Assembly: GCF_011694515.1 (NCBI RefSeq)
Contig: NZ_CP050192.1
Location: 4,596,527-4,660,526 of the forward strand
DNA: 64,000 nucleotides
Origin: Mycobacterium sp. DL592
GTDB lineage: Bacteria > Actinomycetota > Actinomycetes > Mycobacteriales > Mycobacteriaceae
Direction: 5' to 3'
Position 1 is the first letter of the stretch. Every line of letters begins with the position of its first letter. Both the position numbers and the translations under genes were made by a program. Positions 1 to 64,000 of this stretch are shown in pieces. The notes under the pieces were generated by a model, which did not search any database, was not told where the DNA came from, and saw only the letters and a list, made by a program, of their open reading frames with translations.

Positions 1-2
1 CC

Positions 3-464
3 GATCCGGCGATGGCGCCGGTGGCCGCCGACGACGGTTTCGACCCGTTCGCTGCCGACGCCTTCTGGTTCCCGGAACGGCCCTGGTATCGCAAGCAGTC
101 CGCGACGATCGCGCTGTGGGCAATCGGCGCGGCCGTGGTGGCCATGCTGGTGGCGGCGGTCCTTCTGGTGGTCCGTGACTCCGGGGATTCCGGCGGGTCA
201 GACGGCGCCGGCACGCCCGACACGACGGCCCCATCGACCACCGCACCGACTCGCTCGCAGTCACCCGGACCGCCACCACCACCGCCTCCTCCGCCGGCGA
301 GTTCGCCGGAGTCGGCGCAGCCCCGCAACACGTGGGTGCCGCAGTACCCGCAGCAGGCCGACAACGGCAGGCCCAACGTCACCACGCCGCAGACGCGGCC
401 GCCCCAGATCAGCGTTCGTCCCACCCACCGCCCGGCGTTCCCCAACCAGCCCGGCGGCGGGTGA
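3..464 (+). CDS. Membrane-anchored PWYR-motif protein with Pro/Thr-rich tail, 5' end outside window
   Basis: The frame is open to the left edge, so the ATG at 12 is probably internal and this is the C-terminal part of a longer protein. The visible part has a P-W-Y-R motif (codons at 81-92), one hydrophobic membrane helix right after it, then a low-complexity tail of Pro, Thr, Ser and Gln with a run of prolines. The layout matches the genes at 483-1085 and 2673-3116 and the C-terminus of the Hsp70-like protein at 7065-9059, so the missing part could be an actin-fold domain; that is inference. The tail would lie outside the membrane. It ends 18 bp before the next gene, probably in one transcript. 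No function can be assigned. Confidence 0.7.
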   Translation, partial: DPAMAPVAADDGFDPFAADAFWFPERPWYRKQSATIALWAIGAAVVAMLVAAVLLVVRDSGDSGGSDGAGTPDTTAPSTTAPTRSQSPGPPPPPPPPPASSPESAQPRNTWVPQYPQQADNGRPNVTTPQTRPPQISVRPTHRPAFPNQPGGG

Positions 465-482
465 CGGCTACTATCGGAACCC

Positions 483-1085
483 GTGGCGCGCGACGGTTCC
501 CCCGACGACCCGGGCAACTACTCCGATAGCGACCCCACCCAGTACGCCAACTACGGCGGCACCGGCGGTGAGGCCTACAGCGATTACCAGCAGTCCGGCT
601 ATACCGAGCCAACCGGCTACGGGCAGCACCCCGAGCCGCCGACACCCTGGTATCGAAAACCGCTGGCGCTGATCGGTCTTGGGGTTCTGACCGCCATCGT
701 GCTGGCGTTTCTGGTCTACGCCATCGTCAAATTCACCAGCAGCGACGCGAACAGTCCGGCGGTCACGTCGACCACCACGCCGACGTCCTCGGTGGACACC
801 TCTTCGGCGTCGGTGGTCCCGGCTCCCGGTGGCACCACACAGACCGTGACCGAGTCCCCGACGACCAGTGCGCAGACTCCCACCACCACCGAGTCGACGG
901 CCACCACAACAACAACCACCAGCGAGACGCCGTCGACGACAACCACCAGCACCACCGCGAGCACCCCGGCGACCACCAGCACGACCGTGGTGACCAGCAC
1001 GACCACCGAGACGGTGACCACGACCCAGCGGGTGCTGCCGACGCTGCCGACATTGTTCCCGCGCCCCGGCGGAGGCGGTCAGTAG
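483..1085 (+). CDS. Single-pass PWYR-motif membrane protein with Thr-rich exported tail
   Basis: A 200-residue protein from a GTG start 18 bp after the preceding stop. Residues 1-50 are polar and Tyr/Gly/Asp-rich and probably cytoplasmic. P-W-Y-R (codons 645-656) precedes one transmembrane helix at about residues 59-82. The rest is a Thr/Ser/Val/Pro tail with long runs of mixed Thr codons, ending in Gly/Pro/Arg. It has no signal peptidase site, so it should stay anchored with the tail outside. It ends 3 bp before the convergent iniC stop. It shares its architecture with three other proteins in this locus. I know no function; a cell-wall-spanning or stress-sensing role near iniBAC is inference. 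Confidence 0.75.
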   Translation: MARDGSPDDPGNYSDSDPTQYANYGGTGGEAYSDYQQSGYTEPTGYGQHPEPPTPWYRKPLALIGLGVLTAIVLAFLVYAIVKFTSSDANSPAVTSTTTPTSSVDTSSASVVPAPGGTTQTVTESPTTSAQTPTTTESTATTTTTTSETPSTTTTSTTASTPATTSTTVVTSTTTETVTTTQRVLPTLPTLFPRPGGGGQ

Positions 1086-1088
1086 ACC

Positions 1089-2615
1089 TCAGGACCCTCG
1101 GGACGCGTACTGCGCCACCAGCGCCTCGGCGCTGCGCACCGCCGCCCGGCACGCCCTGGTGGTGAACGGGTCGTTGAGGGGATGCTCGGCGCGCCGCCGC
1201 CACCGCTGCGCGGCCGCAAAGGCTGCCCGAGGCCCGTCATAGGGCACCTCCGGCGTCAACCCGAGGCGGCTGGCCGCATCAGTGCCCGACCCGCCGATGA
1301 TTCGCCTCAGTGACGCCATCTCGTCATCGGTGAAAGTCGTTGGCCGCGAGCGCAGTTGGCTGAGCAGCCGCAGTTCCTCGAAGGCATGGGTGTCGGCGAG
1401 CAGCGGGTCGATATCGGCGCTGACGTAGGGGGTCGCCGCAATGGGGTAGGCCTCCACGAACCGGCGCAGCGATACCAGCGCGGTGTGCGCCTTGAGGGAC
1501 TCCGACCGCTGCGCGAACTGCTGGTCGATCACGTCACGCAGCGCGACCAGCCCGCTACGCTCAAGCAGCTCATCGGCCAGAGCCACCGAATCGGTTATGC
1601 CGGTGCCTGATGTCGCCGGCCCGGCGGCTCCGGAACGCAATACGGCGATCGAGATGCGGATGCCGAACATGCCGAACCGGTCGAGCAGTGCCGCGCGGGT
1701 CGGTGCGTCGACCGGCAGCTCGAGGTCGGGGCGAACGAACCGGTCCACGCTGAGCATGGCCTTGTTCAGTTCGGCAGGATCCACGGCTGCCAGCTTCTCC
1801 AGGGCGGCGAACTCGCTCTGCCGCAAGGTGCGGGCCGTCAGCGCGAGCAACCCCGACACCGGGACCACCGCCTGGCAGATCCCGGTGCGGTCCAGCTCCT
1901 CGGTGAAGCGGTTGGCCACGTCCTTGGCCGACAGCATGGCGTCGAGACGGCCGGCGCCGATCTCGTCGGCTCGGGAGGCCACCCCGATCACCCCGAGGGC
2001 GCCGGAGGATCCGCCGACCAGCTCGCCGATCTGGCGCAGCAGGGCGATGTCGGCGGCGTTGAGTGTGCGCAGCAGGAACACCACGGCGTCGACCCGCGGC
2101 ACACCATCCTCGGGGACCAGCAGGCGAAGGGTGCGCTCGGAGACGTCACGCGAGAGCGACGACGTACCCGGGGTGTCGATGATCGTGGCGTTGATCAGCT
2201 CGACCGCCGGCCACTCCACGTCGAGGTCGGCGATGTCGACCGGGTCGAGGCTGCCGAAGTCGAAGGTCAGACCGGCCCAGTTGTTGAGGCCGCGGGCGAT
2301 CGGCACGTTGCTGCGCCGTCCGCCGACGTGGTTGGCGGTGACCTTCGGTGTCGGGCCGTGGCGGAACCAGGTGACGATGCGGGTGGCCTCGGTGGCGTCG
2401 GTGGGGGCGATGCTCTCCCCCACCAAGGCGTTGACCAGGGTCGACTTTCCGGCCTTAAGGGTGCCGGCCAGCGCGATCCGGATCGGCTGGTTGAGCCGGG
2501 CCGCGATGCGGTCGAGTTCGTTGAACACGTCGGGTCGCTGCCGGTATGCGGGTTCGCCCTCATAGGCGCGACGGGTGCCGGCCAGGATGGCGCGTACCTG
2601 ATCGCTGGTGCTCAT
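1089..2615 (-). CDS. iniC: IniC, dynamin-like GTPase of the iniBAC stress locus
   Basis: A 508-residue dynamin-superfamily protein. The P-loop A-G-T-L-K-A-G-K-S-T is at about residue 48 and the G3 motif D-T-P-G at about 148; the rest is mostly helical. In M. tuberculosis iniC (Rv0343) follows iniA in an operon induced by isoniazid and ethambutol, and Ini proteins are thought to remodel membranes under envelope stress. Here iniC does not directly follow iniA: a plus-strand gene (2673-3116) lies between them, so iniC probably has its own promoter in the 57-bp divergent gap. The ATG start is next to a purine-poor region, so initiation strength is unclear. Assignment rests on motif pattern, size and neighbours. 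Confidence 0.9.
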   Translation of the reverse strand: MSTSDQVRAILAGTRRAYEGEPAYRQRPDVFNELDRIAARLNQPIRIALAGTLKAGKSTLVNALVGESIAPTDATEATRIVTWFRHGPTPKVTANHVGGRRSNVPIARGLNNWAGLTFDFGSLDPVDIADLDVEWPAVELINATIIDTPGTSSLSRDVSERTLRLLVPEDGVPRVDAVVFLLRTLNAADIALLRQIGELVGGSSGALGVIGVASRADEIGAGRLDAMLSAKDVANRFTEELDRTGICQAVVPVSGLLALTARTLRQSEFAALEKLAAVDPAELNKAMLSVDRFVRPDLELPVDAPTRAALLDRFGMFGIRISIAVLRSGAAGPATSGTGITDSVALADELLERSGLVALRDVIDQQFAQRSESLKAHTALVSLRRFVEAYPIAATPYVSADIDPLLADTHAFEELRLLSQLRSRPTTFTDDEMASLRRIIGGSGTDAASRLGLTPEVPYDGPRAAFAAAQRWRRRAEHPLNDPFTTRACRAAVRSAEALVAQYASRGS

Positions 2616-2672
2616 CGAGCGTCGAGTCTACGGTTCAGCGCCTGCGGTGCCGGACAGCTAGTATCAGCCGCC

Positions 2673-3116
2673 ATGGCCCGGGACACGACGCCGTGGTACC
2701 GCTCCTCGGCGGCGACCCTCGCCGGCGGCCTGCTCGGTTTGGGGATCATCGCCGCACTGGTGTTCACGGTCATCAAGATGTCGGGCCAGTGGAACACCGG
2801 CGAGACCGAGCCCGTCGTCCCGCCCGGCACGCATCTGCCGGAGCCTCCGCACTTTGCGGCTACCACCACCGCGGGCACCTCCACCACGTACACCACGGTG
2901 CGGCTGTCGACCACGGATATCGGCCTGCCGGGCGAGACTCCCTCGAGCACCGCGACCACGACACCGACCGATGGGTCTGCGCCACCGACGCCGCCGCCGG
3001 GCGCCGTCGCACCGACGTTCCCGGGAAGCTTCCCCACCCGGGTCACCCATCCGCCGGGTAGTACCCGCTCGGGGCCGCGGCTCAACGAGACCCGGACCCT
3101 ATACCCGCAGCCTTAG
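2673..3116 (+). CDS. Small PWYR-motif membrane protein inserted between iniA and iniC
   Basis: A 147-residue protein. P-W-Y-R occurs at residues 7-10 and a membrane helix at about 13-35, followed by a Thr/Pro-rich tail ending in basic and Pro residues. I chose the ATG at 2673 because the reading frame further upstream runs antisense through iniC, and because the short polar N-terminus followed by PWYR matches the related genes. It diverges from iniC (57 bp) and its stop is 3 bp from the convergent iniA stop. Its position breaks the iniA-iniC order known from M. tuberculosis. The function is unknown; one of four proteins with this layout in the first 9 kb. Confidence 0.7.
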   Translation: MARDTTPWYRSSAATLAGGLLGLGIIAALVFTVIKMSGQWNTGETEPVVPPGTHLPEPPHFAATTTAGTSTTYTTVRLSTTDIGLPGETPSSTATTTPTDGSAPPTPPPGAVAPTFPGSFPTRVTHPPGSTRSGPRLNETRTLYPQP

Positions 3117-3119
3117 CAA

Positions 3120-4985
3120 TTACCTTGCCGGAAGCAGCTTTTCGGCGTTGTCGATCACCTGGCCGAGGATGTTGAGCTGCCGCTGCAGTTCACCGATGCG
3201 GTTGTTGCGTTCGGTCTCCTCCAGGCGCGCGGAGGCGATGGTGGACTGCAGTGACTCGTTGAGCGAGCGGTTGGTCTGGTTGGCGATCTCGCGGTAGTGG
3301 TCACGCAGCTGGCGCTGGACGTTCTTGAGGCGGTCCCGGGATTCCTTGGTGACCACGAACAGCACGTCGTCGACGAACCTGCGCAAGTTGGTCTTGGCCT
3401 CGTTGCGCACCCGCATCATCCGGTTCTCCATGTCCTCCTTGTAGGCCTTGCGGCCCAGCAGCAGACCGGCGCCCAGCGACAGCGGGTTGAACATGCCCAG
3501 CCCGGCCACCGAGGTCAGCATGCCGAACATCAGTACGCCGCCGTAGGAGCCGCGCATGCTGGTGATGACCTTGTGGCCCTTGCCAATCGGCTTGGCCTCC
3601 AGTCGGGCCAGTGACTTGAGCCTGCCCACTTCGGCACCCATCTCGCGGGCGCTGACCTCCGGCATCTTGATCGCGTCGAGCCCGGCTTCGACGAACGTGC
3701 GGGCCACCTCCTGGGCCAGTGCCTCGGCCCGCTGGTACGCCCAGACGAAGTTGTCGCCGACAGCGTTGGCAACGTCGTTCTCCACCTCTGCGCCGATCTC
3801 GGCCCAGTGCTGGGTCGGGTCGCAGGAGTCGATGACGCCCTCGGCGTGCTGGGTGATGGCCCGGAATCGGGCCCGCAGGTCGTGGTCCACATCGGCGGTC
3901 AGGTCGGCGATACCGTCGTTGAGCACCTGCTGCCACAGCGCGGTCTGCTGCAGGGCGTCCTGAGCTTCCTGCTTACGGCGCTCGAGATCCTCGGTGAGCC
4001 TGCTCACTTCGTCGGGATCGTTGAGGGCAGCCAGCTCCGAATCCACCGACAGCCGCAAATGCTCTGCAGTCGAACGGATCTCGTTGACGACATGGTCGCG
4101 CACCCGGTCGTTCTCGCGGGAGAGCACTTTCTCGGAGAGGAACTTCACGATCGCCGGGAAGTTGGACTCCTCATTGAGCTCCTTGTCGTTGTGCGTGATC
4201 GCGTGGCTGCGCAGCAACGAGGACACCGGAATCAGCGGCAGGTTCAGCCCGGCTCGCTGCAGATGCGCGGTGTTGGTCTCCACAATCTGCCGCCAGAACG
4301 GGTACAGGTCGGTCTTGGTGGCCACGATCGCCGCGACCGGGCAGACCTCGTGTGCCTGACGGATGAACCGCATCTCGGGTTCGGTGAACTCCTGGCTGGT
4401 GTCGCTGACCATCAGCATGGCGTCGGCGTCGGGCAGCAGGCCCAGGGTCGCCGACAGGTGCGGCTGGCCGTGACCGCCGACGCCCGGGGTGTCGATCAAA
4501 GTCAGGCCGCCCTTGAGTAGCGGGCTGGGGGCGCCGACCTCCACTCGCAGCACCTCGCGTCCGCCGGCCTGCGGGGCACGCCGCAGGTCGTGGCGGATGT
4601 CGGCCACCGGGATGTCGACGACCTGGGGTTCCAGGCCCTCCCCGGCCGAGACGATCAGCCGGGCGCAGGGCTCGTCGGCGTAGCTGACGACCGTGACCAG
4701 CGCGGTGGTCTCGTCGTCGCCGACGCGGGCCACCGGCACGTTGAGAAGCGAGTTGAGCAGCTGGCTCTTGCCCTGCTTGAGCTGGCCGGCGATCACCACC
4801 CGGATCTGCGGGTCGCAGATGCGCTCCTTGGCCGCGGCCAGGCGGGCCGCCAGGTCAGCGCGATCGTTGGCGTTGGCGATCGCGCTGGTGTGCTCGATCA
4901 GCTCGACGATCACCCTGATCCTGCGGGGGTCCTCCGCTGGATTGACCCGGCCCGGGTCTTGCGCTGGATTGACCGGTTGCGTCAC
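3120..4985 (-). CDS. iniA: IniA, dynamin-like GTPase
   Basis: A 621-residue bacterial dynamin-like protein. It has a P-loop G-Q-L-K-Q-G-K-S at about residue 68, switch D-T-P-G-V-G-G at about 160, a T-K-T-D guanine-specificity motif at about 220, and a hydrophobic paddle-like segment at about residues 475-510 (GGVLMFGMLTSVAGLG). M. tuberculosis IniA (Rv0342) is linked to isoniazid/ethambutol tolerance and membrane remodelling. I chose GTG at 4985 because G-G-G-A-G-G sits just upstream and the following T-Q-P matches the remembered M. tuberculosis N-terminal region; the alternative GTG at 4997 overlaps that ribosome-binding site. It is 81 bp downstream of iniB, with a strong hairpin in the gap. 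Confidence 0.93.
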   Translation of the reverse strand: MTQPVNPAQDPGRVNPAEDPRRIRVIVELIEHTSAIANANDRADLAARLAAAKERICDPQIRVVIAGQLKQGKSQLLNSLLNVPVARVGDDETTALVTVVSYADEPCARLIVSAGEGLEPQVVDIPVADIRHDLRRAPQAGGREVLRVEVGAPSPLLKGGLTLIDTPGVGGHGQPHLSATLGLLPDADAMLMVSDTSQEFTEPEMRFIRQAHEVCPVAAIVATKTDLYPFWRQIVETNTAHLQRAGLNLPLIPVSSLLRSHAITHNDKELNEESNFPAIVKFLSEKVLSRENDRVRDHVVNEIRSTAEHLRLSVDSELAALNDPDEVSRLTEDLERRKQEAQDALQQTALWQQVLNDGIADLTADVDHDLRARFRAITQHAEGVIDSCDPTQHWAEIGAEVENDVANAVGDNFVWAYQRAEALAQEVARTFVEAGLDAIKMPEVSAREMGAEVGRLKSLARLEAKPIGKGHKVITSMRGSYGGVLMFGMLTSVAGLGMFNPLSLGAGLLLGRKAYKEDMENRMMRVRNEAKTNLRRFVDDVLFVVTKESRDRLKNVQRQLRDHYREIANQTNRSLNESLQSTIASARLEETERNNRIGELQRQLNILGQVIDNAEKLLPAR

Positions 4986-5027
4986 TTGTCCTCCCACTGC
5001 TCGCCATCAACACCGTATGCGCACGCC

Positions 5028-5060
5028 GGCGGCGGGGACCGTCAACCGGTCCCCGCCGCC
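5028..5060 (-). other. GC-rich hairpin between iniB and iniA
   Basis: Perfect 13-bp arms (GGCGGCGGGGACC and its complement) with a 7-nt loop lie between the iniB stop and the iniA start. No T-tract follows on the minus strand, so this is unlikely to be a plain intrinsic terminator. It could stabilise the iniB message or reduce read-through into iniA. Confidence 0.6.
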
Positions 5061-5066
5061 GTCGCC

Positions 5067-6074
5067 TCAGAAGCCGAGAAGGTGATTGCCCGATGCCAGC
5101 GACAGGTCGTGGCTGTTGTCGAGCTGGCTGTTGACCAGCGTGGTGTTGTGGCTGGTGTCGAACAACGAATGGTTCGAGCTGTCGTGCGTGGAGGTGTCGG
5201 TCACCGTCGTCGGGTGCACCGAGGTGTCGGAGTGGTCGACCACCGTGGTCGTGGTGGTGGCCTCGGTCTGGGTGTGCGACGGGGCGTTCACCGAGTTGCC
5301 GCTGTTGGTCGAGGTGTGTCCGTCGATCACCGTGATGCCGCCGCCGCCGGCGTCGCCGCCCGAGGTGCGGCCGCCACCGATGCCGATCAGGCTGCTGCCG
5401 CCCGAGGCGCCGCCACCGTTGCCGCCGCTGGCATCCACATTGTGGAAGACCGGCCCGCCGTTGTCCTTGATGACGGTGCTGCCGCCGGTGGCGGTGGTGC
5501 CGTTGTCGTCGATCTGACCATGTCCCACAGCGACATTCGAGCCGGTGCCGGCAAGCACGTGGCCGTTGTTGACGTCGTTGTTATTGCCGAGGACCGCGCC
5601 GTCACCGCTGACGATGTCGCCGTGGTTGGTGCCGCCGACGACCACGCCGCCGTCGGTGGCGGTCTGGGTCGTCTTGTTGCCGAAGGTGATGTCACCGAAG
5701 CCCAGGTTGAACGCTCCCTGCTGGGCGTTCGCGCCGGCGCCCTGGTTGGGACTCAGCAGCGAGGTGTCGTTGTGGCTGGCCAGGTCGGTCTGCGGGGCGA
5801 AGGTGGGCGCCGGGGCGTACACCGGCTGAAACGAGGGCGCGTAGGCCGGAGCGAACCCGTACTGGTTGGACACGGCGCGCTGCAGGCCGACGATCGGGTC
5901 CCCGTCGCCGAGCGCCAGTCCGGGGACCGCGGTGGCGGCCACAGCCGACACCTGTGCGGCGCTCACGCCGGCGAGTCCGGCATCGCGCAGGGACTGTTCC
6001 GGTGCGGAGACGAACGAGCGGGCGGCGTCCTCGTCGCGGAACAGGCCGAGGATCCAGTCGATCAGAGTGAGCAT
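5067..6074 (-). CDS. iniB: IniB, Gly/Asn/Thr-rich stress protein
   Basis: A 335-residue protein, first gene of the ini group. Residues 1-50 form a small helical domain (LIDWILGLFRDEDAARSF and onwards) that is also found in the gene at 6296-6832. The rest is low complexity: Gly, Asn, Asp, Thr and Ser with many short G-N-N and D-N-G repeats, ending D-L-S-L-A-S-G-N-H-L-L-G-F. M. tuberculosis iniB (Rv0341) is the strongly induced first gene of iniBAC; its biochemical role is not established. An extended intergenic region of about 175 bp lies upstream to the terminator hairpin and carries TTAGGGG repeats, so this is the likely main regulated promoter. Confidence 0.9.
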   Translation of the reverse strand: MLTLIDWILGLFRDEDAARSFVSAPEQSLRDAGLAGVSAAQVSAVAATAVPGLALGDGDPIVGLQRAVSNQYGFAPAYAPSFQPVYAPAPTFAPQTDLASHNDTSLLSPNQGAGANAQQGAFNLGFGDITFGNKTTQTATDGGVVVGGTNHGDIVSGDGAVLGNNNDVNNGHVLAGTGSNVAVGHGQIDDNGTTATGGSTVIKDNGGPVFHNVDASGGNGGGASGGSSLIGIGGGRTSGGDAGGGGITVIDGHTSTNSGNSVNAPSHTQTEATTTTTVVDHSDTSVHPTTVTDTSTHDSSNHSLFDTSHNTTLVNSQLDNSHDLSLASGNHLLGF

Positions 6075-6181
6075 GGTCGGAGCCTTTCGGTCGTGCTCGC
6101 CGGACTGTCCGGCGATCTGAAAATCACGCTATGGCCGTGCCGGGGCGCCCGAAACGGGGCGACGACCCCTCGTCGGCGCGG

Positions 6182-6235
6182 CCCTACTAGGGCCGCCGGG
6201 GACGCAATCGTTAGGGGATTAGGGGCTCCCTAGGG
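6182..6235. promoter_or_regulatory. TTAGGGG repeats and CCCTAGGG palindromes upstream of iniB
   Basis: TTAGGGG occurs at 6211-6217 and again at 6219-6225, followed by the palindrome CCCTAGGG at 6228-6235; CCCTA-C-TAGGG lies at 6182-6192. They are about 110-160 bp upstream of the iniB start. The same heptamer recurs three times at 6950-6991. I infer operator sites for a regulator of this locus; the factor is not shown by the sequence. Confidence 0.6.
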
Positions 6236-6251
6236 ATTCGCTGTATAACGC

Positions 6252-6281
6252 GGAAAACCCCACGTCGCATAACGTGGGGTT
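6252..6281 (-). terminator. Intrinsic terminator after the Rv0340-like gene
   Basis: AACCCCACGT at 6256-6265 pairs perfectly with ACGTGGGGTT at 6272-6281 across a 6-nt loop. Read on the minus strand it is followed by TTTT. It lies 14 bp beyond the stop of the gene ending at 6296, so that gene and iniB are probably separate transcripts. Confidence 0.75.
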
Positions 6282-6295
6282 GACGCGGCGTGAGC

Positions 6296-6832
6296 TCAGA
6301 AGAGGTCGAACCCCTGATGATCGGGACCCGGGTGGGAGTCGTCGATGTGCGAGTGGTCCCACCCCGCGTCGGCGAGCCAGTCCGGGGTGTGTCCGGGGTC
6401 GAGATGCTGGTCGGCTGCCGGGTCGGTGAACTGGGTGGACGGGTCCACGCTCACCGGTTCCACCACCGAGTGGTCCCCTCCGGTGTCGGCGACCACCGCG
6501 GGGCCGTCGTCGGCCGGCGGCTGGATCACGCCCGTGTCCACCGGATGTGAATTCGGTGTCATCGCGGGCGCTGCCGCGTCGAACGCATCGAAGGCGGCCG
6601 TCGCCGCGCCGCTCGCCCACACGTTGCCGTCTGCGGTCGGGTCGGCCCCGAAGGAGGGCACCGCCGTGGACAGCGAATCGGCCACCATGGGGATGAGGTT
6701 GTTGACGTCGACACTGGTCACGTCGGTGAGGTGGGCGGCGGCGATCGAACCGGCAGGATCGGCCGCGTAGCGTGCCGCGGCGTCGGGGTCACGCACCAAC
6801 GACATCACAAAGTCGAGCAACGAGTTTGCCAT
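6296..6832 (-). CDS. IniB-N-like domain protein (Rv0340 position)
   Basis: A 178-residue acidic protein. Its first 50 residues (LLDFVMSLVRDPDAAARYAA and onwards) align by eye with the N-terminus of IniB: L-[IL]-D-[WF], R-D-x-D-A-A, then P-x-x-S and a following helix. The C-terminal half is rich in Asp, His and Pro and looks disordered, with repeated D-H/H-S pairs. Position and size match Rv0340 of M. tuberculosis, upstream of iniB. No enzyme motif or signal peptide is visible. A terminator hairpin follows it. The upstream region carries three TTAGGGG repeats shared with the divergent Hsp70-like gene, which suggests co-regulation. The function is unknown. Confidence 0.8.
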   Translation of the reverse strand: MANSLLDFVMSLVRDPDAAARYAADPAGSIAAAHLTDVTSVDVNNLIPMVADSLSTAVPSFGADPTADGNVWASGAATAAFDAFDAAAPAMTPNSHPVDTGVIQPPADDGPAVVADTGGDHSVVEPVSVDPSTQFTDPAADQHLDPGHTPDWLADAGWDHSHIDDSHPGPDHQGFDLF

Positions 6833-6949
6833 GTCACGCCTTCTCCCCTACCACCGATAGTCACAGCGGAATTCCAGCTGCTGTCCAGAATGCTATCGGC
6901 GATTGCGGTGGCCGGGATCGGTGCCGAACCCAACCCGTGCCGGTCACCG

Positions 6950-6991
6950 TTAGGGGATGTGGCCTTAGGGGATTCGGCGGCGTTAGGGGTT
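6950..6991. promoter_or_regulatory. Three TTAGGGG direct repeats in the divergent promoter region
   Basis: TTAGGGGAT at 6950-6958, TTAGGGGAT at 6965-6973 and TTAGGGGTT at 6983-6991 lie between the Rv0340-like gene and the Hsp70-like gene. A TATGGT hexamer at 7022-7027 could serve as a -10 for the plus-strand gene. The spacing of 15 and 18 bp and the match to the iniB-side repeats suggest binding sites for one regulator. Confidence 0.6.
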
Positions 6992-7064
6992 GGATGCCGG
7001 GGTTCGGGACGGTCAGCCGCTATGGTGAAAAACGCCGCTGCGCGCAGCTGAAGGGAAGTGCGAA

Positions 7065-9059
7065 TTGAGCGACTCGCTGGGGTTGTCGATCGGGACGGTG
7101 AACCTGGCGGCAGCCCGCCCGGGACGCCAGCCGGTGACCCGCCGATCCGTGCTGACGCTGCGGGACAACCGTCCCGCCGAGGTCGGTGTGCCCTCGCAGA
7201 ATCCGGAGCTGACGAGCCCGAATCTGACCGAGGCCGGACTTGTCTTGCGCGGGTTCGTGGAGCGGGTCGGTGACCCGGTTCCGCTGGTCGCCGCGGATGG
7301 TTCCCCGCACCGCGGCGAGGCGCTGGCCGCCGAGGCACTCGAGGCGATGGCCCGCACGGTCGACGACGGTGAACCGCCTTCGACCATAGTGATCGCCGTG
7401 CCGGCGTACTGGAGCGCCGGAGCCGTCGGCGCGCTGCGCGGTGCCCTGCGGGCCCGGCCGGCGCTCTCACCCGGCGGGGTTCCGCCGACGCTCATCTCCG
7501 ACGCGACCGCGGCGCTGGCCGCTCTGCAGGCCGATCCCGGTCTGCCCACCCAAGGTGTGGTGGCGCTGTGCGATTTCGGTGGCAGCGGAACGAATATCAC
7601 GCTGGCCGACGCCGGCGCCAACCTCGCGCCAATCGGCGAGACCGTTCGCTTCCCGGACTTCTCCGGCGAGCAGATCGACCAGGCTCTGCTGACCCAGGTG
7701 CTGGCCGCAGTGCGCGACGCATCCAACGCCGACCCAGCCAGTACGGCCGCGGTGGGAGCGCTGACCCGGCTGCGTGACGAGTGCCGGCAGGCCAAGGAAC
7801 GGCTGTCGTCGGAGACGGCGACCGTCGTGCCCGCCGACATGCCGGGCTTTCGCTCCGAGATCCGGGTGACCCGCGCCGAACTCGAGGCGCTGATCGCCGA
7901 GCCGCTGGCAGGCTTCCTCGATGCCCTCGGTGATGCACTGGAGCACAACAGGATTCCGGCGGTGAACCTCGCTGCAGTGGCGACGGTCGGCGGAGGCGCA
8001 GCCATCCCGGTCATCACCCAGCGGCTGTCGGAGGAACTGCGCGTCCCCGTGATAACCACCCCGCTGGCAGGTCTCAACCCGGCGATCGGGGCCGCGGTGA
8101 TCGCCGCCCGCGGTATCGCACCGGACGCCCCGACGAGCATGTCCGTTGCCGCGGCCGATGCGCCGACCGGGCTGGCACCGGCAGCCTGGGCGGCCGGCAC
8201 GGCGGGTGCCGCCGCGACCGAGTCGGCAACCGACGGTTCACCTTCGGCGACGTTCCGTGCGCTGGCGTGGTCCCAGGACGACGACGCGGGCGAGGAGCCG
8301 GTCCCTTACTCCGGTGAGGACTACACCTTCGACTACGCCCAGGCCCAGGGCCCCACCGGCGCCCGCCCGATGATCGAGTTCGACTCCGACGACCAGGAAA
8401 CCATGCTGGTCGATGCGCCGGTGCCGTGGTATCGGCGACCTCCGCTGCTGTTCGGTCTGGCGGCTGCGGTAGCCGCAGTCGCTGTCGGCGGCCTGGCGAT
8501 CACGCTCACCAGCGCCGACAGCACCCCGACAACCACCACGACCCGCGTCACCAAGCCAGGCGAACAACCCACCGACGCGCCGAACACGAGTGTCGTTCCG
8601 CCGCAGACGGTTACGATCACCGGCGACAACGGCAACGCGACGGTCTCGACGATCCCGGCGTCGACGTCCACCCTGCCGCCGTCGTCGACCACGACCACCA
8701 CAACCACCACGCCGTCGACTACCACGACCACGACGACCACCACAACAACCACAACAACGACCACCACAACAACGACGACCACGCCCACGACGACCACCAC
8801 AACGCCGCCGACGACGACCACGACGACTCAGCCGACCACCACCACGACCAGTCAGCCGCCGCCCACCACGACGACGGCAGCGCCCCCACCGACTACTAGC
8901 GCGGCTCGGCCGCCGACGACGACACCCGCCGCGGTCACGACACCTGCCGGGGTCACGACGACCGCGGTCGCGGCGGCCACCACCGTGCAGCCGCCCACTC
9001 ACCAGGCCGTGGTCACCACCGAAGCGTTGATCCCCGCCGTCGGCGGACCTCAGAGCTAG
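7065..9059 (+). CDS. Hsp70/actin-fold membrane protein with PWYR motif and poly-Thr tail
   Basis: A 664-residue protein. Residues 1-355 resemble a mycobacterial Hsp70-like ATPase: N-terminal L-G-L-S-I-G-T-x-N-L phosphate-1 loop, D-F-G-G-S-G-T at about 173, and V-G-G-G-A-A-I-P at about 308. I think M. tuberculosis Rv0312 is of this type. After an acidic linker, P-W-Y-R (codons 8424-8435) leads into one membrane helix at about 460-482, then more than 150 residues dominated by Thr and Pro, presumably outside. It lacks a recognisable substrate-binding domain, so it may sense rather than fold. The TTG start has a GAAGGGA ribosome-binding site. It stops 7 bp before the STAND/LuxR gene, so the two are almost surely co-transcribed. 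Confidence 0.85.
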   Translation: MSDSLGLSIGTVNLAAARPGRQPVTRRSVLTLRDNRPAEVGVPSQNPELTSPNLTEAGLVLRGFVERVGDPVPLVAADGSPHRGEALAAEALEAMARTVDDGEPPSTIVIAVPAYWSAGAVGALRGALRARPALSPGGVPPTLISDATAALAALQADPGLPTQGVVALCDFGGSGTNITLADAGANLAPIGETVRFPDFSGEQIDQALLTQVLAAVRDASNADPASTAAVGALTRLRDECRQAKERLSSETATVVPADMPGFRSEIRVTRAELEALIAEPLAGFLDALGDALEHNRIPAVNLAAVATVGGGAAIPVITQRLSEELRVPVITTPLAGLNPAIGAAVIAARGIAPDAPTSMSVAAADAPTGLAPAAWAAGTAGAAATESATDGSPSATFRALAWSQDDDAGEEPVPYSGEDYTFDYAQAQGPTGARPMIEFDSDDQETMLVDAPVPWYRRPPLLFGLAAAVAAVAVGGLAITLTSADSTPTTTTTRVTKPGEQPTDAPNTSVVPPQTVTITGDNGNATVSTIPASTSTLPPSSTTTTTTTTPSTTTTTTTTTTTTTTTTTTTTTTPTTTTTTPPTTTTTTQPTTTTTSQPPPTTTTAAPPPTTSAARPPTTTPAAVTTPAGVTTTAVAAATTVQPPTHQAVVTTEALIPAVGGPQS

Positions 9060-9066
9060 CCGCGAC

Positions 9067-11568
9067 GTGACCGAACTGGTTGCGCTGCAGAGCCTTCCAC
9101 CTGCCGCCAAGGTGTTGGTGGAGACGCTGGCAGCAGCACCGGACGGTCCGGTCAAGGCGCTGATCACCGGTGGCGTGGGTACCGGCAAGAGCACGGTACT
9201 GGCCGCGATCCGAGAGGCGCTGCGCGCGGCCGGAGTGACGGTGAGCACCCGGCTTCCTGCCCCGCATGAACACCCGGCGGTGGTCGTGATCGACGACGCG
9301 CACCTGCTCACCGCCGAGGAACTGAGCTGGCTGACCGAGCTGGCGGCGAAGCCGGACACTACGGTGGTGGCCGCCACCGAGGCCCGCGAAAGCGACGGTG
9401 CTCTGCGCGAGCTGACCACTGTTATCGAGCGCGAACGCCCCCGCGTTGTACTGGGACCGCTTGCCGGCGCCGATATTTCACGACTTCTGGTCGACCCCTC
9501 CGGCCACCCCCCGCGCACTGAGCTGGTGACCAACATTCTGGTCGCCACCGCGGGCATCCCGTTTCTGGTGGCGGCGGTGACCGACTCAGCGCTCCCACCC
9601 GCGGTGAATTCGATTGCGCAGAAAGCCTTTTTCGCTCTCATCGAGCGACTGCGGCGTTTGGGTGAGCCGGAACTGGATGCACTCCTGATCTGCTCACTGA
9701 GCTATGACCTCGGCGCCACCGACCTCGCGGCGGCCCTGGATCTTCCTGCCGAGCACGCCCAGGTTCTGGTGGACCGGGCCCGCGCAACCGGCCTGGTGGA
9801 ACCGTCGCACAACCCGCACTTCCTGCGCTCGGTGCATCGTGCGGTGTCCCAGGTCGTCGGCAACGCGCGGCACCGCGAGATCGAAACCGCGCTTCTACGT
9901 TCACAAATCGAGATGTCGACGCTGTCGGCGGGCCTGGCACTGCGACTGGCCGAACACGGTGTGCGCGACGAGCAGCTGGCAGACGTTCTTCGCAGGCAGG
10001 CCGCCGCCGGACGTACTGATCCGGCCGAAGCGGCCCGGCTGTACCGGGCCGCCGTCGACGCCGGAGCGGCAGAACTGCGTCCCGAGCTAGCCGATGCGCT
10101 GGCGCGCTCAGGTGACAGCGCTGCCGCCGTCGCCGAAACCGACGAGCTGCTCGGATCTGCCGTCGCCCGTGAGCGCGCGGCTGCGGTGCGCGTCGCGGCG
10201 AGCATGGCTGCACACCGCGGCAACAGCGCGCAGGCGGCCGAGCTGTTCACTTGGCTGGGCCCGTATCCCGACGCGGTGGTGAGCGCCGCGGCGGCGATCG
10301 TGCTGACCTCGGTGGGGGATGCCGAAGGGGCCCGGGCAGCGCTGGCCCCTGACGCCGACGGACCGCCGACGGCCGCATCGCGCGGTGCCCGCACGCTGGC
10401 CGACGGCCTGCTCACGACAGTGTCGGCGCCGTACTCCGCGGCGGCGCCCAAGCTGGGCCAGGCGATGGCGGCCGAGCATGCCGCGGGCCAGGTCCTGCCC
10501 GACAGCCCGGCCGCACTGGTGGCGCTGGCCGCACTGCACGCCGGCGATACGGTGCGCGCGCGCAGCGTGATCACCCGGGCCGTGCGGGCAGGGCAGGACA
10601 ATCCCGATCCCCTCTATGGACACCGGCACCGGCTGCTGCTGGCCTGGACCAAGATGCAGGACGGCAACCTGTCCGGGGCCGGTGCCGACATGTCTCTCGT
10701 CGACGACTCGGTGCTGCAACGCCGCGACGCCCTGTGGGCGGCAGCGCTGCGCACGGCGATCGCGAGGCGTGGCGGCGATGCCGGGGCGTTGCAGAAGGCT
10801 TGGTACGCGGCGATGGAGGTGCTCGCCGAGTATTCGGTGGACCTCTTCTCGCTGCTGCCGCTGGGCGAGCTGTGGATGGCCTCGGCCCGACTTCGTCAGC
10901 AGGAGCGCCTCGCGCCGGCGCTCGAGCAGGCGTTCGCGATCCTCGCGGCGCTCGGTAACCCGTCCACCTGGTCGGTTCCGCTGCACTGGGCCGGTGTCCA
11001 CGCCGGGATCCTGGCCAACGATCCGGGTGCGGTGGCCCCGCACGGCCAGGCTCTCACCGCGGCGGCCCCGGACAACCCGTTCGCCAAGGCGCTCGCCGGA
11101 GCCGGACGCACCTGGCTGCGGGTACTCGCCAACCAGGTCGAGGCCGACGAGGTCAATGCCGCAGCGCACAGTTTGGCGCAGTTCGGCCTCACCTCCGATG
11201 CGACCCGGCTGGCCGGTCAGGCCGCCCTGCAGGCCGCGGATCCGAAGGTGTCGGGACTGATGCTGCAGGTGGCACGTGACCTGAAGGTGGCGGCGGGCGA
11301 AGCCGCCGACGATCCGGCGACGGCAACCGGGGGTGCCGGGCCGGCGCTGGGCGCGGCCCGGTCGGGGGCGTCGCCGTTGTCGGACCGGGAGCGCGAGGTT
11401 GCCGAGCTGTTGTTGCTGGGAATGCCCTACCGCGACATCGGTGCGCAGTTGTTCATCTCAGCCAAGACGGTTGAGCATCACGTGGCACGCATCCGCAGGC
11501 GTCTCGGCGCCGAATCCCGTTCGGAGATGTTGTCGATGCTGCGGGCGATCCTGGCGACCGAGGCGTGA
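9067..11568 (+). CDS. iniR: STAND-type LuxR-family regulator (Rv0339c/IniR-like)
   Basis: An 833-residue regulator. The N-terminal NTPase has Walker A G-G-V-G-T-G-K-S-T at about residue 36 and Walker B V-V-V-I-D-D-A-H at about 77. The middle is a long Ala-rich helical repeat region typical of STAND sensors, and the C-terminus (about 770-832) is a LuxR helix-turn-helix beginning L-S-D-R-E-R-E-V-A with the T-V-E-H-H-V recognition region. Size and place match Rv0339c, which I recall being called IniR, an activator of iniBAC; that name is from memory. It follows the Hsp70-like gene by 7 bp, suggesting that the two act together. The TTAGGGG repeats nearby are candidate targets. Confidence 0.85.
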   Translation: MTELVALQSLPPAAKVLVETLAAAPDGPVKALITGGVGTGKSTVLAAIREALRAAGVTVSTRLPAPHEHPAVVVIDDAHLLTAEELSWLTELAAKPDTTVVAATEARESDGALRELTTVIERERPRVVLGPLAGADISRLLVDPSGHPPRTELVTNILVATAGIPFLVAAVTDSALPPAVNSIAQKAFFALIERLRRLGEPELDALLICSLSYDLGATDLAAALDLPAEHAQVLVDRARATGLVEPSHNPHFLRSVHRAVSQVVGNARHREIETALLRSQIEMSTLSAGLALRLAEHGVRDEQLADVLRRQAAAGRTDPAEAARLYRAAVDAGAAELRPELADALARSGDSAAAVAETDELLGSAVARERAAAVRVAASMAAHRGNSAQAAELFTWLGPYPDAVVSAAAAIVLTSVGDAEGARAALAPDADGPPTAASRGARTLADGLLTTVSAPYSAAAPKLGQAMAAEHAAGQVLPDSPAALVALAALHAGDTVRARSVITRAVRAGQDNPDPLYGHRHRLLLAWTKMQDGNLSGAGADMSLVDDSVLQRRDALWAAALRTAIARRGGDAGALQKAWYAAMEVLAEYSVDLFSLLPLGELWMASARLRQQERLAPALEQAFAILAALGNPSTWSVPLHWAGVHAGILANDPGAVAPHGQALTAAAPDNPFAKALAGAGRTWLRVLANQVEADEVNAAAHSLAQFGLTSDATRLAGQAALQAADPKVSGLMLQVARDLKVAAGEAADDPATATGGAGPALGAARSGASPLSDREREVAELLLLGMPYRDIGAQLFISAKTVEHHVARIRRRLGAESRSEMLSMLRAILATEA

Positions 11569-11652
11569 CCCACAACACTTTCGGGGGCAAGTTAGGACAG
11601 CCTTTGTAGCGTCGCCGACGGCGGGGATGCAACTATGAGCTGGAATGGAGCC

Positions 11653-11697
11653 AAGTTACTGACCAGTAACTTGCACTAAGTTACTGTTAGGTAACTT
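11653..11697. promoter_or_regulatory. Two tandem 20-bp palindromic operators
   Basis: AAGTTACTGACCAGTAACTT at 11653-11672 is a perfect inverted repeat, and AAGTTACTGTTAGGTAACTT at 11678-11697 repeats the AAGTTAC/GTAACTT arms; centres are 25 bp apart. A TATAAC hexamer overlaps the end of the second site, so a bound dimer would block the promoter of the Fe-S oxidoreductase gene. The form fits a TetR-family repressor; no such gene is adjacent. Confidence 0.8.
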
Positions 11698-11715
11698 ATA
11701 ACAGGGAGGCAGTCC

Positions 11716-14619
11716 GTGACCGCTCTCGACTGGGGCCGCCTGGTGGTTGGCCTACTGGCCACCGCCATCGTGTTGGTGTTTGCCGCACGCCGCGTGCAGT
11801 TCTTGACCAAGCTGATCCGGTCGGGTCAGCCCGTCGGTGACGAGGCCGGTCGCAAGGACGACATCCCCGCTCGAATCAAAGCGCAGTTCACCGAAGTCTT
11901 CGGTCAGAAGAAGCTGCTGAAGTGGTCCATCCCCGGCATCGCGCACTTCTTCACCATGTGGGGCTTCTTCATTCTTGCCACGGTGTATCTCGAGGCCTAC
12001 GGCGTCCTTTTCAACCCGGAGTTCCACATTCCGCTCGTCGGCCGCTGGAACGCCCTGGGCTTCCTGCAGGACTTCTTCGCCGTCGCCGTACTGCTGGGCA
12101 TCCTCGTCTTCACCATCATCCGGCTCCGGTCGGAGCCCAAGGAGTACGGCCGCTCGTCGCGCTTCTACGGCTCGCACACCGGCGGCGCCTGGCTGATCCT
12201 GTTCATGATCTTCCTGGTGATCGCCACCTACGCGTTTTTCCGCGGGGCCTCGGTCAACGCCCTCGGTGACGCCTTCCCCTACGGCTGGGGTGCATTCTTC
12301 TCCCACGGTATGGCGGCACTGCTGGCTCCGCTGGGCACCACCGCCAACGTGTGGATCGAGACCATCGCGCTGATGGGCCACATCGGCGTCATGCTGGCCT
12401 TCCTGCTGATCGTGCTGCACTCCAAGCACCTGCACATCGGGCTCGCGCCGATCAACGTCACCTTCAAGCGGCTGCCCAACGGCCTGGGACCCCTACTGCC
12501 CGTCGAGTACAAGGGCGAGCCGGTCAACTTCGAGGATCCCGCCGAGGACGCCGTGCTCGGCCGCGGCAAGATCGAGGACTTCACCTGGAAGGGCTACCTC
12601 GACTTCACCACCTGTACCGAGTGCGGCCGCTGCCAGTCGCAGTGCCCGGCGTGGAACACCGGAAAGCCGTTGTCTCCCAAACTCGTCATCATGAACCTGC
12701 GCGACCACCTGTTCGCCAAGGCGCCCTACATCATCGGCGGCAAGCCGATGCCGAGCGGTGAGAACGAGGCCGAACAGTTCGCCTCTGCCGAGGGAGGCTT
12801 CGTCGAGACCAAGCACGACGCCCACGATCACGTTCCCGAGTCCGGCTTCGAGCGCGTGCTGGGCTCCGGCCCGGCGCAGGCCACCCGCCCGCTGGTCGGA
12901 ACCGCCGAGCAGCTCGGCGTCATCGACCCCGACGTGCTGTGGTCGTGCACCACCTGCGGTGCGTGCGTCGAGCAGTGCCCGGTGGACATCGAGCACATCG
13001 ACCACATCGTCGACATGCGCCGCTACCAGGTGATGATGGAGTCGGAGTTCCCCGGCGAGCTCGGGGTGCTCTACAAGAACCTGGAGAGCAAGGGCAACCC
13101 TTGGGGCCAGAACGCCAAGGAACGCCTCACCTGGATCGACGAAGTCGACTTCGACGTGCCGGTCTACGGCAAGGACGTCGAGTCCTTCGCCGGCTTCGAG
13201 TACCTGTTCTGGGTCGGCTGCGCCGGCGCCTACGAAGACCGCGCGAAGAAGACCACCAAGGCGGTCGCCGAGCTGCTGTCGGCGGCCGGGGTCAAGTTCC
13301 TGGTGCTCGGCGACGGCGAGACCTGCAATGGCGACTCGGCCCGCCGCTCCGGCAACGAGTTCCTGTTCCAGCAGCTCGCCGGACAGAACGTCGAGACCCT
13401 CAACGGCCTGTTCGAAGGTGTCGAGCGCGTCGACCGCAAGATCGTTGTCACCTGCCCGCACTGCTTCAACACCCTGGGCCGCGAGTACCCGCAGGTCGGC
13501 GGCACCTACACCGTGGTGCACCACACCCAGCTGCTGAACCGCCTGATCCGCGACAAGAAGCTCGTCCCGGTCAAGCCGGTCGAGGGTGGGGCCAACGTCA
13601 CCTACCACGACCCCTGCTACCTGGGCCGCCATAACAAGGTCTACGACGCTCCGCGTGAGCTCATCGGCGCCTCGGGCGCCCAGCTCACCGAGATGCCGCG
13701 CCACGCCGACCGCGGCCTGTGCTGCGGTGCGGGCGGCGCGCGGATGTGGATGGAAGAGCACATCGGCAAGCGCGTCAACCACGAGCGCGTCGACGAGGCG
13801 CTGGCGCTGGACCCGGCCAAGATCGCCACCGGCTGCCCGTTCTGCCGCGTCATGATCACCGACGGCGTCGGTGACCGGGAGAAGGCCGACGAGGTCGAGG
13901 TGCTCGACGTCGCTCAGCTGCTGCTGGGCACGCTGGACCTGAGCTCGGTGACGCTGCCGGAGAAGGGCGCCGCCGCGAAGGCTGCTGCCGCCGCGGCTCC
14001 GGTTGCGGCGCCGCCGGCGCCCAAGGCGGAGCCCGCGCCCGCTCCCGCCGAAACTGCGGAGCCGGCTGCAGCCGCTCCGGCAGCTCCGGTCAAGGAGGCC
14101 GCCCCGGTCAAGGGTCTGGGCATCGCGGGCGGGGCCAAGCGCCCCGGCGCCAAGAAGGCTGCCGCACCGGCAGCCGAGGCTGCTCCGGCCGCTGAAGCAC
14201 CTGCGACTGAGGCTCCGACTGCTGCGGCCGCGCCCGTCAAGGGCCTGGGCATCGCATCCGGCGCCAAGCGTCCGGGGGCCAAGAAGGCGGCAGCGGCACC
14301 GGTGGCTCAGGCGGCTCCTGCCGCCGAAGCGCCGGCTGCCGAGGCTCCGGCACCCGCTGCTGAGGCTCCGGCGGCACCTGCTGTCCCCGTCAAGGGGCTG
14401 GGCATCGCCGCCGGCGCACGTCGACCGGGCGCCAAGAAGGCTTCTGCGCCAGCACCTTCCGCGCCCGCCGCGCCGGCACCGGCCGAAGCAGCGCCCGCTG
14501 CCGAACCCGCTCCCGCGGCGCAGACCACACCGGAACCGGCTGCCGATCCTGAACCGGCCGTCGAGGTCAAGGGACTCGGCATCGCCCGGGGTGCCCGACC
14601 GCCGGGCAAGAAGCGCTGA
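11716..14619 (+). CDS. Membrane Fe-S oxidoreductase, heterodisulfide-reductase-like (Rv0338c-like)
   Basis: A 967-residue protein. The N-terminus has about five membrane helices like a NarI/HdrE cytochrome-b subunit (residues 1-240). Two [4Fe-4S] ferredoxin motifs follow at about 299 (C-T-E-C-G-R-C-Q-S-Q-C-P) and 412 (C-T-T-C-G-A-C-V-E-Q-C-P), then two cysteine-rich CCG domains (about 495-590 and 628-712, with L-C-C-G-A-G-G). It probably moves electrons between the quinone pool and an unknown partner. The last 170 residues are Ala/Pro-rich with four copies of V-K-G-L-G-I-A-x-G-A. M. tuberculosis Rv0338c, as I remember it, is somewhat shorter and also ends in such a motif. GTG start with AGGGAGG. 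Tandem palindromes lie immediately upstream. Confidence 0.9.
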   Translation: MTALDWGRLVVGLLATAIVLVFAARRVQFLTKLIRSGQPVGDEAGRKDDIPARIKAQFTEVFGQKKLLKWSIPGIAHFFTMWGFFILATVYLEAYGVLFNPEFHIPLVGRWNALGFLQDFFAVAVLLGILVFTIIRLRSEPKEYGRSSRFYGSHTGGAWLILFMIFLVIATYAFFRGASVNALGDAFPYGWGAFFSHGMAALLAPLGTTANVWIETIALMGHIGVMLAFLLIVLHSKHLHIGLAPINVTFKRLPNGLGPLLPVEYKGEPVNFEDPAEDAVLGRGKIEDFTWKGYLDFTTCTECGRCQSQCPAWNTGKPLSPKLVIMNLRDHLFAKAPYIIGGKPMPSGENEAEQFASAEGGFVETKHDAHDHVPESGFERVLGSGPAQATRPLVGTAEQLGVIDPDVLWSCTTCGACVEQCPVDIEHIDHIVDMRRYQVMMESEFPGELGVLYKNLESKGNPWGQNAKERLTWIDEVDFDVPVYGKDVESFAGFEYLFWVGCAGAYEDRAKKTTKAVAELLSAAGVKFLVLGDGETCNGDSARRSGNEFLFQQLAGQNVETLNGLFEGVERVDRKIVVTCPHCFNTLGREYPQVGGTYTVVHHTQLLNRLIRDKKLVPVKPVEGGANVTYHDPCYLGRHNKVYDAPRELIGASGAQLTEMPRHADRGLCCGAGGARMWMEEHIGKRVNHERVDEALALDPAKIATGCPFCRVMITDGVGDREKADEVEVLDVAQLLLGTLDLSSVTLPEKGAAAKAAAAAAPVAAPPAPKAEPAPAPAETAEPAAAAPAAPVKEAAPVKGLGIAGGAKRPGAKKAAAPAAEAAPAAEAPATEAPTAAAAPVKGLGIASGAKRPGAKKAAAAPVAQAAPAAEAPAAEAPAPAAEAPAAPAVPVKGLGIAAGARRPGAKKASAPAPSAPAAPAPAEAAPAAEPAPAAQTTPEPAADPEPAVEVKGLGIARGARPPGKKR

Positions 14620-14629
14620 GCTAGCGGCG

Positions 14630-15067
14630 CTAGCTGACCTTCTGCAACTGGAAGGCGGCTTGGGTGATCTGCCCGCCGGGGCACTCGCCGTTGGAGTCGG
14701 TGGTCAGCGTGCCCGCGAGGGTAGCGGCGTCGATGGAGTACGCGATCGAGACGGGCGCGAAACTGCCGTCGTCGCAGACGACTCCGTCCGGTTTGGTGAC
14801 AGTGAAGTTCCAGCGGCCGTCGGTCAGAGTGGCCACGCTGGTCCAGCCGACGGTGCTGACGAGATTGGCCGTGCAGCCGTCGGCGAGAACGACGCAGTTC
14901 GTCGTCGCCGTCACCTGTGCGCCCTCGGCACCGCCGACGATGGCGTAGGTACCGGTCAGCGGTGACGGATCGGCGTTGGCCGGGGCGCTCATGGCCACTG
15001 GGATGACGGCCGCGGTGGCCACTGTGACGAACGCCGTCGCCAGTGCAGCAGTGATGTGCTGTTTCAT
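14630..15067 (-). CDS. Small secreted protein with four cysteines
   Basis: A 145-residue protein. The ATG at 15067 has an AGGAGG ribosome-binding site; further upstream in-frame starts lack one. Residues 1-34 form a Sec signal peptide (M-K-Q-H, hydrophobic core, A-N-A cleavage). The mature part is Thr/Gly-rich, beta-type, with Cys in T-N-C-V-V-L-A-D-G-C-T and V-C-D-D plus one in N-G-E-C-P, probably paired in disulfides. It resembles a common family of mycobacterial exported proteins of unknown role. It is convergent with the Fe-S oxidoreductase, 10 bp apart. Confidence 0.85.
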   Translation of the reverse strand: MKQHITAALATAFVTVATAAVIPVAMSAPANADPSPLTGTYAIVGGAEGAQVTATTNCVVLADGCTANLVSTVGWTSVATLTDGRWNFTVTKPDGVVCDDGSFAPVSIAYSIDAATLAGTLTTDSNGECPGGQITQAAFQLQKVS

Positions 15068-15227
15068 TTCTGCGCCTCCTACTCGACTCAGCAAATTAGC
15101 AGCCTTCGCGCAGGGAATTCGGGAAGTAGCAGCCCAATACCCGGTTGTGTCCGGGATGCCGCCCAACCGATGACGAACAGTTATGTAGGCGCAGCAAAAT
15201 CGTCGTCGCGGCCGACAGCAAATCGGT

Positions 15228-16517
15228 TTGCACCGAGATGGGACAATTCTTCACGTGAGCACTCATCAGCTGCCGTGGCACGGCACGCAGCATCCGCGGC
15301 AGCGCACGTTCGCGCAGTCGACCAAGCTGCAGGACGTCCTCTACGAGATCCGCGGCCCGGTACACGACCACGCCGCGCGCCTGGAGTCCGAGGGTCACCG
15401 GATCCTGAAGCTCAACATCGGCAATCCCGCCCCGTTCGGTTTCGAGGCGCCCGACGTGATCATGCGCGACATGATCCAGGCGCTGCCCACCGCGCAGGGT
15501 TACTCGGACTCCAAGGGCATCCTGAGCGCCCGGCGCGCGGTCGTCACCCGCTACGAGCTAGTCGACGGGTTCCCCCGGTTCGACGTCGACTCGGTGTTCC
15601 TGGGCAACGGCGTGTCCGAACTCATCACGATGACCTTGCAGGCGTTGCTGGACAACGGCGACCAAGTGCTCATCCCGGCGCCGGACTACCCGCTGTGGAC
15701 GGCGTCGACCTCACTGGCCGGCGGTACCCCGGTGCACTACCTGTGCGACGAGACCAACGGCTGGCAGCCTGATCTCGCGGACCTGGAGTCCAAGATCACC
15801 GACCGGACCAAGGCGCTGGTCGTCATCAACCCGAACAACCCCACCGGCGCGGTGTACAGCCGTGAGGTGCTGACCCAGATGGCCGAGCTGGCCCGCAAGC
15901 ACCAGTTGCTGCTGCTAGCCGATGAGATCTACGACAAGATCCTCTACGACGACGCCCAGCACATCCCGCTGGCGACGGTCGCACCCGACCAGCTGTGCCT
16001 GACTTTCAACGGCCTGTCCAAGGCCTACCGGGTCGCCGGCTACCGGTCCGGCTGGCTGGTGATCACCGGGCCCACCGATCACGCCACCAGTTTCATCGAG
16101 GGCATCAGCCTGCTCGCCAACATGCGGCTGTGCCCGAATGTGCCTGCGCAGCATGCCATTCAGGTGGCCCTCGGCGGACACCAGAGCATCGAGGATCTGG
16201 TTCTGCCCGGCGGCAGGCTGCTCGAGCAGCGCGACCTGGCCTGGGCCAAACTAAACGAGATCCCCGGCGTTTCCTGTGTGAAGCCCGAGGGCGCGCTGTA
16301 CGTCTTCCCCCGCCTCGATCCCGAGGTGCACGACATCGTCGACGACGAGAAGCTAGTGCTCGACCTGCTGCTGCAGGAGAAGATCCTGGTCACCCAGGGC
16401 ACCGGGTTCAACTGGCCCGCGCCCGACCATCTGCGGATCGTGACGCTGCCCTGGTCGCGGGATCTGTCCAACGCCATCGAACGGCTGGGCAACTTCCTGG
16501 CCGGCTACCGCCAGTAA
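15228..16517 (+). CDS. aspC: PLP-dependent aminotransferase (Rv0337c, AspC/AlaA type)
   Basis: A 429-residue class I aminotransferase, the same length as remembered for Rv0337c and closely alike along its length. Visible motifs are N-P-N-N-P-T-G-A at about 204, the D-E-I-Y-D PLP-ring contact at about 234, the PLP lysine in F-N-G-L-S-K-A-Y-R at about 263 and the C-terminal substrate Arg in H-L-R-I-V-T-L-P. It should transfer an amino group between alanine or aspartate and 2-oxoglutarate; E. coli AlaA is a close family member. The ATG at 15228 is kept to match the family length; a GTG at 15255 is an alternative. It stands alone between a minus-strand gene and the YibE/F gene. Confidence 0.93.
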   Translation: MHRDGTILHVSTHQLPWHGTQHPRQRTFAQSTKLQDVLYEIRGPVHDHAARLESEGHRILKLNIGNPAPFGFEAPDVIMRDMIQALPTAQGYSDSKGILSARRAVVTRYELVDGFPRFDVDSVFLGNGVSELITMTLQALLDNGDQVLIPAPDYPLWTASTSLAGGTPVHYLCDETNGWQPDLADLESKITDRTKALVVINPNNPTGAVYSREVLTQMAELARKHQLLLLADEIYDKILYDDAQHIPLATVAPDQLCLTFNGLSKAYRVAGYRSGWLVITGPTDHATSFIEGISLLANMRLCPNVPAQHAIQVALGGHQSIEDLVLPGGRLLEQRDLAWAKLNEIPGVSCVKPEGALYVFPRLDPEVHDIVDDEKLVLDLLLQEKILVTQGTGFNWPAPDHLRIVTLPWSRDLSNAIERLGNFLAGYRQ

Positions 16518-16542
16518 GGGTCCAGCCCGTCGCATCTACCCT

Positions 16543-17799
16543 GTGCGAGTGACGCACTCACACTCGCATCCGCACATCGGTCCGGCCCCGCTGAGTCCCC
16601 TGGCGGCCAGGATCGTGGCGATCGCCCTGGCCGTGATCGGCCTGGCGGTGGTCATCGGCGCGGTGCTGCTGTGGCCGAGCAACGCCAAAGTCGACATCCC
16701 GCTGCCGTTCCAGAACGCCGCGGGCGGCGCGGTGACCACGGAGGGCGGCCGGGTGGTCTCGACCAGCCTGGCCGACTGCGGAAGTCCGTCAGCGGGTCAG
16801 GTGCTCACCACCACACCGGCTGCGGGCTTACCCGGCAGCGGAAGCTGTGTGCAGAACATCGTCTCGATCGACACCGGCCCCAACCGCGGCGCCACCACCA
16901 TGCTGGAGTTCTCACCGGGACCGGGACAGCCGAACTTGTTGGCCGGGGACAACATTCGTATCTTCCGGCAGGTCGACCAGCAAGGCGCGACCAGCTACGG
17001 CTTCTACGACTACGAGCGCACCTGGCCCCTGATCGCGTTGGCGGCGGTGTTTGCGATCGTCATCGTCGCGGTGGCCCGCTGGCGCGGGTTGCGGGCGATG
17101 ATCGGCATCGTCGTCGCGTTCCTGGTGCTGGTGATCTTCATGCTGCCCGCCCTCCGTGACGGTTCACCGGCGGTGCCGGTGGCGCTGGTGGCCTCGGCGG
17201 CAATTCTCTACACGGCGCTGTACCTGGCACACGGCGTGAGCCTGCGCACCAGCGCGGCACTGCTCGGCACCCTGACAGCAATGTTGCTGTCCGCCCTACT
17301 GTCCTGGGGCGCAATCGAACTCGCACATCTGACCGGGCTGTCCGAAGACCAGAACAACGTGGTGGCCGCATCCATGGGCCACGTGTCGATCAAGGGACTG
17401 CTGCTGGCCGGATTCATCATCGGCTCCCTCGGCGTGCTCAACGACGTCACCATCACCCAAGCCTCCGCCGTGTTCGAACTGGCTCATCTGGGCCACGGGT
17501 CGCGCCGTCAGATCTTCTTGCGCGCCATGCGAATTGGCAGCGACCATATCGCCAGCACGGTCTACACCCTGGTGCTGGCCTATGCCGGTAGCTCGCTGTC
17601 GTTGCTGCTGCTGTTCAGCGTGGCCAACAGGTCACTGGCTGATGTGCTGACCAGTGAGAGCGTGGCCATCGAAATCGCCCGCTCGGCGGTGGGCGGTATC
17701 GCCCTGGCGCTGGCCGTGCCGTTGACCACGGGGATCGCCGCGATTCTGGCCACTCCTGCTCCGCCGGCTCCTGCAGGTCACCGCCACAGCCTGCCCTGA
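16543..17799 (+). CDS. YibE/F-family integral membrane protein
   Basis: A 418-residue protein with a His-rich N-terminus (T-H-S-H-S-H-P-H), one membrane helix near residues 25-45, a small extracytoplasmic domain with two Cys, and then about seven membrane helices. The G-V-L-N-D-V-T-I-T-Q stretch at about 304 and following helices are typical of the YibE/F family. The family is widespread in Firmicutes and Actinobacteria but its function is not established. GTG start, 25 bp after the aminotransferase, so the two may share a transcript. Confidence 0.85.
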   Translation: MRVTHSHSHPHIGPAPLSPLAARIVAIALAVIGLAVVIGAVLLWPSNAKVDIPLPFQNAAGGAVTTEGGRVVSTSLADCGSPSAGQVLTTTPAAGLPGSGSCVQNIVSIDTGPNRGATTMLEFSPGPGQPNLLAGDNIRIFRQVDQQGATSYGFYDYERTWPLIALAAVFAIVIVAVARWRGLRAMIGIVVAFLVLVIFMLPALRDGSPAVPVALVASAAILYTALYLAHGVSLRTSAALLGTLTAMLLSALLSWGAIELAHLTGLSEDQNNVVAASMGHVSIKGLLLAGFIIGSLGVLNDVTITQASAVFELAHLGHGSRRQIFLRAMRIGSDHIASTVYTLVLAYAGSSLSLLLLFSVANRSLADVLTSESVAIEIARSAVGGIALALAVPLTTGIAAILATPAPPAPAGHRHSLP

Positions 17800-17815
17800 G
17801 CCCGGGGTTCACCAC

Positions 17816-18169
17816 TTAGTACTCGACGCGAAAGCCCCCGATGATGGTGATCTCGTTGCCGTCCGGATCGGTGAGCTTCGACAACCGCACACCTTTGTCG
17901 GCGTCGAGCGCACTGCCGGGCTCGAGTCCGCGGCCGCGCAGTTCGGCCAGGTGGGCCTCGAGGTCGCTGACGGCAAAGTTGAGCAGTCCGTTGCCCGCCT
18001 TGTCCGGTTCGCTGAACACCTGCACCCAGGCACCGGGGCGGACCTGCCACTCGACGAGCGTCGGCATGGGGTTGTTGTCGGCCGGTCGGCCGAACAGATC
18101 CGCGTACCACTGGGCGCTCTTGTCGACGTCGCTCACCGGGATCACGGCCAGCACGTGGTCAATCGACAT
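17816..18169 (-). CDS. VOC/glyoxalase-like small protein
   Basis: A 117-residue single-domain protein of the vicinal oxygen chelate fold. It shows the H-V-L-A-V-I-P-V-S-D-V opening strand, S-A-Q-W-Y-A-D-L-F-G helix, and the late L-S-K-L-T-D-P-D-G-N-E-I-T-I motif with its metal-ligand Glu. Members include glyoxalases, dioxygenases and drug-binding proteins; the substrate cannot be told. It has a good AGGAGG site (in complement at 18178-18183). It is convergent with the YibE/F gene and 88 bp downstream of the NTF2-like gene. Confidence 0.85.
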   Translation of the reverse strand: MSIDHVLAVIPVSDVDKSAQWYADLFGRPADNNPMPTLVEWQVRPGAWVQVFSEPDKAGNGLLNFAVSDLEAHLAELRGRGLEPGSALDADKGVRLSKLTDPDGNEITIIGGFRVEY

Positions 18170-18257
18170 GGGACATACCTCCTATCGGTCTCGGAAGTAC
18201 TGGCCCTGTCAGCGGGGCGAAGTCATCGCCGAGTCGAGCCGGGCACCGGCCCGCCCG

Positions 18258-18632
18258 TCAGACCTGGAGGTCTTCGTCTGTCAGTTCGGTGGCCTCCAGC
18301 GCGGCGGCCAGGGTGTCGTGACGGAACACCGAGGTGACGTGGTCGTGCACCACGCGGAACGCCGATGCGGCGGTGCTTGTCTCGGCGGGGTCGGTTTTCG
18401 AGGTCAGTTGCTCTTCGACGACGACGACGCCGTCGTGGTAGTAGATCTGGCCGACTTCGATGGCCGCGTCGGTGCGTTGCGCCCACGCCCGGAGCGCGGC
18501 ATGGCCCTGGGCAGCGCCGGTGGCGTCGCCGATCTCGATGTCGTCGCTGGACAGCGACACCAGGGTGTCGAGGTCCGAGGAGTTCAGTGCGTCATGCCAG
18601 GCGAGAACGGTGGCGATCTCCGAAGTGCTCAT
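18258..18632 (-). CDS. NTF2/SnoaL-like small protein
   Basis: A 124-residue single-domain protein. M-S-T-S-E-I-A-T-V-L-A-W-H-D-A-L-N-S is the opening helix, followed by D-D-I-E-I-G-D and the curved-sheet pattern of the SnoaL/NTF2 fold (H-A-A-L-R-A-W, V-G-Q-I-Y-Y-H-D-G-V-V-V-V-E-E). Such proteins are ligand-binding or small isomerase/hydrolase enzymes; no specific substrate is indicated. It starts 19 bp after the stop of the mycothiol-isomerase-family gene and is likely co-transcribed with it. Confidence 0.8.
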   Translation of the reverse strand: MSTSEIATVLAWHDALNSSDLDTLVSLSSDDIEIGDATGAAQGHAALRAWAQRTDAAIEVGQIYYHDGVVVVEEQLTSKTDPAETSTAASAFRVVHDHVTSVFRHDTLAAALEATELTDEDLQV

Positions 18633-18651
18633 GAGCGCCCAAGTTACCGGC

Positions 18652-19416
18652 TCAGAACGGCGTGCGTGCCAACCAGGTGTCCCAGAGGTGCGGATCACCG
18701 AACATCTCGATGTCCAGGTCGGCGACCGCGCCGCGGCGCACGATGGCCAGCAGCAGGTCCCGCGCCGGGCCGCGCAGCGCCGTGGTGGCCTTGCCGTGCT
18801 CGTGGTCGACGGCGATCCCGTCCGGGCGGCCCAGGATGGTCCACTCCCCGACTTCGCCCAGTCCGGGGTCGGTGGCGTGCAGGTGCAGCGACTGCCCGTC
18901 GAACAGCGGCCGGTCGCCCCAGCCCGGGCCCTCCTGGTCGGCGCGGACCACCACCCGCTCGAGGTATTCGCTGATGCCGTCGGCGGCCAGTGCCGGGGCG
19001 AGGTAGTAACCGGCTCCCAACGCCAGGGCGGCGTCGGCGCGGTGCACGGCGGTTTCATGCAGCCGACGCCGAAGCCACCACTTCGCCGGTCGGGGTCCCA
19101 GGAAGGTCCATACCAGGGTGTCCGCGCCGGTCTCGGCGACCGCCTGCAGGAGGAGCTGCGGTCCCTGGTGCAGCCACGCCAGCTCGGCGTCCCGGCCTTC
19201 GGGTGGCTTTCCATTGGCGACCGTGCGCGGGTCGATGACGTCCATCGCCTGTTCGGCCACGATCTGGGCGCTCCAGCGATCACCGCGCCCGACATGGCGC
19301 ATGAGTTGGCCCAGCGTCCAGTCCGGGCAGGTCGGCACCGTGGTCGACAGGTCTGCTTCGCAGACGAGCTCGGTGAAGGCCGCGTTCTCCGTAATCAGCT
19401 CATCGGCAATGTGCAT
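18652..19416 (-). CDS. Maleylpyruvate isomerase/DinB-family protein (probably mycothiol-linked)
   Basis: A 254-residue protein. The N-terminal helical bundle has V-P-T-C-P-D-W-T-L-G-Q-L-M-R-H-V-G at about 27-43, the signature of the mycothiol-dependent maleylpyruvate isomerase N-terminal domain, with the metal-site His. The E-T-A-V-H-R-A-D-A motif at about 127 gives the other two metal ligands (H and D). The C-terminal part matches the small MDMPI C domain. The family uses mycothiol or binds metal for thiol-transfer and isomerisation; the actual substrate here is unknown. It precedes the NTF2-like gene by 19 bp. Confidence 0.85.
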   Translation of the reverse strand: MHIADELITENAAFTELVCEADLSTTVPTCPDWTLGQLMRHVGRGDRWSAQIVAEQAMDVIDPRTVANGKPPEGRDAELAWLHQGPQLLLQAVAETGADTLVWTFLGPRPAKWWLRRRLHETAVHRADAALALGAGYYLAPALAADGISEYLERVVVRADQEGPGWGDRPLFDGQSLHLHATDPGLGEVGEWTILGRPDGIAVDHEHGKATTALRGPARDLLLAIVRRGAVADLDIEMFGDPHLWDTWLARTPF

Positions 19417-19430
19417 ACCCGCAACCTACG

Positions 19431-21773
19431 TCAGAAGTGTGCGTTCGAGTTCTCGGCGGCCGAACGATCGGCGACGGGCGCCTGCAGCAGGCGCAGAAGC
19501 TCCGCTGGGGTCACCGGGGGGCTGAAATGGAAACCCTGGACCACATCACAGCCCAGTGCGGCAACGCGGGCCGCGGACTCGGCGTCCTCGACGCCTTCAG
19601 CGACGGTGACGAGGCCCAATTCGTGGGCGAGGTCGACGACGTGTCGCACCACAGTGCTGACCCGAATGTCCTCGGCGACGGAAGCCACCAGCTTGCGATC
19701 CAGCTTCACTTCGTCGACGGGCAGCTCGCACAGATAGGACAAGGTGGAGTAGCCACTTCCGAAGTCGTCGATCGCAATGCGTATTCCGTTGCGGCGCAGC
19801 TCATCTAAAACCTGCTGCGTCTTCTCCATGTTGCCCAGCAGGAGGTCTTCGGTGATCTCCAGGCTCAGTACCGCCGGGCTCAGACGCCGGTCGTCCAGTG
19901 CGCGGGCGATCCGGGCGGGCAGGTGCGGATCAGCGAACAGCGGCGCCGAGACGTTGACCGCCACCGGGAGACCCGCCGCGACGCGATGGAAGTGCCGCGC
20001 ATCGTCGAGGGCCATGTTGATCACCAGATCGGTGATGGATCCCATCAGCCCATGCCGCCGGACCATGGGCAGGAATTGGTCGGGACCCAGCAGCCCGCGC
20101 TCGGGGTGCGGCCAGCGCACCAGGGCTTCGACTCCCACGATCTGCAGGGTGCGCACGTCGAACTTGGGCTGGTAGAGCAATGTGAGTTCGAATTGGTCGA
20201 TGGCTTGGCGAAGTTCGGCCAGCAACGGTGTGCCGCCTTGGTCGGCGGCGGAGGACATCGCGCCCAGCCGGGTGAACAAACCGTCATCGGCGTGCGCGTC
20301 AACCGGCATGTCGGGTGCGAACAGCTGGACCGCGGCCGCCCGCGACTTCTTGGCCGAGTACATCGCCACATCTGCCCGTTTGAGCAGTTCCTCGGCCGTC
20401 AGTGCGGGGTGGTCGATGTCGGCGACCGCCAAGCCGACGCTGGGGCGGATGAACACCTCGCGGCCGTCGATGACGAAAGGTTTGTCGAACGACTCCACGA
20501 CCCGGCGGGCGACGTGGTCGGCGTAGGTGGCGTCGCCTTCGACCAACACCACGAACTCGTCGCCGCCGAGTCGGGCCACTGTGTCGCTGTTACGCACGCA
20601 GCCCAGCACTCGTTCACCGACCCGGTTGAGCAACTCGTCGCCGGCTGGATGTCCCATCGCATCGTTGACGAGCTTGAAGTCGTTGAGGTCCAACGCGATC
20701 AGACTGACCGAGGTGTTCTCGCGTGCGCGCTGCTGCATCGCGTGGTTGAGTCGCTCGGAGAACATCGAGCGGTTACCGAGCCCGGTCAGCGGATCGCGCA
20801 GCGCCTGCTCCGCCACCACCTTCAGCAGCCGACGATTGTCGCTGACGGCGAGGAACTGCCTGGCCAGGACTGTGACCACCACCAGCGCCCCGACTATTTC
20901 GACCAACGGCGTCTGGAACATTTGGGGTGGCTCCGCCGCAGCGACGACGCCGGCCAGCAACAGCGGTGCGTAGGGGAACCAGATCGACGCCCATCCTGGA
21001 AGGGACAGCGCACCGTTCCTCTGGTGGGGCGCATCCCGGCTTGCGACAGCCGCCACCATGATGAACAGCAGTCCGGCGACCCAACCGATGTCGATCACAT
21101 TCCCAGTGGTGTATTCAGCCTTGGCGGAGAGGTAGGCAAACGCACTGTCCGACAGCGCAATACATGCCATTGCTGCGGTCAGCAGGCTGAGCACCAGGCG
21201 CTGCTCGGGTGCCGCCCGGACTGCCGCGATTGCGGCGATGGTCAGGATGACCACGTCCGATATCGGATAGGCCAGCGAGATGACCAACGCAAGCGTGCTG
21301 TCACCGCCCGCCTGATAGAGCGGGTTGAGGATCGTGACCCAGCTGGCGAGGAACAGGGAGCCCGCCACGATCAGACCGTCGAGGAGCATGCGGCCGCGGA
21401 ACCGGGCGCTGTCGTCGGCGGGGAACAACAGCAGCGCCACGCAGAACGCGACGGGCATCACGAGATATGCCACATCGGCCAGCGACGGGAACGGAACCTC
21501 GTCGACAGCGAGTTCGTAGTAGGTCCACAGGATGTCGCCGAGAGCCCAGCCAAGTAGCCCGACCGCCATCGCGATCCACGCCACCCGGAGCCGGCCGTGG
21601 GCCGCCTTGGCTGCCATCGCGGCAAGACCTACCGAGGGGACAGTCAAAAAGATGAAGACGACGTCGTCGACGGTTTTCAGCGTCAAGCCCTGGGATAGCC
21701 CACCGACGATCCACGCGACGAAGGTGAGGAATACGACCACCGCGGCGGTGGCAGCATGCGCCGTCCTGACCAA
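19431..21773 (-). CDS. Membrane GGDEF-EAL protein, c-di-GMP cyclase/phosphodiesterase
   Basis: A 780-residue protein. Residues 1-310 hold about eight to ten membrane helices forming an integral sensor domain. The GGDEF domain carries intact G-G-D-E-F at about 403 and an R-N-S-D inhibitory site five residues upstream. The EAL domain has intact E-A-L-V-R-W at about 548, D-D-F-G-S-G-Y-S at about 670 and E-G-V-E at about 747, so both synthesis and breakdown of c-di-GMP are possible. The start used is a TTG at 21773; the exact N-terminus is uncertain. It stands apart from udgA by 115 bp and is followed by the mycothiol-isomerase-type gene 14 bp later. Confidence 0.9.
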   Translation of the reverse strand: MVRTAHAATAAVVVFLTFVAWIVGGLSQGLTLKTVDDVVFIFLTVPSVGLAAMAAKAAHGRLRVAWIAMAVGLLGWALGDILWTYYELAVDEVPFPSLADVAYLVMPVAFCVALLLFPADDSARFRGRMLLDGLIVAGSLFLASWVTILNPLYQAGGDSTLALVISLAYPISDVVILTIAAIAAVRAAPEQRLVLSLLTAAMACIALSDSAFAYLSAKAEYTTGNVIDIGWVAGLLFIMVAAVASRDAPHQRNGALSLPGWASIWFPYAPLLLAGVVAAAEPPQMFQTPLVEIVGALVVVTVLARQFLAVSDNRRLLKVVAEQALRDPLTGLGNRSMFSERLNHAMQQRARENTSVSLIALDLNDFKLVNDAMGHPAGDELLNRVGERVLGCVRNSDTVARLGGDEFVVLVEGDATYADHVARRVVESFDKPFVIDGREVFIRPSVGLAVADIDHPALTAEELLKRADVAMYSAKKSRAAAVQLFAPDMPVDAHADDGLFTRLGAMSSAADQGGTPLLAELRQAIDQFELTLLYQPKFDVRTLQIVGVEALVRWPHPERGLLGPDQFLPMVRRHGLMGSITDLVINMALDDARHFHRVAAGLPVAVNVSAPLFADPHLPARIARALDDRRLSPAVLSLEITEDLLLGNMEKTQQVLDELRRNGIRIAIDDFGSGYSTLSYLCELPVDEVKLDRKLVASVAEDIRVSTVVRHVVDLAHELGLVTVAEGVEDAESAARVAALGCDVVQGFHFSPPVTPAELLRLLQAPVADRSAAENSNAHF

Positions 21774-21888
21774 GCCACACCCCCAACGTCCGCCTGGTCG
21801 GGCGGCGCGCGATCACCGGCCAGAAATTGACACGGCAGGTGAATTGTAGAGAACCGCACACCCGGATGTGGCCGGGTACGCAGGTTGT

Positions 21889-23214
21889 TTACGCGGGTGG
21901 TCGACCCAGCGCATAGACCTTCCAGCCGGCATCGGCCCAGCGCCCGCTGTCGAGACAGTTGCGACCGTCGACGACGACCCTGGCCCGCACCGTCGTGGCG
22001 AGGGCCTGCGGCTCGAGGTCGAGGAACTCCTGCCACTCGGTCAGCACCAGCACCGCGTCGGCGCGATCGCAGGCCTCCAGCGCCGACGTCGAGTAGTTCA
22101 GCGTCGGAAACAGCCGCTGCGAGTTCTCCATCGCCTTGGGGTCGTAGACGTTGACCGTGGCACCGTTGAGTTGGAGCATGCCGGCCACGTTCAGCGCCGG
22201 AGAGTCGCGCACGTCGTCGGATTCGGGCTTGAACGCCGCACCCAGGACTGCGATGTTGGCGCCCAGCAACGACCCGCCGCAGGCGGTGGTGGTCAGCTCC
22301 ACCATGCGGGTGCGGCGGCGCATGTTGATGCTGTCGACCTCGCGCAGGAACGTCAGGGCATGGTTGGCGCCCAGTTCGCCGGCGCGGGCCATGAACGCGC
22401 GGATGTCTTTCGGCAGGCACCCGCCGCCGAAGCCCAGGCCCGCGTTGAGGAATCGGCGGCCGATGCGCGGGTCGTAGCCGAGCGCGTCGGCCAGCACCCG
22501 CACGTCGGCGCCGGCGGCCTCACAGACCTCCGAGATCGCGTTGATGAAGGAGATCTTGGTGGCCAGAAACGCATTCGCCGACACCTTCACCAATTCGGCG
22601 GTCTGCAGGTCGGTGAGCAGGAACGGCACGTCCTCGGCGAGAAGCGGAGCGTACAGTTCGCGCAGCGCAGCCTCGGCACGCTGCGAATCCTGTTGCACTC
22701 CAACGACAATCCGGTCGGGATGCAGGGTGTCGTGTACGGCGAATCCTTCGCGCAGGAACTCCGGGTTCCACGCGATCTCGACGTCCAAGCCGTCGCGGGT
22801 CAACGATTGCGCGCGACGCACCAGATCGGCGGCGGTACCCACGGGCACAGTGGATTTGCCCACGATCACCGAGGGCCGGGTCAGCCGGGGCACCAACTCG
22901 TCGATCACCGCGTTGACGTGGCGCAGATCCGCGCCGTATTCGCCCTTCTTCTGGGGCGTTCCGACGCCGAGGAAGTGCACGTCGGCGAAATCGGCCGCCA
23001 GCTCGTAGTCGGTGGTGAACTGCAGACGTCCAGCAGAGAGGTTGTCCCGTAATACTTTTGCCAGGCCCGGTTCGTAGAACGGGATGTCACCGGCGGAGAG
23101 CTTCGCGATCTTGCCGGGGTCGATGTCGACACCGACGACCTCGTGTCCCAGTGCGGCCATGCCGGCGGCGTGCGTCGCCCCCAGGTAGCCCGTGCCAAAC
23201 ACTGTGCATCGCAT
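21889..23214 (-). CDS. udgA: UDP-glucose 6-dehydrogenase
   Basis: A 441-residue UDP-glucose/GDP-mannose dehydrogenase that oxidises UDP-glucose twice to UDP-glucuronate. The NAD-binding motif is G-T-G-Y-L-G-A-T-H-A at residues 7-16, followed by the central helix with the F-G-G-G-C-L-P-K-D motif (catalytic Cys at about 262) and the C-terminal UDP-binding domain (A-F-K-P-E-S-D-D-V-R-D-S-P). Size and neighbours match Rv0322. ATG start at 23214. In M. tuberculosis it is next to dcd; here a large DUF7159-like gene separates the two. Confidence 0.95.
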   Translation of the reverse strand: MRCTVFGTGYLGATHAAGMAALGHEVVGVDIDPGKIAKLSAGDIPFYEPGLAKVLRDNLSAGRLQFTTDYELAADFADVHFLGVGTPQKKGEYGADLRHVNAVIDELVPRLTRPSVIVGKSTVPVGTAADLVRRAQSLTRDGLDVEIAWNPEFLREGFAVHDTLHPDRIVVGVQQDSQRAEAALRELYAPLLAEDVPFLLTDLQTAELVKVSANAFLATKISFINAISEVCEAAGADVRVLADALGYDPRIGRRFLNAGLGFGGGCLPKDIRAFMARAGELGANHALTFLREVDSINMRRRTRMVELTTTACGGSLLGANIAVLGAAFKPESDDVRDSPALNVAGMLQLNGATVNVYDPKAMENSQRLFPTLNYSTSALEACDRADAVLVLTEWQEFLDLEPQALATTVRARVVVDGRNCLDSGRWADAGWKVYALGRPPA

Positions 23215-23293
23215 ACTGCCTGAATAGGCTGCGGCGATGAGCTAACTGCATCGCGACACCAGCCGTGAGGCTAACGCCTGGTGAACTCGGGCC

Positions 23294-25027
23294 TCACTGG
23301 CCGAAGTTGGGCCACAGTGGCCACATCGGGTTCTGCGAGTTGCCGCCGCCGGAGCCGCGGCCGCTGCTGCCGTGTGAACCGCCACCAGAGTCCGAACCGG
23401 AGCTGCCTGAGCCACCGGAGCCGGAACCGCCAGCACCTGAACCGTAGCCACCCGAGCCCGCGGCCGGGGCGGGCGCCTCAGCGGTGGGCGGGCTGTAGGT
23501 AGGCGCCGGGGTGTAGGTCGGCAGCGGCGTATACGTGGGCGGCTGCGTGTAGGTCGGGGTGGGCGTATAGGTCGGCGTCGGGGTGTACGTCGGCGTCGGC
23601 GTGTAGGTCGGCGCCGGGGTGTAGGGGTTCTGCGGGTATTGGGGGTACTGCGGAGCTCGTGGCCGCAGGAACGGCGGCAGGATCGGCGGCAGCACCACGA
23701 CGGGCGGGGCGATGACCGGCGCCTGGATCACCGGTGCGGGAGCCTCGACGACCGGCGCGGGCGCTGGAGCTGCCGGGGCAGGCGCGGGTGCTTCCGGAGC
23801 CGGTGCCGGAGCGGCAGGCTCGGGAGCGGGGGCTTTCGGCGCGGGGGTGACGAACACCGTCCGCGGCGCCTGCTGCACCACCTGAACCGGTTCCTGGATG
23901 GTCTCGGCGGCCGACGGCGGGGCCGATGCGGGCGGCTGGGCTTCGGGGGCGGCCGAGACGGGCGCCTGGCTGCTCGGGACGATCACGCTCTCCCCGGGGT
24001 TGGGACGCTGGTCCACGGTGGGGCGGATGCTGACCGCCAGGGAGATCACCAGCGCGACGACGCCGACCACGAAGACAGAGGTGAGTGCGCTGCCGACCAG
24101 CAGGAAGGGCTTACGGCCGGGTTCTTCTGCGATGTCCTCGATCTCGTCGAGGTCGGCGGGCACCGCGTCATAGCCGAGGTCATCGAGGTCGCCGTCGGGT
24201 ACCTCGCTGTAGCCCAGCGGCGCCATGTATCCGGCGGCGGCCATTTGGGTGGCCCCGGCGGACATCTCGGTGTCGGCTCCTGCGGAGTACGCGGCTCCGG
24301 CGGTGGTGCCGTCGCGGTCGGGGGCATAGGCCAGGCCGACGGTCGAGGCCTCATAGCGGGGGGCTGCCGCCGAGGCCAGCGCGGCGCCGCGGGCCAGCGC
24401 CAGGTCAGCTTCGTCGGGGGCGTGCACGGGCAGTGTGGTCCCGAGGGCGATCTGGGCCTTGACTGCGGCGACGTCGACTCCCGAACCGACCATGAACAGG
24501 CCCTGCGGGGGCTCGGCGACCGATTCCAGACCGGTGACCATGCGGGCCAGCTCGGCCACCGCATCGGGGGCGTGCAGGCTCTGGCTTTCGACCTTGACGA
24601 TGGCTCCGGTGGCGGTCTCGACCACGGACAGGGTCGCGGTGTCGCGCTCGAGGAACATCAGGGCGGTTCGCTCGTAGCCGACGGCCTGGCCGACCGCCTG
24701 TGCCAGCGCCCCGGCGGCATGCAGCTCCGAGATCAGCAGGACGTCGTCGATCTTGCGGGCCGTGAGGGCTTCGCGCAGTTCGGCGGCACCGAGGTAGTCG
24801 GTCCATGTGACGCCGGTGGCGATCAGCCGGTGGCCGCCCTCCTGCGCGCTCTCCCGGGTGCCGAGGATCGCTGCTATCACCTGTTCGGCCGCAGTGGTTG
24901 CCGTGCCGTCGTCTGTGGCGATGTCGAAGGTGTCGTGGTCGACGGTCGCACCGTCGCCCTTCTCGCCTTCGACCAGCACCATGCGGACCGTTGTTGGTGT
25001 CATCGACACACCAAGCACGATGTCCAC
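23294..25027 (-). CDS. DUF7159-like membrane protein with P-T-Y-T-P repeats
   Basis: A 577-residue mycobacterial protein. Residues 1-225 form a globular domain beginning M-D-I-V-L-G-V-S-M-T-P-T-T-V, which has an actin/Hsp70-like look (ribonuclease H-fold start, V-G-S-G-V-D at about 182); I recall the family name DUF7159. A membrane helix lies at about 316-340. The outer part is Pro/Ala-rich, then eight or nine P-T-Y-T-P units (roughly 475-525) and a Gly/Ser tail ending N-P-M-W-P-L-W-P-N-F-G-Q. GTG start. It lies between udgA and dcd, which are adjacent in M. tuberculosis as I recall. The function is unknown; a wall-reaching membrane protein is inferred. Confidence 0.85.
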   Translation of the reverse strand: MDIVLGVSMTPTTVRMVLVEGEKGDGATVDHDTFDIATDDGTATTAAEQVIAAILGTRESAQEGGHRLIATGVTWTDYLGAAELREALTARKIDDVLLISELHAAGALAQAVGQAVGYERTALMFLERDTATLSVVETATGAIVKVESQSLHAPDAVAELARMVTGLESVAEPPQGLFMVGSGVDVAAVKAQIALGTTLPVHAPDEADLALARGAALASAAAPRYEASTVGLAYAPDRDGTTAGAAYSAGADTEMSAGATQMAAAGYMAPLGYSEVPDGDLDDLGYDAVPADLDEIEDIAEEPGRKPFLLVGSALTSVFVVGVVALVISLAVSIRPTVDQRPNPGESVIVPSSQAPVSAAPEAQPPASAPPSAAETIQEPVQVVQQAPRTVFVTPAPKAPAPEPAAPAPAPEAPAPAPAAPAPAPVVEAPAPVIQAPVIAPPVVVLPPILPPFLRPRAPQYPQYPQNPYTPAPTYTPTPTYTPTPTYTPTPTYTQPPTYTPLPTYTPAPTYSPPTAEAPAPAAGSGGYGSGAGGSGSGGSGSSGSDSGGGSHGSSGRGSGGGNSQNPMWPLWPNFGQ

Positions 25028-25183
25028 GAACCCTCCAAGGTAGTTTGCTAGCTGGTTCCCGACCCGCTACCGCGCTTCCCCGGCGTAAGCCGGTCGACCT
25101 AAAGTTTCATCGCCGCAGATAGGGGCGGTGTTACAGCCAATCGGCTTAGCTGGCGAGGCGCAGCTGACCCTGGAGTTCCGAGG

Positions 25184-25765
25184 TTACTCGCCCCGCGGCG
25201 ACTGGATGAAGTTCTGATACGAGCGCGACGGTGTGGGACCGCGTTGGCCCTGGTACTTCGAGCCGACGCTGGCGCTGCCGTAGGGATGTTCGGCGGGGCT
25301 GGTCAGCCGCAGCAGGCACAGCTGGCCGATTTTCATCCCCGGCCAGAGGGTGATCGGCAGGTTGGCGACGTTGGACAGCTCCAGGGTGATGTGCCCGGAG
25401 AAGCCTGGGTCGATGAACCCTGCGGTGGAGTGTGTGAGCAGGCCCAGCCGGCCCAGCGAGGACTTGCCTTCCAGGCGGCCGGCGAGGTCGTCGGGCAGGG
25501 TGCAGCACTCCAGGGTGGAGCCGAGGACGAATTCGCCGGGGTGCAGCACGAACGGCTCGCCCTCGGCAGGCTCAACGAGGCTGGTGAGCTCGTCTTGCTG
25601 CTTGGCCGGGTCGATGTGGGTGTAGCGGGTGTTGTTGAAGACCCGGAACAGGTTGTCGAGCCGGACGTCGACGCTCGACGGCTGCACGAGGGTGTCGTCG
25701 AACGGGTCAATGCCGAGTCGCCCGTCGGAGATGGCGGCGCGGATGTCACGATCTGAGAGCAGCAC
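25184..25765 (-). CDS. dcd: dCTP deaminase
   Basis: A 193-residue trimeric nucleotide deaminase, nearly identical in pattern to Rv0321 (dUMP-forming dCTP deaminase in M. tuberculosis). Visible are [22 protein letters not shown] with the catalytic region, [17 protein letters not shown] with the active-site Glu, and the C-terminal [12 protein letters not shown] lid. It feeds dTTP synthesis. The GTG start at 25765 gives the family start V/M-L-L-S-D-R-D. The C-terminus is slightly longer than the remembered 190. It diverges from the lipoprotein gene, 25 bp apart. Confidence 0.96.
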
Positions 25766-25790
25766 GCGACGAGCGTAACGGGGTGGTGGG

Positions 25791-26654
25791 GTGAAAAGGG
25801 CCGCAAGGTTGGCGTTGTGGGTGGGGATCGCGACTGCGGTGGTGTTCAGCGGAACTGCGTGTGGACGCGACGCGGACCGAGTGCCCTCGGCACCACTGGC
25901 GGACAACTCGTCGGCGGCGATCGACAAGGCGATCACCGCCGTCACGACCTTCAACACTGAGCTCCAACCGCACATCTGGGACGGTGAGCAGTTGCGGCCG
26001 CAGGTGCGCACGGCGACCCTGGCGATGGTCGACCGCCTGGTGCGCGACAGCGGTGTCGCCGGCCTCACGGTCGACGACGTCGCGCTGGTCGGCAGCATCG
26101 CCTCCTACGAGTACAACGATGCGTCGGATTTCGACGTGCATGTGCACACCCATGCTGATGGTGTTGCTGCGCAGCAACTTTCGGCGGCCATGGCGTTGCT
26201 CAGCAGCAATATCGAGCAGCGGCAGGAGGGGCGCATCCATTTCTACGGCTTGCCGGTGGAGGTGCACTTCTACGCCGGGGCGCCGGAAGGTGAGCGGGTG
26301 CCCGGTGTCGGCCGGTTCTCGATCCTGCACAACACGTGGATCGACAAACCCGCCCAGCACCCGGAGAACTTCGACCGCGCCCAGATGGCCGCTGACATGA
26401 AGGGCTTCTCCGACCGGTACAACCGGCTCGTCGAGGAGTTCACTGCGGCGAAGAAAGGGTTCGACTGCAAACGGTTGAGCGACCTCGACGACGAGATCAG
26501 CGACTATCGCAGCGCCTCGTTCGACACCGACCTGGGACCACGCAACACCCAGAACCTCGCGTTCAGGGCGCTGCGCCGGCTCAACGTCAGCATCCCCGAC
26601 ATGCTCGACACCCTCGAAGAGGACTGCACCTACGTCAACGAGTCCCTGCCCTGA
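25791..26654 (+). CDS. Lipoprotein with nucleotidyltransferase-like domain
   Basis: A 287-residue protein. Residues 1-24 are a lipoprotein signal with lipobox G-T-A-C. At about 100-119 the sequence [20 protein letters not shown] has the G-S...D-x-D pattern of polymerase-beta-type nucleotidyltransferases, with D-F-D as candidate metal ligands, and a third acidic residue may be E in V-E-V-H-F at about 160. The rest is helical with late Cys pairs. Such a domain is normally cytoplasmic, so an exported version would be odd and might be inactive or have another role. GTG start; the ribosome-binding site is GGGGTGGTGG-like. It lies just upstream of tRNA-Gly. Confidence 0.75.
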
Positions 26655-26685
26655 CAGGTCTTGCTATCCTTCGTCAGCAGCACAT

Positions 26686-26759
26686 GCCGATGTAGTTCAA
26701 TGGCAGAACATCAGCTTCCCAAGCTGAATACGCGGGTTCGATTCCCGTCATCGGCTCCA
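26686..26759 (+). tRNA. tRNA-Gly (anticodon CCC), integration target
   Basis: The sequence folds as a full cloverleaf: acceptor GCCGATG/CATCGGC, anticodon arm TCAGC-TTCCCAA-GCTGA with CCC at positions 34-36, T-arm CGGGTTCGATTCCCG, and an encoded CCA end. Its 3' 43 nt form the left attachment repeat; the inserted element ends in the same 43 bp, so the gene stays intact. Confidence 0.96.
26717..26759 (+). repeat. attL core (3' end of tRNA-Gly)
   Basis: A 43-bp sequence from the anticodon loop to the CCA end, identical to 37592-37634. Bases on both sides differ, which fixes the length of the core. This copy restores the functional tRNA. Confidence 0.95.
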
Positions 26760-26817
26760 TTTATGGAGGTCAGGCAAGTATCAGAGTTTGCCAGCAAATC
26801 TCGGATTGAAGAATCCC

Positions 26818-26831
26818 GTACTTTCCCCGTA
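26818..26831. repeat. Candidate integrase arm-type site, left
   Basis: GTACTTTCCCCGTA differs by one base from GTAGTTTCCCCGTA at 37463-37476 near the other end. Both copies lie close to the attachment cores in the same orientation, as expected of arm-type sites bound by the N-terminal domain of the integrase. Function is inferred. Confidence 0.45.
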
Positions 26832-26838
26832 AATTGGG

Positions 26839-28011
26839 TCAGCCATTTCCGTTGCTGGACCACTTGTCCAGCACAGCGCGGGTATCCGGCCCCGCCGTGA
26901 CCCGCTGCACATAGTGCCCCTCGGTCGTCGCGAGCTGCGCATGCCCGAGCTGGTGCTGCGCGGCCTCAACACCGAGTCCGTCCCGGACCACCGTCCCGAC
27001 GGTGCGTCGGAAGCTGTGCGGGGTCACCCACTTCAGATCCTCGTGTGGCGCGAGCGCTTCCCGCAGCGACGACCGGATGTTCGACAGACTCACCAGGCCG
27101 CCGTCCCGGTTCTTGAGCACCGTGCCGTCCGGTCCAGTGACGCCGAACAACTCCGCGAGCACATGGGCGCCGAACTCGGGAAGTGTGACGGTGTGTGCCG
27201 GTGCCCGCCCCTTGCGCTCGTCCTGACGGTGCAACGGTTTTCCGCCCACCCTTCCGGCGTCGACGACGGTTCCCGCGACGGTCACGGTTGGTGGAGTGCC
27301 GAGCAGGTCAACATCGGCCCATCTGATCGCCAGCACCTCCCCGGGCCGCACTCCGGTCGCCGCGAGCAACTCCACGAACGCCGGCAGCATCCGGCCGCGC
27401 CGCGGCCCCGGGCCCGCATGCTCGCACCAGACCTTGACCGCTTCGCGCACCCGGGTGAGTTCCATCGCGGTGAGTGCGCGCGCCGGTTTACGCTCGGTCT
27501 TGGCGGTTCTGGTCTCGCGCATCGGATTGTGCTTCACGACGTCGAACCGGGCGGCCATGCCGTACATGCCCGACAAGATGATTCGCATGTAGATCGCCGC
27601 CGACGATGGCAACGCTTTCAGATGAGCGTCGGCACGACTGGTCGCCAACTCACCGATGCGCAGCGAGCCGAGTTGCTGCTCACCGTGCAGCCGCCACGTA
27701 TCCCGGTACAGAGTCGCGGTGCGCTCGCCGATCCGATCCTCGGCGATCTTCGCTGGCAGCCACGCCTCGAATAGCTCGGAAAGTGTTGTCCGACGGTTGA
27801 TCACACCGGTCGGCTCCCCAGCCGCCAGCTCCGCGGCGATACGTCGTTTCAGCTCCCGGCGGGCGTCCTCGGCGGACTTCCGTGACGATGCCTCCCGCTC
27901 ACGCAGCTTCCCGCTGTGCAGTCGGACATAAGTTGTGGCGTAGAAGATTTCACCGCGCCGAGTGTCGGTGATCTTGCCATGCTCGCCAGGGGAGAGGCGC
28001 TGTCTAGGCAT
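26839..28011 (-). CDS. int: Tyrosine integrase of the element
   Basis: A 390-residue phage integrase. Residues 1-60 resemble an arm-binding domain, about 65-160 the core-binding SAM-like domain, and about 180-375 the catalytic domain: R in T-G-V-R-P-G-E-V, K in the beta-hairpin region, H-S-F-R-R, L-G-H-A-Q and the nucleophile in G-H-Y-V-Q. It is transcribed toward attL, its stop 80 bp from the core. Its ATG lies inside the 3' end of the repressor gene (8-bp overlap), so integrase and repressor form one leftward operon. It should catalyse insertion at tRNA-Gly. Confidence 0.93.
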   Translation of the reverse strand: MPRQRLSPGEHGKITDTRRGEIFYATTYVRLHSGKLREREASSRKSAEDARRELKRRIAAELAAGEPTGVINRRTTLSELFEAWLPAKIAEDRIGERTATLYRDTWRLHGEQQLGSLRIGELATSRADAHLKALPSSAAIYMRIILSGMYGMAARFDVVKHNPMRETRTAKTERKPARALTAMELTRVREAVKVWCEHAGPGPRRGRMLPAFVELLAATGVRPGEVLAIRWADVDLLGTPPTVTVAGTVVDAGRVGGKPLHRQDERKGRAPAHTVTLPEFGAHVLAELFGVTGPDGTVLKNRDGGLVSLSNIRSSLREALAPHEDLKWVTPHSFRRTVGTVVRDGLGVEAAQHQLGHAQLATTEGHYVQRVTAGPDTRAVLDKWSSNGNG

Positions 28012-28591
28012 CGCTATCTACCACGGCGCCGGAGCTTTGAAGCGTCTCGTTGAGGTGTTGCACGCCCTGGCGCGCCCGGACCATGGAATTCGTGACGTTA
28101 TCTATCTCATCGTCGGAATCGAGCGTCCCCAATATGTTCTTCAACTCGCGTAATTTCCGCTGGTAGTGCGCTCGCGCTCTCGACCAGAGCATAATTTGCC
28201 GATAGTCATAGTCAGATCTCGGCGCCCCATCAGGCAGGGCCAGAAAGCCTTCGATCTCATCTCCAGCGACCCACATCGCGGCGGAGAATGCTGTCCCTTC
28301 TACGCCTGGAAGCATCTCGACAGGGCCATCCGGAATGTCGGGGAACAGTAGTGCCATCGGCGTAATCCCAAGGGCTGCAGAAAGAATGAGCCATTCGGCG
28401 ACACTTAGTACCTCACCTCGGTGGCCGGAATCCAGCTTCGCAATTACGGTCGGCGAGATCCGGTAGCCCAGCTCGGCGGTCCTGTCGCTTAGCCACACTG
28501 CCGACTTGCTGCCGCGCGCTGCCTTCACCTCCTTGCCGATGCGCTTAACCAGCTCTTTGGCCCACTGTTGACCGTCCACTTCCTTCGCCAC
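28004..28591 (-). CDS. HTH immunity-type repressor
   Basis: A 195-residue protein. Residues 1-80 contain an XRE-like helix-turn-helix (R-I-G-K-E-V-K-A-A-R-G, Y-R-I-S-P-T-V-I-A-K-L-D-S-G-H-R-G). The C-terminus is helical with no peptidase motif, so it is not a LexA-type autocleaving repressor. The GTG start at 28591 follows from this domain; it lies inside a perfect inverted repeat (28586-28606), a likely autoregulatory operator. Divergent from the excisionase, it probably keeps the rightward genes off. It overlaps the integrase start by 8 bp. AT content around its promoter is higher than in the flanking genome. Confidence 0.8.
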   Translation of the reverse strand: MAKEVDGQQWAKELVKRIGKEVKAARGSKSAVWLSDRTAELGYRISPTVIAKLDSGHRGEVLSVAEWLILSAALGITPMALLFPDIPDGPVEMLPGVEGTAFSAAMWVAGDEIEGFLALPDGAPRSDYDYRQIMLWSRARAHYQRKLRELKNILGTLDSDDEIDNVTNSMVRARQGVQHLNETLQSSGAVVDSDA

Positions 28592-28606
28592 ACGAATAGT
28601 GTGGCG
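28586..28606. promoter_or_regulatory. Inverted repeat at the repressor start
   Basis: CGCCACAC (28586-28593) and GTGTGGCG (28599-28606) are perfect 8-bp arms with spacer GAATA. The left arm covers the repressor GTG start, so binding could block its own expression. It may be paired with the second palindrome 47 bp further right. Confidence 0.55.
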
Positions 28607-28652
28607 CGTTTCCTTGCGTCTGTCGAATGACGTGCTAGTGTCTGCGATGCCA

Positions 28653-28675
28653 GAAGAATTTACTACAAATTCTTC
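28653..28675. promoter_or_regulatory. Inverted repeat upstream of the excisionase
   Basis: GAAGAATTT (28653-28661) and AAATTCTTC (28667-28675) are perfect 9-bp arms with spacer ACTAC. The site lies between the divergent repressor and excisionase genes, 20 bp before the excisionase start, and is a likely operator of the rightward early promoter. Confidence 0.6.
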
Positions 28676-28694
28676 GCTACACGAAAGGTATGGC

Positions 28695-28859
28695 ATGAAC
28701 GATTGGAGGGCCGTAGCCGAAAAACTCAGCGTCGGCCGCAGCACGGTTTTCGAGCTCTGGCAGTCGGGCCAACTGGGCTCGGTGCGCATCGGAAGGCGTC
28801 GGTTCTCCACCGACAACCAGGTAGCCCAATTCATCGCTCGACTTGAGGGTGCGGCGTGA
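28695..28859 (+). CDS. xis: Excisionase-like HTH_17 protein
   Basis: A 54-residue protein, almost entirely a MerR-type winged helix: W-R-A-V-A-E-K-L-S-V-G-R-S-T-V-F-E-L-W-Q-S-G-Q-L-G-S-V-R-I-G-R-R-R (recognition helix and wing). The ATG at 28695 is chosen because GAAAGG lies 7 bp upstream and because an upstream ATG at 28647 would run the gene through the palindrome. First gene of the rightward operon; it probably directs excision by the integrase and may regulate. Its stop overlaps the next start (TGATG). Confidence 0.8.
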   Translation: MNDWRAVAEKLSVGRSTVFELWQSGQLGSVRIGRRRFSTDNQVAQFIARLEGAA

Positions 28860-28999
28860 TGCGCGAATACCCACACCCGGAAGACCTCGGCCTTCACCCG
28901 GAAGCCGACCAGACCGAGGACATGCGAAAGGCCCCGGTTGCGCCCGAGGCCCTTCAGGAGATCCACCCGCCCTCAAGTAAGCAAGGAGATCTGTTGTGA
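28859..28999 (+). CDS. 46-residue hydrophilic protein
   Basis: A short gene with ATG overlapping the excisionase stop (TGATG) and a stop overlapping the next GTG (GTGA). The product is rich in His, Pro, Glu and Asp (M-R-E-Y-P-H-P-E-D-L-G-L-H-P-E-A) with no recognised domain. Support is the double translational coupling and an AAGGAG site for the following gene within it. Confidence 0.55.
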   Translation: MREYPHPEDLGLHPEADQTEDMRKAPVAPEALQEIHPPSSKQGDLL

Positions 29000-29325
29000 C
29001 TGTACAGCCCCGGGCCGCCGACACAATCGACTTGGCTGCTCGACGTGAGCACAAGATCAAGATCGAGTTCCAGGCGGTCATCTCTGGCTGGGACGACTCG
29101 GTCCAGTGTGAGATCACGACCAACGCCGGCTGGCAGTGCTCACGCTCAGCCCAGTGGCGCGTTGATGCTCACGGGTGCGAGCGACGCTTGATGTGCACTA
29201 TCCATCTGCGACATTGGGAGCATCGAATAGAAGCGGTCCTGCATGCGGGTCAGAGCACTCAATGCGGCATCTGCGGAAGGTGGTTCAGAAGTGTCGACGC
29301 TATCCGGACGGCAGCGAGGCTATGA
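28996..29325 (+). CDS. Small putative zinc-binding protein
   Basis: A 109-residue protein from a GTG start with AAGGAG upstream. Cysteines and histidines are spaced as C (37), C (47), C (60), C-T-I-H (66-69), then C-G-I-C (91-94), suggesting one or two zinc sites. No enzyme motif. Its stop overlaps the next start (ATGA). Proteins of this type are frequent in actinophage early regions; the role is unknown. Confidence 0.65.
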   Translation: MTVQPRAADTIDLAARREHKIKIEFQAVISGWDDSVQCEITTNAGWQCSRSAQWRVDAHGCERRLMCTIHLRHWEHRIEAVLHAGQSTQCGICGRWFRSVDAIRTAARL

Positions 29326-30362
29326 GCGCCAACGATCTGAGTCGAGCCCGCGTCGCACGACGAAAGGCCAACAGCCTCAGACTAAAGCTGGTTCGGCGCG
29401 GTGATGTGTTCTGGCTACGCGACGAGACCGGCGGCCTGCTGCTAAAGGGCGACATCTCAAGGCTCGAAAACTATCTCGCTGAGCGATTCGTGGCACGCCA
29501 ACCGGGACCGGCGGCCCACCGCATTCCAGAGGCCTGGGCACCGATGATCACGGACTACTGCCTTGAACTCGCTGCCGCGGGACAGACCGCACCAACTATC
29601 CGCGCCCGCCGACTCGGACTGGCCCGCATAGCCCGCGGCCTCGGTGTGCCGCCCGAAGACGTAACCGGCGACCAGTTGAAGCATTGGTTCGGCGGCCAAA
29701 CCCAATGGGGTCTCAACACCCGTCGCCAATACCGTTCTGTGGCGCGTGGCTTCTTTTCCTGGGCATACAAGACCGGCCGCGTAACCGACTATCTCGGCGA
29801 TCATCTTCCCAAGGTGCGTGAGTCGGTACCGTCTCCTCGCCCGGTACCCGACCAGATATGGCGCGACGCGCTGGCCGCTGCGGATGCGAGGGTCACGGTG
29901 ATGCTGCGCCTGTCGGCTGAGGCCGGGATGCGCCGGGCTGAGGTGGCCCAGGTCCACACCAACGATCTCGTCGACGGTGCTGGCGGAGCCCAACTGCTGG
30001 TGCACGGAAAAGGGAACAAGCAGCGGCTGGTGCCGATTAGCGATGAGCTCGCGTCGGTGGTGCGAGCCGGACCGGGCGGGCACACCCCGGGTCTGCCGGC
30101 CACGGGCTATCTCTTTCCGTCGCGGATCGAGGGCGTGCCGCTGACGGCCGAGTACGTCGGTGTACTCGTTGGCCGCGTACTTCCCGAGGCGTACTCCATG
30201 CACAAGCTGCGCCACCGGTACGCCACCCGCGCGTATCGCGGGACCCGTAATCTCCGGGCGGTGCAGCAGCTTCTCGGGCACGCCAGCATCGCCACGACTG
30301 AGCGCTACACCGCTGTCGATGACGACGAGGTCCGGGCTACTGCGATGGCGGCTGTGCTGTGA
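29322..30362 (+). CDS. Second tyrosine recombinase, XerC/D-like
   Basis: A 346-residue recombinase with an N-terminal SAM-like domain (about 65-160) and a full catalytic set: R in E-A-G-M-R-R-A-E-V, K in G-K-G-N-K-Q-R, H-K-L-R-H-R, L-L-G-H-A-S-I and Tyr in T-T-E-R-Y-T. The ATG at 29322 overlaps the previous stop (ATGA). It differs clearly from the integrase at 26839-28011 and sits inside the early operon, not at an end. It may resolve multimers, act with host dif or in replication; the second recombinase in so small an element is unusual. Confidence 0.9.
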   Translation: MSANDLSRARVARRKANSLRLKLVRRGDVFWLRDETGGLLLKGDISRLENYLAERFVARQPGPAAHRIPEAWAPMITDYCLELAAAGQTAPTIRARRLGLARIARGLGVPPEDVTGDQLKHWFGGQTQWGLNTRRQYRSVARGFFSWAYKTGRVTDYLGDHLPKVRESVPSPRPVPDQIWRDALAAADARVTVMLRLSAEAGMRRAEVAQVHTNDLVDGAGGAQLLVHGKGNKQRLVPISDELASVVRAGPGGHTPGLPATGYLFPSRIEGVPLTAEYVGVLVGRVLPEAYSMHKLRHRYATRAYRGTRNLRAVQQLLGHASIATTERYTAVDDDEVRATAMAAVL

Positions 30363-30455
30363 CCGAGTCGCGCCGGACATCCGCCGGACATCCGCCGCCC
30401 GTCCGCCCGGACACCCCAGAATGTGCCCTGATCAGAGGCGCTGCACTCGTCGTGA

Positions 30456-30492
30456 CATCCTCGCGAGGGTTCCCGAATCTCTCGCGAGGATG
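30456..30492. promoter_or_regulatory. 12-bp inverted repeat with CTCGCGAG cores
   Basis: CATCCTCGCGAG (30456-30467) and CTCGCGAGGATG (30481-30492) are perfect arms with a 13-nt spacer; each arm itself contains the palindrome CTCGCGAG. It lies 21 bp before the winged-helix gene and after the second recombinase. It is probably a regulator-binding site. Confidence 0.55.
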
Positions 30493-30512
30493 CCGCGAAG
30501 GCGGCACGTGAC

Positions 30513-30944
30513 ATGGGGCGCCGCAACCCGATTCACGTGATTGGCGGGCCGGTTCGTCAAGGCGTTACCTGGTTGTCGGACGAGCTGATCCGTTCCGGTG
30601 CACACAACTCGGCGCTGGGCTCTGACGGGTTTGTGGTGATGGCTTACCTGCTTTCGTGCGCGACTATGCCGGGTTCTAGACGGCGAGTGTGGGAAACGTC
30701 GGCGGCGCAGATTTCGGAGCATTTCGGGTGGGGCGGAAACCGGCGCCGAGCGACGAAAGCCATTGAGGCGGCGGTGAAAGACGGTCGGCTGATCATCCGA
30801 GGCTACGTGCGTGCCGGTGAGCTCTTGCAGCGCCGGTGCGCCTACGTGGTGTGTGCCGGCGGCCGCCGTTTCACCGACGACGAACTGTTCCACCACTCCG
30901 GGCCAATCGAGCTTCCAGCAAACAGACTCAGGGGGGTGTCATGA
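30513..30944 (+). CDS. Winged-helix DNA-binding protein, possible replication initiator
   Basis: A 143-residue protein. Residues 40-95 form a winged helix-turn-helix like phage replisome-organiser or helix-turn-helix 36 domains: G-S-D-G-F-V-V-M-A-Y-L-L-S, A-A-Q-I-S-E-H-F-G-W-G-G-N-R-R-R-A-T-K-A-I-E-A-A, G-R-L-I-I-R-G. The C-terminus is basic then polar. Just downstream, from 30954, are six TTGCAC/GTGCAA inverted repeats, a layout typical of an initiator next to its iterons. A regulator role is the alternative. The stop overlaps a following ATG (ATGA). Confidence 0.65.
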   Translation: MGRRNPIHVIGGPVRQGVTWLSDELIRSGAHNSALGSDGFVVMAYLLSCATMPGSRRRVWETSAAQISEHFGWGGNRRRATKAIEAAVKDGRLIIRGYVRAGELLQRRCAYVVCAGGRRFTDDELFHHSGPIELPANRLRGVS

Positions 30945-31273
30945 GTGTCGACGTTGCACCGAATCAGTGCATGACGGATCGCTATACCTTGCACCGAATC
31001 AGTGCATGTTCGTCAGCGCCAACCCTGCACCATTTTTTGTGCAACATCAGCCGGGCGTTGTTGCACCCCTGCAGTGCAAGACATCTTGCACCCACGGTGG
31101 TGCATCAATGGACAACCCTTGTATGGACTACACATTCCCTTCATGCACCTGCGGTGCAAGAAGGCGCGTTACCCCTACCGAACTTGACGGCCGACACCGG
31201 TACGCAAATCGGGAACGTAGGTAACCCACTGACCGCACGCGCGAAGAGAGACGAGCAAAAGCAAAATGGGTGA
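30941..31273 (+). CDS. Possible small gene spanning the inverted-repeat block
   Basis: A 110-residue frame with ATG overlapping the previous stop (ATGA) and a stop overlapping the next start by 8 bp. The product has many Cys, His, Ala and Thr and no known domain, and its composition follows the DNA repeats. It may simply be an open frame across a cis-acting region; the overlaps are the only support. Confidence 0.3.
   Translation: MSVDVAPNQCMTDRYTLHRISACSSAPTLHHFLCNISRALLHPCSARHLAPTVVHQWTTLVWTTHSLHAPAVQEGALPLPNLTADTGTQIGNVGNPLTARAKRDEQKQNG
30954..31159. repeat. Six TTGCAC-N5-8-GTGCAA inverted repeats (iteron-like)
   Basis: Copies at 30954-30972, 30989-31007, 31025-31044, 31061-31079, 31086-31105 and 31143-31159. 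Arms are TTGCAC (variants CTGCAC, ATGCAC) and GTGCAA or GTGCAT; spacers are 7, 7, 8, 7, 8 and 5 nt. The first two copies share the spacer CGAATCA. Spacing of copies is mostly 35-36 bp (about 25 and 57 for the last two). They lie directly after the winged-helix gene, as replication iterons do; a regulatory array is the alternative. Confidence 0.85.
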
Positions 31274-31487
31274 CGGCAACCAGATTCACGCGAAGGTTTT
31301 CACGCTTGACCGTCAAGAGGTAGACGACGTCGACCTGACGCCGATCCTGGGCGAGATCGTGCGCCAGTGGCGTCAGATCAACCTCTACGACCTCAGTGCG
31401 CCTGAAGCGCTGCGCCTTCTCGGCGCGCTCATGGATATCACTGAACGAATCGAACCGAAGGAGTCTTACGATGACGAATCCCGATGA
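31266..31487 (+). CDS. Small acidic helical protein
   Basis: A 73-residue protein (M-G-D-G-N-Q-I-H-A-K-V-F-T-L-D) with an amphipathic helical second half (A-P-E-A-L-R-L-L-G-A-L-M-D-I). No recognised family. It overlaps the preceding frame by 8 bp and the next gene by 17 bp, in keeping with the compressed operon. Confidence 0.55.
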   Translation: MGDGNQIHAKVFTLDRQEVDDVDLTPILGEIVRQWRQINLYDLSAPEALRLLGALMDITERIEPKESYDDESR

Positions 31488-31662
31488 CAACGACGAATCG
31501 CACTGGGCCTTCTGGGAAGTCACCGCGAGTGGCGATCCGGGCCATCTCGGCGAAGACGAGCCCGAGGTGCGGCCGTTGTGCCGGAAGTGCACGAAGGAAC
31601 TGCCCGATGGCGACGACGGTCTCTGCGCGTTCTGCCGGTTGGTAGATGGGTCGTCCTCGTGA
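31471..31662 (+). CDS. Small zinc-ribbon protein
   Basis: A 63-residue acidic protein with C-R-K-C and C-A-F-C knuckles about 15 residues apart, a classic zinc ribbon. The ATG at 31471 follows GAAGGAG at 31456-31462. Such short ribbons are common before packaging and head genes of actinophages; the role is unknown. The frame at its end is followed by a GTGA overlap into a low-quality frame that I do not call. Confidence 0.6.
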   Translation: MTNPDDNDESHWAFWEVTASGDPGHLGEDEPEVRPLCRKCTKELPDGDDGLCAFCRLVDGSSS

Positions 31663-31687
31663 CCACCAACTTGCGCCACTTGGCAAC

Positions 31688-31760
31688 ACCCCCTCGAAAA
31701 TGTTCGGGGTGGGGGGCGGTAACGAGTCGCGACCAAGCTCACGACATTTTTTCCCGCGGG
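31688..31760. other. Candidate packaging (cos-like) region A
   Basis: A non-coding-looking stretch: CCCCTCGAAAATG, then TCGGGGTGGGGGGCGGTAAC, then GACATTTTTTCCCGCGGG. G-runs followed by a T6 tract next to C/G blocks resemble sequences at phage cohesive-end regions, and it lies between the early genes and the head genes where phages put cos and terminase. This is a resemblance only. Confidence 0.3.
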
Positions 31761-31788
31761 ACCAGAAACTTGCGAGGGCGGAGGTCGC

Positions 31789-31974
31789 GTGGTGAGGGTC
31801 AATGCTGCCAATGACATTGAGGCATCTGCGCGGCCAGAGGGCAACGGTCGCGTCCGGATTCGCGTGGGCGTGCACCGAATCACCGCAACACCAGCTGAGG
31901 CAATCGAATTCGCTCACCAATTGATCGCCGCCGCAGAAGAAATCAACGCCATGCAGGAGCCACCATGCCACTAA
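31789..31974 (+). CDS. Small protein, 61 residues
   Basis: GTG start with GGAGG about 5 bp upstream (31780-31784). The product (V-R-V-N-A-A-N-D-I-E-A-S) has alternating beta then a helix (A-I-E-F-A-H-Q-L-I-A-A-A-E-E). The family is unknown to me. It overlaps the next gene by 10 bp. Confidence 0.5.
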   Translation: MVRVNAANDIEASARPEGNGRVRIRVGVHRITATPAEAIEFAHQLIAAAEEINAMQEPPCH

Positions 31975-32213
31975 GAAACACCACCGACCTGTTGCAGCTG
32001 CGTTGGCGCACCGCGCAATGGATGCTCGCGGCAACGACGGGCGACAAAGAGCAGACGGCCGCGTTGTGCGAGGCCATGCGCATCGAGGGTGTCGACCTGG
32101 GCGACGTCCTCGACGAGACGACCCTTCTCATCCGCCAGTTCGGGCAACGGCCGACGGCCGCGCTGCGCGACGAGGTAACGCGGCTGTGGCTGAAATTGAA
32201 GGCTCGCCCGTGA
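31965..32213 (+). CDS. Small helical protein, 82 residues
   Basis: A mostly helical protein (L-L-Q-L-R-W-R-T-A-Q-W-M-L-A) with basic C-terminus. It overlaps its neighbours on both sides (10 bp and GTGA), typical of one polycistron. There is no known domain; its place before the head genes would suit a small terminase-like or DNA-binding role, but no motif supports that. Confidence 0.5.
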   Translation: MPLRNTTDLLQLRWRTAQWMLAATTGDKEQTAALCEAMRIEGVDLGDVLDETTLLIRQFGQRPTAALRDEVTRLWLKLKARP

Positions 32214-32608
32214 CGATTGAGCGAGTCGCCGGGATCTTACTTGAGCCCACCGACGCCCAGTATCTCCTCGACGCGTTCAACATGCTGTTACGCGATCGCC
32301 GACCATCAGCTCAGCTGAGCGATTTCATTGACCGGTTGCGGAGAACTGTTGCGAAATCTGGCGTTTCATCGCCCAATACTGGTGCAGACGCCAGAAATGT
32401 TGGCAATTGTGGTGATTCGTCGGACTATCGACCCTATGACGTGCTCACGACCGGCGAGGCTGCAGCCATACTCGGCATCACCGCCAACGGCGTTCGTGAT
32501 CTCGCGCGCCGTGGGCGGATACCAGCCCACCGGGCCGGGGGCAGTTGGCTCTACCCCGCGACAAGCATCGTCACCCTTGCTGAGAGGCGCGCAGCCAAGC
32601 GGGGGTAG
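32210..32608 (+). CDS. HTH_17 DNA-binding protein
   Basis: A 132-residue protein. The first 75 residues are helical and polar; residues 78-128 are a MerR/excisionase-type winged helix (L-T-T-G-E-A-A-A-I-L-G-I-T-A-N-G-V-R-D-L-A-R-R-G-R-I-P-A-H). The GTG at 32210 overlaps the previous stop (GTGA); an earlier in-frame start would run into that gene. Its location just before the capsid module suggests a late-gene regulator or a small-terminase-like DNA binder; this is inference. Confidence 0.75.
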   Translation: MTIERVAGILLEPTDAQYLLDAFNMLLRDRRPSAQLSDFIDRLRRTVAKSGVSSPNTGADARNVGNCGDSSDYRPYDVLTTGEAAAILGITANGVRDLARRGRIPAHRAGGSWLYPATSIVTLAERRAAKRG

Positions 32609-32610
32609 CC

Positions 32611-33168
32611 GTGGCTGACCTTCGCACGATCACTGGCGTCGAACTCATCCGCGTCGGCACCTGGGACGCCGCCACTGGCGAATGGACCGTCAGCGCGGAC
32701 GATCTCACCGCAGCGGTCAAAGCACACGATGCCGGGGTGCTGCGCAAACCGGTTTTGAAGCTCGGCCACGAAGATCCCCGTTTCGACGGCGGCCCCGCCC
32801 TCGGCCGAGTCGACAACCTCCGCACCGCCGACAACGGCCAGGCGCTCATCGGCGACTTCATCGACGTACCGAAGGCGATCGCGACGTTACTGCCGCGCGC
32901 ATGGCCCGACCGCTCGATCGAAGCCCTGATCGATTACGAGGCACCGGACGGCACCGTGTGGCCACTGGTCCTGACCGCCGTGGCGCTGCTCGGCGCGGTC
33001 GCACCCGCCGTCACCAATCTCGCCGAAGTCGCTCAGCTCTACGACGTCGCCGCCAAGCGGATCACGCTGCCGATGACTGCCCGGCCCGATACCCGCGCCC
33101 GCACTGTCGCGGTGGCCGCCGCCCGGCGCCGCCGCACCAACCGAATCACCATCAACGGAAAGGTCTGA
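32611..33168 (+). CDS. Capsid maturation protease-like protein (Mu gpI type)
   Basis: A 185-residue protein. V-L-K-L-G-H-E-D-P carries the conserved His; D-R-S-I-E-A-L-I-D-Y is the region of the catalytic Ser; V-A-L-L-G-A-V-A-P-A-V-T-N-L is the usual end of the protease domain in Mu I-like proteins. It should trim the head scaffold and capsid during assembly. The scaffold part normally fused behind it is missing and may be the product of 34471-34950. GTG start 2 bp after the HTH gene; next gene 1 bp on. Confidence 0.7.
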   Translation: MADLRTITGVELIRVGTWDAATGEWTVSADDLTAAVKAHDAGVLRKPVLKLGHEDPRFDGGPALGRVDNLRTADNGQALIGDFIDVPKAIATLLPRAWPDRSIEALIDYEAPDGTVWPLVLTAVALLGAVAPAVTNLAEVAQLYDVAAKRITLPMTARPDTRARTVAVAAARRRRTNRITINGKV

Positions 33169-33169
33169 C

Positions 33170-33562
33170 ATGTCGACCACGATCACCACCGGAGTCGGGA
33201 TCTACGCCCCCGGCGACAACATCACCGGCGAAGCAACCGGCACCATCGCAGCCAAGACCTTCCTCGCCATCAGCGGCGACCGATCGACCACCACCGGCGG
33301 CAACATCGCCGTCGTGACCGCCACCGCAGCCGGCCGGGTCTGCGGCGTGGCCCGCAACAGCGCCGCGGCCGGAGAACTCGTCACCATCGCCCGCGGAAAC
33401 TCCCGCGTCGTCAAGGTCACCGCGTCGGGCACCATCGCCGCGTTCGCCGAGGTCCAGGTCGGTGCCAACGGCGCCGCCGTAACCAAGACGTCCGGTATCG
33501 CGGTCGGCTACGCGCTCACCGGTGCCAGCTCCGGCGCCGACGCCGAAATCTCGCTCTACTGA
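33170..33562 (+). CDS. Capsid decoration/cement-like protein
   Basis: A 130-residue beta-rich protein made of Gly, Ala, Thr and Val with turns such as G-V-G-I-Y-A-P-G-D-N and a long run of beta strands. Length, composition and position directly before the major capsid gene fit small head decoration proteins (DUF2190/gpD-like). It would sit on the capsid surface. Starts 1 bp after the protease-like gene. Confidence 0.65.
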   Translation: MSTTITTGVGIYAPGDNITGEATGTIAAKTFLAISGDRSTTTGGNIAVVTATAAGRVCGVARNSAAAGELVTIARGNSRVVKVTASGTIAAFAEVQVGANGAAVTKTSGIAVGYALTGASSGADAEISLY

Positions 33563-33576
33563 AAGGGAATTGACCA

Positions 33577-34458
33577 ATGCCAAGTGCACTCTTACCGTCA
33601 CTGAGCGGCCGCCAGCTCACCGTCGACGTCGCGCTCAACCAGCCGACCATCATCCGCAACCGCATCGCGCAGCTGATGGACGACCAGATCGTTCTCGACA
33701 AGCTGTTCCACGGATTCGGCGCCAGGGTGGAAGGCGGCGGAATCATCTACAGCGTCGTCCAAGCGTCGGACTTCTACACCAGCGACGTCGAAAAACGTGC
33801 ACCCGGAGGCGAATACAAAGTCGTCGAGGGTGTCGACCCCGACCCGAAACTCGCCGTCGTCGCCGACTGGGGCGGCCGCTTTCAGGTGACCGATGAACAG
33901 CGCATCCGCAACGCGGTGTCCTACCTCGACCAGCAGAGCACGCAGCTGGCCAACACCCTGGCCCGCAAGCTCGATATCGCCGCACTCGCCGCCATCGAAG
34001 CCGCGATCGACAGCGCCAACACCGTCACGGGCAACAACTGGGGCGCTCAAGTGTTCGTCGGCCCGCTCGCCAGCATCACCGCCAGCGCCGCCCGACCAAC
34101 CGCCGACTTCTCTGCCGCACAACTGAAATCGGATCTCCAGGAACTCGGCGTCAAACACAACCTGCTGATCGTGCACCCCAACGAGGCCGCCGCACTACGC
34201 ACTGCGTACGCCGAAAACCTTGACGACATGCTCAAGTCAGCCGGGCTCGAACTATTCGCCAACCCGCGGATGACCGCCGGCACAGCCTATGTCTGCGAGC
34301 GCGGCCAGGTCGGCACCGTGGGATTCGAGTTCCCGCTCAACGTCCATGCCTGGCCCGATCCCGCCACCCGATCAACATGGGTGCAGGGATTCGTGGTACC
34401 CGCGTTCGCCGTTGACCGTCCGTTCGCACTCAAGAAATTGACCGGCCTCGCCGGATAG
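33577..34458 (+). CDS. Major capsid protein, HK97-fold type
   Basis: A 293-residue protein with the look of actinophage major capsid proteins: N-terminal arm (L-N-Q-P-T-I-I-R-N-R-I-A-Q-L-M-D-D), G-G-G-I-I-Y-S-V-V-Q, W-G-G-R-F-Q-V-T-D-E-Q, a long spine-like helix (L-D-Q-Q-S-T-Q-L-A-N-T-L-A-R-K), and A-domain strands H-N-L-L-I-V-H-P-N-E-A. Ribosome-binding site AAAGGGAATTG. It would form the shell of the element's own particle. It is the clearest structural gene, flanked by protease-like, decoration and scaffold-like genes. Confidence 0.85.
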   Translation: MPSALLPSLSGRQLTVDVALNQPTIIRNRIAQLMDDQIVLDKLFHGFGARVEGGGIIYSVVQASDFYTSDVEKRAPGGEYKVVEGVDPDPKLAVVADWGGRFQVTDEQRIRNAVSYLDQQSTQLANTLARKLDIAALAAIEAAIDSANTVTGNNWGAQVFVGPLASITASAARPTADFSAAQLKSDLQELGVKHNLLIVHPNEAAALRTAYAENLDDMLKSAGLELFANPRMTAGTAYVCERGQVGTVGFEFPLNVHAWPDPATRSTWVQGFVVPAFAVDRPFALKKLTGLAG

Positions 34459-34470
34459 GAGACGACACAC

Positions 34471-34950
34471 ATGGCAATCACCCTCACCGACGATCAAGCC
34501 GCATCGCTGCTCGACATGCTCGGCCTGCCCCCCGACACGACCGATGTCGACACCATCCTCGCGACGGTGCAAGACCTCGCCAGCGACGAGCAGAGCGAGG
34601 GCGACATGGCCAAGCCCTCCGCCGTCGCCGCCGCCGCCAAGCGCATCGGCTTCGACGTCATCGAAACCGCATCGCTGGAATCCCTACGCCGCGACGCCAC
34701 CGAAGGCCGACAGATCAAAGCCGCGGCCGAGCACGCCAAGATCGAATCCACCGTCGACGACGCCGTACGCAAGGGCAAGATCACTGCCGCGCGCCGCAAG
34801 CACTGGGTCGCCCTCATCGGCGCCGACCCCGGCATGGCTGACGTGCTGGCGTCAGTACCCGACGAGACCGCGGTACCGCTCACCGCGGTCGGCTACGGCG
34901 TCGATAGCGAGTCAGGCCTACCCGCCGACACCACCGAGTGGTTCCGCTAA
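34471..34950 (+). CDS. Scaffold-like protein (Mu gpI C-terminal type)
   Basis: A 159-residue acidic, helical protein. L-G-L-P-P-D-T-T-D-V-D-T-I-L-A-T-V-Q-D-L, then I-E-S-T-V-D-D-A-V-R-K-G-K-I-T-A-A-R-R-K-H-W and A-D-P-G-M-A resemble the C-terminal half of Mu I-like protease-scaffold proteins. It would guide capsid assembly. In many phages this is fused to the protease or lies before the capsid gene; here it follows it by 12 bp. Assignment rests on pattern only. Confidence 0.6.
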   Translation: MAITLTDDQAASLLDMLGLPPDTTDVDTILATVQDLASDEQSEGDMAKPSAVAAAAKRIGFDVIETASLESLRRDATEGRQIKAAAEHAKIESTVDDAVRKGKITAARRKHWVALIGADPGMADVLASVPDETAVPLTAVGYGVDSESGLPADTTEWFR

Positions 34951-35254
34951 GCCCCCGACCTGCGGCAATAGCCAAGGTAGGGGTGAGCAGCTTTGCGCCC
35001 ATCGGCTGACGGGGCACCCGCCATATTTCTTGAGGACACCCCCCCGACCCAGTTCGGACCGCCAATCAGGAATTTTTTTTACGGGGCTCGAAAATCGACG
35101 GCCCGACCCTTTCCTGCACTGTCGACCCGGGGAGAGAAAGCCTGATTGTCCAAGCTCCAGGATTGGGCGAGTCGTCTCAGGTTCAGACCCGATAGTCGTC
35201 CATCGAGCCAATTAGTTCCCTGCTCAAATCGCGACGGGCATACGCTTTGACCCC
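34951..35254. other. Intergenic stretch with candidate cos-like region B
   Basis: No gene is seen here. At 35032-35105 the sequence has GAGGACACCCCCCCGACCC, a T8 tract (AATTTTTTTTACGGGG) and CTCGAAAAT, echoing the G/C-run plus T-tract pattern and the CTCGAAAAT at 31692-31700. It could be a packaging site, a terminator region after the capsid operon, or decayed sequence. Confidence 0.3.
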
Positions 35255-35800
35255 ATGACCGTTGGAGATTGGATCAGCCTGGCTGGTGTCGTGGTATCTG
35301 CTGGGTCTGCTGTGTGGGCAGTGATGTCGGCAGTCCGCGCCAGGAAGGCCGAGGCCGCAACAGACGGCTACCGGGCAGCGGCTGAAGAGCACTCAAAGCG
35401 GGCGGTCAAGGCTGCCGAGGAGGCCGCAGCTGCTCAACAGCAGTCCGCAGCCGCAGCCAAACGCGCCGCCGATGCCCTTGAGGCACAGAACAGGCTCTTG
35501 GCTGAGCAAGCATCCGCCGCGGAGCGGGTTCCCTGGCGTATCGAACACAGGCAGGGCGCTACATGGGATCTCTGGAACGACAGCGCCACGCCTAAATTCC
35601 ACGTCAAGATCTCTGGTCCAGGCGTGAGCAAGAACAAGACGCCAGCCACCATCGCCCGCGTCGACGGCCGAGGATCGCAGCCCTTTTGGGGCAACACGTC
35701 GTATGGGGCTGAAATGCGCGCGAACGTTAGATGGCGAGCGGCGGACGACCAAGCAGCCCCCGAGCTCGAGTGGTCCGGAACCATGCCAGCGGAGCACTAG
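35255..35800 (+). CDS. Membrane-anchored coiled-coil protein, satellite cargo
   Basis: A 181-residue protein: one N-terminal membrane helix (about 6-27), then an Ala/Glu/Lys/Gln-rich coiled coil (about 28-90), then a small beta-type domain (W-R-I-E-H-R-Q-G-A-T-W-D-L-W-N-D). The last part resembles domains often seen in phage and satellite cargo of unknown role. It is separated from the head genes by 300 bp and probably has its own promoter. A defence or superinfection role is a guess from position. Confidence 0.6.
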   Translation: MTVGDWISLAGVVVSAGSAVWAVMSAVRARKAEAATDGYRAAAEEHSKRAVKAAEEAAAAQQQSAAAAKRAADALEAQNRLLAEQASAAERVPWRIEHRQGATWDLWNDSATPKFHVKISGPGVSKNKTPATIARVDGRGSQPFWGNTSYGAEMRANVRWRAADDQAAPELEWSGTMPAEH

Positions 35801-36262
35801 AACACATACCGGGTGTTGTCAGATATTGGCGTCGAATCCGACCTGCAATTCCCTTTGGTGCACGCAGTATCGTGAGAAGCTCCGGAGATGGCATTCCAGG
35901 CATACACCTACGGGACGACTCCGCCCCGAGAATACGGCGATGAAGACGAGTACGAATTCCTCGACGGAGGAGTGCTCGTGATCCGGGAGATTGGAAAGGG
36001 GGCAGTCTTCTACGCGCCTCACAAGTGGGACCAGATCGTCGCCGAACCAGGTCATCTTCCCGGGCGTACCGGCGGCGCAGCCGACGTGTTGGGCACCATC
36101 TACTGAAACGGAACGATTCCCGGCTCTACCTACCTCGCGACCCGCAAGTTGCCGCTCGATCCAAAGCGTCAAAGAGGATCAGCTGTTCGTGATGGCCGCT
36201 CTGCCCAACGCCGACGCGGTCACGGAGATCGTCCGGAACGCGCGCAGCGGACTAGAACACAT
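35796..36262 (+). repeat. 12-bp direct repeat ACTAGAACACAT, two copies
   Basis: ACTAGAACACAT lies at 35796-35807 and 36251-36262, each preceded by CAGCGG (with three extra bases in the first copy). The copies flank the small gene at 35888-36106, as if this segment had been duplicated or exchanged as a unit. Confidence 0.5.
35888..36106 (+). CDS. Small acidic protein, 72 residues
   Basis: A short protein with an acidic patch (E-Y-G-D-E-D-E-Y-E-F-L-D) and beta-type rest (G-G-V-L-V-I-R-E-I-G-K-G-A-V-F-Y-A-P). It lies between the repeated 12-mers. No family known. The 294 bp that follow contain no convincing gene, only a short open remnant ending at 36266. Confidence 0.4.
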   Translation: MAFQAYTYGTTPPREYGDEDEYEFLDGGVLVIREIGKGAVFYAPHKWDQIVAEPGHLPGRTGGAADVLGTIY

Positions 36263-36400
36263 TTAGGTCGGTCGAGCAGCCAAACGGCTGCGTCTCACAT
36301 GCGCAACGCTTCCCACGACCACGTCGACAAGAAAAATTGGCCGGCCAGGTCCCGCGTCGATGCGCCCGGTCATTCCATTGATTTGCGACACTGCCAAACC

Positions 36401-37183
36401 ATGGCCATTGATTTCGCCGGGTTGATCCAATCAAACACGGCGCCGCGCGCCGAGTTCGCCTACGTCGATGACAGTGGCGATCCCGGTATGGCCAATGGAA
36501 GTGCCACCTTCGGCCTCGGTTGCGTTGTTGTCCCGTTGGACCACTGGACGGTTCGATTGGACGTCTTAGTCGAGATGCGCCGCCTTATCAAAGACACCTA
36601 CCGCATCCGCTTTCGTGATGAGGTGAAGGGCGAATGGCTCGTGAACGTAAAAAAGCACTTCCGCGAGCAGAAACTCGGAGACGGCCAATTACGCGATATC
36701 TATCGCCGACACCTCAACATATTGCCGATCGTCTCTTCGGCAGCCTTCGCGATTGTGATCCGCAAAGACGAGATTCTCGATCGGTCAAAGGATCCCGAGG
36801 CTCTCGCTTGGGAATTTCTGTTGCAACGGTTGCGCATGCGTTCACGCGGGACCTCCGCGCCGATCGTCGTTCTCCACGACCAGGGCAGCCGTGACAAAGA
36901 GCTGCGCAAACACGTCCGCCGGTTCCGCCGGCACACTTTCAATCCACTAGGCCAACATGCTGAGGCGCCGCTGATCGTCGAGGATCCGATTCCGCGCGAC
37001 TCCCAGCACTCGTACTTTGTGCAGTTGGCCGACCTGTGCGCTTACGCGGCTACCCGAAAGGTTATTCCGGCCGGTGGCCGCCGCCGCAGCGTGTGCTCAG
37101 AACAGATGTGGGATGAGGCTGGCGCGGCCCGCCTGAGCGAGGTATCGAACTCACGCAACGACGGCATCGTCGTGTGGCCGTAA
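36401..37183 (+). CDS. DUF3800 protein
   Basis: A 260-residue protein. A-E-F-A-Y-V-D-D-S-G-D at about 16-26 is the hallmark start of DUF3800, an RNase H-like family of unknown activity; D in the V-L-H-D-Q-G region (about 165) and the late Q-L-A-D-L-C-A-Y-A motif (about 219) complete the acidic set. Members are frequent in phage and island cargo, and some are tied to anti-phage defence. The ATG at 36401 is the start nearest the domain. It is the last gene of the element, followed by a terminator hairpin. Confidence 0.75.
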   Translation: MAIDFAGLIQSNTAPRAEFAYVDDSGDPGMANGSATFGLGCVVVPLDHWTVRLDVLVEMRRLIKDTYRIRFRDEVKGEWLVNVKKHFREQKLGDGQLRDIYRRHLNILPIVSSAAFAIVIRKDEILDRSKDPEALAWEFLLQRLRMRSRGTSAPIVVLHDQGSRDKELRKHVRRFRRHTFNPLGQHAEAPLIVEDPIPRDSQHSYFVQLADLCAYAATRKVIPAGGRRRSVCSEQMWDEAGAARLSEVSNSRNDGIVVWP

Positions 37184-37203
37184 AGGTCCTCAGAAAAGTG
37201 AAG

Positions 37204-37227
37204 GGGAGGCCCCACACGGGGCCTCCC
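37204..37227 (+). terminator. GC-rich terminator hairpin after the DUF3800 gene
   Basis: GGGAGGCCCC (37204-37213) and GGGGCCTCCC (37218-37227) form a perfect 10-bp stem with loop ACAC, 20 bp after the stop. Only TTG follows, so termination may be Rho-assisted or the hairpin may act from both sides. Confidence 0.65.
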
Positions 37228-37591
37228 TTGACGGCGGGCCCAGGGGCCTCCATGCGGGAGGTTGGGTCCACAAGTACGGAGTTTAGACAAGGTCAACGAC
37301 GAAAATAAGCAATTTCATCCACAAGGCGTGTCGATTTACTCACAACTTGTACACAAGTTATCCCCAGCATGGGCCGTTCGTTGCAGCGACGTGGGATCGG
37401 CCGAGTGCTGAGGGACCGGTCGGAGTCGATCCGCAGCACAGTCCCCTCTTTGCAGGCAATCCGTAGTTTCCCCGTAGAAACGGCCGCATCTTGCGGCGTA
37501 CTTGCCCGTATCTCAGCGTGCTGATCAACATCGAAAAGTGTTGCATTGCAATACTTTCACGGATACCGACGGACGCAGGCAGACGCGTGGG
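37228..37591. other. Right-end non-coding region of the element
   Basis: No gene is seen. It holds an inverted repeat AACTTGT-AC-ACAAGTT at 37345-37360, a nearby GTTATCCCC resembling part of a DnaA box, and the candidate arm-type site GTAGTTTCCCCGTA at 37463-37476, matching the left one with one mismatch. These fit integrase or excisionase binding near attR. Confidence 0.45.
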
Positions 37592-37634
37592 TCCCAAGCT
37601 GAATACGCGGGTTCGATTCCCGTCATCGGCTCCA
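37592..37634 (+). repeat. attR core
   Basis: A 43-bp copy identical to 26717-26759: the 3' part of the tRNA only, without a 5' half, so it is not a second tRNA gene. The host sequence resumes just after it; the next host gene ends 33 bp away. Confidence 0.95.
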
Positions 37635-37667
37635 CGTTGATCAGCGGAAACGCGGTCTGTTCCCCAG

Positions 37668-38105
37668 TCAGGTACTGCTGACCTTCTCAAACCGGCCAGT
37701 TTTTCGGTCCAACCTGATTCGGTACACCGATCCGCGCCGAAGCCCCGACAGATCGGGCGGCGGTGAGTGTGGGGGAAACGTCAGCAGCGGCATGATGCGC
37801 TCCACCAACAGGGCCATCCCCGCGTCCCAGTCTGCGCCCTGACATTCCTCGAAGGTTCCCCAGGCGATGACGCTGCGCCAGTTCGACAGGTCCTCGACCT
37901 TCTCGACTTCGACGCAGACCTGTGGTTCAGCTCGCATCGCCTGCAGCTTCGCGCCGTCCATGGCGTGTCCCCACACGTAAATTCCGTCGTAGACGTAGGT
38001 CACCGGTACTACGTAAACCCGGCCGTCGGCGAGGCAGCCGATCCGCGCGATCACCTCGGAGCCCAGCAGCTCCTCGATTTGCGGTTGGGTCAGTTCACCG
38101 AACAT
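37668..38105 (-). CDS. Pyridoxamine 5'-phosphate oxidase-like flavin-binding protein
   Basis: A 145-residue split-barrel protein: L-T-Q-P-Q-I-E-E-L-L, I-A-R-I-G-C-L-A-D-G-R-V-Y-V-V-P-V-T-Y-V-Y-D-G, then V-C-V-E-V-E-K-V. The family binds FMN or F420/heme and includes oxidases and nitroimidazole reductases; the substrate is unknown. The ATG at 38105 begins the domain; an earlier in-frame start at 38144 adds a tail without family likeness. Its 3' end lies 33 bp from attR, so it is host DNA beside the insertion. Confidence 0.85.
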   Translation of the reverse strand: MFGELTQPQIEELLGSEVIARIGCLADGRVYVVPVTYVYDGIYVWGHAMDGAKLQAMRAEPQVCVEVEKVEDLSNWRSVIAWGTFEECQGADWDAGMALLVERIMPLLTFPPHSPPPDLSGLRRGSVYRIRLDRKTGRFEKVSST

Positions 38106-38875
38106 GGTGCAAGTCTTCCTGCTAGCGAGCCTTGGCTTGTACACATGGTCGCTCGCGACCCGGACTCATGCACTCCAAAGTCTGACTTATCGCAATAACT
38201 CGGACTAATGCTATAGCTAAGTCCCGCGATCTACGCCCGCTGATCCTCACATTCGCGAACGCATCAAAGACCGCTACCGCCGAATCACGCACTACCGCAG
38301 AGCGTCTCGCCGAGATACCAGCTGAGTGGCGAAACATGGCCGGGCCGATCAGGCGTCACAGCGCGAGCGAGAAACTACTGATGCTATCGCCGTCGACACC
38401 GATCTTGTTGTCCAACAACATCGCATCACTTGTCGATGCACCCCGCGGCAGCGTGTTCGCCGCGATAAAAGCGACTGCACGACGGCGGTGTTCCACGCCC
38501 ATTGACTGATCGCAAACGAGACCAGGTACGGCGAGCAAGCCTCGTCCTCGACGAACTAGCCGACCTGGGGCAGAGGATCGAGCGGACAAGCAGTTAACTC
38601 GCTGTACGACGATGTCGCAGGTCCCCTGGGACTCCAGTGGACACCGCCCTCACAGCCACGAGGGACGGCTGGAGTGCACTCCTACCTGCGGTTTAGTCGA
38701 TCGCCCGACCGAAGCTGTCCCCCGTTCGGCGGAAAGCGGATTCACCCCGACCTCCACCCGATCGCCCGATGTCGCAGCGGCCCCGCACTTCCTAACCTTC
38801 AGAACAAGCACACCTGGATGGCCGGCCCAACGCCGCCCACCTCGACATGGATGCGCACAGAAGGAGACGAACCCG
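38106..38875. other. 770-bp region without a convincing gene
   Basis: Several short frames exist on both strands, but none has a good ribosome-binding site or known domain. It includes the upstream region of the five-gene cluster that follows, so its promoter should lie here. The sequence near 38510-38590 looks like decayed coding sequence but I cannot name it. Confidence 0.4.
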
Positions 38876-40129
38876 ATGGACAACGACCGACACCAGAAAC
38901 ATCGCTACCGCAACAACGCGAAGGCCGTCGAGACTGGCAACCCCTCCTGGCAGGCCGCGGCTGACAATCTCTTGCTGGACAACGTCGTCCGCTACGTCGG
39001 CAACGACCGGGTCGAACGAATCAGCGACGGGCACCGCTTTGTCAACATGGTGTCCTGCTCCTACCTCGGGTTGCACACCCATCCGTGGGTTCTGGAAGGC
39101 GCCCGCAACGCGATCGAGTCGGAACAGACCATCACGCTTCCCGTGTCGCGCCTGCGTATCCGGCTGTCCATCCTCGACGAACTCGAAGCCGGCCTCTCGC
39201 AGCTGTACCGCGCCCGAAGCGTTGCCGCACTGTCGGCGTCGACGGCCAGCGCAGCTGTCCTGCCCCTGATCGCCTCCGGTCACCTGACTGATGACGGCAA
39301 GCCGCGCGTCATGCTCTTCGACAAGTTGAGCCACTTCTCGCTGAACTACGTCAAACCCATCTGTGCTGACGAGGCACCGGTCTACACGTGCCCGCACAAC
39401 GACCTCGACTACATCGAGGACATGTGCAAGAAGCACGATCGGGTGGCCTACGTCGCCGACGGCGCATACTCCCTGGGCGGCGTTGCGCCGGTGAAGGAAT
39501 TGATGGAACTGCAGGACCGCTACGGTCTGTTCCTGTTCTTCGACGACTCCCACTCCTTGGCTATGTACGGCCGCAACGGTGAGGGCATCGTGCGCTCACT
39601 GCTGCCCAACGACCTCAATCCGCTGACCATCGTCGTCGCGTCTCTTGGGAAGGCCTTCGGTGCCACCGGCGGTGTCATCATGCTCGGACCCGAGAAGCAC
39701 CACGACGTTTTGATGCGATTCGGCGGCCCGCTGGCGTGGTCGCAGGCCCAGAACGGCCCGACGATCGGCGCCTGCCTGGGGTCGTTGCGGGTGCACAACT
39801 CGCCGGATCTCGCACTGCGCCAACATCAGTTACGCAGCAACGCGGCCCTGTTCGACAGCATGATCGCCACCCCGCAGGCTGGCCTGGACACCGCGATTCG
39901 AGTGGTCGAGATCGGCGAGGAAGACAGAGCGATCGAGGCGTCGAGCCGAATGCTCGAAGCAGGCTTCTACACCTCAGCGGTCTTCTTCCCCGTCACTGCA
40001 AAGGGCCACGCCGGCCTGCGGGTCATGTTGCGCGCCGACAATGATCCCAACGACATTCGCCGATTCTGCGAGAGCGTCGGCGAGCTCACCGGATCGAGAT
40101 CGGCAGACTTGGTGGGCACTTCGCTATGA
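38876..40129 (+). CDS. Alpha-oxoamine synthase family enzyme
   Basis: A 417-residue PLP enzyme of the BioF/KBL/SPT/CqsA family, which joins an amino acid to an acyl-CoA with loss of CO2 to give an alpha-amino ketone. Visible: N-M-V-S-C-S-Y-L-G-L substrate loop at about 53, D-D-S-H-S-L-A-M-Y-G-R-N-G-E-G at about 224 with PLP Asp and His, and S-L-G-K-A-F-G-A-T-G-G with the PLP lysine at about 258. ATG with AAGGAG. It is too far from biotin genes to be BioF by context. It is the first gene of a five-gene operon and overlaps the next by 4 bp (ATGA). Confidence 0.88.
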   Translation: MDNDRHQKHRYRNNAKAVETGNPSWQAAADNLLLDNVVRYVGNDRVERISDGHRFVNMVSCSYLGLHTHPWVLEGARNAIESEQTITLPVSRLRIRLSILDELEAGLSQLYRARSVAALSASTASAAVLPLIASGHLTDDGKPRVMLFDKLSHFSLNYVKPICADEAPVYTCPHNDLDYIEDMCKKHDRVAYVADGAYSLGGVAPVKELMELQDRYGLFLFFDDSHSLAMYGRNGEGIVRSLLPNDLNPLTIVVASLGKAFGATGGVIMLGPEKHHDVLMRFGGPLAWSQAQNGPTIGACLGSLRVHNSPDLALRQHQLRSNAALFDSMIATPQAGLDTAIRVVEIGEEDRAIEASSRMLEAGFYTSAVFFPVTAKGHAGLRVMLRADNDPNDIRRFCESVGELTGSRSADLVGTSL

Positions 40130-41046
40130 GTCACCAGCAACCTATGCAGCACAACATGTTTCGTGCAATGTTGATGACGAGTTCGATCGACCCGGAGCGG
40201 TACCGATTCGCCCTGCACTCCGGCGCCGACATCTGCACCGTCGACCTCGAAGATGCGGTTCCGCCTGACCAGCGGGTCCAGGCGCGCCGTCAGGCGGCGG
40301 AGGCGCTGGCGTTCCCTTCGCCACGTGCGATGCGGGGTTTGCGGATCAACAGCGTCCGCAGCGCAGACGGGCTGCGCGACATCCTGTGCATCATCGACGG
40401 CCAAGCGCGGCCAGACACCCTGCTGGTCCCCAAAGTGAACAGTGCCGAAGACCTCCTCATCCTCGACGAGCTACTCGGTGACCAGCTCGCCGGCATCACG
40501 TTCCTGGCGACGATCGAGACCGCCGCGGGCCTGGCGGCCGTCGAAGAGATCGCCGGGGCCACGCCCCGGCTGCGGGCGCTGGTGTTCGGCGCCGCCGACC
40601 TCAGCGCAGAACTGGGCGTCTCGATGGAATGGGAGCCACTGCTGTATGCGCGCTCGCGCATCGTCGCGGCTGCCGCCGCGGGGGGCATCGCAGCCATCGA
40701 TGCGCCGACATTCGACCTGCACGACGACCGGGCGCTGCTGATCGACGTGAGGCGTGGACGGAATGTGGGCTTCACCGGCAAGGCCGCGATCCACCCCCGC
40801 CAAGTGCCGGTGATCAACGCGGGCTTCACCCCTACGTCGACCGAGGTAGACCGTGCCCGCCGCATCGTTCGCCTGGCCGATGACCATTCCGGCAGGATCG
40901 CCGTCCTCGACGGCCAGATGTTGGGCCCACCCATGGTCAATGCAGCGAACCGAATCCTGCAGCTAGCCAATGTCTTTAACGCGCATAACGACCGAGATTC
41001 CTACGAGCCGATCGGAGCCGCACATGGACCACGTTCGCGCGTATAG
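40126..41046 (+). CDS. HpcH/HpaI (CitE-like) aldolase/lyase
   Basis: A 306-residue TIM-barrel enzyme of the citrate lyase beta/malyl-CoA lyase family: V-D-L-E-D-A-V-P-P-D-Q-R at about 43 (metal-site Asp/Glu region), L-V-P-K-V-N at about 102, A-T-I-E-T-A-A-G-L at about 128 with the metal Glu, and F-G-A-A-D-L at about 154. The family breaks or makes C-C bonds between acyl-CoA and glyoxylate, pyruvate or oxaloacetate; M. tuberculosis Rv2498c (citramalyl-CoA lyase) is a relative. The CitE-plus-MaoC pair here mirrors the Rv2498c-Rv2499c pair. It overlaps both neighbours (4 bp and 23 bp). Confidence 0.88.
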   Translation: MSHQQPMQHNMFRAMLMTSSIDPERYRFALHSGADICTVDLEDAVPPDQRVQARRQAAEALAFPSPRAMRGLRINSVRSADGLRDILCIIDGQARPDTLLVPKVNSAEDLLILDELLGDQLAGITFLATIETAAGLAAVEEIAGATPRLRALVFGAADLSAELGVSMEWEPLLYARSRIVAAAAAGGIAAIDAPTFDLHDDRALLIDVRRGRNVGFTGKAAIHPRQVPVINAGFTPTSTEVDRARRIVRLADDHSGRIAVLDGQMLGPPMVNAANRILQLANVFNAHNDRDSYEPIGAAHGPRSRV

Positions 41047-41548
41047 GCAGGTGGGCCCACGCCGGTGGCGGGAATCCCGCGGCGTGACATTCGAGGACGT
41101 CGAGGTCGGGACGATCGTCGAGCACCGGCCTGGCCGGACCATCACCGAAGCCGACAACACCTGGATGTCTCTCCTGTCGCTCAACCTGCATCCGCTACAC
41201 ATCGATGCCGCCTACTGCCAGAACACGGAATGGAAGAAGCCATTGGTGTCCAGCCTGGTGACGTTGTCCATCGTCTCGGGAATGAGTGTGCAGAGCACCA
41301 GCGCCCGCGGGCTGGCCAATCTTGGCTGGGACAGCATTCGTCTGGTCGCCCCGGTGTTCATCGGCGACACGCTCTACGCGGAGACCGAATACCTCGACAA
41401 GCGACTGTCGGAGTCTCGCCCGCACCAGGGGATCGTCACCTGCACCACGCGCGGTGTGAAGGACGACGGCACCGTCTTCATGACCTGTCAGCGTTCGTTC
41501 CTCCTACCCACTCGCGACCATGAACTCGAAGTTCATGCGACGTACTGA
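41024..41548 (+). CDS. MaoC-like hydratase, mesaconyl/itaconyl-CoA type
   Basis: A 174-residue hot-dog fold hydratase. I-T-E-A-D-N followed by L-N-L-H-P-L-H-I-D at about 44-64 is the form found in mesaconyl-CoA or itaconyl-CoA hydratases, in place of the D-x-N-P-x-H of ordinary R-hydratases. W-D-S-I-R-L-V-A-P-V-F-I-G-D-T-L is the usual late strand. The ATG at 41024 has GGAG upstream; an alternative at 40970 would overlap the lyase further. It probably adds or removes water on a methylmalyl- or citramalyl-type CoA made or used by the lyase next to it. Confidence 0.85.
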   Translation: MDHVRAYRQVGPRRWRESRGVTFEDVEVGTIVEHRPGRTITEADNTWMSLLSLNLHPLHIDAAYCQNTEWKKPLVSSLVTLSIVSGMSVQSTSARGLANLGWDSIRLVAPVFIGDTLYAETEYLDKRLSESRPHQGIVTCTTRGVKDDGTVFMTCQRSFLLPTRDHELEVHATY

Positions 41549-41564
41549 CTGCGGAGGAGGACGC

Positions 41565-42827
41565 GTGCCGGACAAACGATACGTCGTTCTGGTCGACAGC
41601 TACGGCACCATCGGAACCGAACTGGCACAGGGCTTCCGGGACGCAGGCTTCACGCCACTGCGCGTCCAGAGCACGCCGCAGGTGCCGGCCGGGCTGCGCG
41701 GACTGGCCGACAACTACCCCTATTCGCACAACATCGTCCACCACGGCGATCTGGCTGCAACAGTCGCAGAGTTGGCACCCTTCCATCCCGTCGCTGTCGT
41801 CGCCGCCACCGAACCCGCGGTTGAGCTCGCCGACGCACTCAGCGAGACCTTCCACCCGACAACCGGTGCGCCGACCAACGGCACGGCGCTCAGCGCCGCT
41901 CGACGCGACAAGTACCTGATGATCGAGCAGATAAAGCGCAGCGGCCTGCTCGGCGCCCGCCAACTCCTGGTGGACAGTGAGGAGCAATTGCGAGCCTGGC
42001 ACGCCGATATCGGTGGCATGGTCGTAGTCAAACCGCTGCGCAGTGCTGCGAATGACGGCGTGACGTGGTGCCGCAGCCCCGAGGAATCCGTCACCGCCTT
42101 CCGGCTGCTCAACGGTCGCACAGGCGCTCTGTCGCAATCGAATGACGGAGTGGTGGCCCAGGAATGCGTCGTCGGCGCTGAATACACTGTCGATACCGTG
42201 AGCCGGGACGGCATTCACCACGTCACGGACATTTGGCAGAGTCACCGCATCTGCACCAGCGGAATTCCTGACCTCCTGGTTGCCTGGCGCTTGCTGGCAG
42301 CGACTGGACAGGTGCAAGGCCAGCTGGTGCCCTATACGTTCGCCGTACTCGATGCGCTCGGGATCCAGCATGGGGCCGCCCATACCGAGGTGAAACTGAC
42401 CACCGACGGCCCCTGCCTGATCGAGGTGGGCGCCCGCATAGCGGGAGCGAATCTGCCGGCGACAGCACGCCTGGCCACCGGCCGATCCCAAGTCGACTGG
42501 ACCGTGGACGCCTACGTCCGGCCCGGCAAGTTCGTCGAAACAAGCGGGAAACCCTATGCGCTACATCAGCATGTCGCGCGGACCGTCATGGTCGCGCCCC
42601 ACAGTGGAAGATTGATCTCCTACCACAGCCTTGAAGTCATCAAAGAACTGGAGAGTTTCCACGATATGCAGGTGCGGGTGAATCCCGGCGACCACTTGCC
42701 GGTCACCACCGATGACCTCACCTACCCCGTCTTCGTCACCCTGGTGCATGAGGTCGACGAGGTGGTGTCCCGCGACTTGTGGACCCTCCGCTACCTGGAT
42801 GGCCCGAGCTTCTACCAAACCGCTTAA
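41565..42827 (+). CDS. ATP-grasp ligase
   Basis: A 420-residue ATP-grasp enzyme. N-terminal Rossmann-like half (V-V-L-V-D-S-Y-G-T-I-G), then D-K-Y-L-M-I-E-Q-I-K-R-S-G lid, M-V-V-V-K-P-L-R-S-A at about 148, G-V-V-A-Q-E-C-V-V-G-A-E-Y at about 199, and the metal/ATP motif H-T-E-V-K-L then L-I-E-V-G-A-R-I-A-G at about 284-306. Such enzymes form amide or ester bonds through an acyl phosphate, for example L-amino acid ligases. GTG start with GGAGGAGG. It likely couples an amino acid to the product of the upstream enzymes. 16 bp after the hydratase gene. Confidence 0.88.
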   Translation: MPDKRYVVLVDSYGTIGTELAQGFRDAGFTPLRVQSTPQVPAGLRGLADNYPYSHNIVHHGDLAATVAELAPFHPVAVVAATEPAVELADALSETFHPTTGAPTNGTALSAARRDKYLMIEQIKRSGLLGARQLLVDSEEQLRAWHADIGGMVVVKPLRSAANDGVTWCRSPEESVTAFRLLNGRTGALSQSNDGVVAQECVVGAEYTVDTVSRDGIHHVTDIWQSHRICTSGIPDLLVAWRLLAATGQVQGQLVPYTFAVLDALGIQHGAAHTEVKLTTDGPCLIEVGARIAGANLPATARLATGRSQVDWTVDAYVRPGKFVETSGKPYALHQHVARTVMVAPHSGRLISYHSLEVIKELESFHDMQVRVNPGDHLPVTTDDLTYPVFVTLVHEVDEVVSRDLWTLRYLDGPSFYQTA

Positions 42828-42840
42828 AGAGAGATCGACC

Positions 42841-43539
42841 ATGCCACTGTGTCTATGCGAGTCCGACACCGACGAGAGGACAGCTGACGGCAGCCTGATC
42901 GAGCTGTACCGTCGCATGCCGAAAGCTCTCGAGGCCAACGACATTCACGCTCTACTAGCACCGTACAGCTCGGTGTTGGAGCTGGGGTCGGGGACGGGGA
43001 GGATCGCCGATCCGCTGGCCGCGCTGGGCCATCGGGTCACCGCGGTCGACGACTCCGATGAGATGCTCGCCGAGATTCGGCTTGCGCATCCGGTGTGCGG
43101 TCGCATCGAGAATCTTCACCTGGCAGAGCGATTCGATGCTGTCGTCTTGGCGACCAACCTCATCCATTACCGCGGTGAGGACCTCCGGCGCGAGGTGCTG
43201 GCGGCGATGACCCGTCACCTCAAGCCAACCGGCAAGGCCATCATTCAATGGAAGCCGCCTTCGTTCTGGGCCGCCCGTCCGTCAGGCTGGGTGGGGACGA
43301 CCGCACTCGACGAGGTCACCGTACGGGTAGCCATCCACAACGGTGCCCGCGAGCCCGGCGGCCTCGTCGACGGCGAATACACGTTGATCGCTGACGGGAT
43401 GGAGTTGAGCCAGTGCTTCCATCTGGAGGTCTTGGCCGTTGAGGATGTACGCGACGCTCTCCGCGGGGCAGGCCTGCGGCTGACCAGTGCCGAGCCGGAA
43501 ACGATGGAATGGCTGGAGGCGGTACCCGCGCGAAGTTGA
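42841..43539 (+). CDS. SAM-dependent class I methyltransferase
   Basis: A 232-residue protein with motif I V-L-E-L-G-S-G-T-G-R-I at about 44, the acidic V-T-A-V-D-D-S motif II at about 67, and V-L-A-T-N-L-I-H-Y at about 100 as motif IV. The C-terminal part forms the substrate half. It probably methylates the cluster product on O or N. It follows the ligase by 13 bp and is the last gene of the operon; no terminator is evident, and 170 bp later comes the convergent exported protein. Confidence 0.85.
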   Translation: MPLCLCESDTDERTADGSLIELYRRMPKALEANDIHALLAPYSSVLELGSGTGRIADPLAALGHRVTAVDDSDEMLAEIRLAHPVCGRIENLHLAERFDAVVLATNLIHYRGEDLRREVLAAMTRHLKPTGKAIIQWKPPSFWAARPSGWVGTTALDEVTVRVAIHNGAREPGGLVDGEYTLIADGMELSQCFHLEVLAVEDVRDALRGAGLRLTSAEPETMEWLEAVPARS

Positions 43540-43590
43540 TGCCCGCCCGCCCGACTCGCCAAATCTGGGCCGTCATGCAGACGTTTCCTG

Positions 43591-43722
43591 GGGCCGGACA
43601 GTCCGCCGCACCTGGGCGTCTATCTGCCGGCCAACCTGCCGTGGGCCATCGTGCCGATTCTGGTGGCCTATCGCTTCTGGCCCTACGGCGTCGATCTCGA
43701 TCGCCAAGCGGCTCAGCGGTAG
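43591..43722 (+). pseudogene. Fragment resembling the C-terminus of a membrane protein (EXPERA-like?)
   Basis: An open frame without a start reads P-D-S-P-P-H-L-G-V-Y-L-P-A-N-L-P-W-A-I-V-P then a Y-R-F-W-P-Y end, like the last helix of emopamil-binding/EXPERA-type proteins. It overlaps the 3' end of the minus-strand gene by 10 bp. It may be a remnant of an older gene replaced by the cluster. The assignment is weak. Confidence 0.25.
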
Positions 43723-44381
43723 TAGACCTCGCCGCCGGTCGGGTATCCCCCGCCGGTCGTGGTGACGTGGACGTGGTCGTAGTGGCCGTATCCGAAGCCT
43801 GACGGACCGCTCGGGGTGTAGTAGACGCCGCGCCAGATCGCGTCCTGGATCCCGAACCGCTGGGCGTTCTTGAACACGAACTCGACGATCGCGTTGCCGA
43901 GCGCAATGCCTTCGGCACTACCGGGATTCGGGATCATCACGTCGACCGCGAGCCCCTCGGGATGCCAGCGCAGCGCATCGGGCCGCACCCCGCCCATGCT
44001 GTGGATCTGCGGGAACTCGGCACTGATGGCGCGCTCGACCAGAATCGTCTTGACCTGCAGGCCTTGTTCGGGCGCCACCCCGACGGGCAGTACGCGAGAG
44101 CGGGTGTCGAACCGCCACCGCGACCCTGCCGGAACCTGGCTGACAGCAAAACTCACGTTGACCGCGTCCCCGGGGATCGCCGACATCGACGGACTGGGCA
44201 CCGCCGCCACGATCTGCAGGCAGCACGGCGCCGACTCGACCACCGCCGGCGCCGTCACGTGTTGCGCGGCCACCGGCCGGACATCCCCGCCGACGGCCAG
44301 CGACAGAGCTAGTGGGACGCCAACGGCGGCGAGGACCATTGCCGGCCCACGCCGCTTCGTGGCGAATTCATGGCGTCCCAC
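43713..44381 (-). CDS. Exported M15-like peptidase family protein (Rv0320-like)
   Basis: A 222-residue exported protein, close to the remembered 220 of Rv0320. Residues 1-43 are a signal peptide (R-H-E-F-A-T-K-R-R-G-P, hydrophobic core, P-V-A-A). The mature domain has L-R-W-H-P-E-G-L-A-V-D, matching the H-x-x-G-x-A-x-D zinc motif of M15/VanY-type D,D-peptidases, and Y-G-H-Y-D-H-V-H-V as the third ligand region. It may act on peptidoglycan. The GTG at 44381 places basic residues before the core; the region further upstream lacks a site. In M. tuberculosis it neighbours dcd; here 18 kb of insertion and cluster separate them. Confidence 0.8.
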   Translation of the reverse strand: MGRHEFATKRRGPAMVLAAVGVPLALSLAVGGDVRPVAAQHVTAPAVVESAPCCLQIVAAVPSPSMSAIPGDAVNVSFAVSQVPAGSRWRFDTRSRVLPVGVAPEQGLQVKTILVERAISAEFPQIHSMGGVRPDALRWHPEGLAVDVMIPNPGSAEGIALGNAIVEFVFKNAQRFGIQDAIWRGVYYTPSGPSGFGYGHYDHVHVTTTGGGYPTGGEVYYR

Positions 44382-44481
44382 GCAAAACACAATAACTTGA
44401 TCACGAACCAATAACAGCAAAGTGTCGGGTTTATCTAGCTACGCCCATGGCCATGCTTTTCGCATTATCGGGGCCCAGCAC

Positions 44482-44880
44482 TTACGCCGGCGGGGCCACC
44501 GCAGGCGCTGTCAACGCCACCGAGGAGCCCGGATTCTCCGACAATGTCGAACTCGCACTCGGGGTGGGTCCGGTCCCCAATCCCTGCTCGGCCAGACCGA
44601 TGCATTCATAGGAGTTCTGCCCCGTGCACGGGATGCCGTCGACCTCGGGCAGACCGCCACCCGCGGCGGTGGTCTCCTCGACGATGTCCGGCGGCAGGCC
44701 GGGCATGCAGATACCCGTCCTGGCGTCGAAAACCTCGAACGTGGAACACTTTTCGCCAGTTGACGGTGAGGCCGGGCTGGACACCACCACGCTGACGGCC
44801 ATGGCGGCCAACGCGGCCGCCGCCGTCATCGGCAGCACCACCGTTTTCGACCGTGCCGACATGGCCATTGAGTCAAGCAC
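44482..44880 (-). CDS. Small secreted protein next to an MmpL gene
   Basis: A 132-residue protein with a signal sequence (residues about 8-38) and a Pro/Ser/Thr-rich mature part holding four Cys (E-K-C, G-I-C, P-C, Y-E-C), probably two disulfides. It starts 21 bp after the MmpL stop and should be co-transcribed. It is not an MmpS protein (no typical transthyretin-like fold visible). A partner or unrelated exported role cannot be told. Confidence 0.7.
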   Translation of the reverse strand: MLDSMAMSARSKTVVLPMTAAAALAAMAVSVVVSSPASPSTGEKCSTFEVFDARTGICMPGLPPDIVEETTAAGGGLPEVDGIPCTGQNSYECIGLAEQGLGTGPTPSASSTLSENPGSSVALTAPAVAPPA

Positions 44881-44901
44881 AGCAGCTTGCAGCGTGCCGG
44901 A

Positions 44902-47754
44902 TTACCGGACGAGCTCACCCATCTGAGCCGGCCGCTGTCGCACCAGCTGCGGCCACCAGAACCAGCGGCCGAGCAGCGCAGCGATCGCCGGGGTCATGAA
45001 CGCCCGCACCACCAATGTGTCGAACAGCAGACCCATACCGATCGTCGTCCCGATCTGGGCGACCACGATCATGGAGCTGACCGACATCGCCATCATCGTG
45101 AACGCGAAGACCAACCCGGCGGAGGTTACGACGGACCCGGTGCCGCCCATGGCCCGGATGATGCCGGTGTTGATGCCCGCCGGAAGCTCTTCTTTCATGC
45201 GCGACACCAGCAGCAGGTTGTAGTCCGCACCGACTGCCAACAGGATGATCACCGCCATGGCCATCACCATGAACTGCAGGTCGATGCCAAGGATGTGCTG
45301 CCAGAGCAGGATCGACATGCCGAAGGACGCACCGAGCGAGAGCGCGACGGTTCCCACGATCACCGCTGCTGCCACGATGGCGCGCGTGATCAACAGCATG
45401 ATGATGAAGATCAGGGTCAGTGCGGCCACCCCGGCGATCATCAAGTCGTAGGCGTTGCCCAGTTCGAGGTCCTTGAACGCCGAGGCGGTGCCCCCGAGGT
45501 ACACCTTGGAACCCTCCAACGGCGTTCCTTTAATGGCCTCGAAGACGGCGGACTTGATGTCGTCGATCCGATTGATGCCGGCTGCGGACAGCGGATCGTC
45601 CTCGTGGGAGATGATGAACCGCACGGCGTGGCCGTTCGGTGAGATGAAGTTCTTCATGCCGCGTTTGAACTCGGCGTTGTCGAAAATCTCCGGCGGCAGA
45701 TAGAACGTGTCGTCGTTATGGGAGTCGTTGAACGCCTTGCCCATTGCCGTGGAGTTCTCGCTCATCGCCGCCTGCTGATCCTGCTGGCCGGCCTGCGTGG
45801 CCTGCATGGTCAGCATCATGATCCGCATTCGCTTCATGCTCTCGACCGTCGGAACCATCATCGCGGCCATCTGCGGCATCAACGCGTCGAGCTTGTGCAT
45901 ATCGGGCAGAAGTGACTGGATGTCGTCGGCCATGGTGTCGATACCGTCGAGGCTGTCGAAGGTCGAGCGAATAGACCAGCACAGCGGGATGTCGAAGCAG
46001 TGCGGTTCCCAGTACAGGTAATTGCGGATCGGCCGGAGAAAATCGTCGAAATCGGCTATGTGGTCCCGCAATTGGAGGATGTCGGCGGCCATCTCGTCAG
46101 TCTTGACGACCATGTTGTGCATGGTGCCACTCATCTGTTCCATCAACCCGATCATCTGGGTCATGTTGTTGATGGTGTCCTGCATGATGTTGCCCTGCAC
46201 GATCATGTCGGCCATGCGGTCTTGCAGGTACGAACGATTCATCGTCTGCATGACGTTGCCCATGCCGAGCTGGGCCGGGATCGTGCTGTACTTCAACGGT
46301 TTTCCGTCGGGCCGGGTGATCGACTGCACCCGCCCGATACCGGGAACCTTGGCCACGGCTTTGGCGATCTTCTCGATCACCAGGAAGTCGGCCGAGTTCC
46401 GCAGGTCCTGATCGGTCTCGACCATCAGGATTTCCGGGTTGAGCCGGGCGATCGGGAAGTGCCGTTCGGCGGCGGCGAATCCCTCGTTGGCCGGCAGGCT
46501 GTCGGGCAGGTACTTACGGTCGTTGTAGCTGGGTTGGTAGCCCGGCAGCATGATCAGACCGACGAGCGCGACCATGATGGTCAGGAACAGCACCCAGCCC
46601 GGCCAGCGGACGACGATGGCCGCCAGCTTGCGCCAGAACCGGATTCGCATGGCCCGCTTGGGTTCGAGCATGCCGAATCGGCTGGTGACGGTGATCATGG
46701 CCGGCCCCAGGGTGAGCGCCACGAGGACGGCGACCACCATGCCGACTGCCATCGGAACACCGAGCGTCTGGAAGTAGGGCAGCCGCGTGAACACCAGGCA
46801 GAACGTCGCGCCGGCGATCGTCAGGCCGGAAGCCAGCACCACGTGGGCAGTGCCCCGGAACATCGTGTAGTAGGCGGTCTCTTTGTCTTCGCCGACCGTT
46901 CGCGCTTCTTGATATCGCCCGATGAGGAAGATCGCGTAGTCGGTGGACGCGGCTATCGCCAACGTCACCAAGAGCTGAGTGGCGAATGGCGACAAGCCGA
47001 TCAGTTGGTGGTAACCGAGGAACGCGACCACTCCTCGCGTCACCGACAGGCCCAGGATCAGCATCACCAAGACCATGAGGGTGGTCAGGATCGAGCGGTA
47101 GAAGAACAACAGCATGAAGATGATGACGCCGACGGTGGCGAATTCGATGACCCGCAGGCTCTTTTCGCCGACGTGCTGTTGGTCGGCCTGCAGCGCCGGC
47201 CCGCCGGTCACGAAGACCTTCACGCCCGGCGGCGGGGTCATGTTCGCGACGATCTTCTGGACCGCCTCGACCGACTTGTTACTCAGCGGCTCGCCCATGT
47301 TGCCGGCCAGGTTCACCTGGACGTAGACGGCCTTGCCGTCGCCGCTCTGGGCGCCAACCCGGGTCAGTGGATCGCCCCAGAAGTCCTGGATGTGCTGGAC
47401 GTGGGTGGTGTCGGCCCGCAGCTTGGCCACCAGCTCGTCGTAGAACTTGTGGGCGTCGTCCCCCAGGGGTTGGTCACCCTCCAGGACGATCATCGCCGAG
47501 CTGTCGGAGTCGGACTCCTCGAACACCTTGCCGACCCGCGTCATCGCGACGATGGACGGGGCTTCCTTCGGCGACATCGAGATCGCCCGCATCTTGGCGA
47601 CATCGTCGAGTTGGGGCACCGTGACGTTGAGGACCGCGATCAGCGCGATCCAGCCCAAGATGATCGGGATGGACAGCCGGCGGATCCACTTGGCGACGCC
47701 GCTTCGACGCGCCTCGTCAGCGCGGATCTCGGTGTCGATCGTCGGAGCACTCAT
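44902..47754 (-). CDS. MmpL-family RND lipid transporter
   Basis: A 950-residue MmpL protein with twelve expected membrane helices in two halves and two large outer loops; the second loop contains a long coiled-coil stretch (about 510-680). The proton-relay Asp-Tyr pairs are present in A-A-S-T-D-Y-A-I-F and A-V-G-A-D-Y-N-L-L. Length and the long loop fit the MmpL4/MmpL5-like branch, which exports lipids, siderophores or drugs with an MmpS partner; no mmpS is adjacent. The cargo is unknown. ATG start at 47754. It is followed by a small secreted protein gene. Confidence 0.93.
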
Positions 47755-48049
47755 GGTGAGTTAGTCATACTAAGCTATAACCCGTCCCTTTAGGGGGCCA
47801 GCCTTGGACCGTCACAATCGCGGCCGCACAGAAGGTTGCTGAAATCGAAACTATCCGCACAAAACCAAGGCAACACCCATGCCGTAAAGAATGCCGCAAA
47901 TAACTGTCACCGCACTCCCCGGTATGGACGAGATTGACCGCGCCGCAACGGATTCGACTCACCCCAAGTGGGTATTTGAGTATCTGTGGCGCGCCCCCGC
48001 ATCAGCGTTCTAAAGTTCGGCAAATAGGCGCGCAGAACCGGGGGGTGTC

Positions 48050-48463
48050 ATGGGTATTCATCACAGTCCAGGCTTCATCGCCTTCGCCATCGTCGCCGTC
48101 CCGATCCTCGTCGCGACCGTCGGCGCCGTCTCCGCCCATGTGGCCCAGAAGTTGCGTGACCGGGCCGATGGTGTGGTGACCACCTGGGCCGGCTTACGCA
48201 TCACCCACCAGCAGTTGGTGATGGGCTATCACGACAATGCCCGCCGGATTCCGCTGTCCGGTCTGCGCGTCGACGTCGAGGAAACCGGATCACCGGTGCG
48301 ACGTCATCACAATCACCGGATCCACCTCACCATCGAGCACGAGGGCACCGCCATCGACCGCTGGCAGCCGTACTCGCCGGCCACCCGCCGGGCCGCACAG
48401 CAGTTCGCCGCTCAGCTGAACCTATTGAGCCAGAACGTCGAACGGCGCGAACTCAGCTGCTGA
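48050..48463 (+). CDS. Small membrane protein, 137 residues
   Basis: One N-terminal membrane helix (about 9-31), then a soluble domain with H-Q-Q-L-V-M-G-Y-H-D-N-A-R-R-I-P-L-S-G-L, a basic His-rich stretch and a helical end. It looks like a mycobacterial PH-like small domain. GGGGGTGTC lies before the ATG. It is convergent with the GH16 gene, 7 bp between stops. The function is unknown. Confidence 0.65.
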   Translation: MGIHHSPGFIAFAIVAVPILVATVGAVSAHVAQKLRDRADGVVTTWAGLRITHQQLVMGYHDNARRIPLSGLRVDVEETGSPVRRHHNHRIHLTIEHEGTAIDRWQPYSPATRRAAQQFAAQLNLLSQNVERRELSC

Positions 48464-48470
48464 CCCGGGG

Positions 48471-49307
48471 CTACCAGACCCGCACGTAGTCGACGAGCAA
48501 GTCGGCCGGGTAGTGGCCTGGCCGGGGGTCGCGGCCGCCGGAGCCGCCGACTGCGAGGTTCAGTACCGGGAACACCCGGTAGTCGGGGAAGTTGAACGGC
48601 CAGTCGTCCAAGGAGTAGGCCGGCACCGTGAAGTACGGCTCCTTCCCGTCGACGTAGTCCTGCCAGAAGTACATCCCGGAGTCGTTCCAGGTGACTCGCC
48701 AGGTGTGCCAGTTGGAGTCGATGCCGATCGGGTGTGTGGCGAACGAGGTGCCGTCCAGGCGGGCATGCACGGTGGTTCCAGCCGGCCAGTCGCCGTTGCC
48801 GTACCACTCGGCCAGGTCGATCTCGCCGCCCACGTCCGGGTTGTCGTTCATCAACCACCAGGCGGGCCAGCACCCGGCGGTCAGGCAGTTGAACTTGATG
48901 CGGGCTTCCCAGGTGGTATTGATTCCGCCCCACCACGTACCGAGCACTTTGCCGGAGACGTACTTGCCGTCGGCGCCGCGGGTCGCGCGGATGACCAGGT
49001 TCGAGTTGCCGTCGAGGAACACGTGCTCACGGTCGTCGCGGTACTGGCCCATGTTCTCGGGCCGGTCCCAGAACACCGGGTTCTTGATGATCTCCCGCGC
49101 CTGGGCGATGTTCCACTTCGACGGGTCCGGAGCCGAGCCGGCCGGGCCGTCGAACTCGTCGTGGAAGAGGTACGCGGGAGTGGTGGCGTTGGGTGCTGGC
49201 GCATCCGGTCGAGCGGGGCTGGCACCGGCCGCCGGCATGGGCAGCGCGGCGGCAATCGCACCGAAACCGGCCATGACCATCAGACTGCGGCGATCAATAT
49301 CAGGCAC
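48471..49307 (-). CDS. Secreted GH16 endo-beta-1,3-glucanase (Rv0315-like)
   Basis: A 278-residue secreted enzyme. A Tat-type signal (D-R-R-S-L-M-V-M-A) covers residues 1-30. The GH16 active site is G-G-E-I-D-L-A-E-W at about 160, with nucleophile and acid/base Glu, plus several Trp of the sugar cleft. It should cleave beta-1,3-glucans or related polymers, perhaps of fungi or algae, or its own envelope. M. tuberculosis Rv0315 is a family relative. ATG start near a purine-rich site. Confidence 0.9.
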   Translation of the reverse strand: MPDIDRRSLMVMAGFGAIAAALPMPAAGASPARPDAPAPNATTPAYLFHDEFDGPAGSAPDPSKWNIAQAREIIKNPVFWDRPENMGQYRDDREHVFLDGNSNLVIRATRGADGKYVSGKVLGTWWGGINTTWEARIKFNCLTAGCWPAWWLMNDNPDVGGEIDLAEWYGNGDWPAGTTVHARLDGTSFATHPIGIDSNWHTWRVTWNDSGMYFWQDYVDGKEPYFTVPAYSLDDWPFNFPDYRVFPVLNLAVGGSGGRDPRPGHYPADLLVDYVRVW

Positions 49308-49519
49308 CCTAAAACCTTAAGGGCGATGCGCCCGAGAGGGCGCATCTGGGGTCTCTTCGACGCCGGTGCCAATTACCGACACCAGCTCAGCGATCACGGA
49401 AACGCCGTTGAACAGCCAAGATGGGTCGGCAGGAAATGCTGACGCATCGCGCGGCGGGGACAGTGTGTCGAGCCGATTCGGCTGAGTCGCGGCCTGGTGC
49501 CGCGTAACGTGATCAGCTG

Positions 49520-51286
49520 ATGAAGTCGACGATTCTCTCCCGCCGCGACCTGGATTTCCTGCTCTTCGAGTGGCTGGCCGCCGACGCGCTGACCAAACGC
49601 GCACGCTTCGCCGAGCACTCCCGCGAGACCTTCTCCGACGTGCTCGATCTCTGCGAAGACCTGGCCACCCGGTACTTCGCCCCGCACAACAAGAAGAGTG
49701 ACCAGAACGAGCCGACGTTCGACGGGACGACCGTCACGGTGATCCCCGAGGTCAAAGAAGCCATCGACGCGTTCGCCGCCGCCGATCTGCTCAGCATGGG
49801 CATGGATCAGGAACTGGGCGGGGCGCAGTTGCCGTCAACTGTCGCCCAGGCCGGGTTCGCCTGGTTCACCGCAGCCAACATCAGCACGGCCGGCTATCTG
49901 ATGCTGACCATCGCCAACGCCAACCTGCTGGTGAAGTTCGGCAGCCCCGACCAGATCGACACGTTCGTCAAGCCGATGCTGGCCGGTCGTTTCACCGGCA
50001 CGATGGCACTGTCCGAACCGCAGGCCGGGTCGTCACTGGCCGACATCGTCACCCGCGCCGAACCGCAGGACGACGGCACCTACCGGCTGTTCGGATCCAA
50101 GATGTGGATCTCAGGTGCCGAGCACGAGATGTCGGAGAACATCGTGCATCTGGTGTTGGCCAAGATTCCCGGCGGTCCGCCCGGCACCAAAGGCATCTCG
50201 CTGTTCATCGTGCCGAAGTTCCTCGTCGAGGCCGACGGGTCGGTCGGTGCGCGCAACGACGTCGCCATCTCGGGTCTCAATCACAAGATGGGGCAGCGCG
50301 GCATCACCAACACGGTGCTGAACTTCAACGGCGCAGTGGGCTATCTGGTCGGCGAACCGCACCGCGGCATCGTCTACATGTTCCAAATGATGAACGAGGC
50401 ACGCCTTGGAGTGGGCATGGGCGCAGTCGCGTTGGGCTACACCGGATACCTCAAATCCCTGCAGTACGCGCGGGAGCGGCCCCAGGGCAGGCCGATCACG
50501 ACTAAGGATCCCGGCACCCCTCAGGTGCCGATCGTCGAGCATGCCGATGTCAAGCGAATGTTGTTGGCGCAGAAGTCTTATGCCGAAGGTGCGCTCGCGC
50601 TGGCGCTGTACTGCGGCCGGCTGGTCGACTGGCAGGACAGTGCGGAGTCCGACGAGGAGCGCGACTCGGCCGCCCTGCTGCTCGACATTCTGACCCCGAT
50701 CGCCAAGAGCTGGCCGTCGCAGTGGTGCGTGGAGGCCAACAGCCTCGCTATTCAGGTGCTCGGCGGCTACGGCTACACGCGCGAGTACGACGTCGAGCAG
50801 CACTACCGGGACAACCGCCTCAATCCCATCCACGAGGGCACCCACGGTATTCAGAGCCTGGATCTGTTGGGCCGCAAGGTCACTCAACGTGGCGGCGCGA
50901 GTCTCACCGCACTCGGTACGGTGATCGGCCAGTCGGTCGCGGCGGCCGAGAAACTCGGCGGTGAGGCCGCCGAGCTGGCCGCCGCCCTCGACACGTCGTG
51001 GCAGCGGCTGGTCGAGGTGACGATGGCGATGTTCGCCTCCGGTGACATCGAGGCGGCGATGGCCAACAGTGCCGTCTACCTCGAGGCCTTCGGTCACATC
51101 GTGATCGCGTGGATGTGGCTGGAGCAGTTCGTGGCCACCAACGGGCACCCGGGCGACTTCTACGAGGGCAAGCGCCAGGCCGCCCGCTACTTCTTCCGCT
51201 ACGAGCTGCCGCGCACCACCCCGCAGATCCAGCTGCTCGCCAGCCTGGACCGCACCACCCTCGACATGCGCCCGGAGTGGTTCTGA
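49520..51286 (+). CDS. Large acyl-CoA dehydrogenase
   Basis: A 588-residue acyl-CoA dehydrogenase of the long type (FadE5-like, with extra C-terminal domain). The FAD-binding motif M-A-L-S-E-P-Q-A-G-S-S-L is at about 155, W-I-S-G-A-E-H at about 195, and the late I-H-E-G-T-H-G-I-Q-S-L-D at about 437 carries the catalytic Glu. It oxidises acyl-CoA to trans-2-enoyl-CoA; chain length unknown. ATG at 49520. It stands alone between the GH16 gene (212 bp) and an exported protein gene. Confidence 0.9.
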   Translation: MKSTILSRRDLDFLLFEWLAADALTKRARFAEHSRETFSDVLDLCEDLATRYFAPHNKKSDQNEPTFDGTTVTVIPEVKEAIDAFAAADLLSMGMDQELGGAQLPSTVAQAGFAWFTAANISTAGYLMLTIANANLLVKFGSPDQIDTFVKPMLAGRFTGTMALSEPQAGSSLADIVTRAEPQDDGTYRLFGSKMWISGAEHEMSENIVHLVLAKIPGGPPGTKGISLFIVPKFLVEADGSVGARNDVAISGLNHKMGQRGITNTVLNFNGAVGYLVGEPHRGIVYMFQMMNEARLGVGMGAVALGYTGYLKSLQYARERPQGRPITTKDPGTPQVPIVEHADVKRMLLAQKSYAEGALALALYCGRLVDWQDSAESDEERDSAALLLDILTPIAKSWPSQWCVEANSLAIQVLGGYGYTREYDVEQHYRDNRLNPIHEGTHGIQSLDLLGRKVTQRGGASLTALGTVIGQSVAAAEKLGGEAAELAAALDTSWQRLVEVTMAMFASGDIEAAMANSAVYLEAFGHIVIAWMWLEQFVATNGHPGDFYEGKRQAARYFFRYELPRTTPQIQLLASLDRTTLDMRPEWF

Positions 51287-51336
51287 CCTGCCCGACCCCT
51301 TAGGATTCCCTTTGGTCAACGAAGGGGTCGGCGTCA

Positions 51337-52263
51337 ATGGATAGCAGCAGGTATATCGGCTATGTCGGCGGCGTCGCCGTCGCGGTCGGGGTGGGAGCGG
51401 CGATCGCCGCAGGCGCTCAGGGCACCGCCGGCGCGGAGACCGGCAACGCCGACTCGAGCAGCGCAGCCTCACCCGCCGATGCCGGGCCGAAGAAGTCGAC
51501 CGCGCACGCGGCCCGCGCGCACACCAAGCCGAGCAGCACCGCCGATGCCGCCGCAGGCGGAGTCAGCAGGGTCCCGACCGCCGCCGCGTCGAGCCTCACC
51601 CTCACAACAACGACGGCCGCCACCTCCACTGCCGCCCCGGTCGACCGGCTGAAGAATCTGTCCACCGGCAGCAGTGCCCGCGCAGCCACGGCCACCACCG
51701 ACACCGTCACCACTGGGACGCAGGCTTCACAGTCCTCTTCCGTCGCCTCGGACACCGTCTCGGTGCCGTGGAGCCCCAACCCGCTGCGTCCGATGCCGCC
51801 GGAGCCGGCACCCAACGACATGCCGGGCCCCATCTGGGACTTGGAGCAGGCCGTCGTCAACGCCTTCCCCGACTTCTTCAAGCCGGTGCCCCGCGAGATC
51901 TTCGAGGGCGCCTACCGCGTGTCGCAGATGATCCCGTGGGTCAACGTCGTGGTGCCGTTCTCCAACATCGGCGCAAACCTTCAGGCTGCGCTCGCCGGTG
52001 ACAAGGCCGCCTCGCAGCGCATCGTCAACAACCTGATCGTCACCATCGCGCCGGTCGCCTTTCTGTACTACGGCTACAACGAAATCGCCGATCTGGTGAA
52101 TCTCGAGCAGCAGGCGCTGGACTTGCAGACGTGGGCGATCACCACGGCCTGGGACGTCCTGGATCCCTTCCAGTTGCTGCACAACCGCGGCGAGTCCGGA
52201 CTGCCGCTGTCCACCACGACGCCGCCGGCGTACCCGCCGACAGATCCGGTGAACACCCTCTAG
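51337..52263 (+). CDS. Exported Ala/Thr-rich protein
   Basis: A 308-residue protein. The N-terminal S-R-Y-I-G-Y-V-G-G-V-A-V-A-V-G-V-G-A-A-I-A-A-G is the signal sequence of a common mycobacterial exported family. Residues 35-150 are low-complexity Ala, Thr and Ser; the C-terminal 150 have a compact helical domain (W-D-L-E-Q-A-V-V-N-A-F-P-D-F-F-K). Function unknown; possibly surface-associated. AAGGGG ribosome-binding site before the ATG. Confidence 0.8.
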   Translation: MDSSRYIGYVGGVAVAVGVGAAIAAGAQGTAGAETGNADSSSAASPADAGPKKSTAHAARAHTKPSSTADAAAGGVSRVPTAAASSLTLTTTTAATSTAAPVDRLKNLSTGSSARAATATTDTVTTGTQASQSSSVASDTVSVPWSPNPLRPMPPEPAPNDMPGPIWDLEQAVVNAFPDFFKPVPREIFEGAYRVSQMIPWVNVVVPFSNIGANLQAALAGDKAASQRIVNNLIVTIAPVAFLYYGYNEIADLVNLEQQALDLQTWAITTAWDVLDPFQLLHNRGESGLPLSTTTPPAYPPTDPVNTL

Positions 52264-52418
52264 CTGCCGGTCAGGCCCCCTTTCGTGGGGTGACTCCTGG
52301 CGATCGCACACGCTCGGGATGCAGGTCAGCGGTTCTGCCCCCAAGATCTAAGGATTGCGGCAGAGTGTCCTAAGCCTTGACGGCTGTGAACGACACGCGA
52401 GCAGACTCCAGGAGCGGT

Positions 52419-54062
52419 ATGAGCAAGCTGCGGAACGCCATCACCATCGTCAGCATCGCCGCTGTCGCGACCTTCGGAGTCGCAGCGTGCGGGGGAAGCA
52501 AGAAAAGCACGAGCGGCGCCACCGGCGGTGACATCAGCGTCACGATGACCTCATTCCCCGACTACGTCGACCCCCAGCTGTCCTACACCCTCGAGGGGTG
52601 GGAAGTGCTGTGGAACACCTACACCCCGCTGCTGACCTACAAGCACCAGAAGGGTGAACCGGGTACCGACGTGGTGCCCGGCCTGGCCAAAGACATGCCG
52701 GAGATCTCAGCTGACGGCAAGACCTACAAGCTGACCCTGCGGCCCAACATGAAGTACTCCGACGGCACCCCGATCAAGGCCTCCGACTTCACCTACGCGA
52801 TCAAACGGCTTTTCAAGGCCGACTCCGGCGGGTCGGTGTTCTACGAAGGCATCATCGGCGCAAAGGATTTCGCCGACGGCAAGTCCGACACCATCAGCGG
52901 CATCAAGACCGACGACGCCACCGGTGACATCACCATCACGCTGGCCAACCCCAACGGCACGTTCAACAACCTGCTCGGGCTGATGTTCGCCGCTCCGGTT
53001 CCGCCGACGACCCCGCTGGACAAGGACGCGACCAACAACCCGCCGCCGTCCAGCGGACCGTTCGTCATCACCAAGGTGAATGCTCCGAATACCCTGACGC
53101 TGGAACGTAATCCGCAGTTCAAGACGGTCAAGGACGCCGGGGCCACTGAGGTCACCGATGCGCAGGTCGACAAGATCGTCGTCACCCAGAACAAGAACAA
53201 CTCCGCGCAGGTCACCGGCATCCAGCAGAACCAGATCGACTACATGACCGACCCGCCGGACGCCGACCGGCTGCCGGAGATCAAGGCGAAGTACTCCAGC
53301 AGATTCCGGCTCGAGGACTCGATCAACACCTACTACTTCTGGATGAACACCCAGAAGGCGCCGTTCAACGATCTCAAGGTGCGCCAGGCCATCAACTACG
53401 CGATCGACCCCGAAGCGCTCAACCGGGTGTTCGGTGGCCGTCTGCACGCCACCCAGCAGATCCTGCCGCCCGGCATGCCAGGCCACGACGAGTACAAGCT
53501 GTACCCGGGACCGGACATGGCGAAGGCCAAAGCCTTGCTCGCCGAAGCAAATCCGGCCGACAAGGACATCACGGTGTGGACCGACGACGAGCCGGACCGC
53601 AAACGCATCGGCGAGTACTACCACGACGTGCTGACCCAGCTCGGCTTCAACGCCACGCTGAAGGTAATCTCCGGTGACACCTACTTCCAGACCATCGGCA
53701 ACCAGTCGACCCCGGATCTGGACACCGGGTTCTCTGACTGGTTCCAGGACTTCCCGCACCCCGACGACTTCTTCCGTCCGCTGCTCAACGGTGCGAACAT
53801 CCTGCCGACCAACAGCAACAACTTCTCCCGGGTCAACATCCCCGAACTCGACGCCAAACAGAACGAGTTGCTGACCAAGCAGCTCACCGACGACGTCAAG
53901 AAGCAGTACGCCGAGCTGGACAAGGCCTACATGGAGCAGGCGGTGTGGGCGCCGTACGGCAATGAGCAGTACACGACGTTCCTGTCCGAGCGGATGGACT
54001 TCGACAAGTCCTATCGCCATCTGCTGTTCAACCAGGACTACACCTCGTTCGCGCTGAAGTAG
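52419..54062 (+). CDS. Peptide ABC transporter substrate-binding lipoprotein
   Basis: A 547-residue SBP family 5 (DppA/OppA-type) protein. Signal peptide with lipobox V-A-A-C at about 23-26. Family motifs: L-T-L-R-P-N-M-K-Y-S-D-G-T-P-I-K-A-S-D-F at about 114-133 and F-N-D-L-K-V-R-Q-A-I-N-Y-A-I-D-P. It captures peptides outside the membrane for the permeases and ATPases that follow. ATG with AGGAG 4 bp away; an upstream TTG at 52377 is an alternative. First gene of a five-gene operon (8-bp, 1-bp and overlap spacings). Confidence 0.92.
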   Translation: MSKLRNAITIVSIAAVATFGVAACGGSKKSTSGATGGDISVTMTSFPDYVDPQLSYTLEGWEVLWNTYTPLLTYKHQKGEPGTDVVPGLAKDMPEISADGKTYKLTLRPNMKYSDGTPIKASDFTYAIKRLFKADSGGSVFYEGIIGAKDFADGKSDTISGIKTDDATGDITITLANPNGTFNNLLGLMFAAPVPPTTPLDKDATNNPPPSSGPFVITKVNAPNTLTLERNPQFKTVKDAGATEVTDAQVDKIVVTQNKNNSAQVTGIQQNQIDYMTDPPDADRLPEIKAKYSSRFRLEDSINTYYFWMNTQKAPFNDLKVRQAINYAIDPEALNRVFGGRLHATQQILPPGMPGHDEYKLYPGPDMAKAKALLAEANPADKDITVWTDDEPDRKRIGEYYHDVLTQLGFNATLKVISGDTYFQTIGNQSTPDLDTGFSDWFQDFPHPDDFFRPLLNGANILPTNSNNFSRVNIPELDAKQNELLTKQLTDDVKKQYAELDKAYMEQAVWAPYGNEQYTTFLSERMDFDKSYRHLLFNQDYTSFALK

Positions 54063-54070
54063 CCGACGCC

Positions 54071-55048
54071 ATGGTCGCCACCGTCGAGGGGCGCAGTCCC
54101 TGGCAGCTGGCATGGGAACGATTGCGCCGCAACAAGGTTGCGCTGGCCTTCGGGGCGCTGTTCATCCTGCTGGTGCTGTTCTCGCTGGCCGCGCCGCTGT
54201 GGGCCGACCACGTCGCGCACACCGGACCCAACCAGAACCACATCACCGACAAGGTGCTCATCGACGGCCAGGAGACCTACGTCGTCTCACCCGACGGCAC
54301 GCCCCTGGGTCCCGGTCTGCGTGGCCGCTACCTGCTGGGGGCGGATCAGAACGGCCGCGACGTCATGGTGCGGCTGATGTACGGCGGGCGCACCTCCATC
54401 TACATCGGGGTGATGGCCGCGGTCATCACCACAGTATTCGCGGTGATCGTCGGCATGCTGTCGGGCTACTACCGCGGCTGGGTCGACTCGATCCTGTCGC
54501 GGATTCTCGACGTGGTGTGGGCATTCCCCGTGCTGCTGCTCGGTATCGCGCTGGGCACCACACTGGCGCTGGGCGGTTTCAAGATCGGCGGCCTGGTGGT
54601 GGCCGGCGACTCCCTGTGGATTCCGATCCTGATCATCGGCCTGGTGTACGTGCCGTACATGGCCCGGCCCGTCCGCGGTGAGATCCTCGCCCTGCGGGAG
54701 AAGGAGTTCGTCGAAGCCGCTGTGGCGCAGGGCAAAGGGCCGGTGCGCATCATGGTCTCCGAGCTGTTGCCCAACATCGTCTCGACCATCATCGTGTTCT
54801 TCACCCTCAACATCGCCAACAACATGCTGCTGGAGTCGGCACTGTCGTTCCTGGGCGCCGGCGTGCGCCCGCCCAACGCGTCGTGGGGCACGATGATCGC
54901 CGACGGCTACCAGAACATCTACACAGCACCGCACCTGACGATCGTGCCGGGCTTGATGATCGTCCTGACGGTCCTGTCGCTCAACGTATTCGGTGACGGG
55001 CTGCGAGACGCCCTAGATCCGCGTGCCAAGATCCGGTTGGAGCACTAG
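54071..55048 (+). CDS. dppC: Peptide ABC permease, DppC type
   Basis: A 325-residue permease. Residues 1-45 hold the OppC N-terminal helix; then five more membrane helices and the EAA loop (E-F-V-E-A-A-V-A-Q-G-K-G-P) at about 215. It pairs with the DppB-type protein to form the channel. Order SBP-C-B-D-F differs from the common B-before-C order. It has an 8-bp gap after the SBP stop and 1 bp before the next ATG. Confidence 0.9.
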   Translation: MVATVEGRSPWQLAWERLRRNKVALAFGALFILLVLFSLAAPLWADHVAHTGPNQNHITDKVLIDGQETYVVSPDGTPLGPGLRGRYLLGADQNGRDVMVRLMYGGRTSIYIGVMAAVITTVFAVIVGMLSGYYRGWVDSILSRILDVVWAFPVLLLGIALGTTLALGGFKIGGLVVAGDSLWIPILIIGLVYVPYMARPVRGEILALREKEFVEAAVAQGKGPVRIMVSELLPNIVSTIIVFFTLNIANNMLLESALSFLGAGVRPPNASWGTMIADGYQNIYTAPHLTIVPGLMIVLTVLSLNVFGDGLRDALDPRAKIRLEH

Positions 55049-55049
55049 C

Positions 55050-56012
55050 ATGCTTCGATTCGCTGCCAGAAGACTCATCGGGATGGTCGCAGTGCTGTTC
55101 GCGATCTCGGTGATCGTTTTCCTGATCTTCAACGTCATCCCCAACTCAGACCCCGCGGCCCGCATCGCCGGCAAGAACGCCAACCCGGCGCTCATCGCGC
55201 GGGTCAGTGCCGACCTCGGCCTCGATCAGCCGCTGCCGGTGCAGTACCTGACCATGATGAAGCAGATCTTCACCGGCGAGCTGACCTCCTATGCCAGCAG
55301 TCAGAATGTGGCCCAACAGATTTGGGACGGACTGCCAGCGACGCTGTCGCTGACCATCGGCGCGGCGGTGCTGTGGATGGCGCTGGCGGTGTGGTTCGGC
55401 TACCTCAGTGCCGTACGCGCGGGCGGGTTCACCGATCGCGCGCTGACCATCCTGGCGCTCGTCGGCATCTCGATGCCGGTGTTCTGGTTGGCGGCAATCC
55501 TGTTGTACTTCTTCAGCTTCAAGACGCAGCTCTTCCCGACCGGCAGTTACGTGCCACTGTCTGAAGATCCGCTCCAATGGGCGTATCACCTGATATTGCC
55601 CTGGATCACCCTCGCGGTGCTCTACGTCGGGTTCTACAGCAGGGTGCTGCGCTCCAACATGCTTGACGCGATGAACGAGGACTACGTGCGCACCGCTCGG
55701 GCTAAAGGCATCAGCGAACGCCAGGTAAGAATCCGCCATGTGCTGCGCAACTCGATGATCCCGATCGTCACCCTGTTCGGGCTCGATTTCGGCGCCGTCG
55801 TCGGCGGCGGGGCGATCCTGACCGAAACGGTCTTCAACATCAACGGAGTCGGCCTCTATGCCGGTCAAGCGATCGGCAAGCTCGACTTGCCGCCGCTGAT
55901 GGCGGTGACGATGTTCGGGGCCTTCTTCATCGTGCTGTTCAACACCATCGTCGACATCCTCTACGCCGTGCTCGATCCCCGGATCCGGCTGGGTGAGGCG
56001 GCACCATCATGA
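55050..56012 (+). CDS. dppB: Peptide ABC permease, DppB type
   Basis: A 320-residue permease with six membrane helices and the EAA loop ([13 protein letters not shown]) at about 210. The ATG at 55050 lies 1 bp after the previous stop; an upstream frame start at 55023 overlaps DppC and lacks family likeness. Its stop overlaps the next ATG (ATGA at 56009). Confidence 0.9.
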
Positions 56013-56998
56013 CCCCGATCCTCACCGTCCGCGACCTGCAGGTCAGTTTCCGCACCGACGACGGCGTGGTGCGCGCGGTCGACGGAGTGTCCTTCGAGGT
56101 CTCCCCCGGCGAGGTCGTCGCGATCGTCGGCGAGTCCGGTAGCGGCAAGAGCGTGACGGCGCAGACGCTGATCGGCCTGACCCGTGCCCCGAACTCGAAG
56201 ATCACCGGCTCGGTGATGTTCGAGGGCCGCGACCTGATCGAGCTCTCCGACGAGGACTTCCGCGGTGTGCGGGGCGAACACATCGCGATGGTGTTCCAGG
56301 ACCCGATGACCTCGCTGAACCCGGTGTACCGGGTCGGCGATCAGATCGCCGAGATGATCCGTGCCCACCGCGAGGTCTCCAAGAGCGAGGCACTGTCCCA
56401 AGCGGTGGAATTGCTTCGCTCGGTGGGCATTCCGAACCCGGAGCGCCGAGTCCGGGACTATCCGCACGAGTTCTCCGGTGGCATGCGTCAGCGCGTGATG
56501 ATCGCCATGGCCCTGGCCCTGGATGCCGAGCTGCTCATCGCCGACGAGCCCACCACGGCCCTCGACGTCACCATCCAGGCGCAGATCCTGCGGCTGTTGG
56601 AGAACCTCAACGCCGAGCGCAACCTGTCGGTCGTGCTGATCACCCACGATCTCGGCGTCGTCGCCGAGATGGCTGACCGGGTGGTGGTGATGTACGGCGG
56701 TCAGATCGTCGAGGACGGCCGACTCGAGGAGATCTTCTACAACCCGCAACACCCCTACACGTGGGGGCTGCTGGGGTCGATCGCGCGTCTCGACGAGGCC
56801 CGCCCCGAACGACTGCCGCAGATTCCGGGCCAGCCGCCGTCGCTGCTGAGCCCACCGACGGGCTGTCGCTTCGCTGCCCGATGCCAGTATGCGTTCGAAA
56901 AGTGCACGCAACCACCGGCTTTGGAGGCCCGCGTCGGCAACCCCGGCCACCTGGACCGCTGCTGGCTGACACCCGACGAGAAGCTGGCGAACCGATGA
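56009..56998 (+). CDS. dppD: Peptide ABC ATPase, DppD type
   Basis: A 329-residue ATPase. Walker A G-E-S-G-S-G-K-S at about 38, signature F-S-G-G-M-R-Q-R at about 155, Walker [13 protein letters not shown] and H-loop T-H-D-L. The C-terminal oligopeptide domain has C-R-F-A-A-R-C...C-T...C-W, the Fe-S-like Cys cluster usual in DppD. Overlaps both neighbours by 4 bp. Confidence 0.93.
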
Positions 56999-57984
56999 GG
57001 GGCGATCCGCTGCTGGAGGTCAGCGACCTCGTCGTGCACTTCCCGATCAAGTCGGGCATCGTGGTGGACCGCGAGGTCGCCCGCGTGCACGCCGTCGACG
57101 GCGTCAGCTTCACCCTTCATGAAGGCGAAACCCTGGGCCTGGTCGGTGAATCCGGTTGCGGCAAGTCCACACTGTGCCGAGCGATCCTGCAGCTGGTGAC
57201 GCCGACGTCGGGCTCGGTGCGTTTCGACGGCCAGGAGCTGGTCGGGCTTTCGCGGCGTGCGCTGCGGCCGCTGCGCCGCGAGATGCAGATGATCTTCCAG
57301 GATCCGTTCGCCTCGCTGAACCCGCGCAAGCGGGTGGGTCAGATCATCGGTGACCCGCTGGAGTTGCACGGGCTGGCCAGCGGCGCCGAACTCAGGCGGC
57401 GGGTGCAGGATCTGCTCGACCGAGTGGGTCTGCAGGCCGAGCACTACAACCGGTACCCGCACGAGTTCTCCGGCGGGCAACGGCAGCGCATCGGCATCGC
57501 CCGCGCGCTGGCGTTGCAGCCCAAGCTGATCATCGCCGACGAACCGGTGTCGGCGCTGGACGTCTCGGTGCAGGCGCAGATCATCAACCTGCTCGAGGAT
57601 CTGCAGCAGGAGTTCGGGCTGTCGTACCTGTTCGTCGCTCACGATCTGGGCGTCGTCCGCCATGTCTCCGACCGGGTCGCGGTGATGTACCTGGGTAAGG
57701 TCGTGGAGAACTCCGACTCCGATGGGCTCTACGACAACCCGCTGCATCCATACACCAACGCCCTGCTGTCCGCAGTGCCGATACCGGACCCGCGCAAGAA
57801 CTTCGCGCGGGAACGGATCACGCTCGAAGGCGACGTGCCCAGTCCGATCGACCCGCCGCCGGGCTGCCGTTTCCACACCCGCTGCGTGTCGGCCACCGAC
57901 ATCTGCCGCACCGAGGAACCCGCGTTGGTCGCGCATGCCGACAGCCACATGGTGGCCTGCCACCACCCCCGCACGTCGTCGTGA
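56995..57984 (+). CDS. dppF: Peptide ABC ATPase, DppF type
   Basis: A 329-residue ATPase. Walker A G-E-S-G-C-G-K-S at about 49, signature F-S-G-G-Q-R-Q-R at about 158, Walker [14 protein letters not shown]-loop A-H-D-L and the C-terminal C-R-F-H-T-R-C domain. ATG overlaps the previous stop (ATGA). It completes the importer; substrate class could be di- or oligopeptides. Confidence 0.93.
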
Positions 57985-58048
57985 TTTCGGCGCGGTTGTC
58001 GTCGGTGAGCGGCGATTAGCGCGTCGACATCGGGGGTACTGAGGGGGC

Positions 58049-58270
58049 ATGGAAAGCGAGCACGGCGGTGCCGGCGAGGTCCTCCGAACGGTGGGGCTGC
58101 TGCTGAACTTCACTGCGATCATCGGATTCGCCCTGTTCGTCAGCGCTCTCGGAACAGCATCGCCGAATCAGTCCTACATGGCGGGCGGGATCACCGTTGC
58201 GACCTTCGTCGCCAGCCTGCTGTGCTTGGCCGCTGACCAACAGGGCGACGAGTCGGCGTCGCAGCCGTAG
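58049..58270 (+). CDS. Small two-helix membrane protein
   Basis: A 73-residue protein with two membrane helices (about 12-33 and 43-62) and short charged ends. ATG preceded by GGGGG. It lies 9 bp before the PoxB-like gene, so the two may be co-transcribed; no family is known to me. Confidence 0.6.
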   Translation: MESEHGGAGEVLRTVGLLLNFTAIIGFALFVSALGTASPNQSYMAGGITVATFVASLLCLAADQQGDESASQP

Positions 58271-58279
58271 GCTGTAGTC

Positions 58280-60016
58280 GTGCCAACCGTTGCGCAACAT
58301 ATCCTTTCATCCCTGACCGCCAGCGGCGTCCGCCGCGTCTACGGCTTGCCCGGCGACAGCCTCAACGGCTTTACCGACGCCATCCGCCGATCCGACGACA
58401 TCACCTGGGAACACGTCCGCCATGAAGAGACCGCGGCATTCGCGGCGACTGCCGACGCCGCGCTCACCGGCCGGCTGGCGGTCTGCGCCGGTAGCTGCGG
58501 GCCCGGAAACACCCACCTGATCAACGGCCTCTACGACGCACAACGGCACCGGGTGCCGGTGCTGGCCATCGCCGCACATATTCCACTGGCCGAAGTGGGC
58601 ACCGGCTACTTCCAGGAGACACACCCCCAGGAACTCTTCCGCGAGTGCAGCGTCTACTGCGAGTTGGTCAGCACACCGGAGATGGCGCCACGGCTGGTGG
58701 AGATCGCGATGCGGACCGCGGTGGAGGAGAACGGCGTCGCGGTGCTCGTCATCCCCGGCGAGGTGTTCTTGGCCAAGCTTCCGGATCGCGCGTGGAACAT
58801 TCGCCCCGTGCTGCCCACGCGCTCGGTGCTGCGCCCTGATGACGAGTCCCTGCGTCACGCGGCGGCCCTCCTGAACGCGGGATCGCGGGTGACCATCCTC
58901 GGCGGCGCGGGAACCGCCGGCGCGCACGCCGAGCTCATCCGGCTCGCCGACACATTGAAATCACCGATCGTGCATGCCTTCCGGGGCAAGGACCACATCG
59001 AGTACGACAACCCGTTCGACGTGGGGATGACGGGGCTGCTCGGCTTCGCCTCGGGCTACAAGGCCATCAAAGAAGCCGATGTCCTCCTGATGCTGGGCAC
59101 CGACTTCCCGTATTCGCAGTTCTACCCCGAGGACGCCACGGTGATCCAGGTGGACCTGCGTGGCAGCCACCTGGGCAGGCGTACCCCTGTCGACCTCGGT
59201 CTGGTCGGTGACGTCAAGGACACCATCGACGGCTTGCTGCCCTTGCTGCAGCCCAAGGTGGACCGGACTCACCTGGACAGGTCTCTGCACCACTACCAGC
59301 GGACCCGCAAGTCACTGGATGCGCTGGCCGTCAACGACCGCGACCGAACACCTATCCGGCCGGAATATGTTGCCGGCGTGGTCAACCGGTTGGCCGACGA
59401 CGACACCGTCTTCACCTTCGATGTGGGGTCGCCGACGATCTGGGCGGCACGCTACCTGACCATGAACGGTAAACGCCGGCTGAGTGGATCCTTCACACAC
59501 GGGACGATGGCGTGCGCGCTGACCCATGCCATCGGCGCCCAGACCGCTTTCCCGGGCCGCCAGGTCGTCGCATTGGCCGGTGACGGTGGGCTGTCGATGA
59601 TGTTCGGTGAACTGCTCACCCTTGTGCAGAGCAACCTGCCGGTGAAGGTCGTCGTGTTCAACAACTCGTCGCTGAACTTCGTCGAATTGGAGATGAAGGC
59701 CGCCGGCGTGGTCAATTTCGGCACCGATCTGAAGAACCCCGACTTCGGCGCCGTCGCGCAGGCGATCGGCATCTTCGGCCGCCGCGTCGAGCAGCCCGGC
59801 GATCTGGAGCAGGCCATCGCGGACGCGCTGGCCCACCCGGGTCCCGCCTTGATCGACGTCGTGGTGGCACGCGAGGAGTTGTCCATCCCGCCCGCCATCT
59901 CTGCCGAGCAGGCCAAGGGGTTCACCCTGTATGCGATCCGTACGATCCTCGCCGGCCGCGGCGGCGAGCTGCTCGACCTGGTGAGCACTAATGTCGCACG
60001 GCGCATCCTCGACTAG
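58280..60016 (+). CDS. poxB: PoxB-like thiamine-pyrophosphate enzyme
   Basis: A 578-residue ThDP enzyme. N-terminal V-Y-G-L-P-G-D-S-L-N-G-F-T and catalytic Glu in R-H-E-E-T-A-A-F (about 50), middle FAD/nucleotide domain, and C-terminal G-D-G-G-L-S-M-M-F...N-N-S-S-L ThDP motif at about 434. The pattern fits pyruvate dehydrogenase (quinone), giving acetate and CO2 with electrons to the membrane. GTG start. Its stop overlaps the convergent adhE stop: CTAG at 60013-60016 is shared by both. Confidence 0.88.
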   Translation: MPTVAQHILSSLTASGVRRVYGLPGDSLNGFTDAIRRSDDITWEHVRHEETAAFAATADAALTGRLAVCAGSCGPGNTHLINGLYDAQRHRVPVLAIAAHIPLAEVGTGYFQETHPQELFRECSVYCELVSTPEMAPRLVEIAMRTAVEENGVAVLVIPGEVFLAKLPDRAWNIRPVLPTRSVLRPDDESLRHAAALLNAGSRVTILGGAGTAGAHAELIRLADTLKSPIVHAFRGKDHIEYDNPFDVGMTGLLGFASGYKAIKEADVLLMLGTDFPYSQFYPEDATVIQVDLRGSHLGRRTPVDLGLVGDVKDTIDGLLPLLQPKVDRTHLDRSLHHYQRTRKSLDALAVNDRDRTPIRPEYVAGVVNRLADDDTVFTFDVGSPTIWAARYLTMNGKRRLSGSFTHGTMACALTHAIGAQTAFPGRQVVALAGDGGLSMMFGELLTLVQSNLPVKVVVFNNSSLNFVELEMKAAGVVNFGTDLKNPDFGAVAQAIGIFGRRVEQPGDLEQAIADALAHPGPALIDVVVAREELSIPPAISAEQAKGFTLYAIRTILAGRGGELLDLVSTNVARRILD

Positions 60017-62607
60017 CGGTTGCCGTAGTAGCCCTGCCGCAGGAGTTCGGTGATCTCGCTGACCAACGGCATCCGCGGATTGGTGCGGTTGCTCAGGTCT
60101 TCGAACGCCGTCATGGCCAGCACTGGCAGCGCCGCGGTGAATTCGGCTTCATCGACGCCGAATTCGCGTAGCGAGCGCGGCATGTGCAGCTCGTCGAGCA
60201 GCTGATCCACCCCGGCGAACAGCCTCGCCCGGCTGTCTTCGGGGGTGTGCCCGCCAAAGATCAGTGAGCCGATCTGGGCGTACTTCTCCGGCGCGACGTA
60301 CGCCGAGTACCCCGGTGCCGGCATGAACTTGCTGGGCAGACTTGCGTTGTACTGCAACACGTAGGGCAGGAAGATGCCGTTGGCCCTTCCGTGGGGAATG
60401 CCGAACGCCGCACCCACGGCGTGAGCCAAGGCGTGGTTGGTGCCGACGAACGCGTTCGAGAACGCCAGCCCGGCCAGCGTCGCCGCGTTGGACATCTGGG
60501 TGCGCGCCTCGAGATCGTCGGGGTTGCGGTAGGCCCGTGGCAGCGCATCGAAGATCAGCCGGGCAGCCTGCGCGCACTGCGCGTCGGTGTAGGGCGAGGC
60601 GAAGATCGACACCGCCGCCTCCAGGGCGTGGGTGAGTGCGTCGACCCCGGTGTCGGCGGTCAGGTTCGGCGGCATCGACGAGGTCAGCAATGGGTCGACG
60701 ATCGCCACGTCGGGCACCAGGCTGTAGTCCACCAGCGTCTGCTTGCGCGGCCCCATCGTGATCACCGCGGCCGGGGACACCTCCGAGCCGGTGCCCGATG
60801 TCGTTGGTATGGCGATTAATTGGAGCTTGTGCCGATCGGTCGGATAGTCGGCAACCCGCTTGCGCGGATCCAGGAACGGCATCGTCAGCTCATCGAGCGT
60901 CTTCTCCGGGTGCTCGTAGAACAGTCGCATCGCCTTGCCCGCGTCGAGCACCGAGCCGCCGCCAACGGCGATCAGGACGTCGGGCTGCACCCGCTCCAGC
61001 AGCGCGACGCCCTGCTGAATGGTCTCCTCGTCGGGCTCGGGAGTGATGTCGGTGAACACGTGCACGTGCCGGGTGGGCAGCTTGCTGCGTAACAACTCCA
61101 CCACTCCGCGCTCGTCGGTCAGATTGTCGGTGACGATAACGACTGTCTCGCAATCCAACTCGCGCAGGTTGTCCAGCGCGCCGGCGTTGAAGTAGGTGTT
61201 GGCCGGAACCCGGAACCACTGCGGCGGGGTTCTGCGGTGCGAGACCGTCTTGATGTTGAGCAGCTGGCGGTAGTTGACGTTCTCGGTGGTGCTCGATCCG
61301 CCCCATGTGCCGCAGCCCAGCGAGAATGTCGGCGTCAGGTTGTTGTAGACACCGCCGAGCGCCCCGACGGCCGTGGGGGCGTTGACCAGGATCCGGCCGG
61401 TGCGCACCGCCAGGCTGTAGGCGTCGATCACCGGCTGGTCGTGGGCGTAGATGGCCGAGGTGTGGCCCAGCCCGCCGTGCTCGGTCACCAGCACGGCGGT
61501 ATCGATGGCGTGCTGGGAGTTCCGTGCCCGCACCACTCCGAGCACCGGCATCAGCTTCTCCTGCACCAGTGGATGCGCCGCCAGCTCGTCGAGATCCGAC
61601 GGCAGCGGAGCCAACAGGATCTTGGTACCCGGCGGGACGCTGAAGCCCGCGCGGGCGGCCAACTCCGGCGCCTTCTGGCCGACGGCGTCCATCGACACCT
61701 TGTCGCCGCAGCCGAATGCGAACTCGGCGATCTTGGCGGCTTCGGCCGGCTTGAGCATCCGGGCGCCCATTCTCTCGAACTCGGCGACCATCGCGTCGTA
61801 GATCTCGTGGTCGATGATGCAGGTTTGCTCGGCTGGGCAGATCACCGACGAGTCAAAGGTTTTCGAGATCAGGATGTCGACGACCGCACCCCGGACATCG
61901 GCGGTCTTGTGGATGTAGATCGGGGCATTGCCCGGTCCGACACTCAGGCCCGGCTTGCCGGCCTGATTGGCCAGCGCGACGATCTTCGGGCCGCCGGTCA
62001 CCCAGATGAAGTCGACGCCGGGGTGTTTGAACAGGTAGTGCGTAACCTCGTGGGCGGCGTCGGGAATCACCTGCAGCGCACCGGGGGGCATGCCCGCCGC
62101 CTCGGCGGCTTCGCGCAGGATCGCCACCGCCCGTTCGCAACAGCGCACCGCGTACGGCGACGGCCGGAACAGCACCGCGTTGCGGGTCTTGGCGGCGACG
62201 ATCGCCTTGAACAGCACGGTCGAAGTGGGGTTGGTGACGGGCGTGATCGCCAGCACGACACCGATGGGTTCGGCGACGTAGACGATGTTGTGCTCGACAT
62301 CCTCGTCGACCACCCCCACCGACTTCTTGTCCTTGAGGTAGTCGTGAAGGAACTCGGTCGCGACGTAGTTCTTGACGACCTTGTCCTCGAAGACGCCGAA
62401 GCCGGTCTCCTCCAGAGCCAATGCGGCCAGTTCGCCGGCCGCACGCACGCCGGCGCGGACCATCGCCTCGACGATGGCGTCGACCTGTTCCTGGCTGAGC
62501 TTGCGGAACTCTCGTGCCGCCTGCGCGGCGGTGTCGACCATCGCGTCGATCTCTGCGGTGCGGTTGTCGTCGGCTTGATCTTGTGTTGCGCTCAGTGTTC
62601 CGGTCAT
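60013..62607 (-). CDS. adhE: AdhE, bifunctional aldehyde/alcohol dehydrogenase
   Basis: An 864-residue fusion. The N-terminal CoA-acylating aldehyde dehydrogenase (about 1-440) has the catalytic Cys in S-S-V-I-C-P-A-E-Q at about 254. The C-terminal iron alcohol dehydrogenase (about 460-864) has G-G-G-S-V-L-D-A-G-K, T-T-S-G-T-G-S-E and the metal-His stretch H-A-L-A-H-A-V-G...I-P-H-G. It converts acetyl-CoA to ethanol and recycles NADH. ATG with GGGAGGGG. Unusual for an aerobic actinobacterium; a DosR-box-like sequence upstream suggests hypoxic use. Confidence 0.93.
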   Translation of the reverse strand: MTGTLSATQDQADDNRTAEIDAMVDTAAQAAREFRKLSQEQVDAIVEAMVRAGVRAAGELAALALEETGFGVFEDKVVKNYVATEFLHDYLKDKKSVGVVDEDVEHNIVYVAEPIGVVLAITPVTNPTSTVLFKAIVAAKTRNAVLFRPSPYAVRCCERAVAILREAAEAAGMPPGALQVIPDAAHEVTHYLFKHPGVDFIWVTGGPKIVALANQAGKPGLSVGPGNAPIYIHKTADVRGAVVDILISKTFDSSVICPAEQTCIIDHEIYDAMVAEFERMGARMLKPAEAAKIAEFAFGCGDKVSMDAVGQKAPELAARAGFSVPPGTKILLAPLPSDLDELAAHPLVQEKLMPVLGVVRARNSQHAIDTAVLVTEHGGLGHTSAIYAHDQPVIDAYSLAVRTGRILVNAPTAVGALGGVYNNLTPTFSLGCGTWGGSSTTENVNYRQLLNIKTVSHRRTPPQWFRVPANTYFNAGALDNLRELDCETVVIVTDNLTDERGVVELLRSKLPTRHVHVFTDITPEPDEETIQQGVALLERVQPDVLIAVGGGSVLDAGKAMRLFYEHPEKTLDELTMPFLDPRKRVADYPTDRHKLQLIAIPTTSGTGSEVSPAAVITMGPRKQTLVDYSLVPDVAIVDPLLTSSMPPNLTADTGVDALTHALEAAVSIFASPYTDAQCAQAARLIFDALPRAYRNPDDLEARTQMSNAATLAGLAFSNAFVGTNHALAHAVGAAFGIPHGRANGIFLPYVLQYNASLPSKFMPAPGYSAYVAPEKYAQIGSLIFGGHTPEDSRARLFAGVDQLLDELHMPRSLREFGVDEAEFTAALPVLAMTAFEDLSNRTNPRMPLVSEITELLRQGYYGNR

Positions 62608-62659
62608 CACCGTGCCCCTCCCAGATGCGGGGATCGTATGTTCGCGGCGATCGGGGTAG

Positions 62660-62679
62660 ATAGGGATAAAAGACCCCTA
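62660..62679. promoter_or_regulatory. DosR-box-like site between adhE and the alcohol dehydrogenase
   Basis: ATAGGGATAAAAGACCCCTA matches about 14 of 20 positions of the known DosR consensus TTSGGGACTWWAGTCCCSAA, keeping GGGA, WWAG and CCCS. It lies 53 bp from the adhE start and 44 bp from the other gene. Binding is inferred. Confidence 0.4.
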
Positions 62680-62687
62680 TATGCTGA

Positions 62688-62703
62688 GTTCAGTTGACTG
62701 AAC
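62688..62703. promoter_or_regulatory. Inverted repeat GTTCAGT-TG-ACTGAAC
   Basis: Perfect 7-bp arms with a 2-bp spacer lie 19 bp before the alcohol dehydrogenase ATG. A bound dimer would cover the start region of transcription or translation. The regulator is unknown. Confidence 0.6.
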
Positions 62704-62722
62704 CCAGAGGAATCGAGGACTC

Positions 62723-63736
62723 ATGCCCACCCACCGCGCAGTACACGTGCCGTCAGCCGGAGCACCCCTCGAGCTAGTGGATGTAGAGACCACGCCGCCC
62801 GGTCCCGGCCGGGTTCGCATCGCAGTGAACGCCTGCGGCGTGTGCGGCACCGACCACGCCTTCGTCAACGGCGGATTTCCCAACCTGAGCTGGCCCGTCA
62901 CTCCCGGGCACGAAGCGGCCGGCACGATCGCCGAACTGGGTGAGGGCGTCGAGGGGTTCGCGATCGGTGACCGGGTGGCGGTCGGCTGGTTCGGCGGCAA
63001 CTGCAATCACTGCCTGCCGTGTCGCAAGGGCCAGTTCATGCAGTGCGTCAATGGAGAGATCCCCAGCTGGCACTATCCGGGCGGCTATGCCGAGTCGCTG
63101 ACGGCACCGGCCACCGCACTCGCGCGGATTCCCGACGGGCTCTCGTTCGCCGAGGCCGCCCCGATGGGCTGCGCGGGAGTGACGACCTACAACGCGCTTC
63201 GGCACACCAAGGCCGTTGCCGGCGACCGGGTGGCGGTGCTCGGCATCGGCGGGCTGGGCCATCTCGGCGTCCAGTGGGCCCGCGCGATGGGCTTCGAGAC
63301 GATCGCGATCGCCCGCGGGTCCGGCAAGTCCGACGACGCCAAAGAACTGGGCGCCCATCACTACATCGATTCGACGGCCGGGGATGTCGCCGAGGCGCTT
63401 CAGGCGCTCGGCGGTGCGCAGGTGGTGCTGGCCACCGCGGCCAACTCGGCGGCCATGGCCGCGACGGTCGGCGGGCTGGCTCCGCAGGGTGAACTCGTGA
63501 TCATCGGCGCCACATTCGATCCCCTGCCGATCTCGCCGGGGGATCTGATCTTCGGCAACTACAGCGTGATCGGGCATCCGTCGGGCACGTCAGCCGATAT
63601 CGAGGACACCATGCACTTCGCGCTGTTGTCCGGGGTGCGGGCGCGCATCGAGGAGGTGTCGCTGGAGCAGGCCGCCGAGGCCTACGAGGCGATGGACACC
63701 GGCCGCGCCCGCTACCGGATGGTCCTGACGACGTAG
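62723..63736 (+). CDS. Zinc alcohol dehydrogenase, AdhT/AdhA type
   Basis: A 337-residue medium-chain dehydrogenase. Catalytic zinc: C-G-V-C-G-T-D-H at about 38, P-G-H-E-A-A-G at about 64. Structural zinc: C-N-H-C-L-P-C then M-Q-C at about 94-112. NAD(P) motif G-I-G-G-L-G-H-L at about 175. It oxidises or reduces ethanol-type alcohols. It diverges from adhE across 115 bp holding two candidate control sites, so the pair may be jointly regulated. Confidence 0.92.
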   Translation: MPTHRAVHVPSAGAPLELVDVETTPPGPGRVRIAVNACGVCGTDHAFVNGGFPNLSWPVTPGHEAAGTIAELGEGVEGFAIGDRVAVGWFGGNCNHCLPCRKGQFMQCVNGEIPSWHYPGGYAESLTAPATALARIPDGLSFAEAAPMGCAGVTTYNALRHTKAVAGDRVAVLGIGGLGHLGVQWARAMGFETIAIARGSGKSDDAKELGAHHYIDSTAGDVAEALQALGGAQVVLATAANSAAMAATVGGLAPQGELVIIGATFDPLPISPGDLIFGNYSVIGHPSGTSADIEDTMHFALLSGVRARIEEVSLEQAAEAYEAMDTGRARYRMVLTT

Positions 63737-64000
63737 CTAGTCCTCGGTCGGCTCAGACTTCTCCACCCCGGCGTCCAGGACGCTGACGTCGATGCCGTAG
63801 GGCAGGAATCGCACGCTGCGGGTGGGATCGGTGTTGTGCTTGTTGGCGCGCAAGGCGTCGAGTTCAGTCTTGTAGACCTGCTCGACATGGGCCTTACCGT
63901 CGGCATCCGAGATGTAGATGGCCCACACCCCGTCGCCGGCCTCGCCTGCGGTCTCCGGCTGTGTGCGGGGCCGTGAGCGGCGGGTGAACTCGTCGAACAG
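63737..64000 (-). CDS. Partial gene of unknown function, 5' end outside window
   Basis: The frame is open to the right edge; 87 residues are visible. It reads D-G-V-W-A-I-Y-I-S-D-A-D-G-K-A-H-V-E-Q-V-Y-K-T-E (shown in pieces by motif: V-W-A-I-Y then K-T-E-L-D-A-L-R-A-N), basic/polar N-terminal part and acidic end P-T-E-D. A GTG at 63928 could start it but continuity upstream suggests a longer protein. Stop directly abuts the preceding gene. Confidence 0.55.
   Translation of the reverse strand: MFDEFTRRSRPRTQPETAGEAGDGVWAIYISDADGKAHVEQVYKTELDALRANKHNTDPTRSVRFLPYGIDVSVLDAGVEKSEPTED

Follow-up and report, generated by a model that had tools for sequence, protein, structure and literature searches.

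We found that a mycobacterial genome (5.10 Mb, one contig) carries an operon which probably directs the synthesis of a small ketomethylene pseudopeptide by a pathway of the ketomemicin type (ktm-like). Ketomemicin-type products are small and peptide-like, with a ketone in place of a peptide bond, and some of them inhibit proteases. The operon lies in the 64,000-nucleotide stretch of DNA that was analysed (the window) and consists of five tightly packed genes whose motifs are intact (Table 1). In our best reading the product is a ketomethylene pseudopeptide that is N-methylated and may remain unsaturated.

Table 1. Genes of the block at 38876-43539 (+ strand), with the family matches on which each assignment rests.
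Gene product	Position	Strand	Match
alpha-oxoamine synthase, KtmB-like (PLP amino-acid C-acyltransferase)	38876..40129	+	Aminotran_1_2/PRK07505
CitE/HpcH-type acyl-CoA lyase or aldolase, KtmA-like	40126..41046	+	HpcH_HpaI
MaoC-type dehydratase/hydratase, KtmC-like	41024..41548	+	MaoC
ATP-grasp ligase, PRK07206/L-amino-acid-ligase family	41565..42827	+	PRK07206
class I SAM methyltransferase, probably N-methyltransferase	42841..43539	+	family + fold matches

Families and coordinates agreed with the initial annotation, which had described five genes with intact family motifs separated by small gaps or overlaps. The ATG of the lyase lies within the synthase, whose stop codon ends the 4 bp overlap. 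Two further starts were assigned from sequence. The hydratase probably begins at 41024 and not at the opening of its reading frame at 40970, since this is the methionine at which the alignments of mycobacterial and Holophagales sequences start. Similarly, the ligase probably begins at a GTG at 41565 and not at the ATG at 41520, since the ribosome site GGAGGAGG precedes this GTG. With the revised starts the hydratase and ligase are separated by 16 bp and the ligase and methyltransferase by 13 bp.

The first three genes are homologous to the core of the ktm clusters. In the genome which we take to be that of Salinispora tropica CNB-440 (L114), all six ktm-type gene kinds were present in one stretch: a PGM1-type ATP-grasp, an MDR dehydrogenase, an amidinotransferase, a lyase, a synthase and a dehydratase. 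S. tropica CNB-440 is a ktm strain, and ktm clusters, whose products are ketomethylene pseudotripeptides, contain the aldolase KtmA, the PLP C-acyltransferase KtmB, the dehydratase KtmC, the ATP-grasp ligase KtmD, the amidinotransferase KtmE and the dehydrogenase KtmF, according to PMC11943689. We found that the mycobacterial lyase is 42% identical to the L114 lyase over 273 residues, the synthase 49% identical to its counterpart over 410 residues, and the hydratase 55% identical to the L114 dehydratase over 173 residues. The remaining ktm genes gave no such match. The best blastp piece between the window ligase and the L114 ligase had an E value of 1.5, and the L114 amidinotransferase had no tblastn match within the window at E 1. 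No ktmF gene is linked to the cluster; the only match in the window better than E 0.5 was an MDR-type stretch at 62735-63607 (29%). Thus the operon resembles the ktm clusters of Micromonospora, Streptomyces and Salinispora in its homologous aldolase, PLP C-acyltransferase and MaoC dehydratase, in having an ATP-grasp ligase, and in using stand-alone enzymes without an NRPS. However, it differs from them in the family of its ATP-grasp enzyme, in lacking an amidinotransferase and a linked dehydrogenase or ene-reductase, in its extra methyltransferase, and in its host, a Mycobacterium.

The lyase scored 118.5 bits against HpcH_HpaI and the hydratase 67 bits against MaoC. The Arg/Glu/Asp motif columns of the lyase are invariant in 13 aligned rows, the Asp/His columns of the hydratase in 15, and the Lys259 column of the synthase in 20; family knowledge indicates that these are presumably the catalytic residues. 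RipC/Ccl and RipB/Ich belong to the same enzyme families as the lyase and hydratase, the RipC and RipB models are the best equivalog models for the two proteins, and the top PDB match of the lyase, 3qll, is named citrate lyase. This would be consistent with a block for itaconate or citramalate degradation (Ict-Ich-Ccl/Rip) that is joined to unrelated genes. However, the lyase reached 240 bits against a RipC cut-off of 375 and the hydratase 215 bits against a RipB cut-off of 340, and the ktm-type enzymes of L114 fall below the same cut-offs (242 and 184 bits, respectively). Furthermore, no CoA-transferase domain occurs among the five genes, and the conserved partners are the biosynthetic synthase, ligase and methyltransferase. 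We consider a degradative block very unlikely.

The synthase exceeded the cut-off of NCBIfam PRK07505 (507 versus 342 bits). The initial annotation had proposed CqsA-like logic for this enzyme, in which the operon would make a small alpha-amino-ketone signal or autoinducer and the ligase and methyltransferase would decorate it. The synthase is of the same superfamily, CqsA chains were among its PDB matches (55 bits), and two rhizobial plasmid loci that lack CitE have response regulators next to the synthase. However, the synthase scored 82.4 bits against the CqsA/LqsA autoinducer-synthase model NF005526, whose cut-off is 428. A far closer match, and the top one in the PDB, was 8xha at 285 bits, which PMC11906848 names as Alb29 of S. 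albogriseolus. In addition, of the genes annotated as immediate neighbours of the block in other mycobacteria (fadE4, f29 and php), none is a regulator; TetR and YbjN genes lie farther out. A signalling role was not borne out, and we regard it as highly improbable.

The ligase was above the PRK07206 cut-off (320.2 versus 302 bits) and matched the PDB entry 30vh, an 'L-amino acid ligase', at E 1e-47. It did not reach the cut-off of the dapdiamide synthase DdaF model NF041595 (189.7 versus 840 bits). From our reading of annotations, relatives of the ligase sit in what appear to be other small natural-product clusters. The closest fold matches of the methyltransferase, led by CypM, DesVI, TylM1, YunM and CcbJ, are for the most part N-methyltransferases. 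We rejected the idea that the methyltransferase and ligase form a fixed pair elsewhere, since tblastn gave no methyltransferase match in L140-L142, loci which hold related ligases.

We infer all of the reactions, the order of the fourth and fifth steps and both side chains, with ktm chemistry, partly as it is generally known, serving as the model. The lyase would first act in the condensing direction, coupling acetyl-CoA, or a closely similar acyl-CoA, with an alpha-keto acid to form a 2-substituted malyl-CoA. The MaoC dehydratase would then remove water to give a 2-substituted fumaryl- or itaconyl-type CoA. The PLP synthase would next join this acyl-CoA to an amino acid, releasing CO2 and CoA and giving H2N-CHR1-CO-C-C(R2)-COOH, a dipeptide with CO-CH2 (or CO-CH=) in place of CO-NH. 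Finally, the ATP-grasp ligase would form a true amide bond to an added amino acid and the methyltransferase would place a methyl on an amino nitrogen. The initial annotation had the lyase and hydratase build the acyl-CoA, the synthase join it and the ligase and methyltransferase finish the product, an order which the ktm precedent also predicts.

Since no dehydrogenase is linked to the operon, either an unlinked mycobacterial enzyme would reduce the C=C bond or the product would stay an enone. The best ktmF match in the whole genome was 37% identical and far from the operon. The best MDR elsewhere in the genome is 43% identical to a Holophagales enzyme; each of the 8 mycobacterial genomes tested contains an equal (42-46%), and 6 of the 8 have no synthase match. 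The MDR therefore looks like a housekeeping enzyme common to mycobacteria without the operon, and we rejected it as a dedicated unlinked ene-reductase; it could still reduce the C=C bond in the pathway. It is a tentative proposal, which we hold to be somewhat unlikely, that the pathway stops before reduction and that its product is an N-methylated pseudopeptide with the ketone in conjugation with the C=C bond (a 4-oxo-2-enoic unit). The lack of a linked reductase would also suit a different fate, in which the ketomethylene precursor ends as another scaffold such as a lactam or pyridone and the ATP-grasp enzyme closes the ring. Judging from its structure, a single further amide bond would turn the unsaturated 5-amino-4-oxo acid into a six-ring lactam. 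However, the best matches of the ligase are amino-acid ligases of the intermolecular kind (30vh, and DdaF at 190 bits), and we consider such a ring closure quite unlikely.

In every one of the 10 other mycobacterial loci that we read at length, the five genes are all present and share one order. These come from M. szulgai, M. gastri, sp. UM_CSW, sp. 1081908.1, M. genavense, M. angelicum, M. sherrisii and three further genomes (G029, G505 and G669) which are putatively M. lacus, M. basiliense and M. seoulense. Conservation across related genomes, the check proposed in the initial annotation, was thus found, and its concern that the genes might not occur together in any related genome did not hold. 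The operon is patchy, since 10 of 396 genomes of the genus, this one included, have a synthase relative at E 1e-100 or better. Median dN/dS values were 0.16 for the synthase, 0.22 for the lyase, 0.09 for the hydratase, 0.18 for the ligase and 0.25 for the methyltransferase (Nei-Gojobori, 44-54 pairs each, with dS near 1 for many pairs, pairs with dS < 0.1 excluded and L011 left out for the synthase and ligase because of stops). These values indicate that purifying selection acts on all five genes, and with the recurring gene order they show that the grouping goes beyond chance. In M. genavense the synthase and the ligase each contain one stop, so the block there seems to be decaying.

In the other mycobacterial loci fadE4, which runs in the opposite direction, borders the block beyond the synthase, and php follows the methyltransferase; in L138 and L139 these neighbours were matched by query only. 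The block is placed elsewhere in this genome, where the only php match, about 142 kb beyond the window and 71% identical, perhaps differs from the php of the other loci, and no fadE4 or f29 match lies nearby. A divergent membrane protein, f29, was matched in 9 of the 10 other loci, with no Pfam or NCBIfam match. We do not claim it as an exporter, since it has no match in this genome and the L009 and L022 stretches that were tried contain stops. Nor do we claim the MmpL gene at 44902-47754, which is convergent with the operon and did not turn up in the other mycobacterial loci. A 10.9-kb integrated element upstream was rejected as carrier of the operon, which is located 1.24 kb beyond the element's right repeat. 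Separate searches of plasmids gave best matches of 49% for the synthase (Rhizobium lusitanum), 45% for the lyase and 52% for the ligase, and a motif scan of viral contigs gave no synthase relative.

At least 80 of the loci came from a scan with two synthase motifs, so the counts describe synthase relatives only. CitE and MaoC matches shared the locus with the synthase in 81 of 99 loci examined (L138 and L139 not counted), a gene being counted as present if tblastn matched it at E 1e-8 at any place in the locus, mostly within about 8 kb; short contigs may hide genes. In 44 of these 81 the three genes lie on one strand within 3 kb.

Quick trees were built with SH-aLRT support and midpoint rooting, with the OCD class thinned to a third. 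The synthase tree (73 rows) left out L011 and L006, which have one stop each, and L121, whose match is in two pieces with the best too short; rows with stops or short rows were left out of the lyase and hydratase trees. The eight mycobacterial synthases form one clade (support 100, starred) inside a starred set of 48 rows (95) that holds all eight ktm-type rows together with Myxococcaceae rows, acidobacterial rows and five OCD-type rows. Eleven Chromobacterium- or Burkholderia-type rows without CitE fall outside this set; one such locus, L086, has carboxylase genes beside the synthase. In the 48-row set, mycobacterial synthases cluster with acidobacterial and alphaproteobacterial ones (88) and those of ktm type fall in the opposite half (87), which makes the two lineages cousins. 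The single mycobacterial clade adjoins a Holophagales row in the hydratase tree (91) and Myxococcaceae rows in the lyase tree (86), and these neighbours come from loci with an MDR match.

Nine Myxococcaceae clusters (L014, L016-L020, L023, L055 and L077) carry the same trio in the same order, with synthases 52-56% identical to that of the window. Unlike in the mycobacterial operon, an MDR reductase match follows the trio in 8 of the 9 loci; in L018 an MDR match lies about 5 kb away on the other strand. In L014, L016, L018 and L023 the trio is preceded by large genes that belong to a single similarity cluster, and NRPS domains were read only in the one in L014. Neither the ligase nor the methyltransferase had a tblastn match in the nine loci. 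Arphamenine from Chromobacterium violaceum is a natural ketomethylene pseudopeptide, according to PMC11943689. It belongs to the predicted product class; Chromobacterium synthase relatives have no CitE or MaoC matches in their locus.

The initial annotation knew of no described pathway with this set. This was too strong, since the synthase, lyase and hydratase have homologues in the ktm core and ktmA-D encode the same four enzyme kinds. The match to a known characterised cluster is confined to these three genes, and we found the set of five in no paper. In titles and abstract openings, a coverage mostly outside subscription journals, no literature that mentions ketomemicin was about mycobacteria, and no pathway for a mycobacterial pseudopeptide biosynthetic gene cluster appeared. 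The string 'mycobacter' occurs 0 times in PMC11943689 and twice in PMC9239090, both in reference titles. The operon is best described as a variant ketomethylene-pseudopeptide pathway in an unexpected genus; its ligase is different, it has no linked reductase, and its product probably carries an N-methyl cap.

A protease-inhibiting role for the predicted product is plausible. Of three ketomemicins tested at 10 uM, two gave at most 13% inhibition of the enzymes shown and the third inhibited a few enzymes by about half (Table 1 of PMC11943689). If no reduction takes place, mycobacteria would make, and perhaps secrete, an electrophilic protease inhibitor that may act covalently, and natural ketomethylene chemistry would gain a further lineage. 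The three-gene core also flags many more candidate clusters, among them Myxococcaceae with an NRPS-type gene and Streptomyces with an aminopeptidase P-like gene. A mycobacterial lineage that can be predicted from its genes would bring a class of small molecules to a genus noted more for its lipids.

At 9 of the 10 other mycobacterial loci that hold all five operon genes in the same order, a gene for a hydrophobic protein, family f29, is oriented divergently from the operon. The protein had no match when Pfam and NCBIfam were searched, and a search of 61 genomes turned up the family in one. f29 may be an exporter; however, its stretches are interrupted by stops at two loci, L009 and L022. In M. 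genavense (L011) there is an in-frame stop in the synthase match and another in the ligase match, and the lyase, hydratase and methyltransferase matches are free of them.

Upstream of the operon in the window lies a 10.9-kb integrated element (26717-37634), sited at tRNA-Gly(ccc).

Features of the integrated element and the divergent membrane protein
Feature	Location	Strand	Remark
First phage integrase gene of two in element	window 26839-28011		
Second phage integrase gene of two in element	window 29175-30362		
Capsid-like gene in element	window 33577-34458		
Right end of element	window 37592-37634		43-nt perfect repeat
f29	L007:5525-6541	-	hydrophobic, probably multi-pass

In Streptomyces and Nocardia, many loci from the L040-L085 range, together with L116-L120, carry a further widespread version of the synthase cluster, where an ornithine-cyclodeaminase-type protein and MaoC accompany the synthase and CitE. 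This version is often joined by a DmpG-like aldolase and by an aminopeptidase P-like M24 gene, each at 26 of the 99 loci; the latter is perhaps a resistant copy of the target.

In Chromobacterium sphagni (L086), a synthase of the same family adjoins f11, a gene of the MFS family, and genes for biotin-dependent acyl-CoA carboxylase, the latter in place of CitE and MaoC. Burkholderia, Vibrio and Rahnella loci have genes from the same similarity clusters.

Immediately upstream of synthase-CitE-MaoC at four Myxococcaceae loci (L014, L016, L018 and L023) is a large gene that falls into one similarity cluster; the reading of condensation, adenylation and carrier domains in it is confined to L014. 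This arrangement is a possible route for ketomethylene units into longer peptides in the Myxococcaceae.
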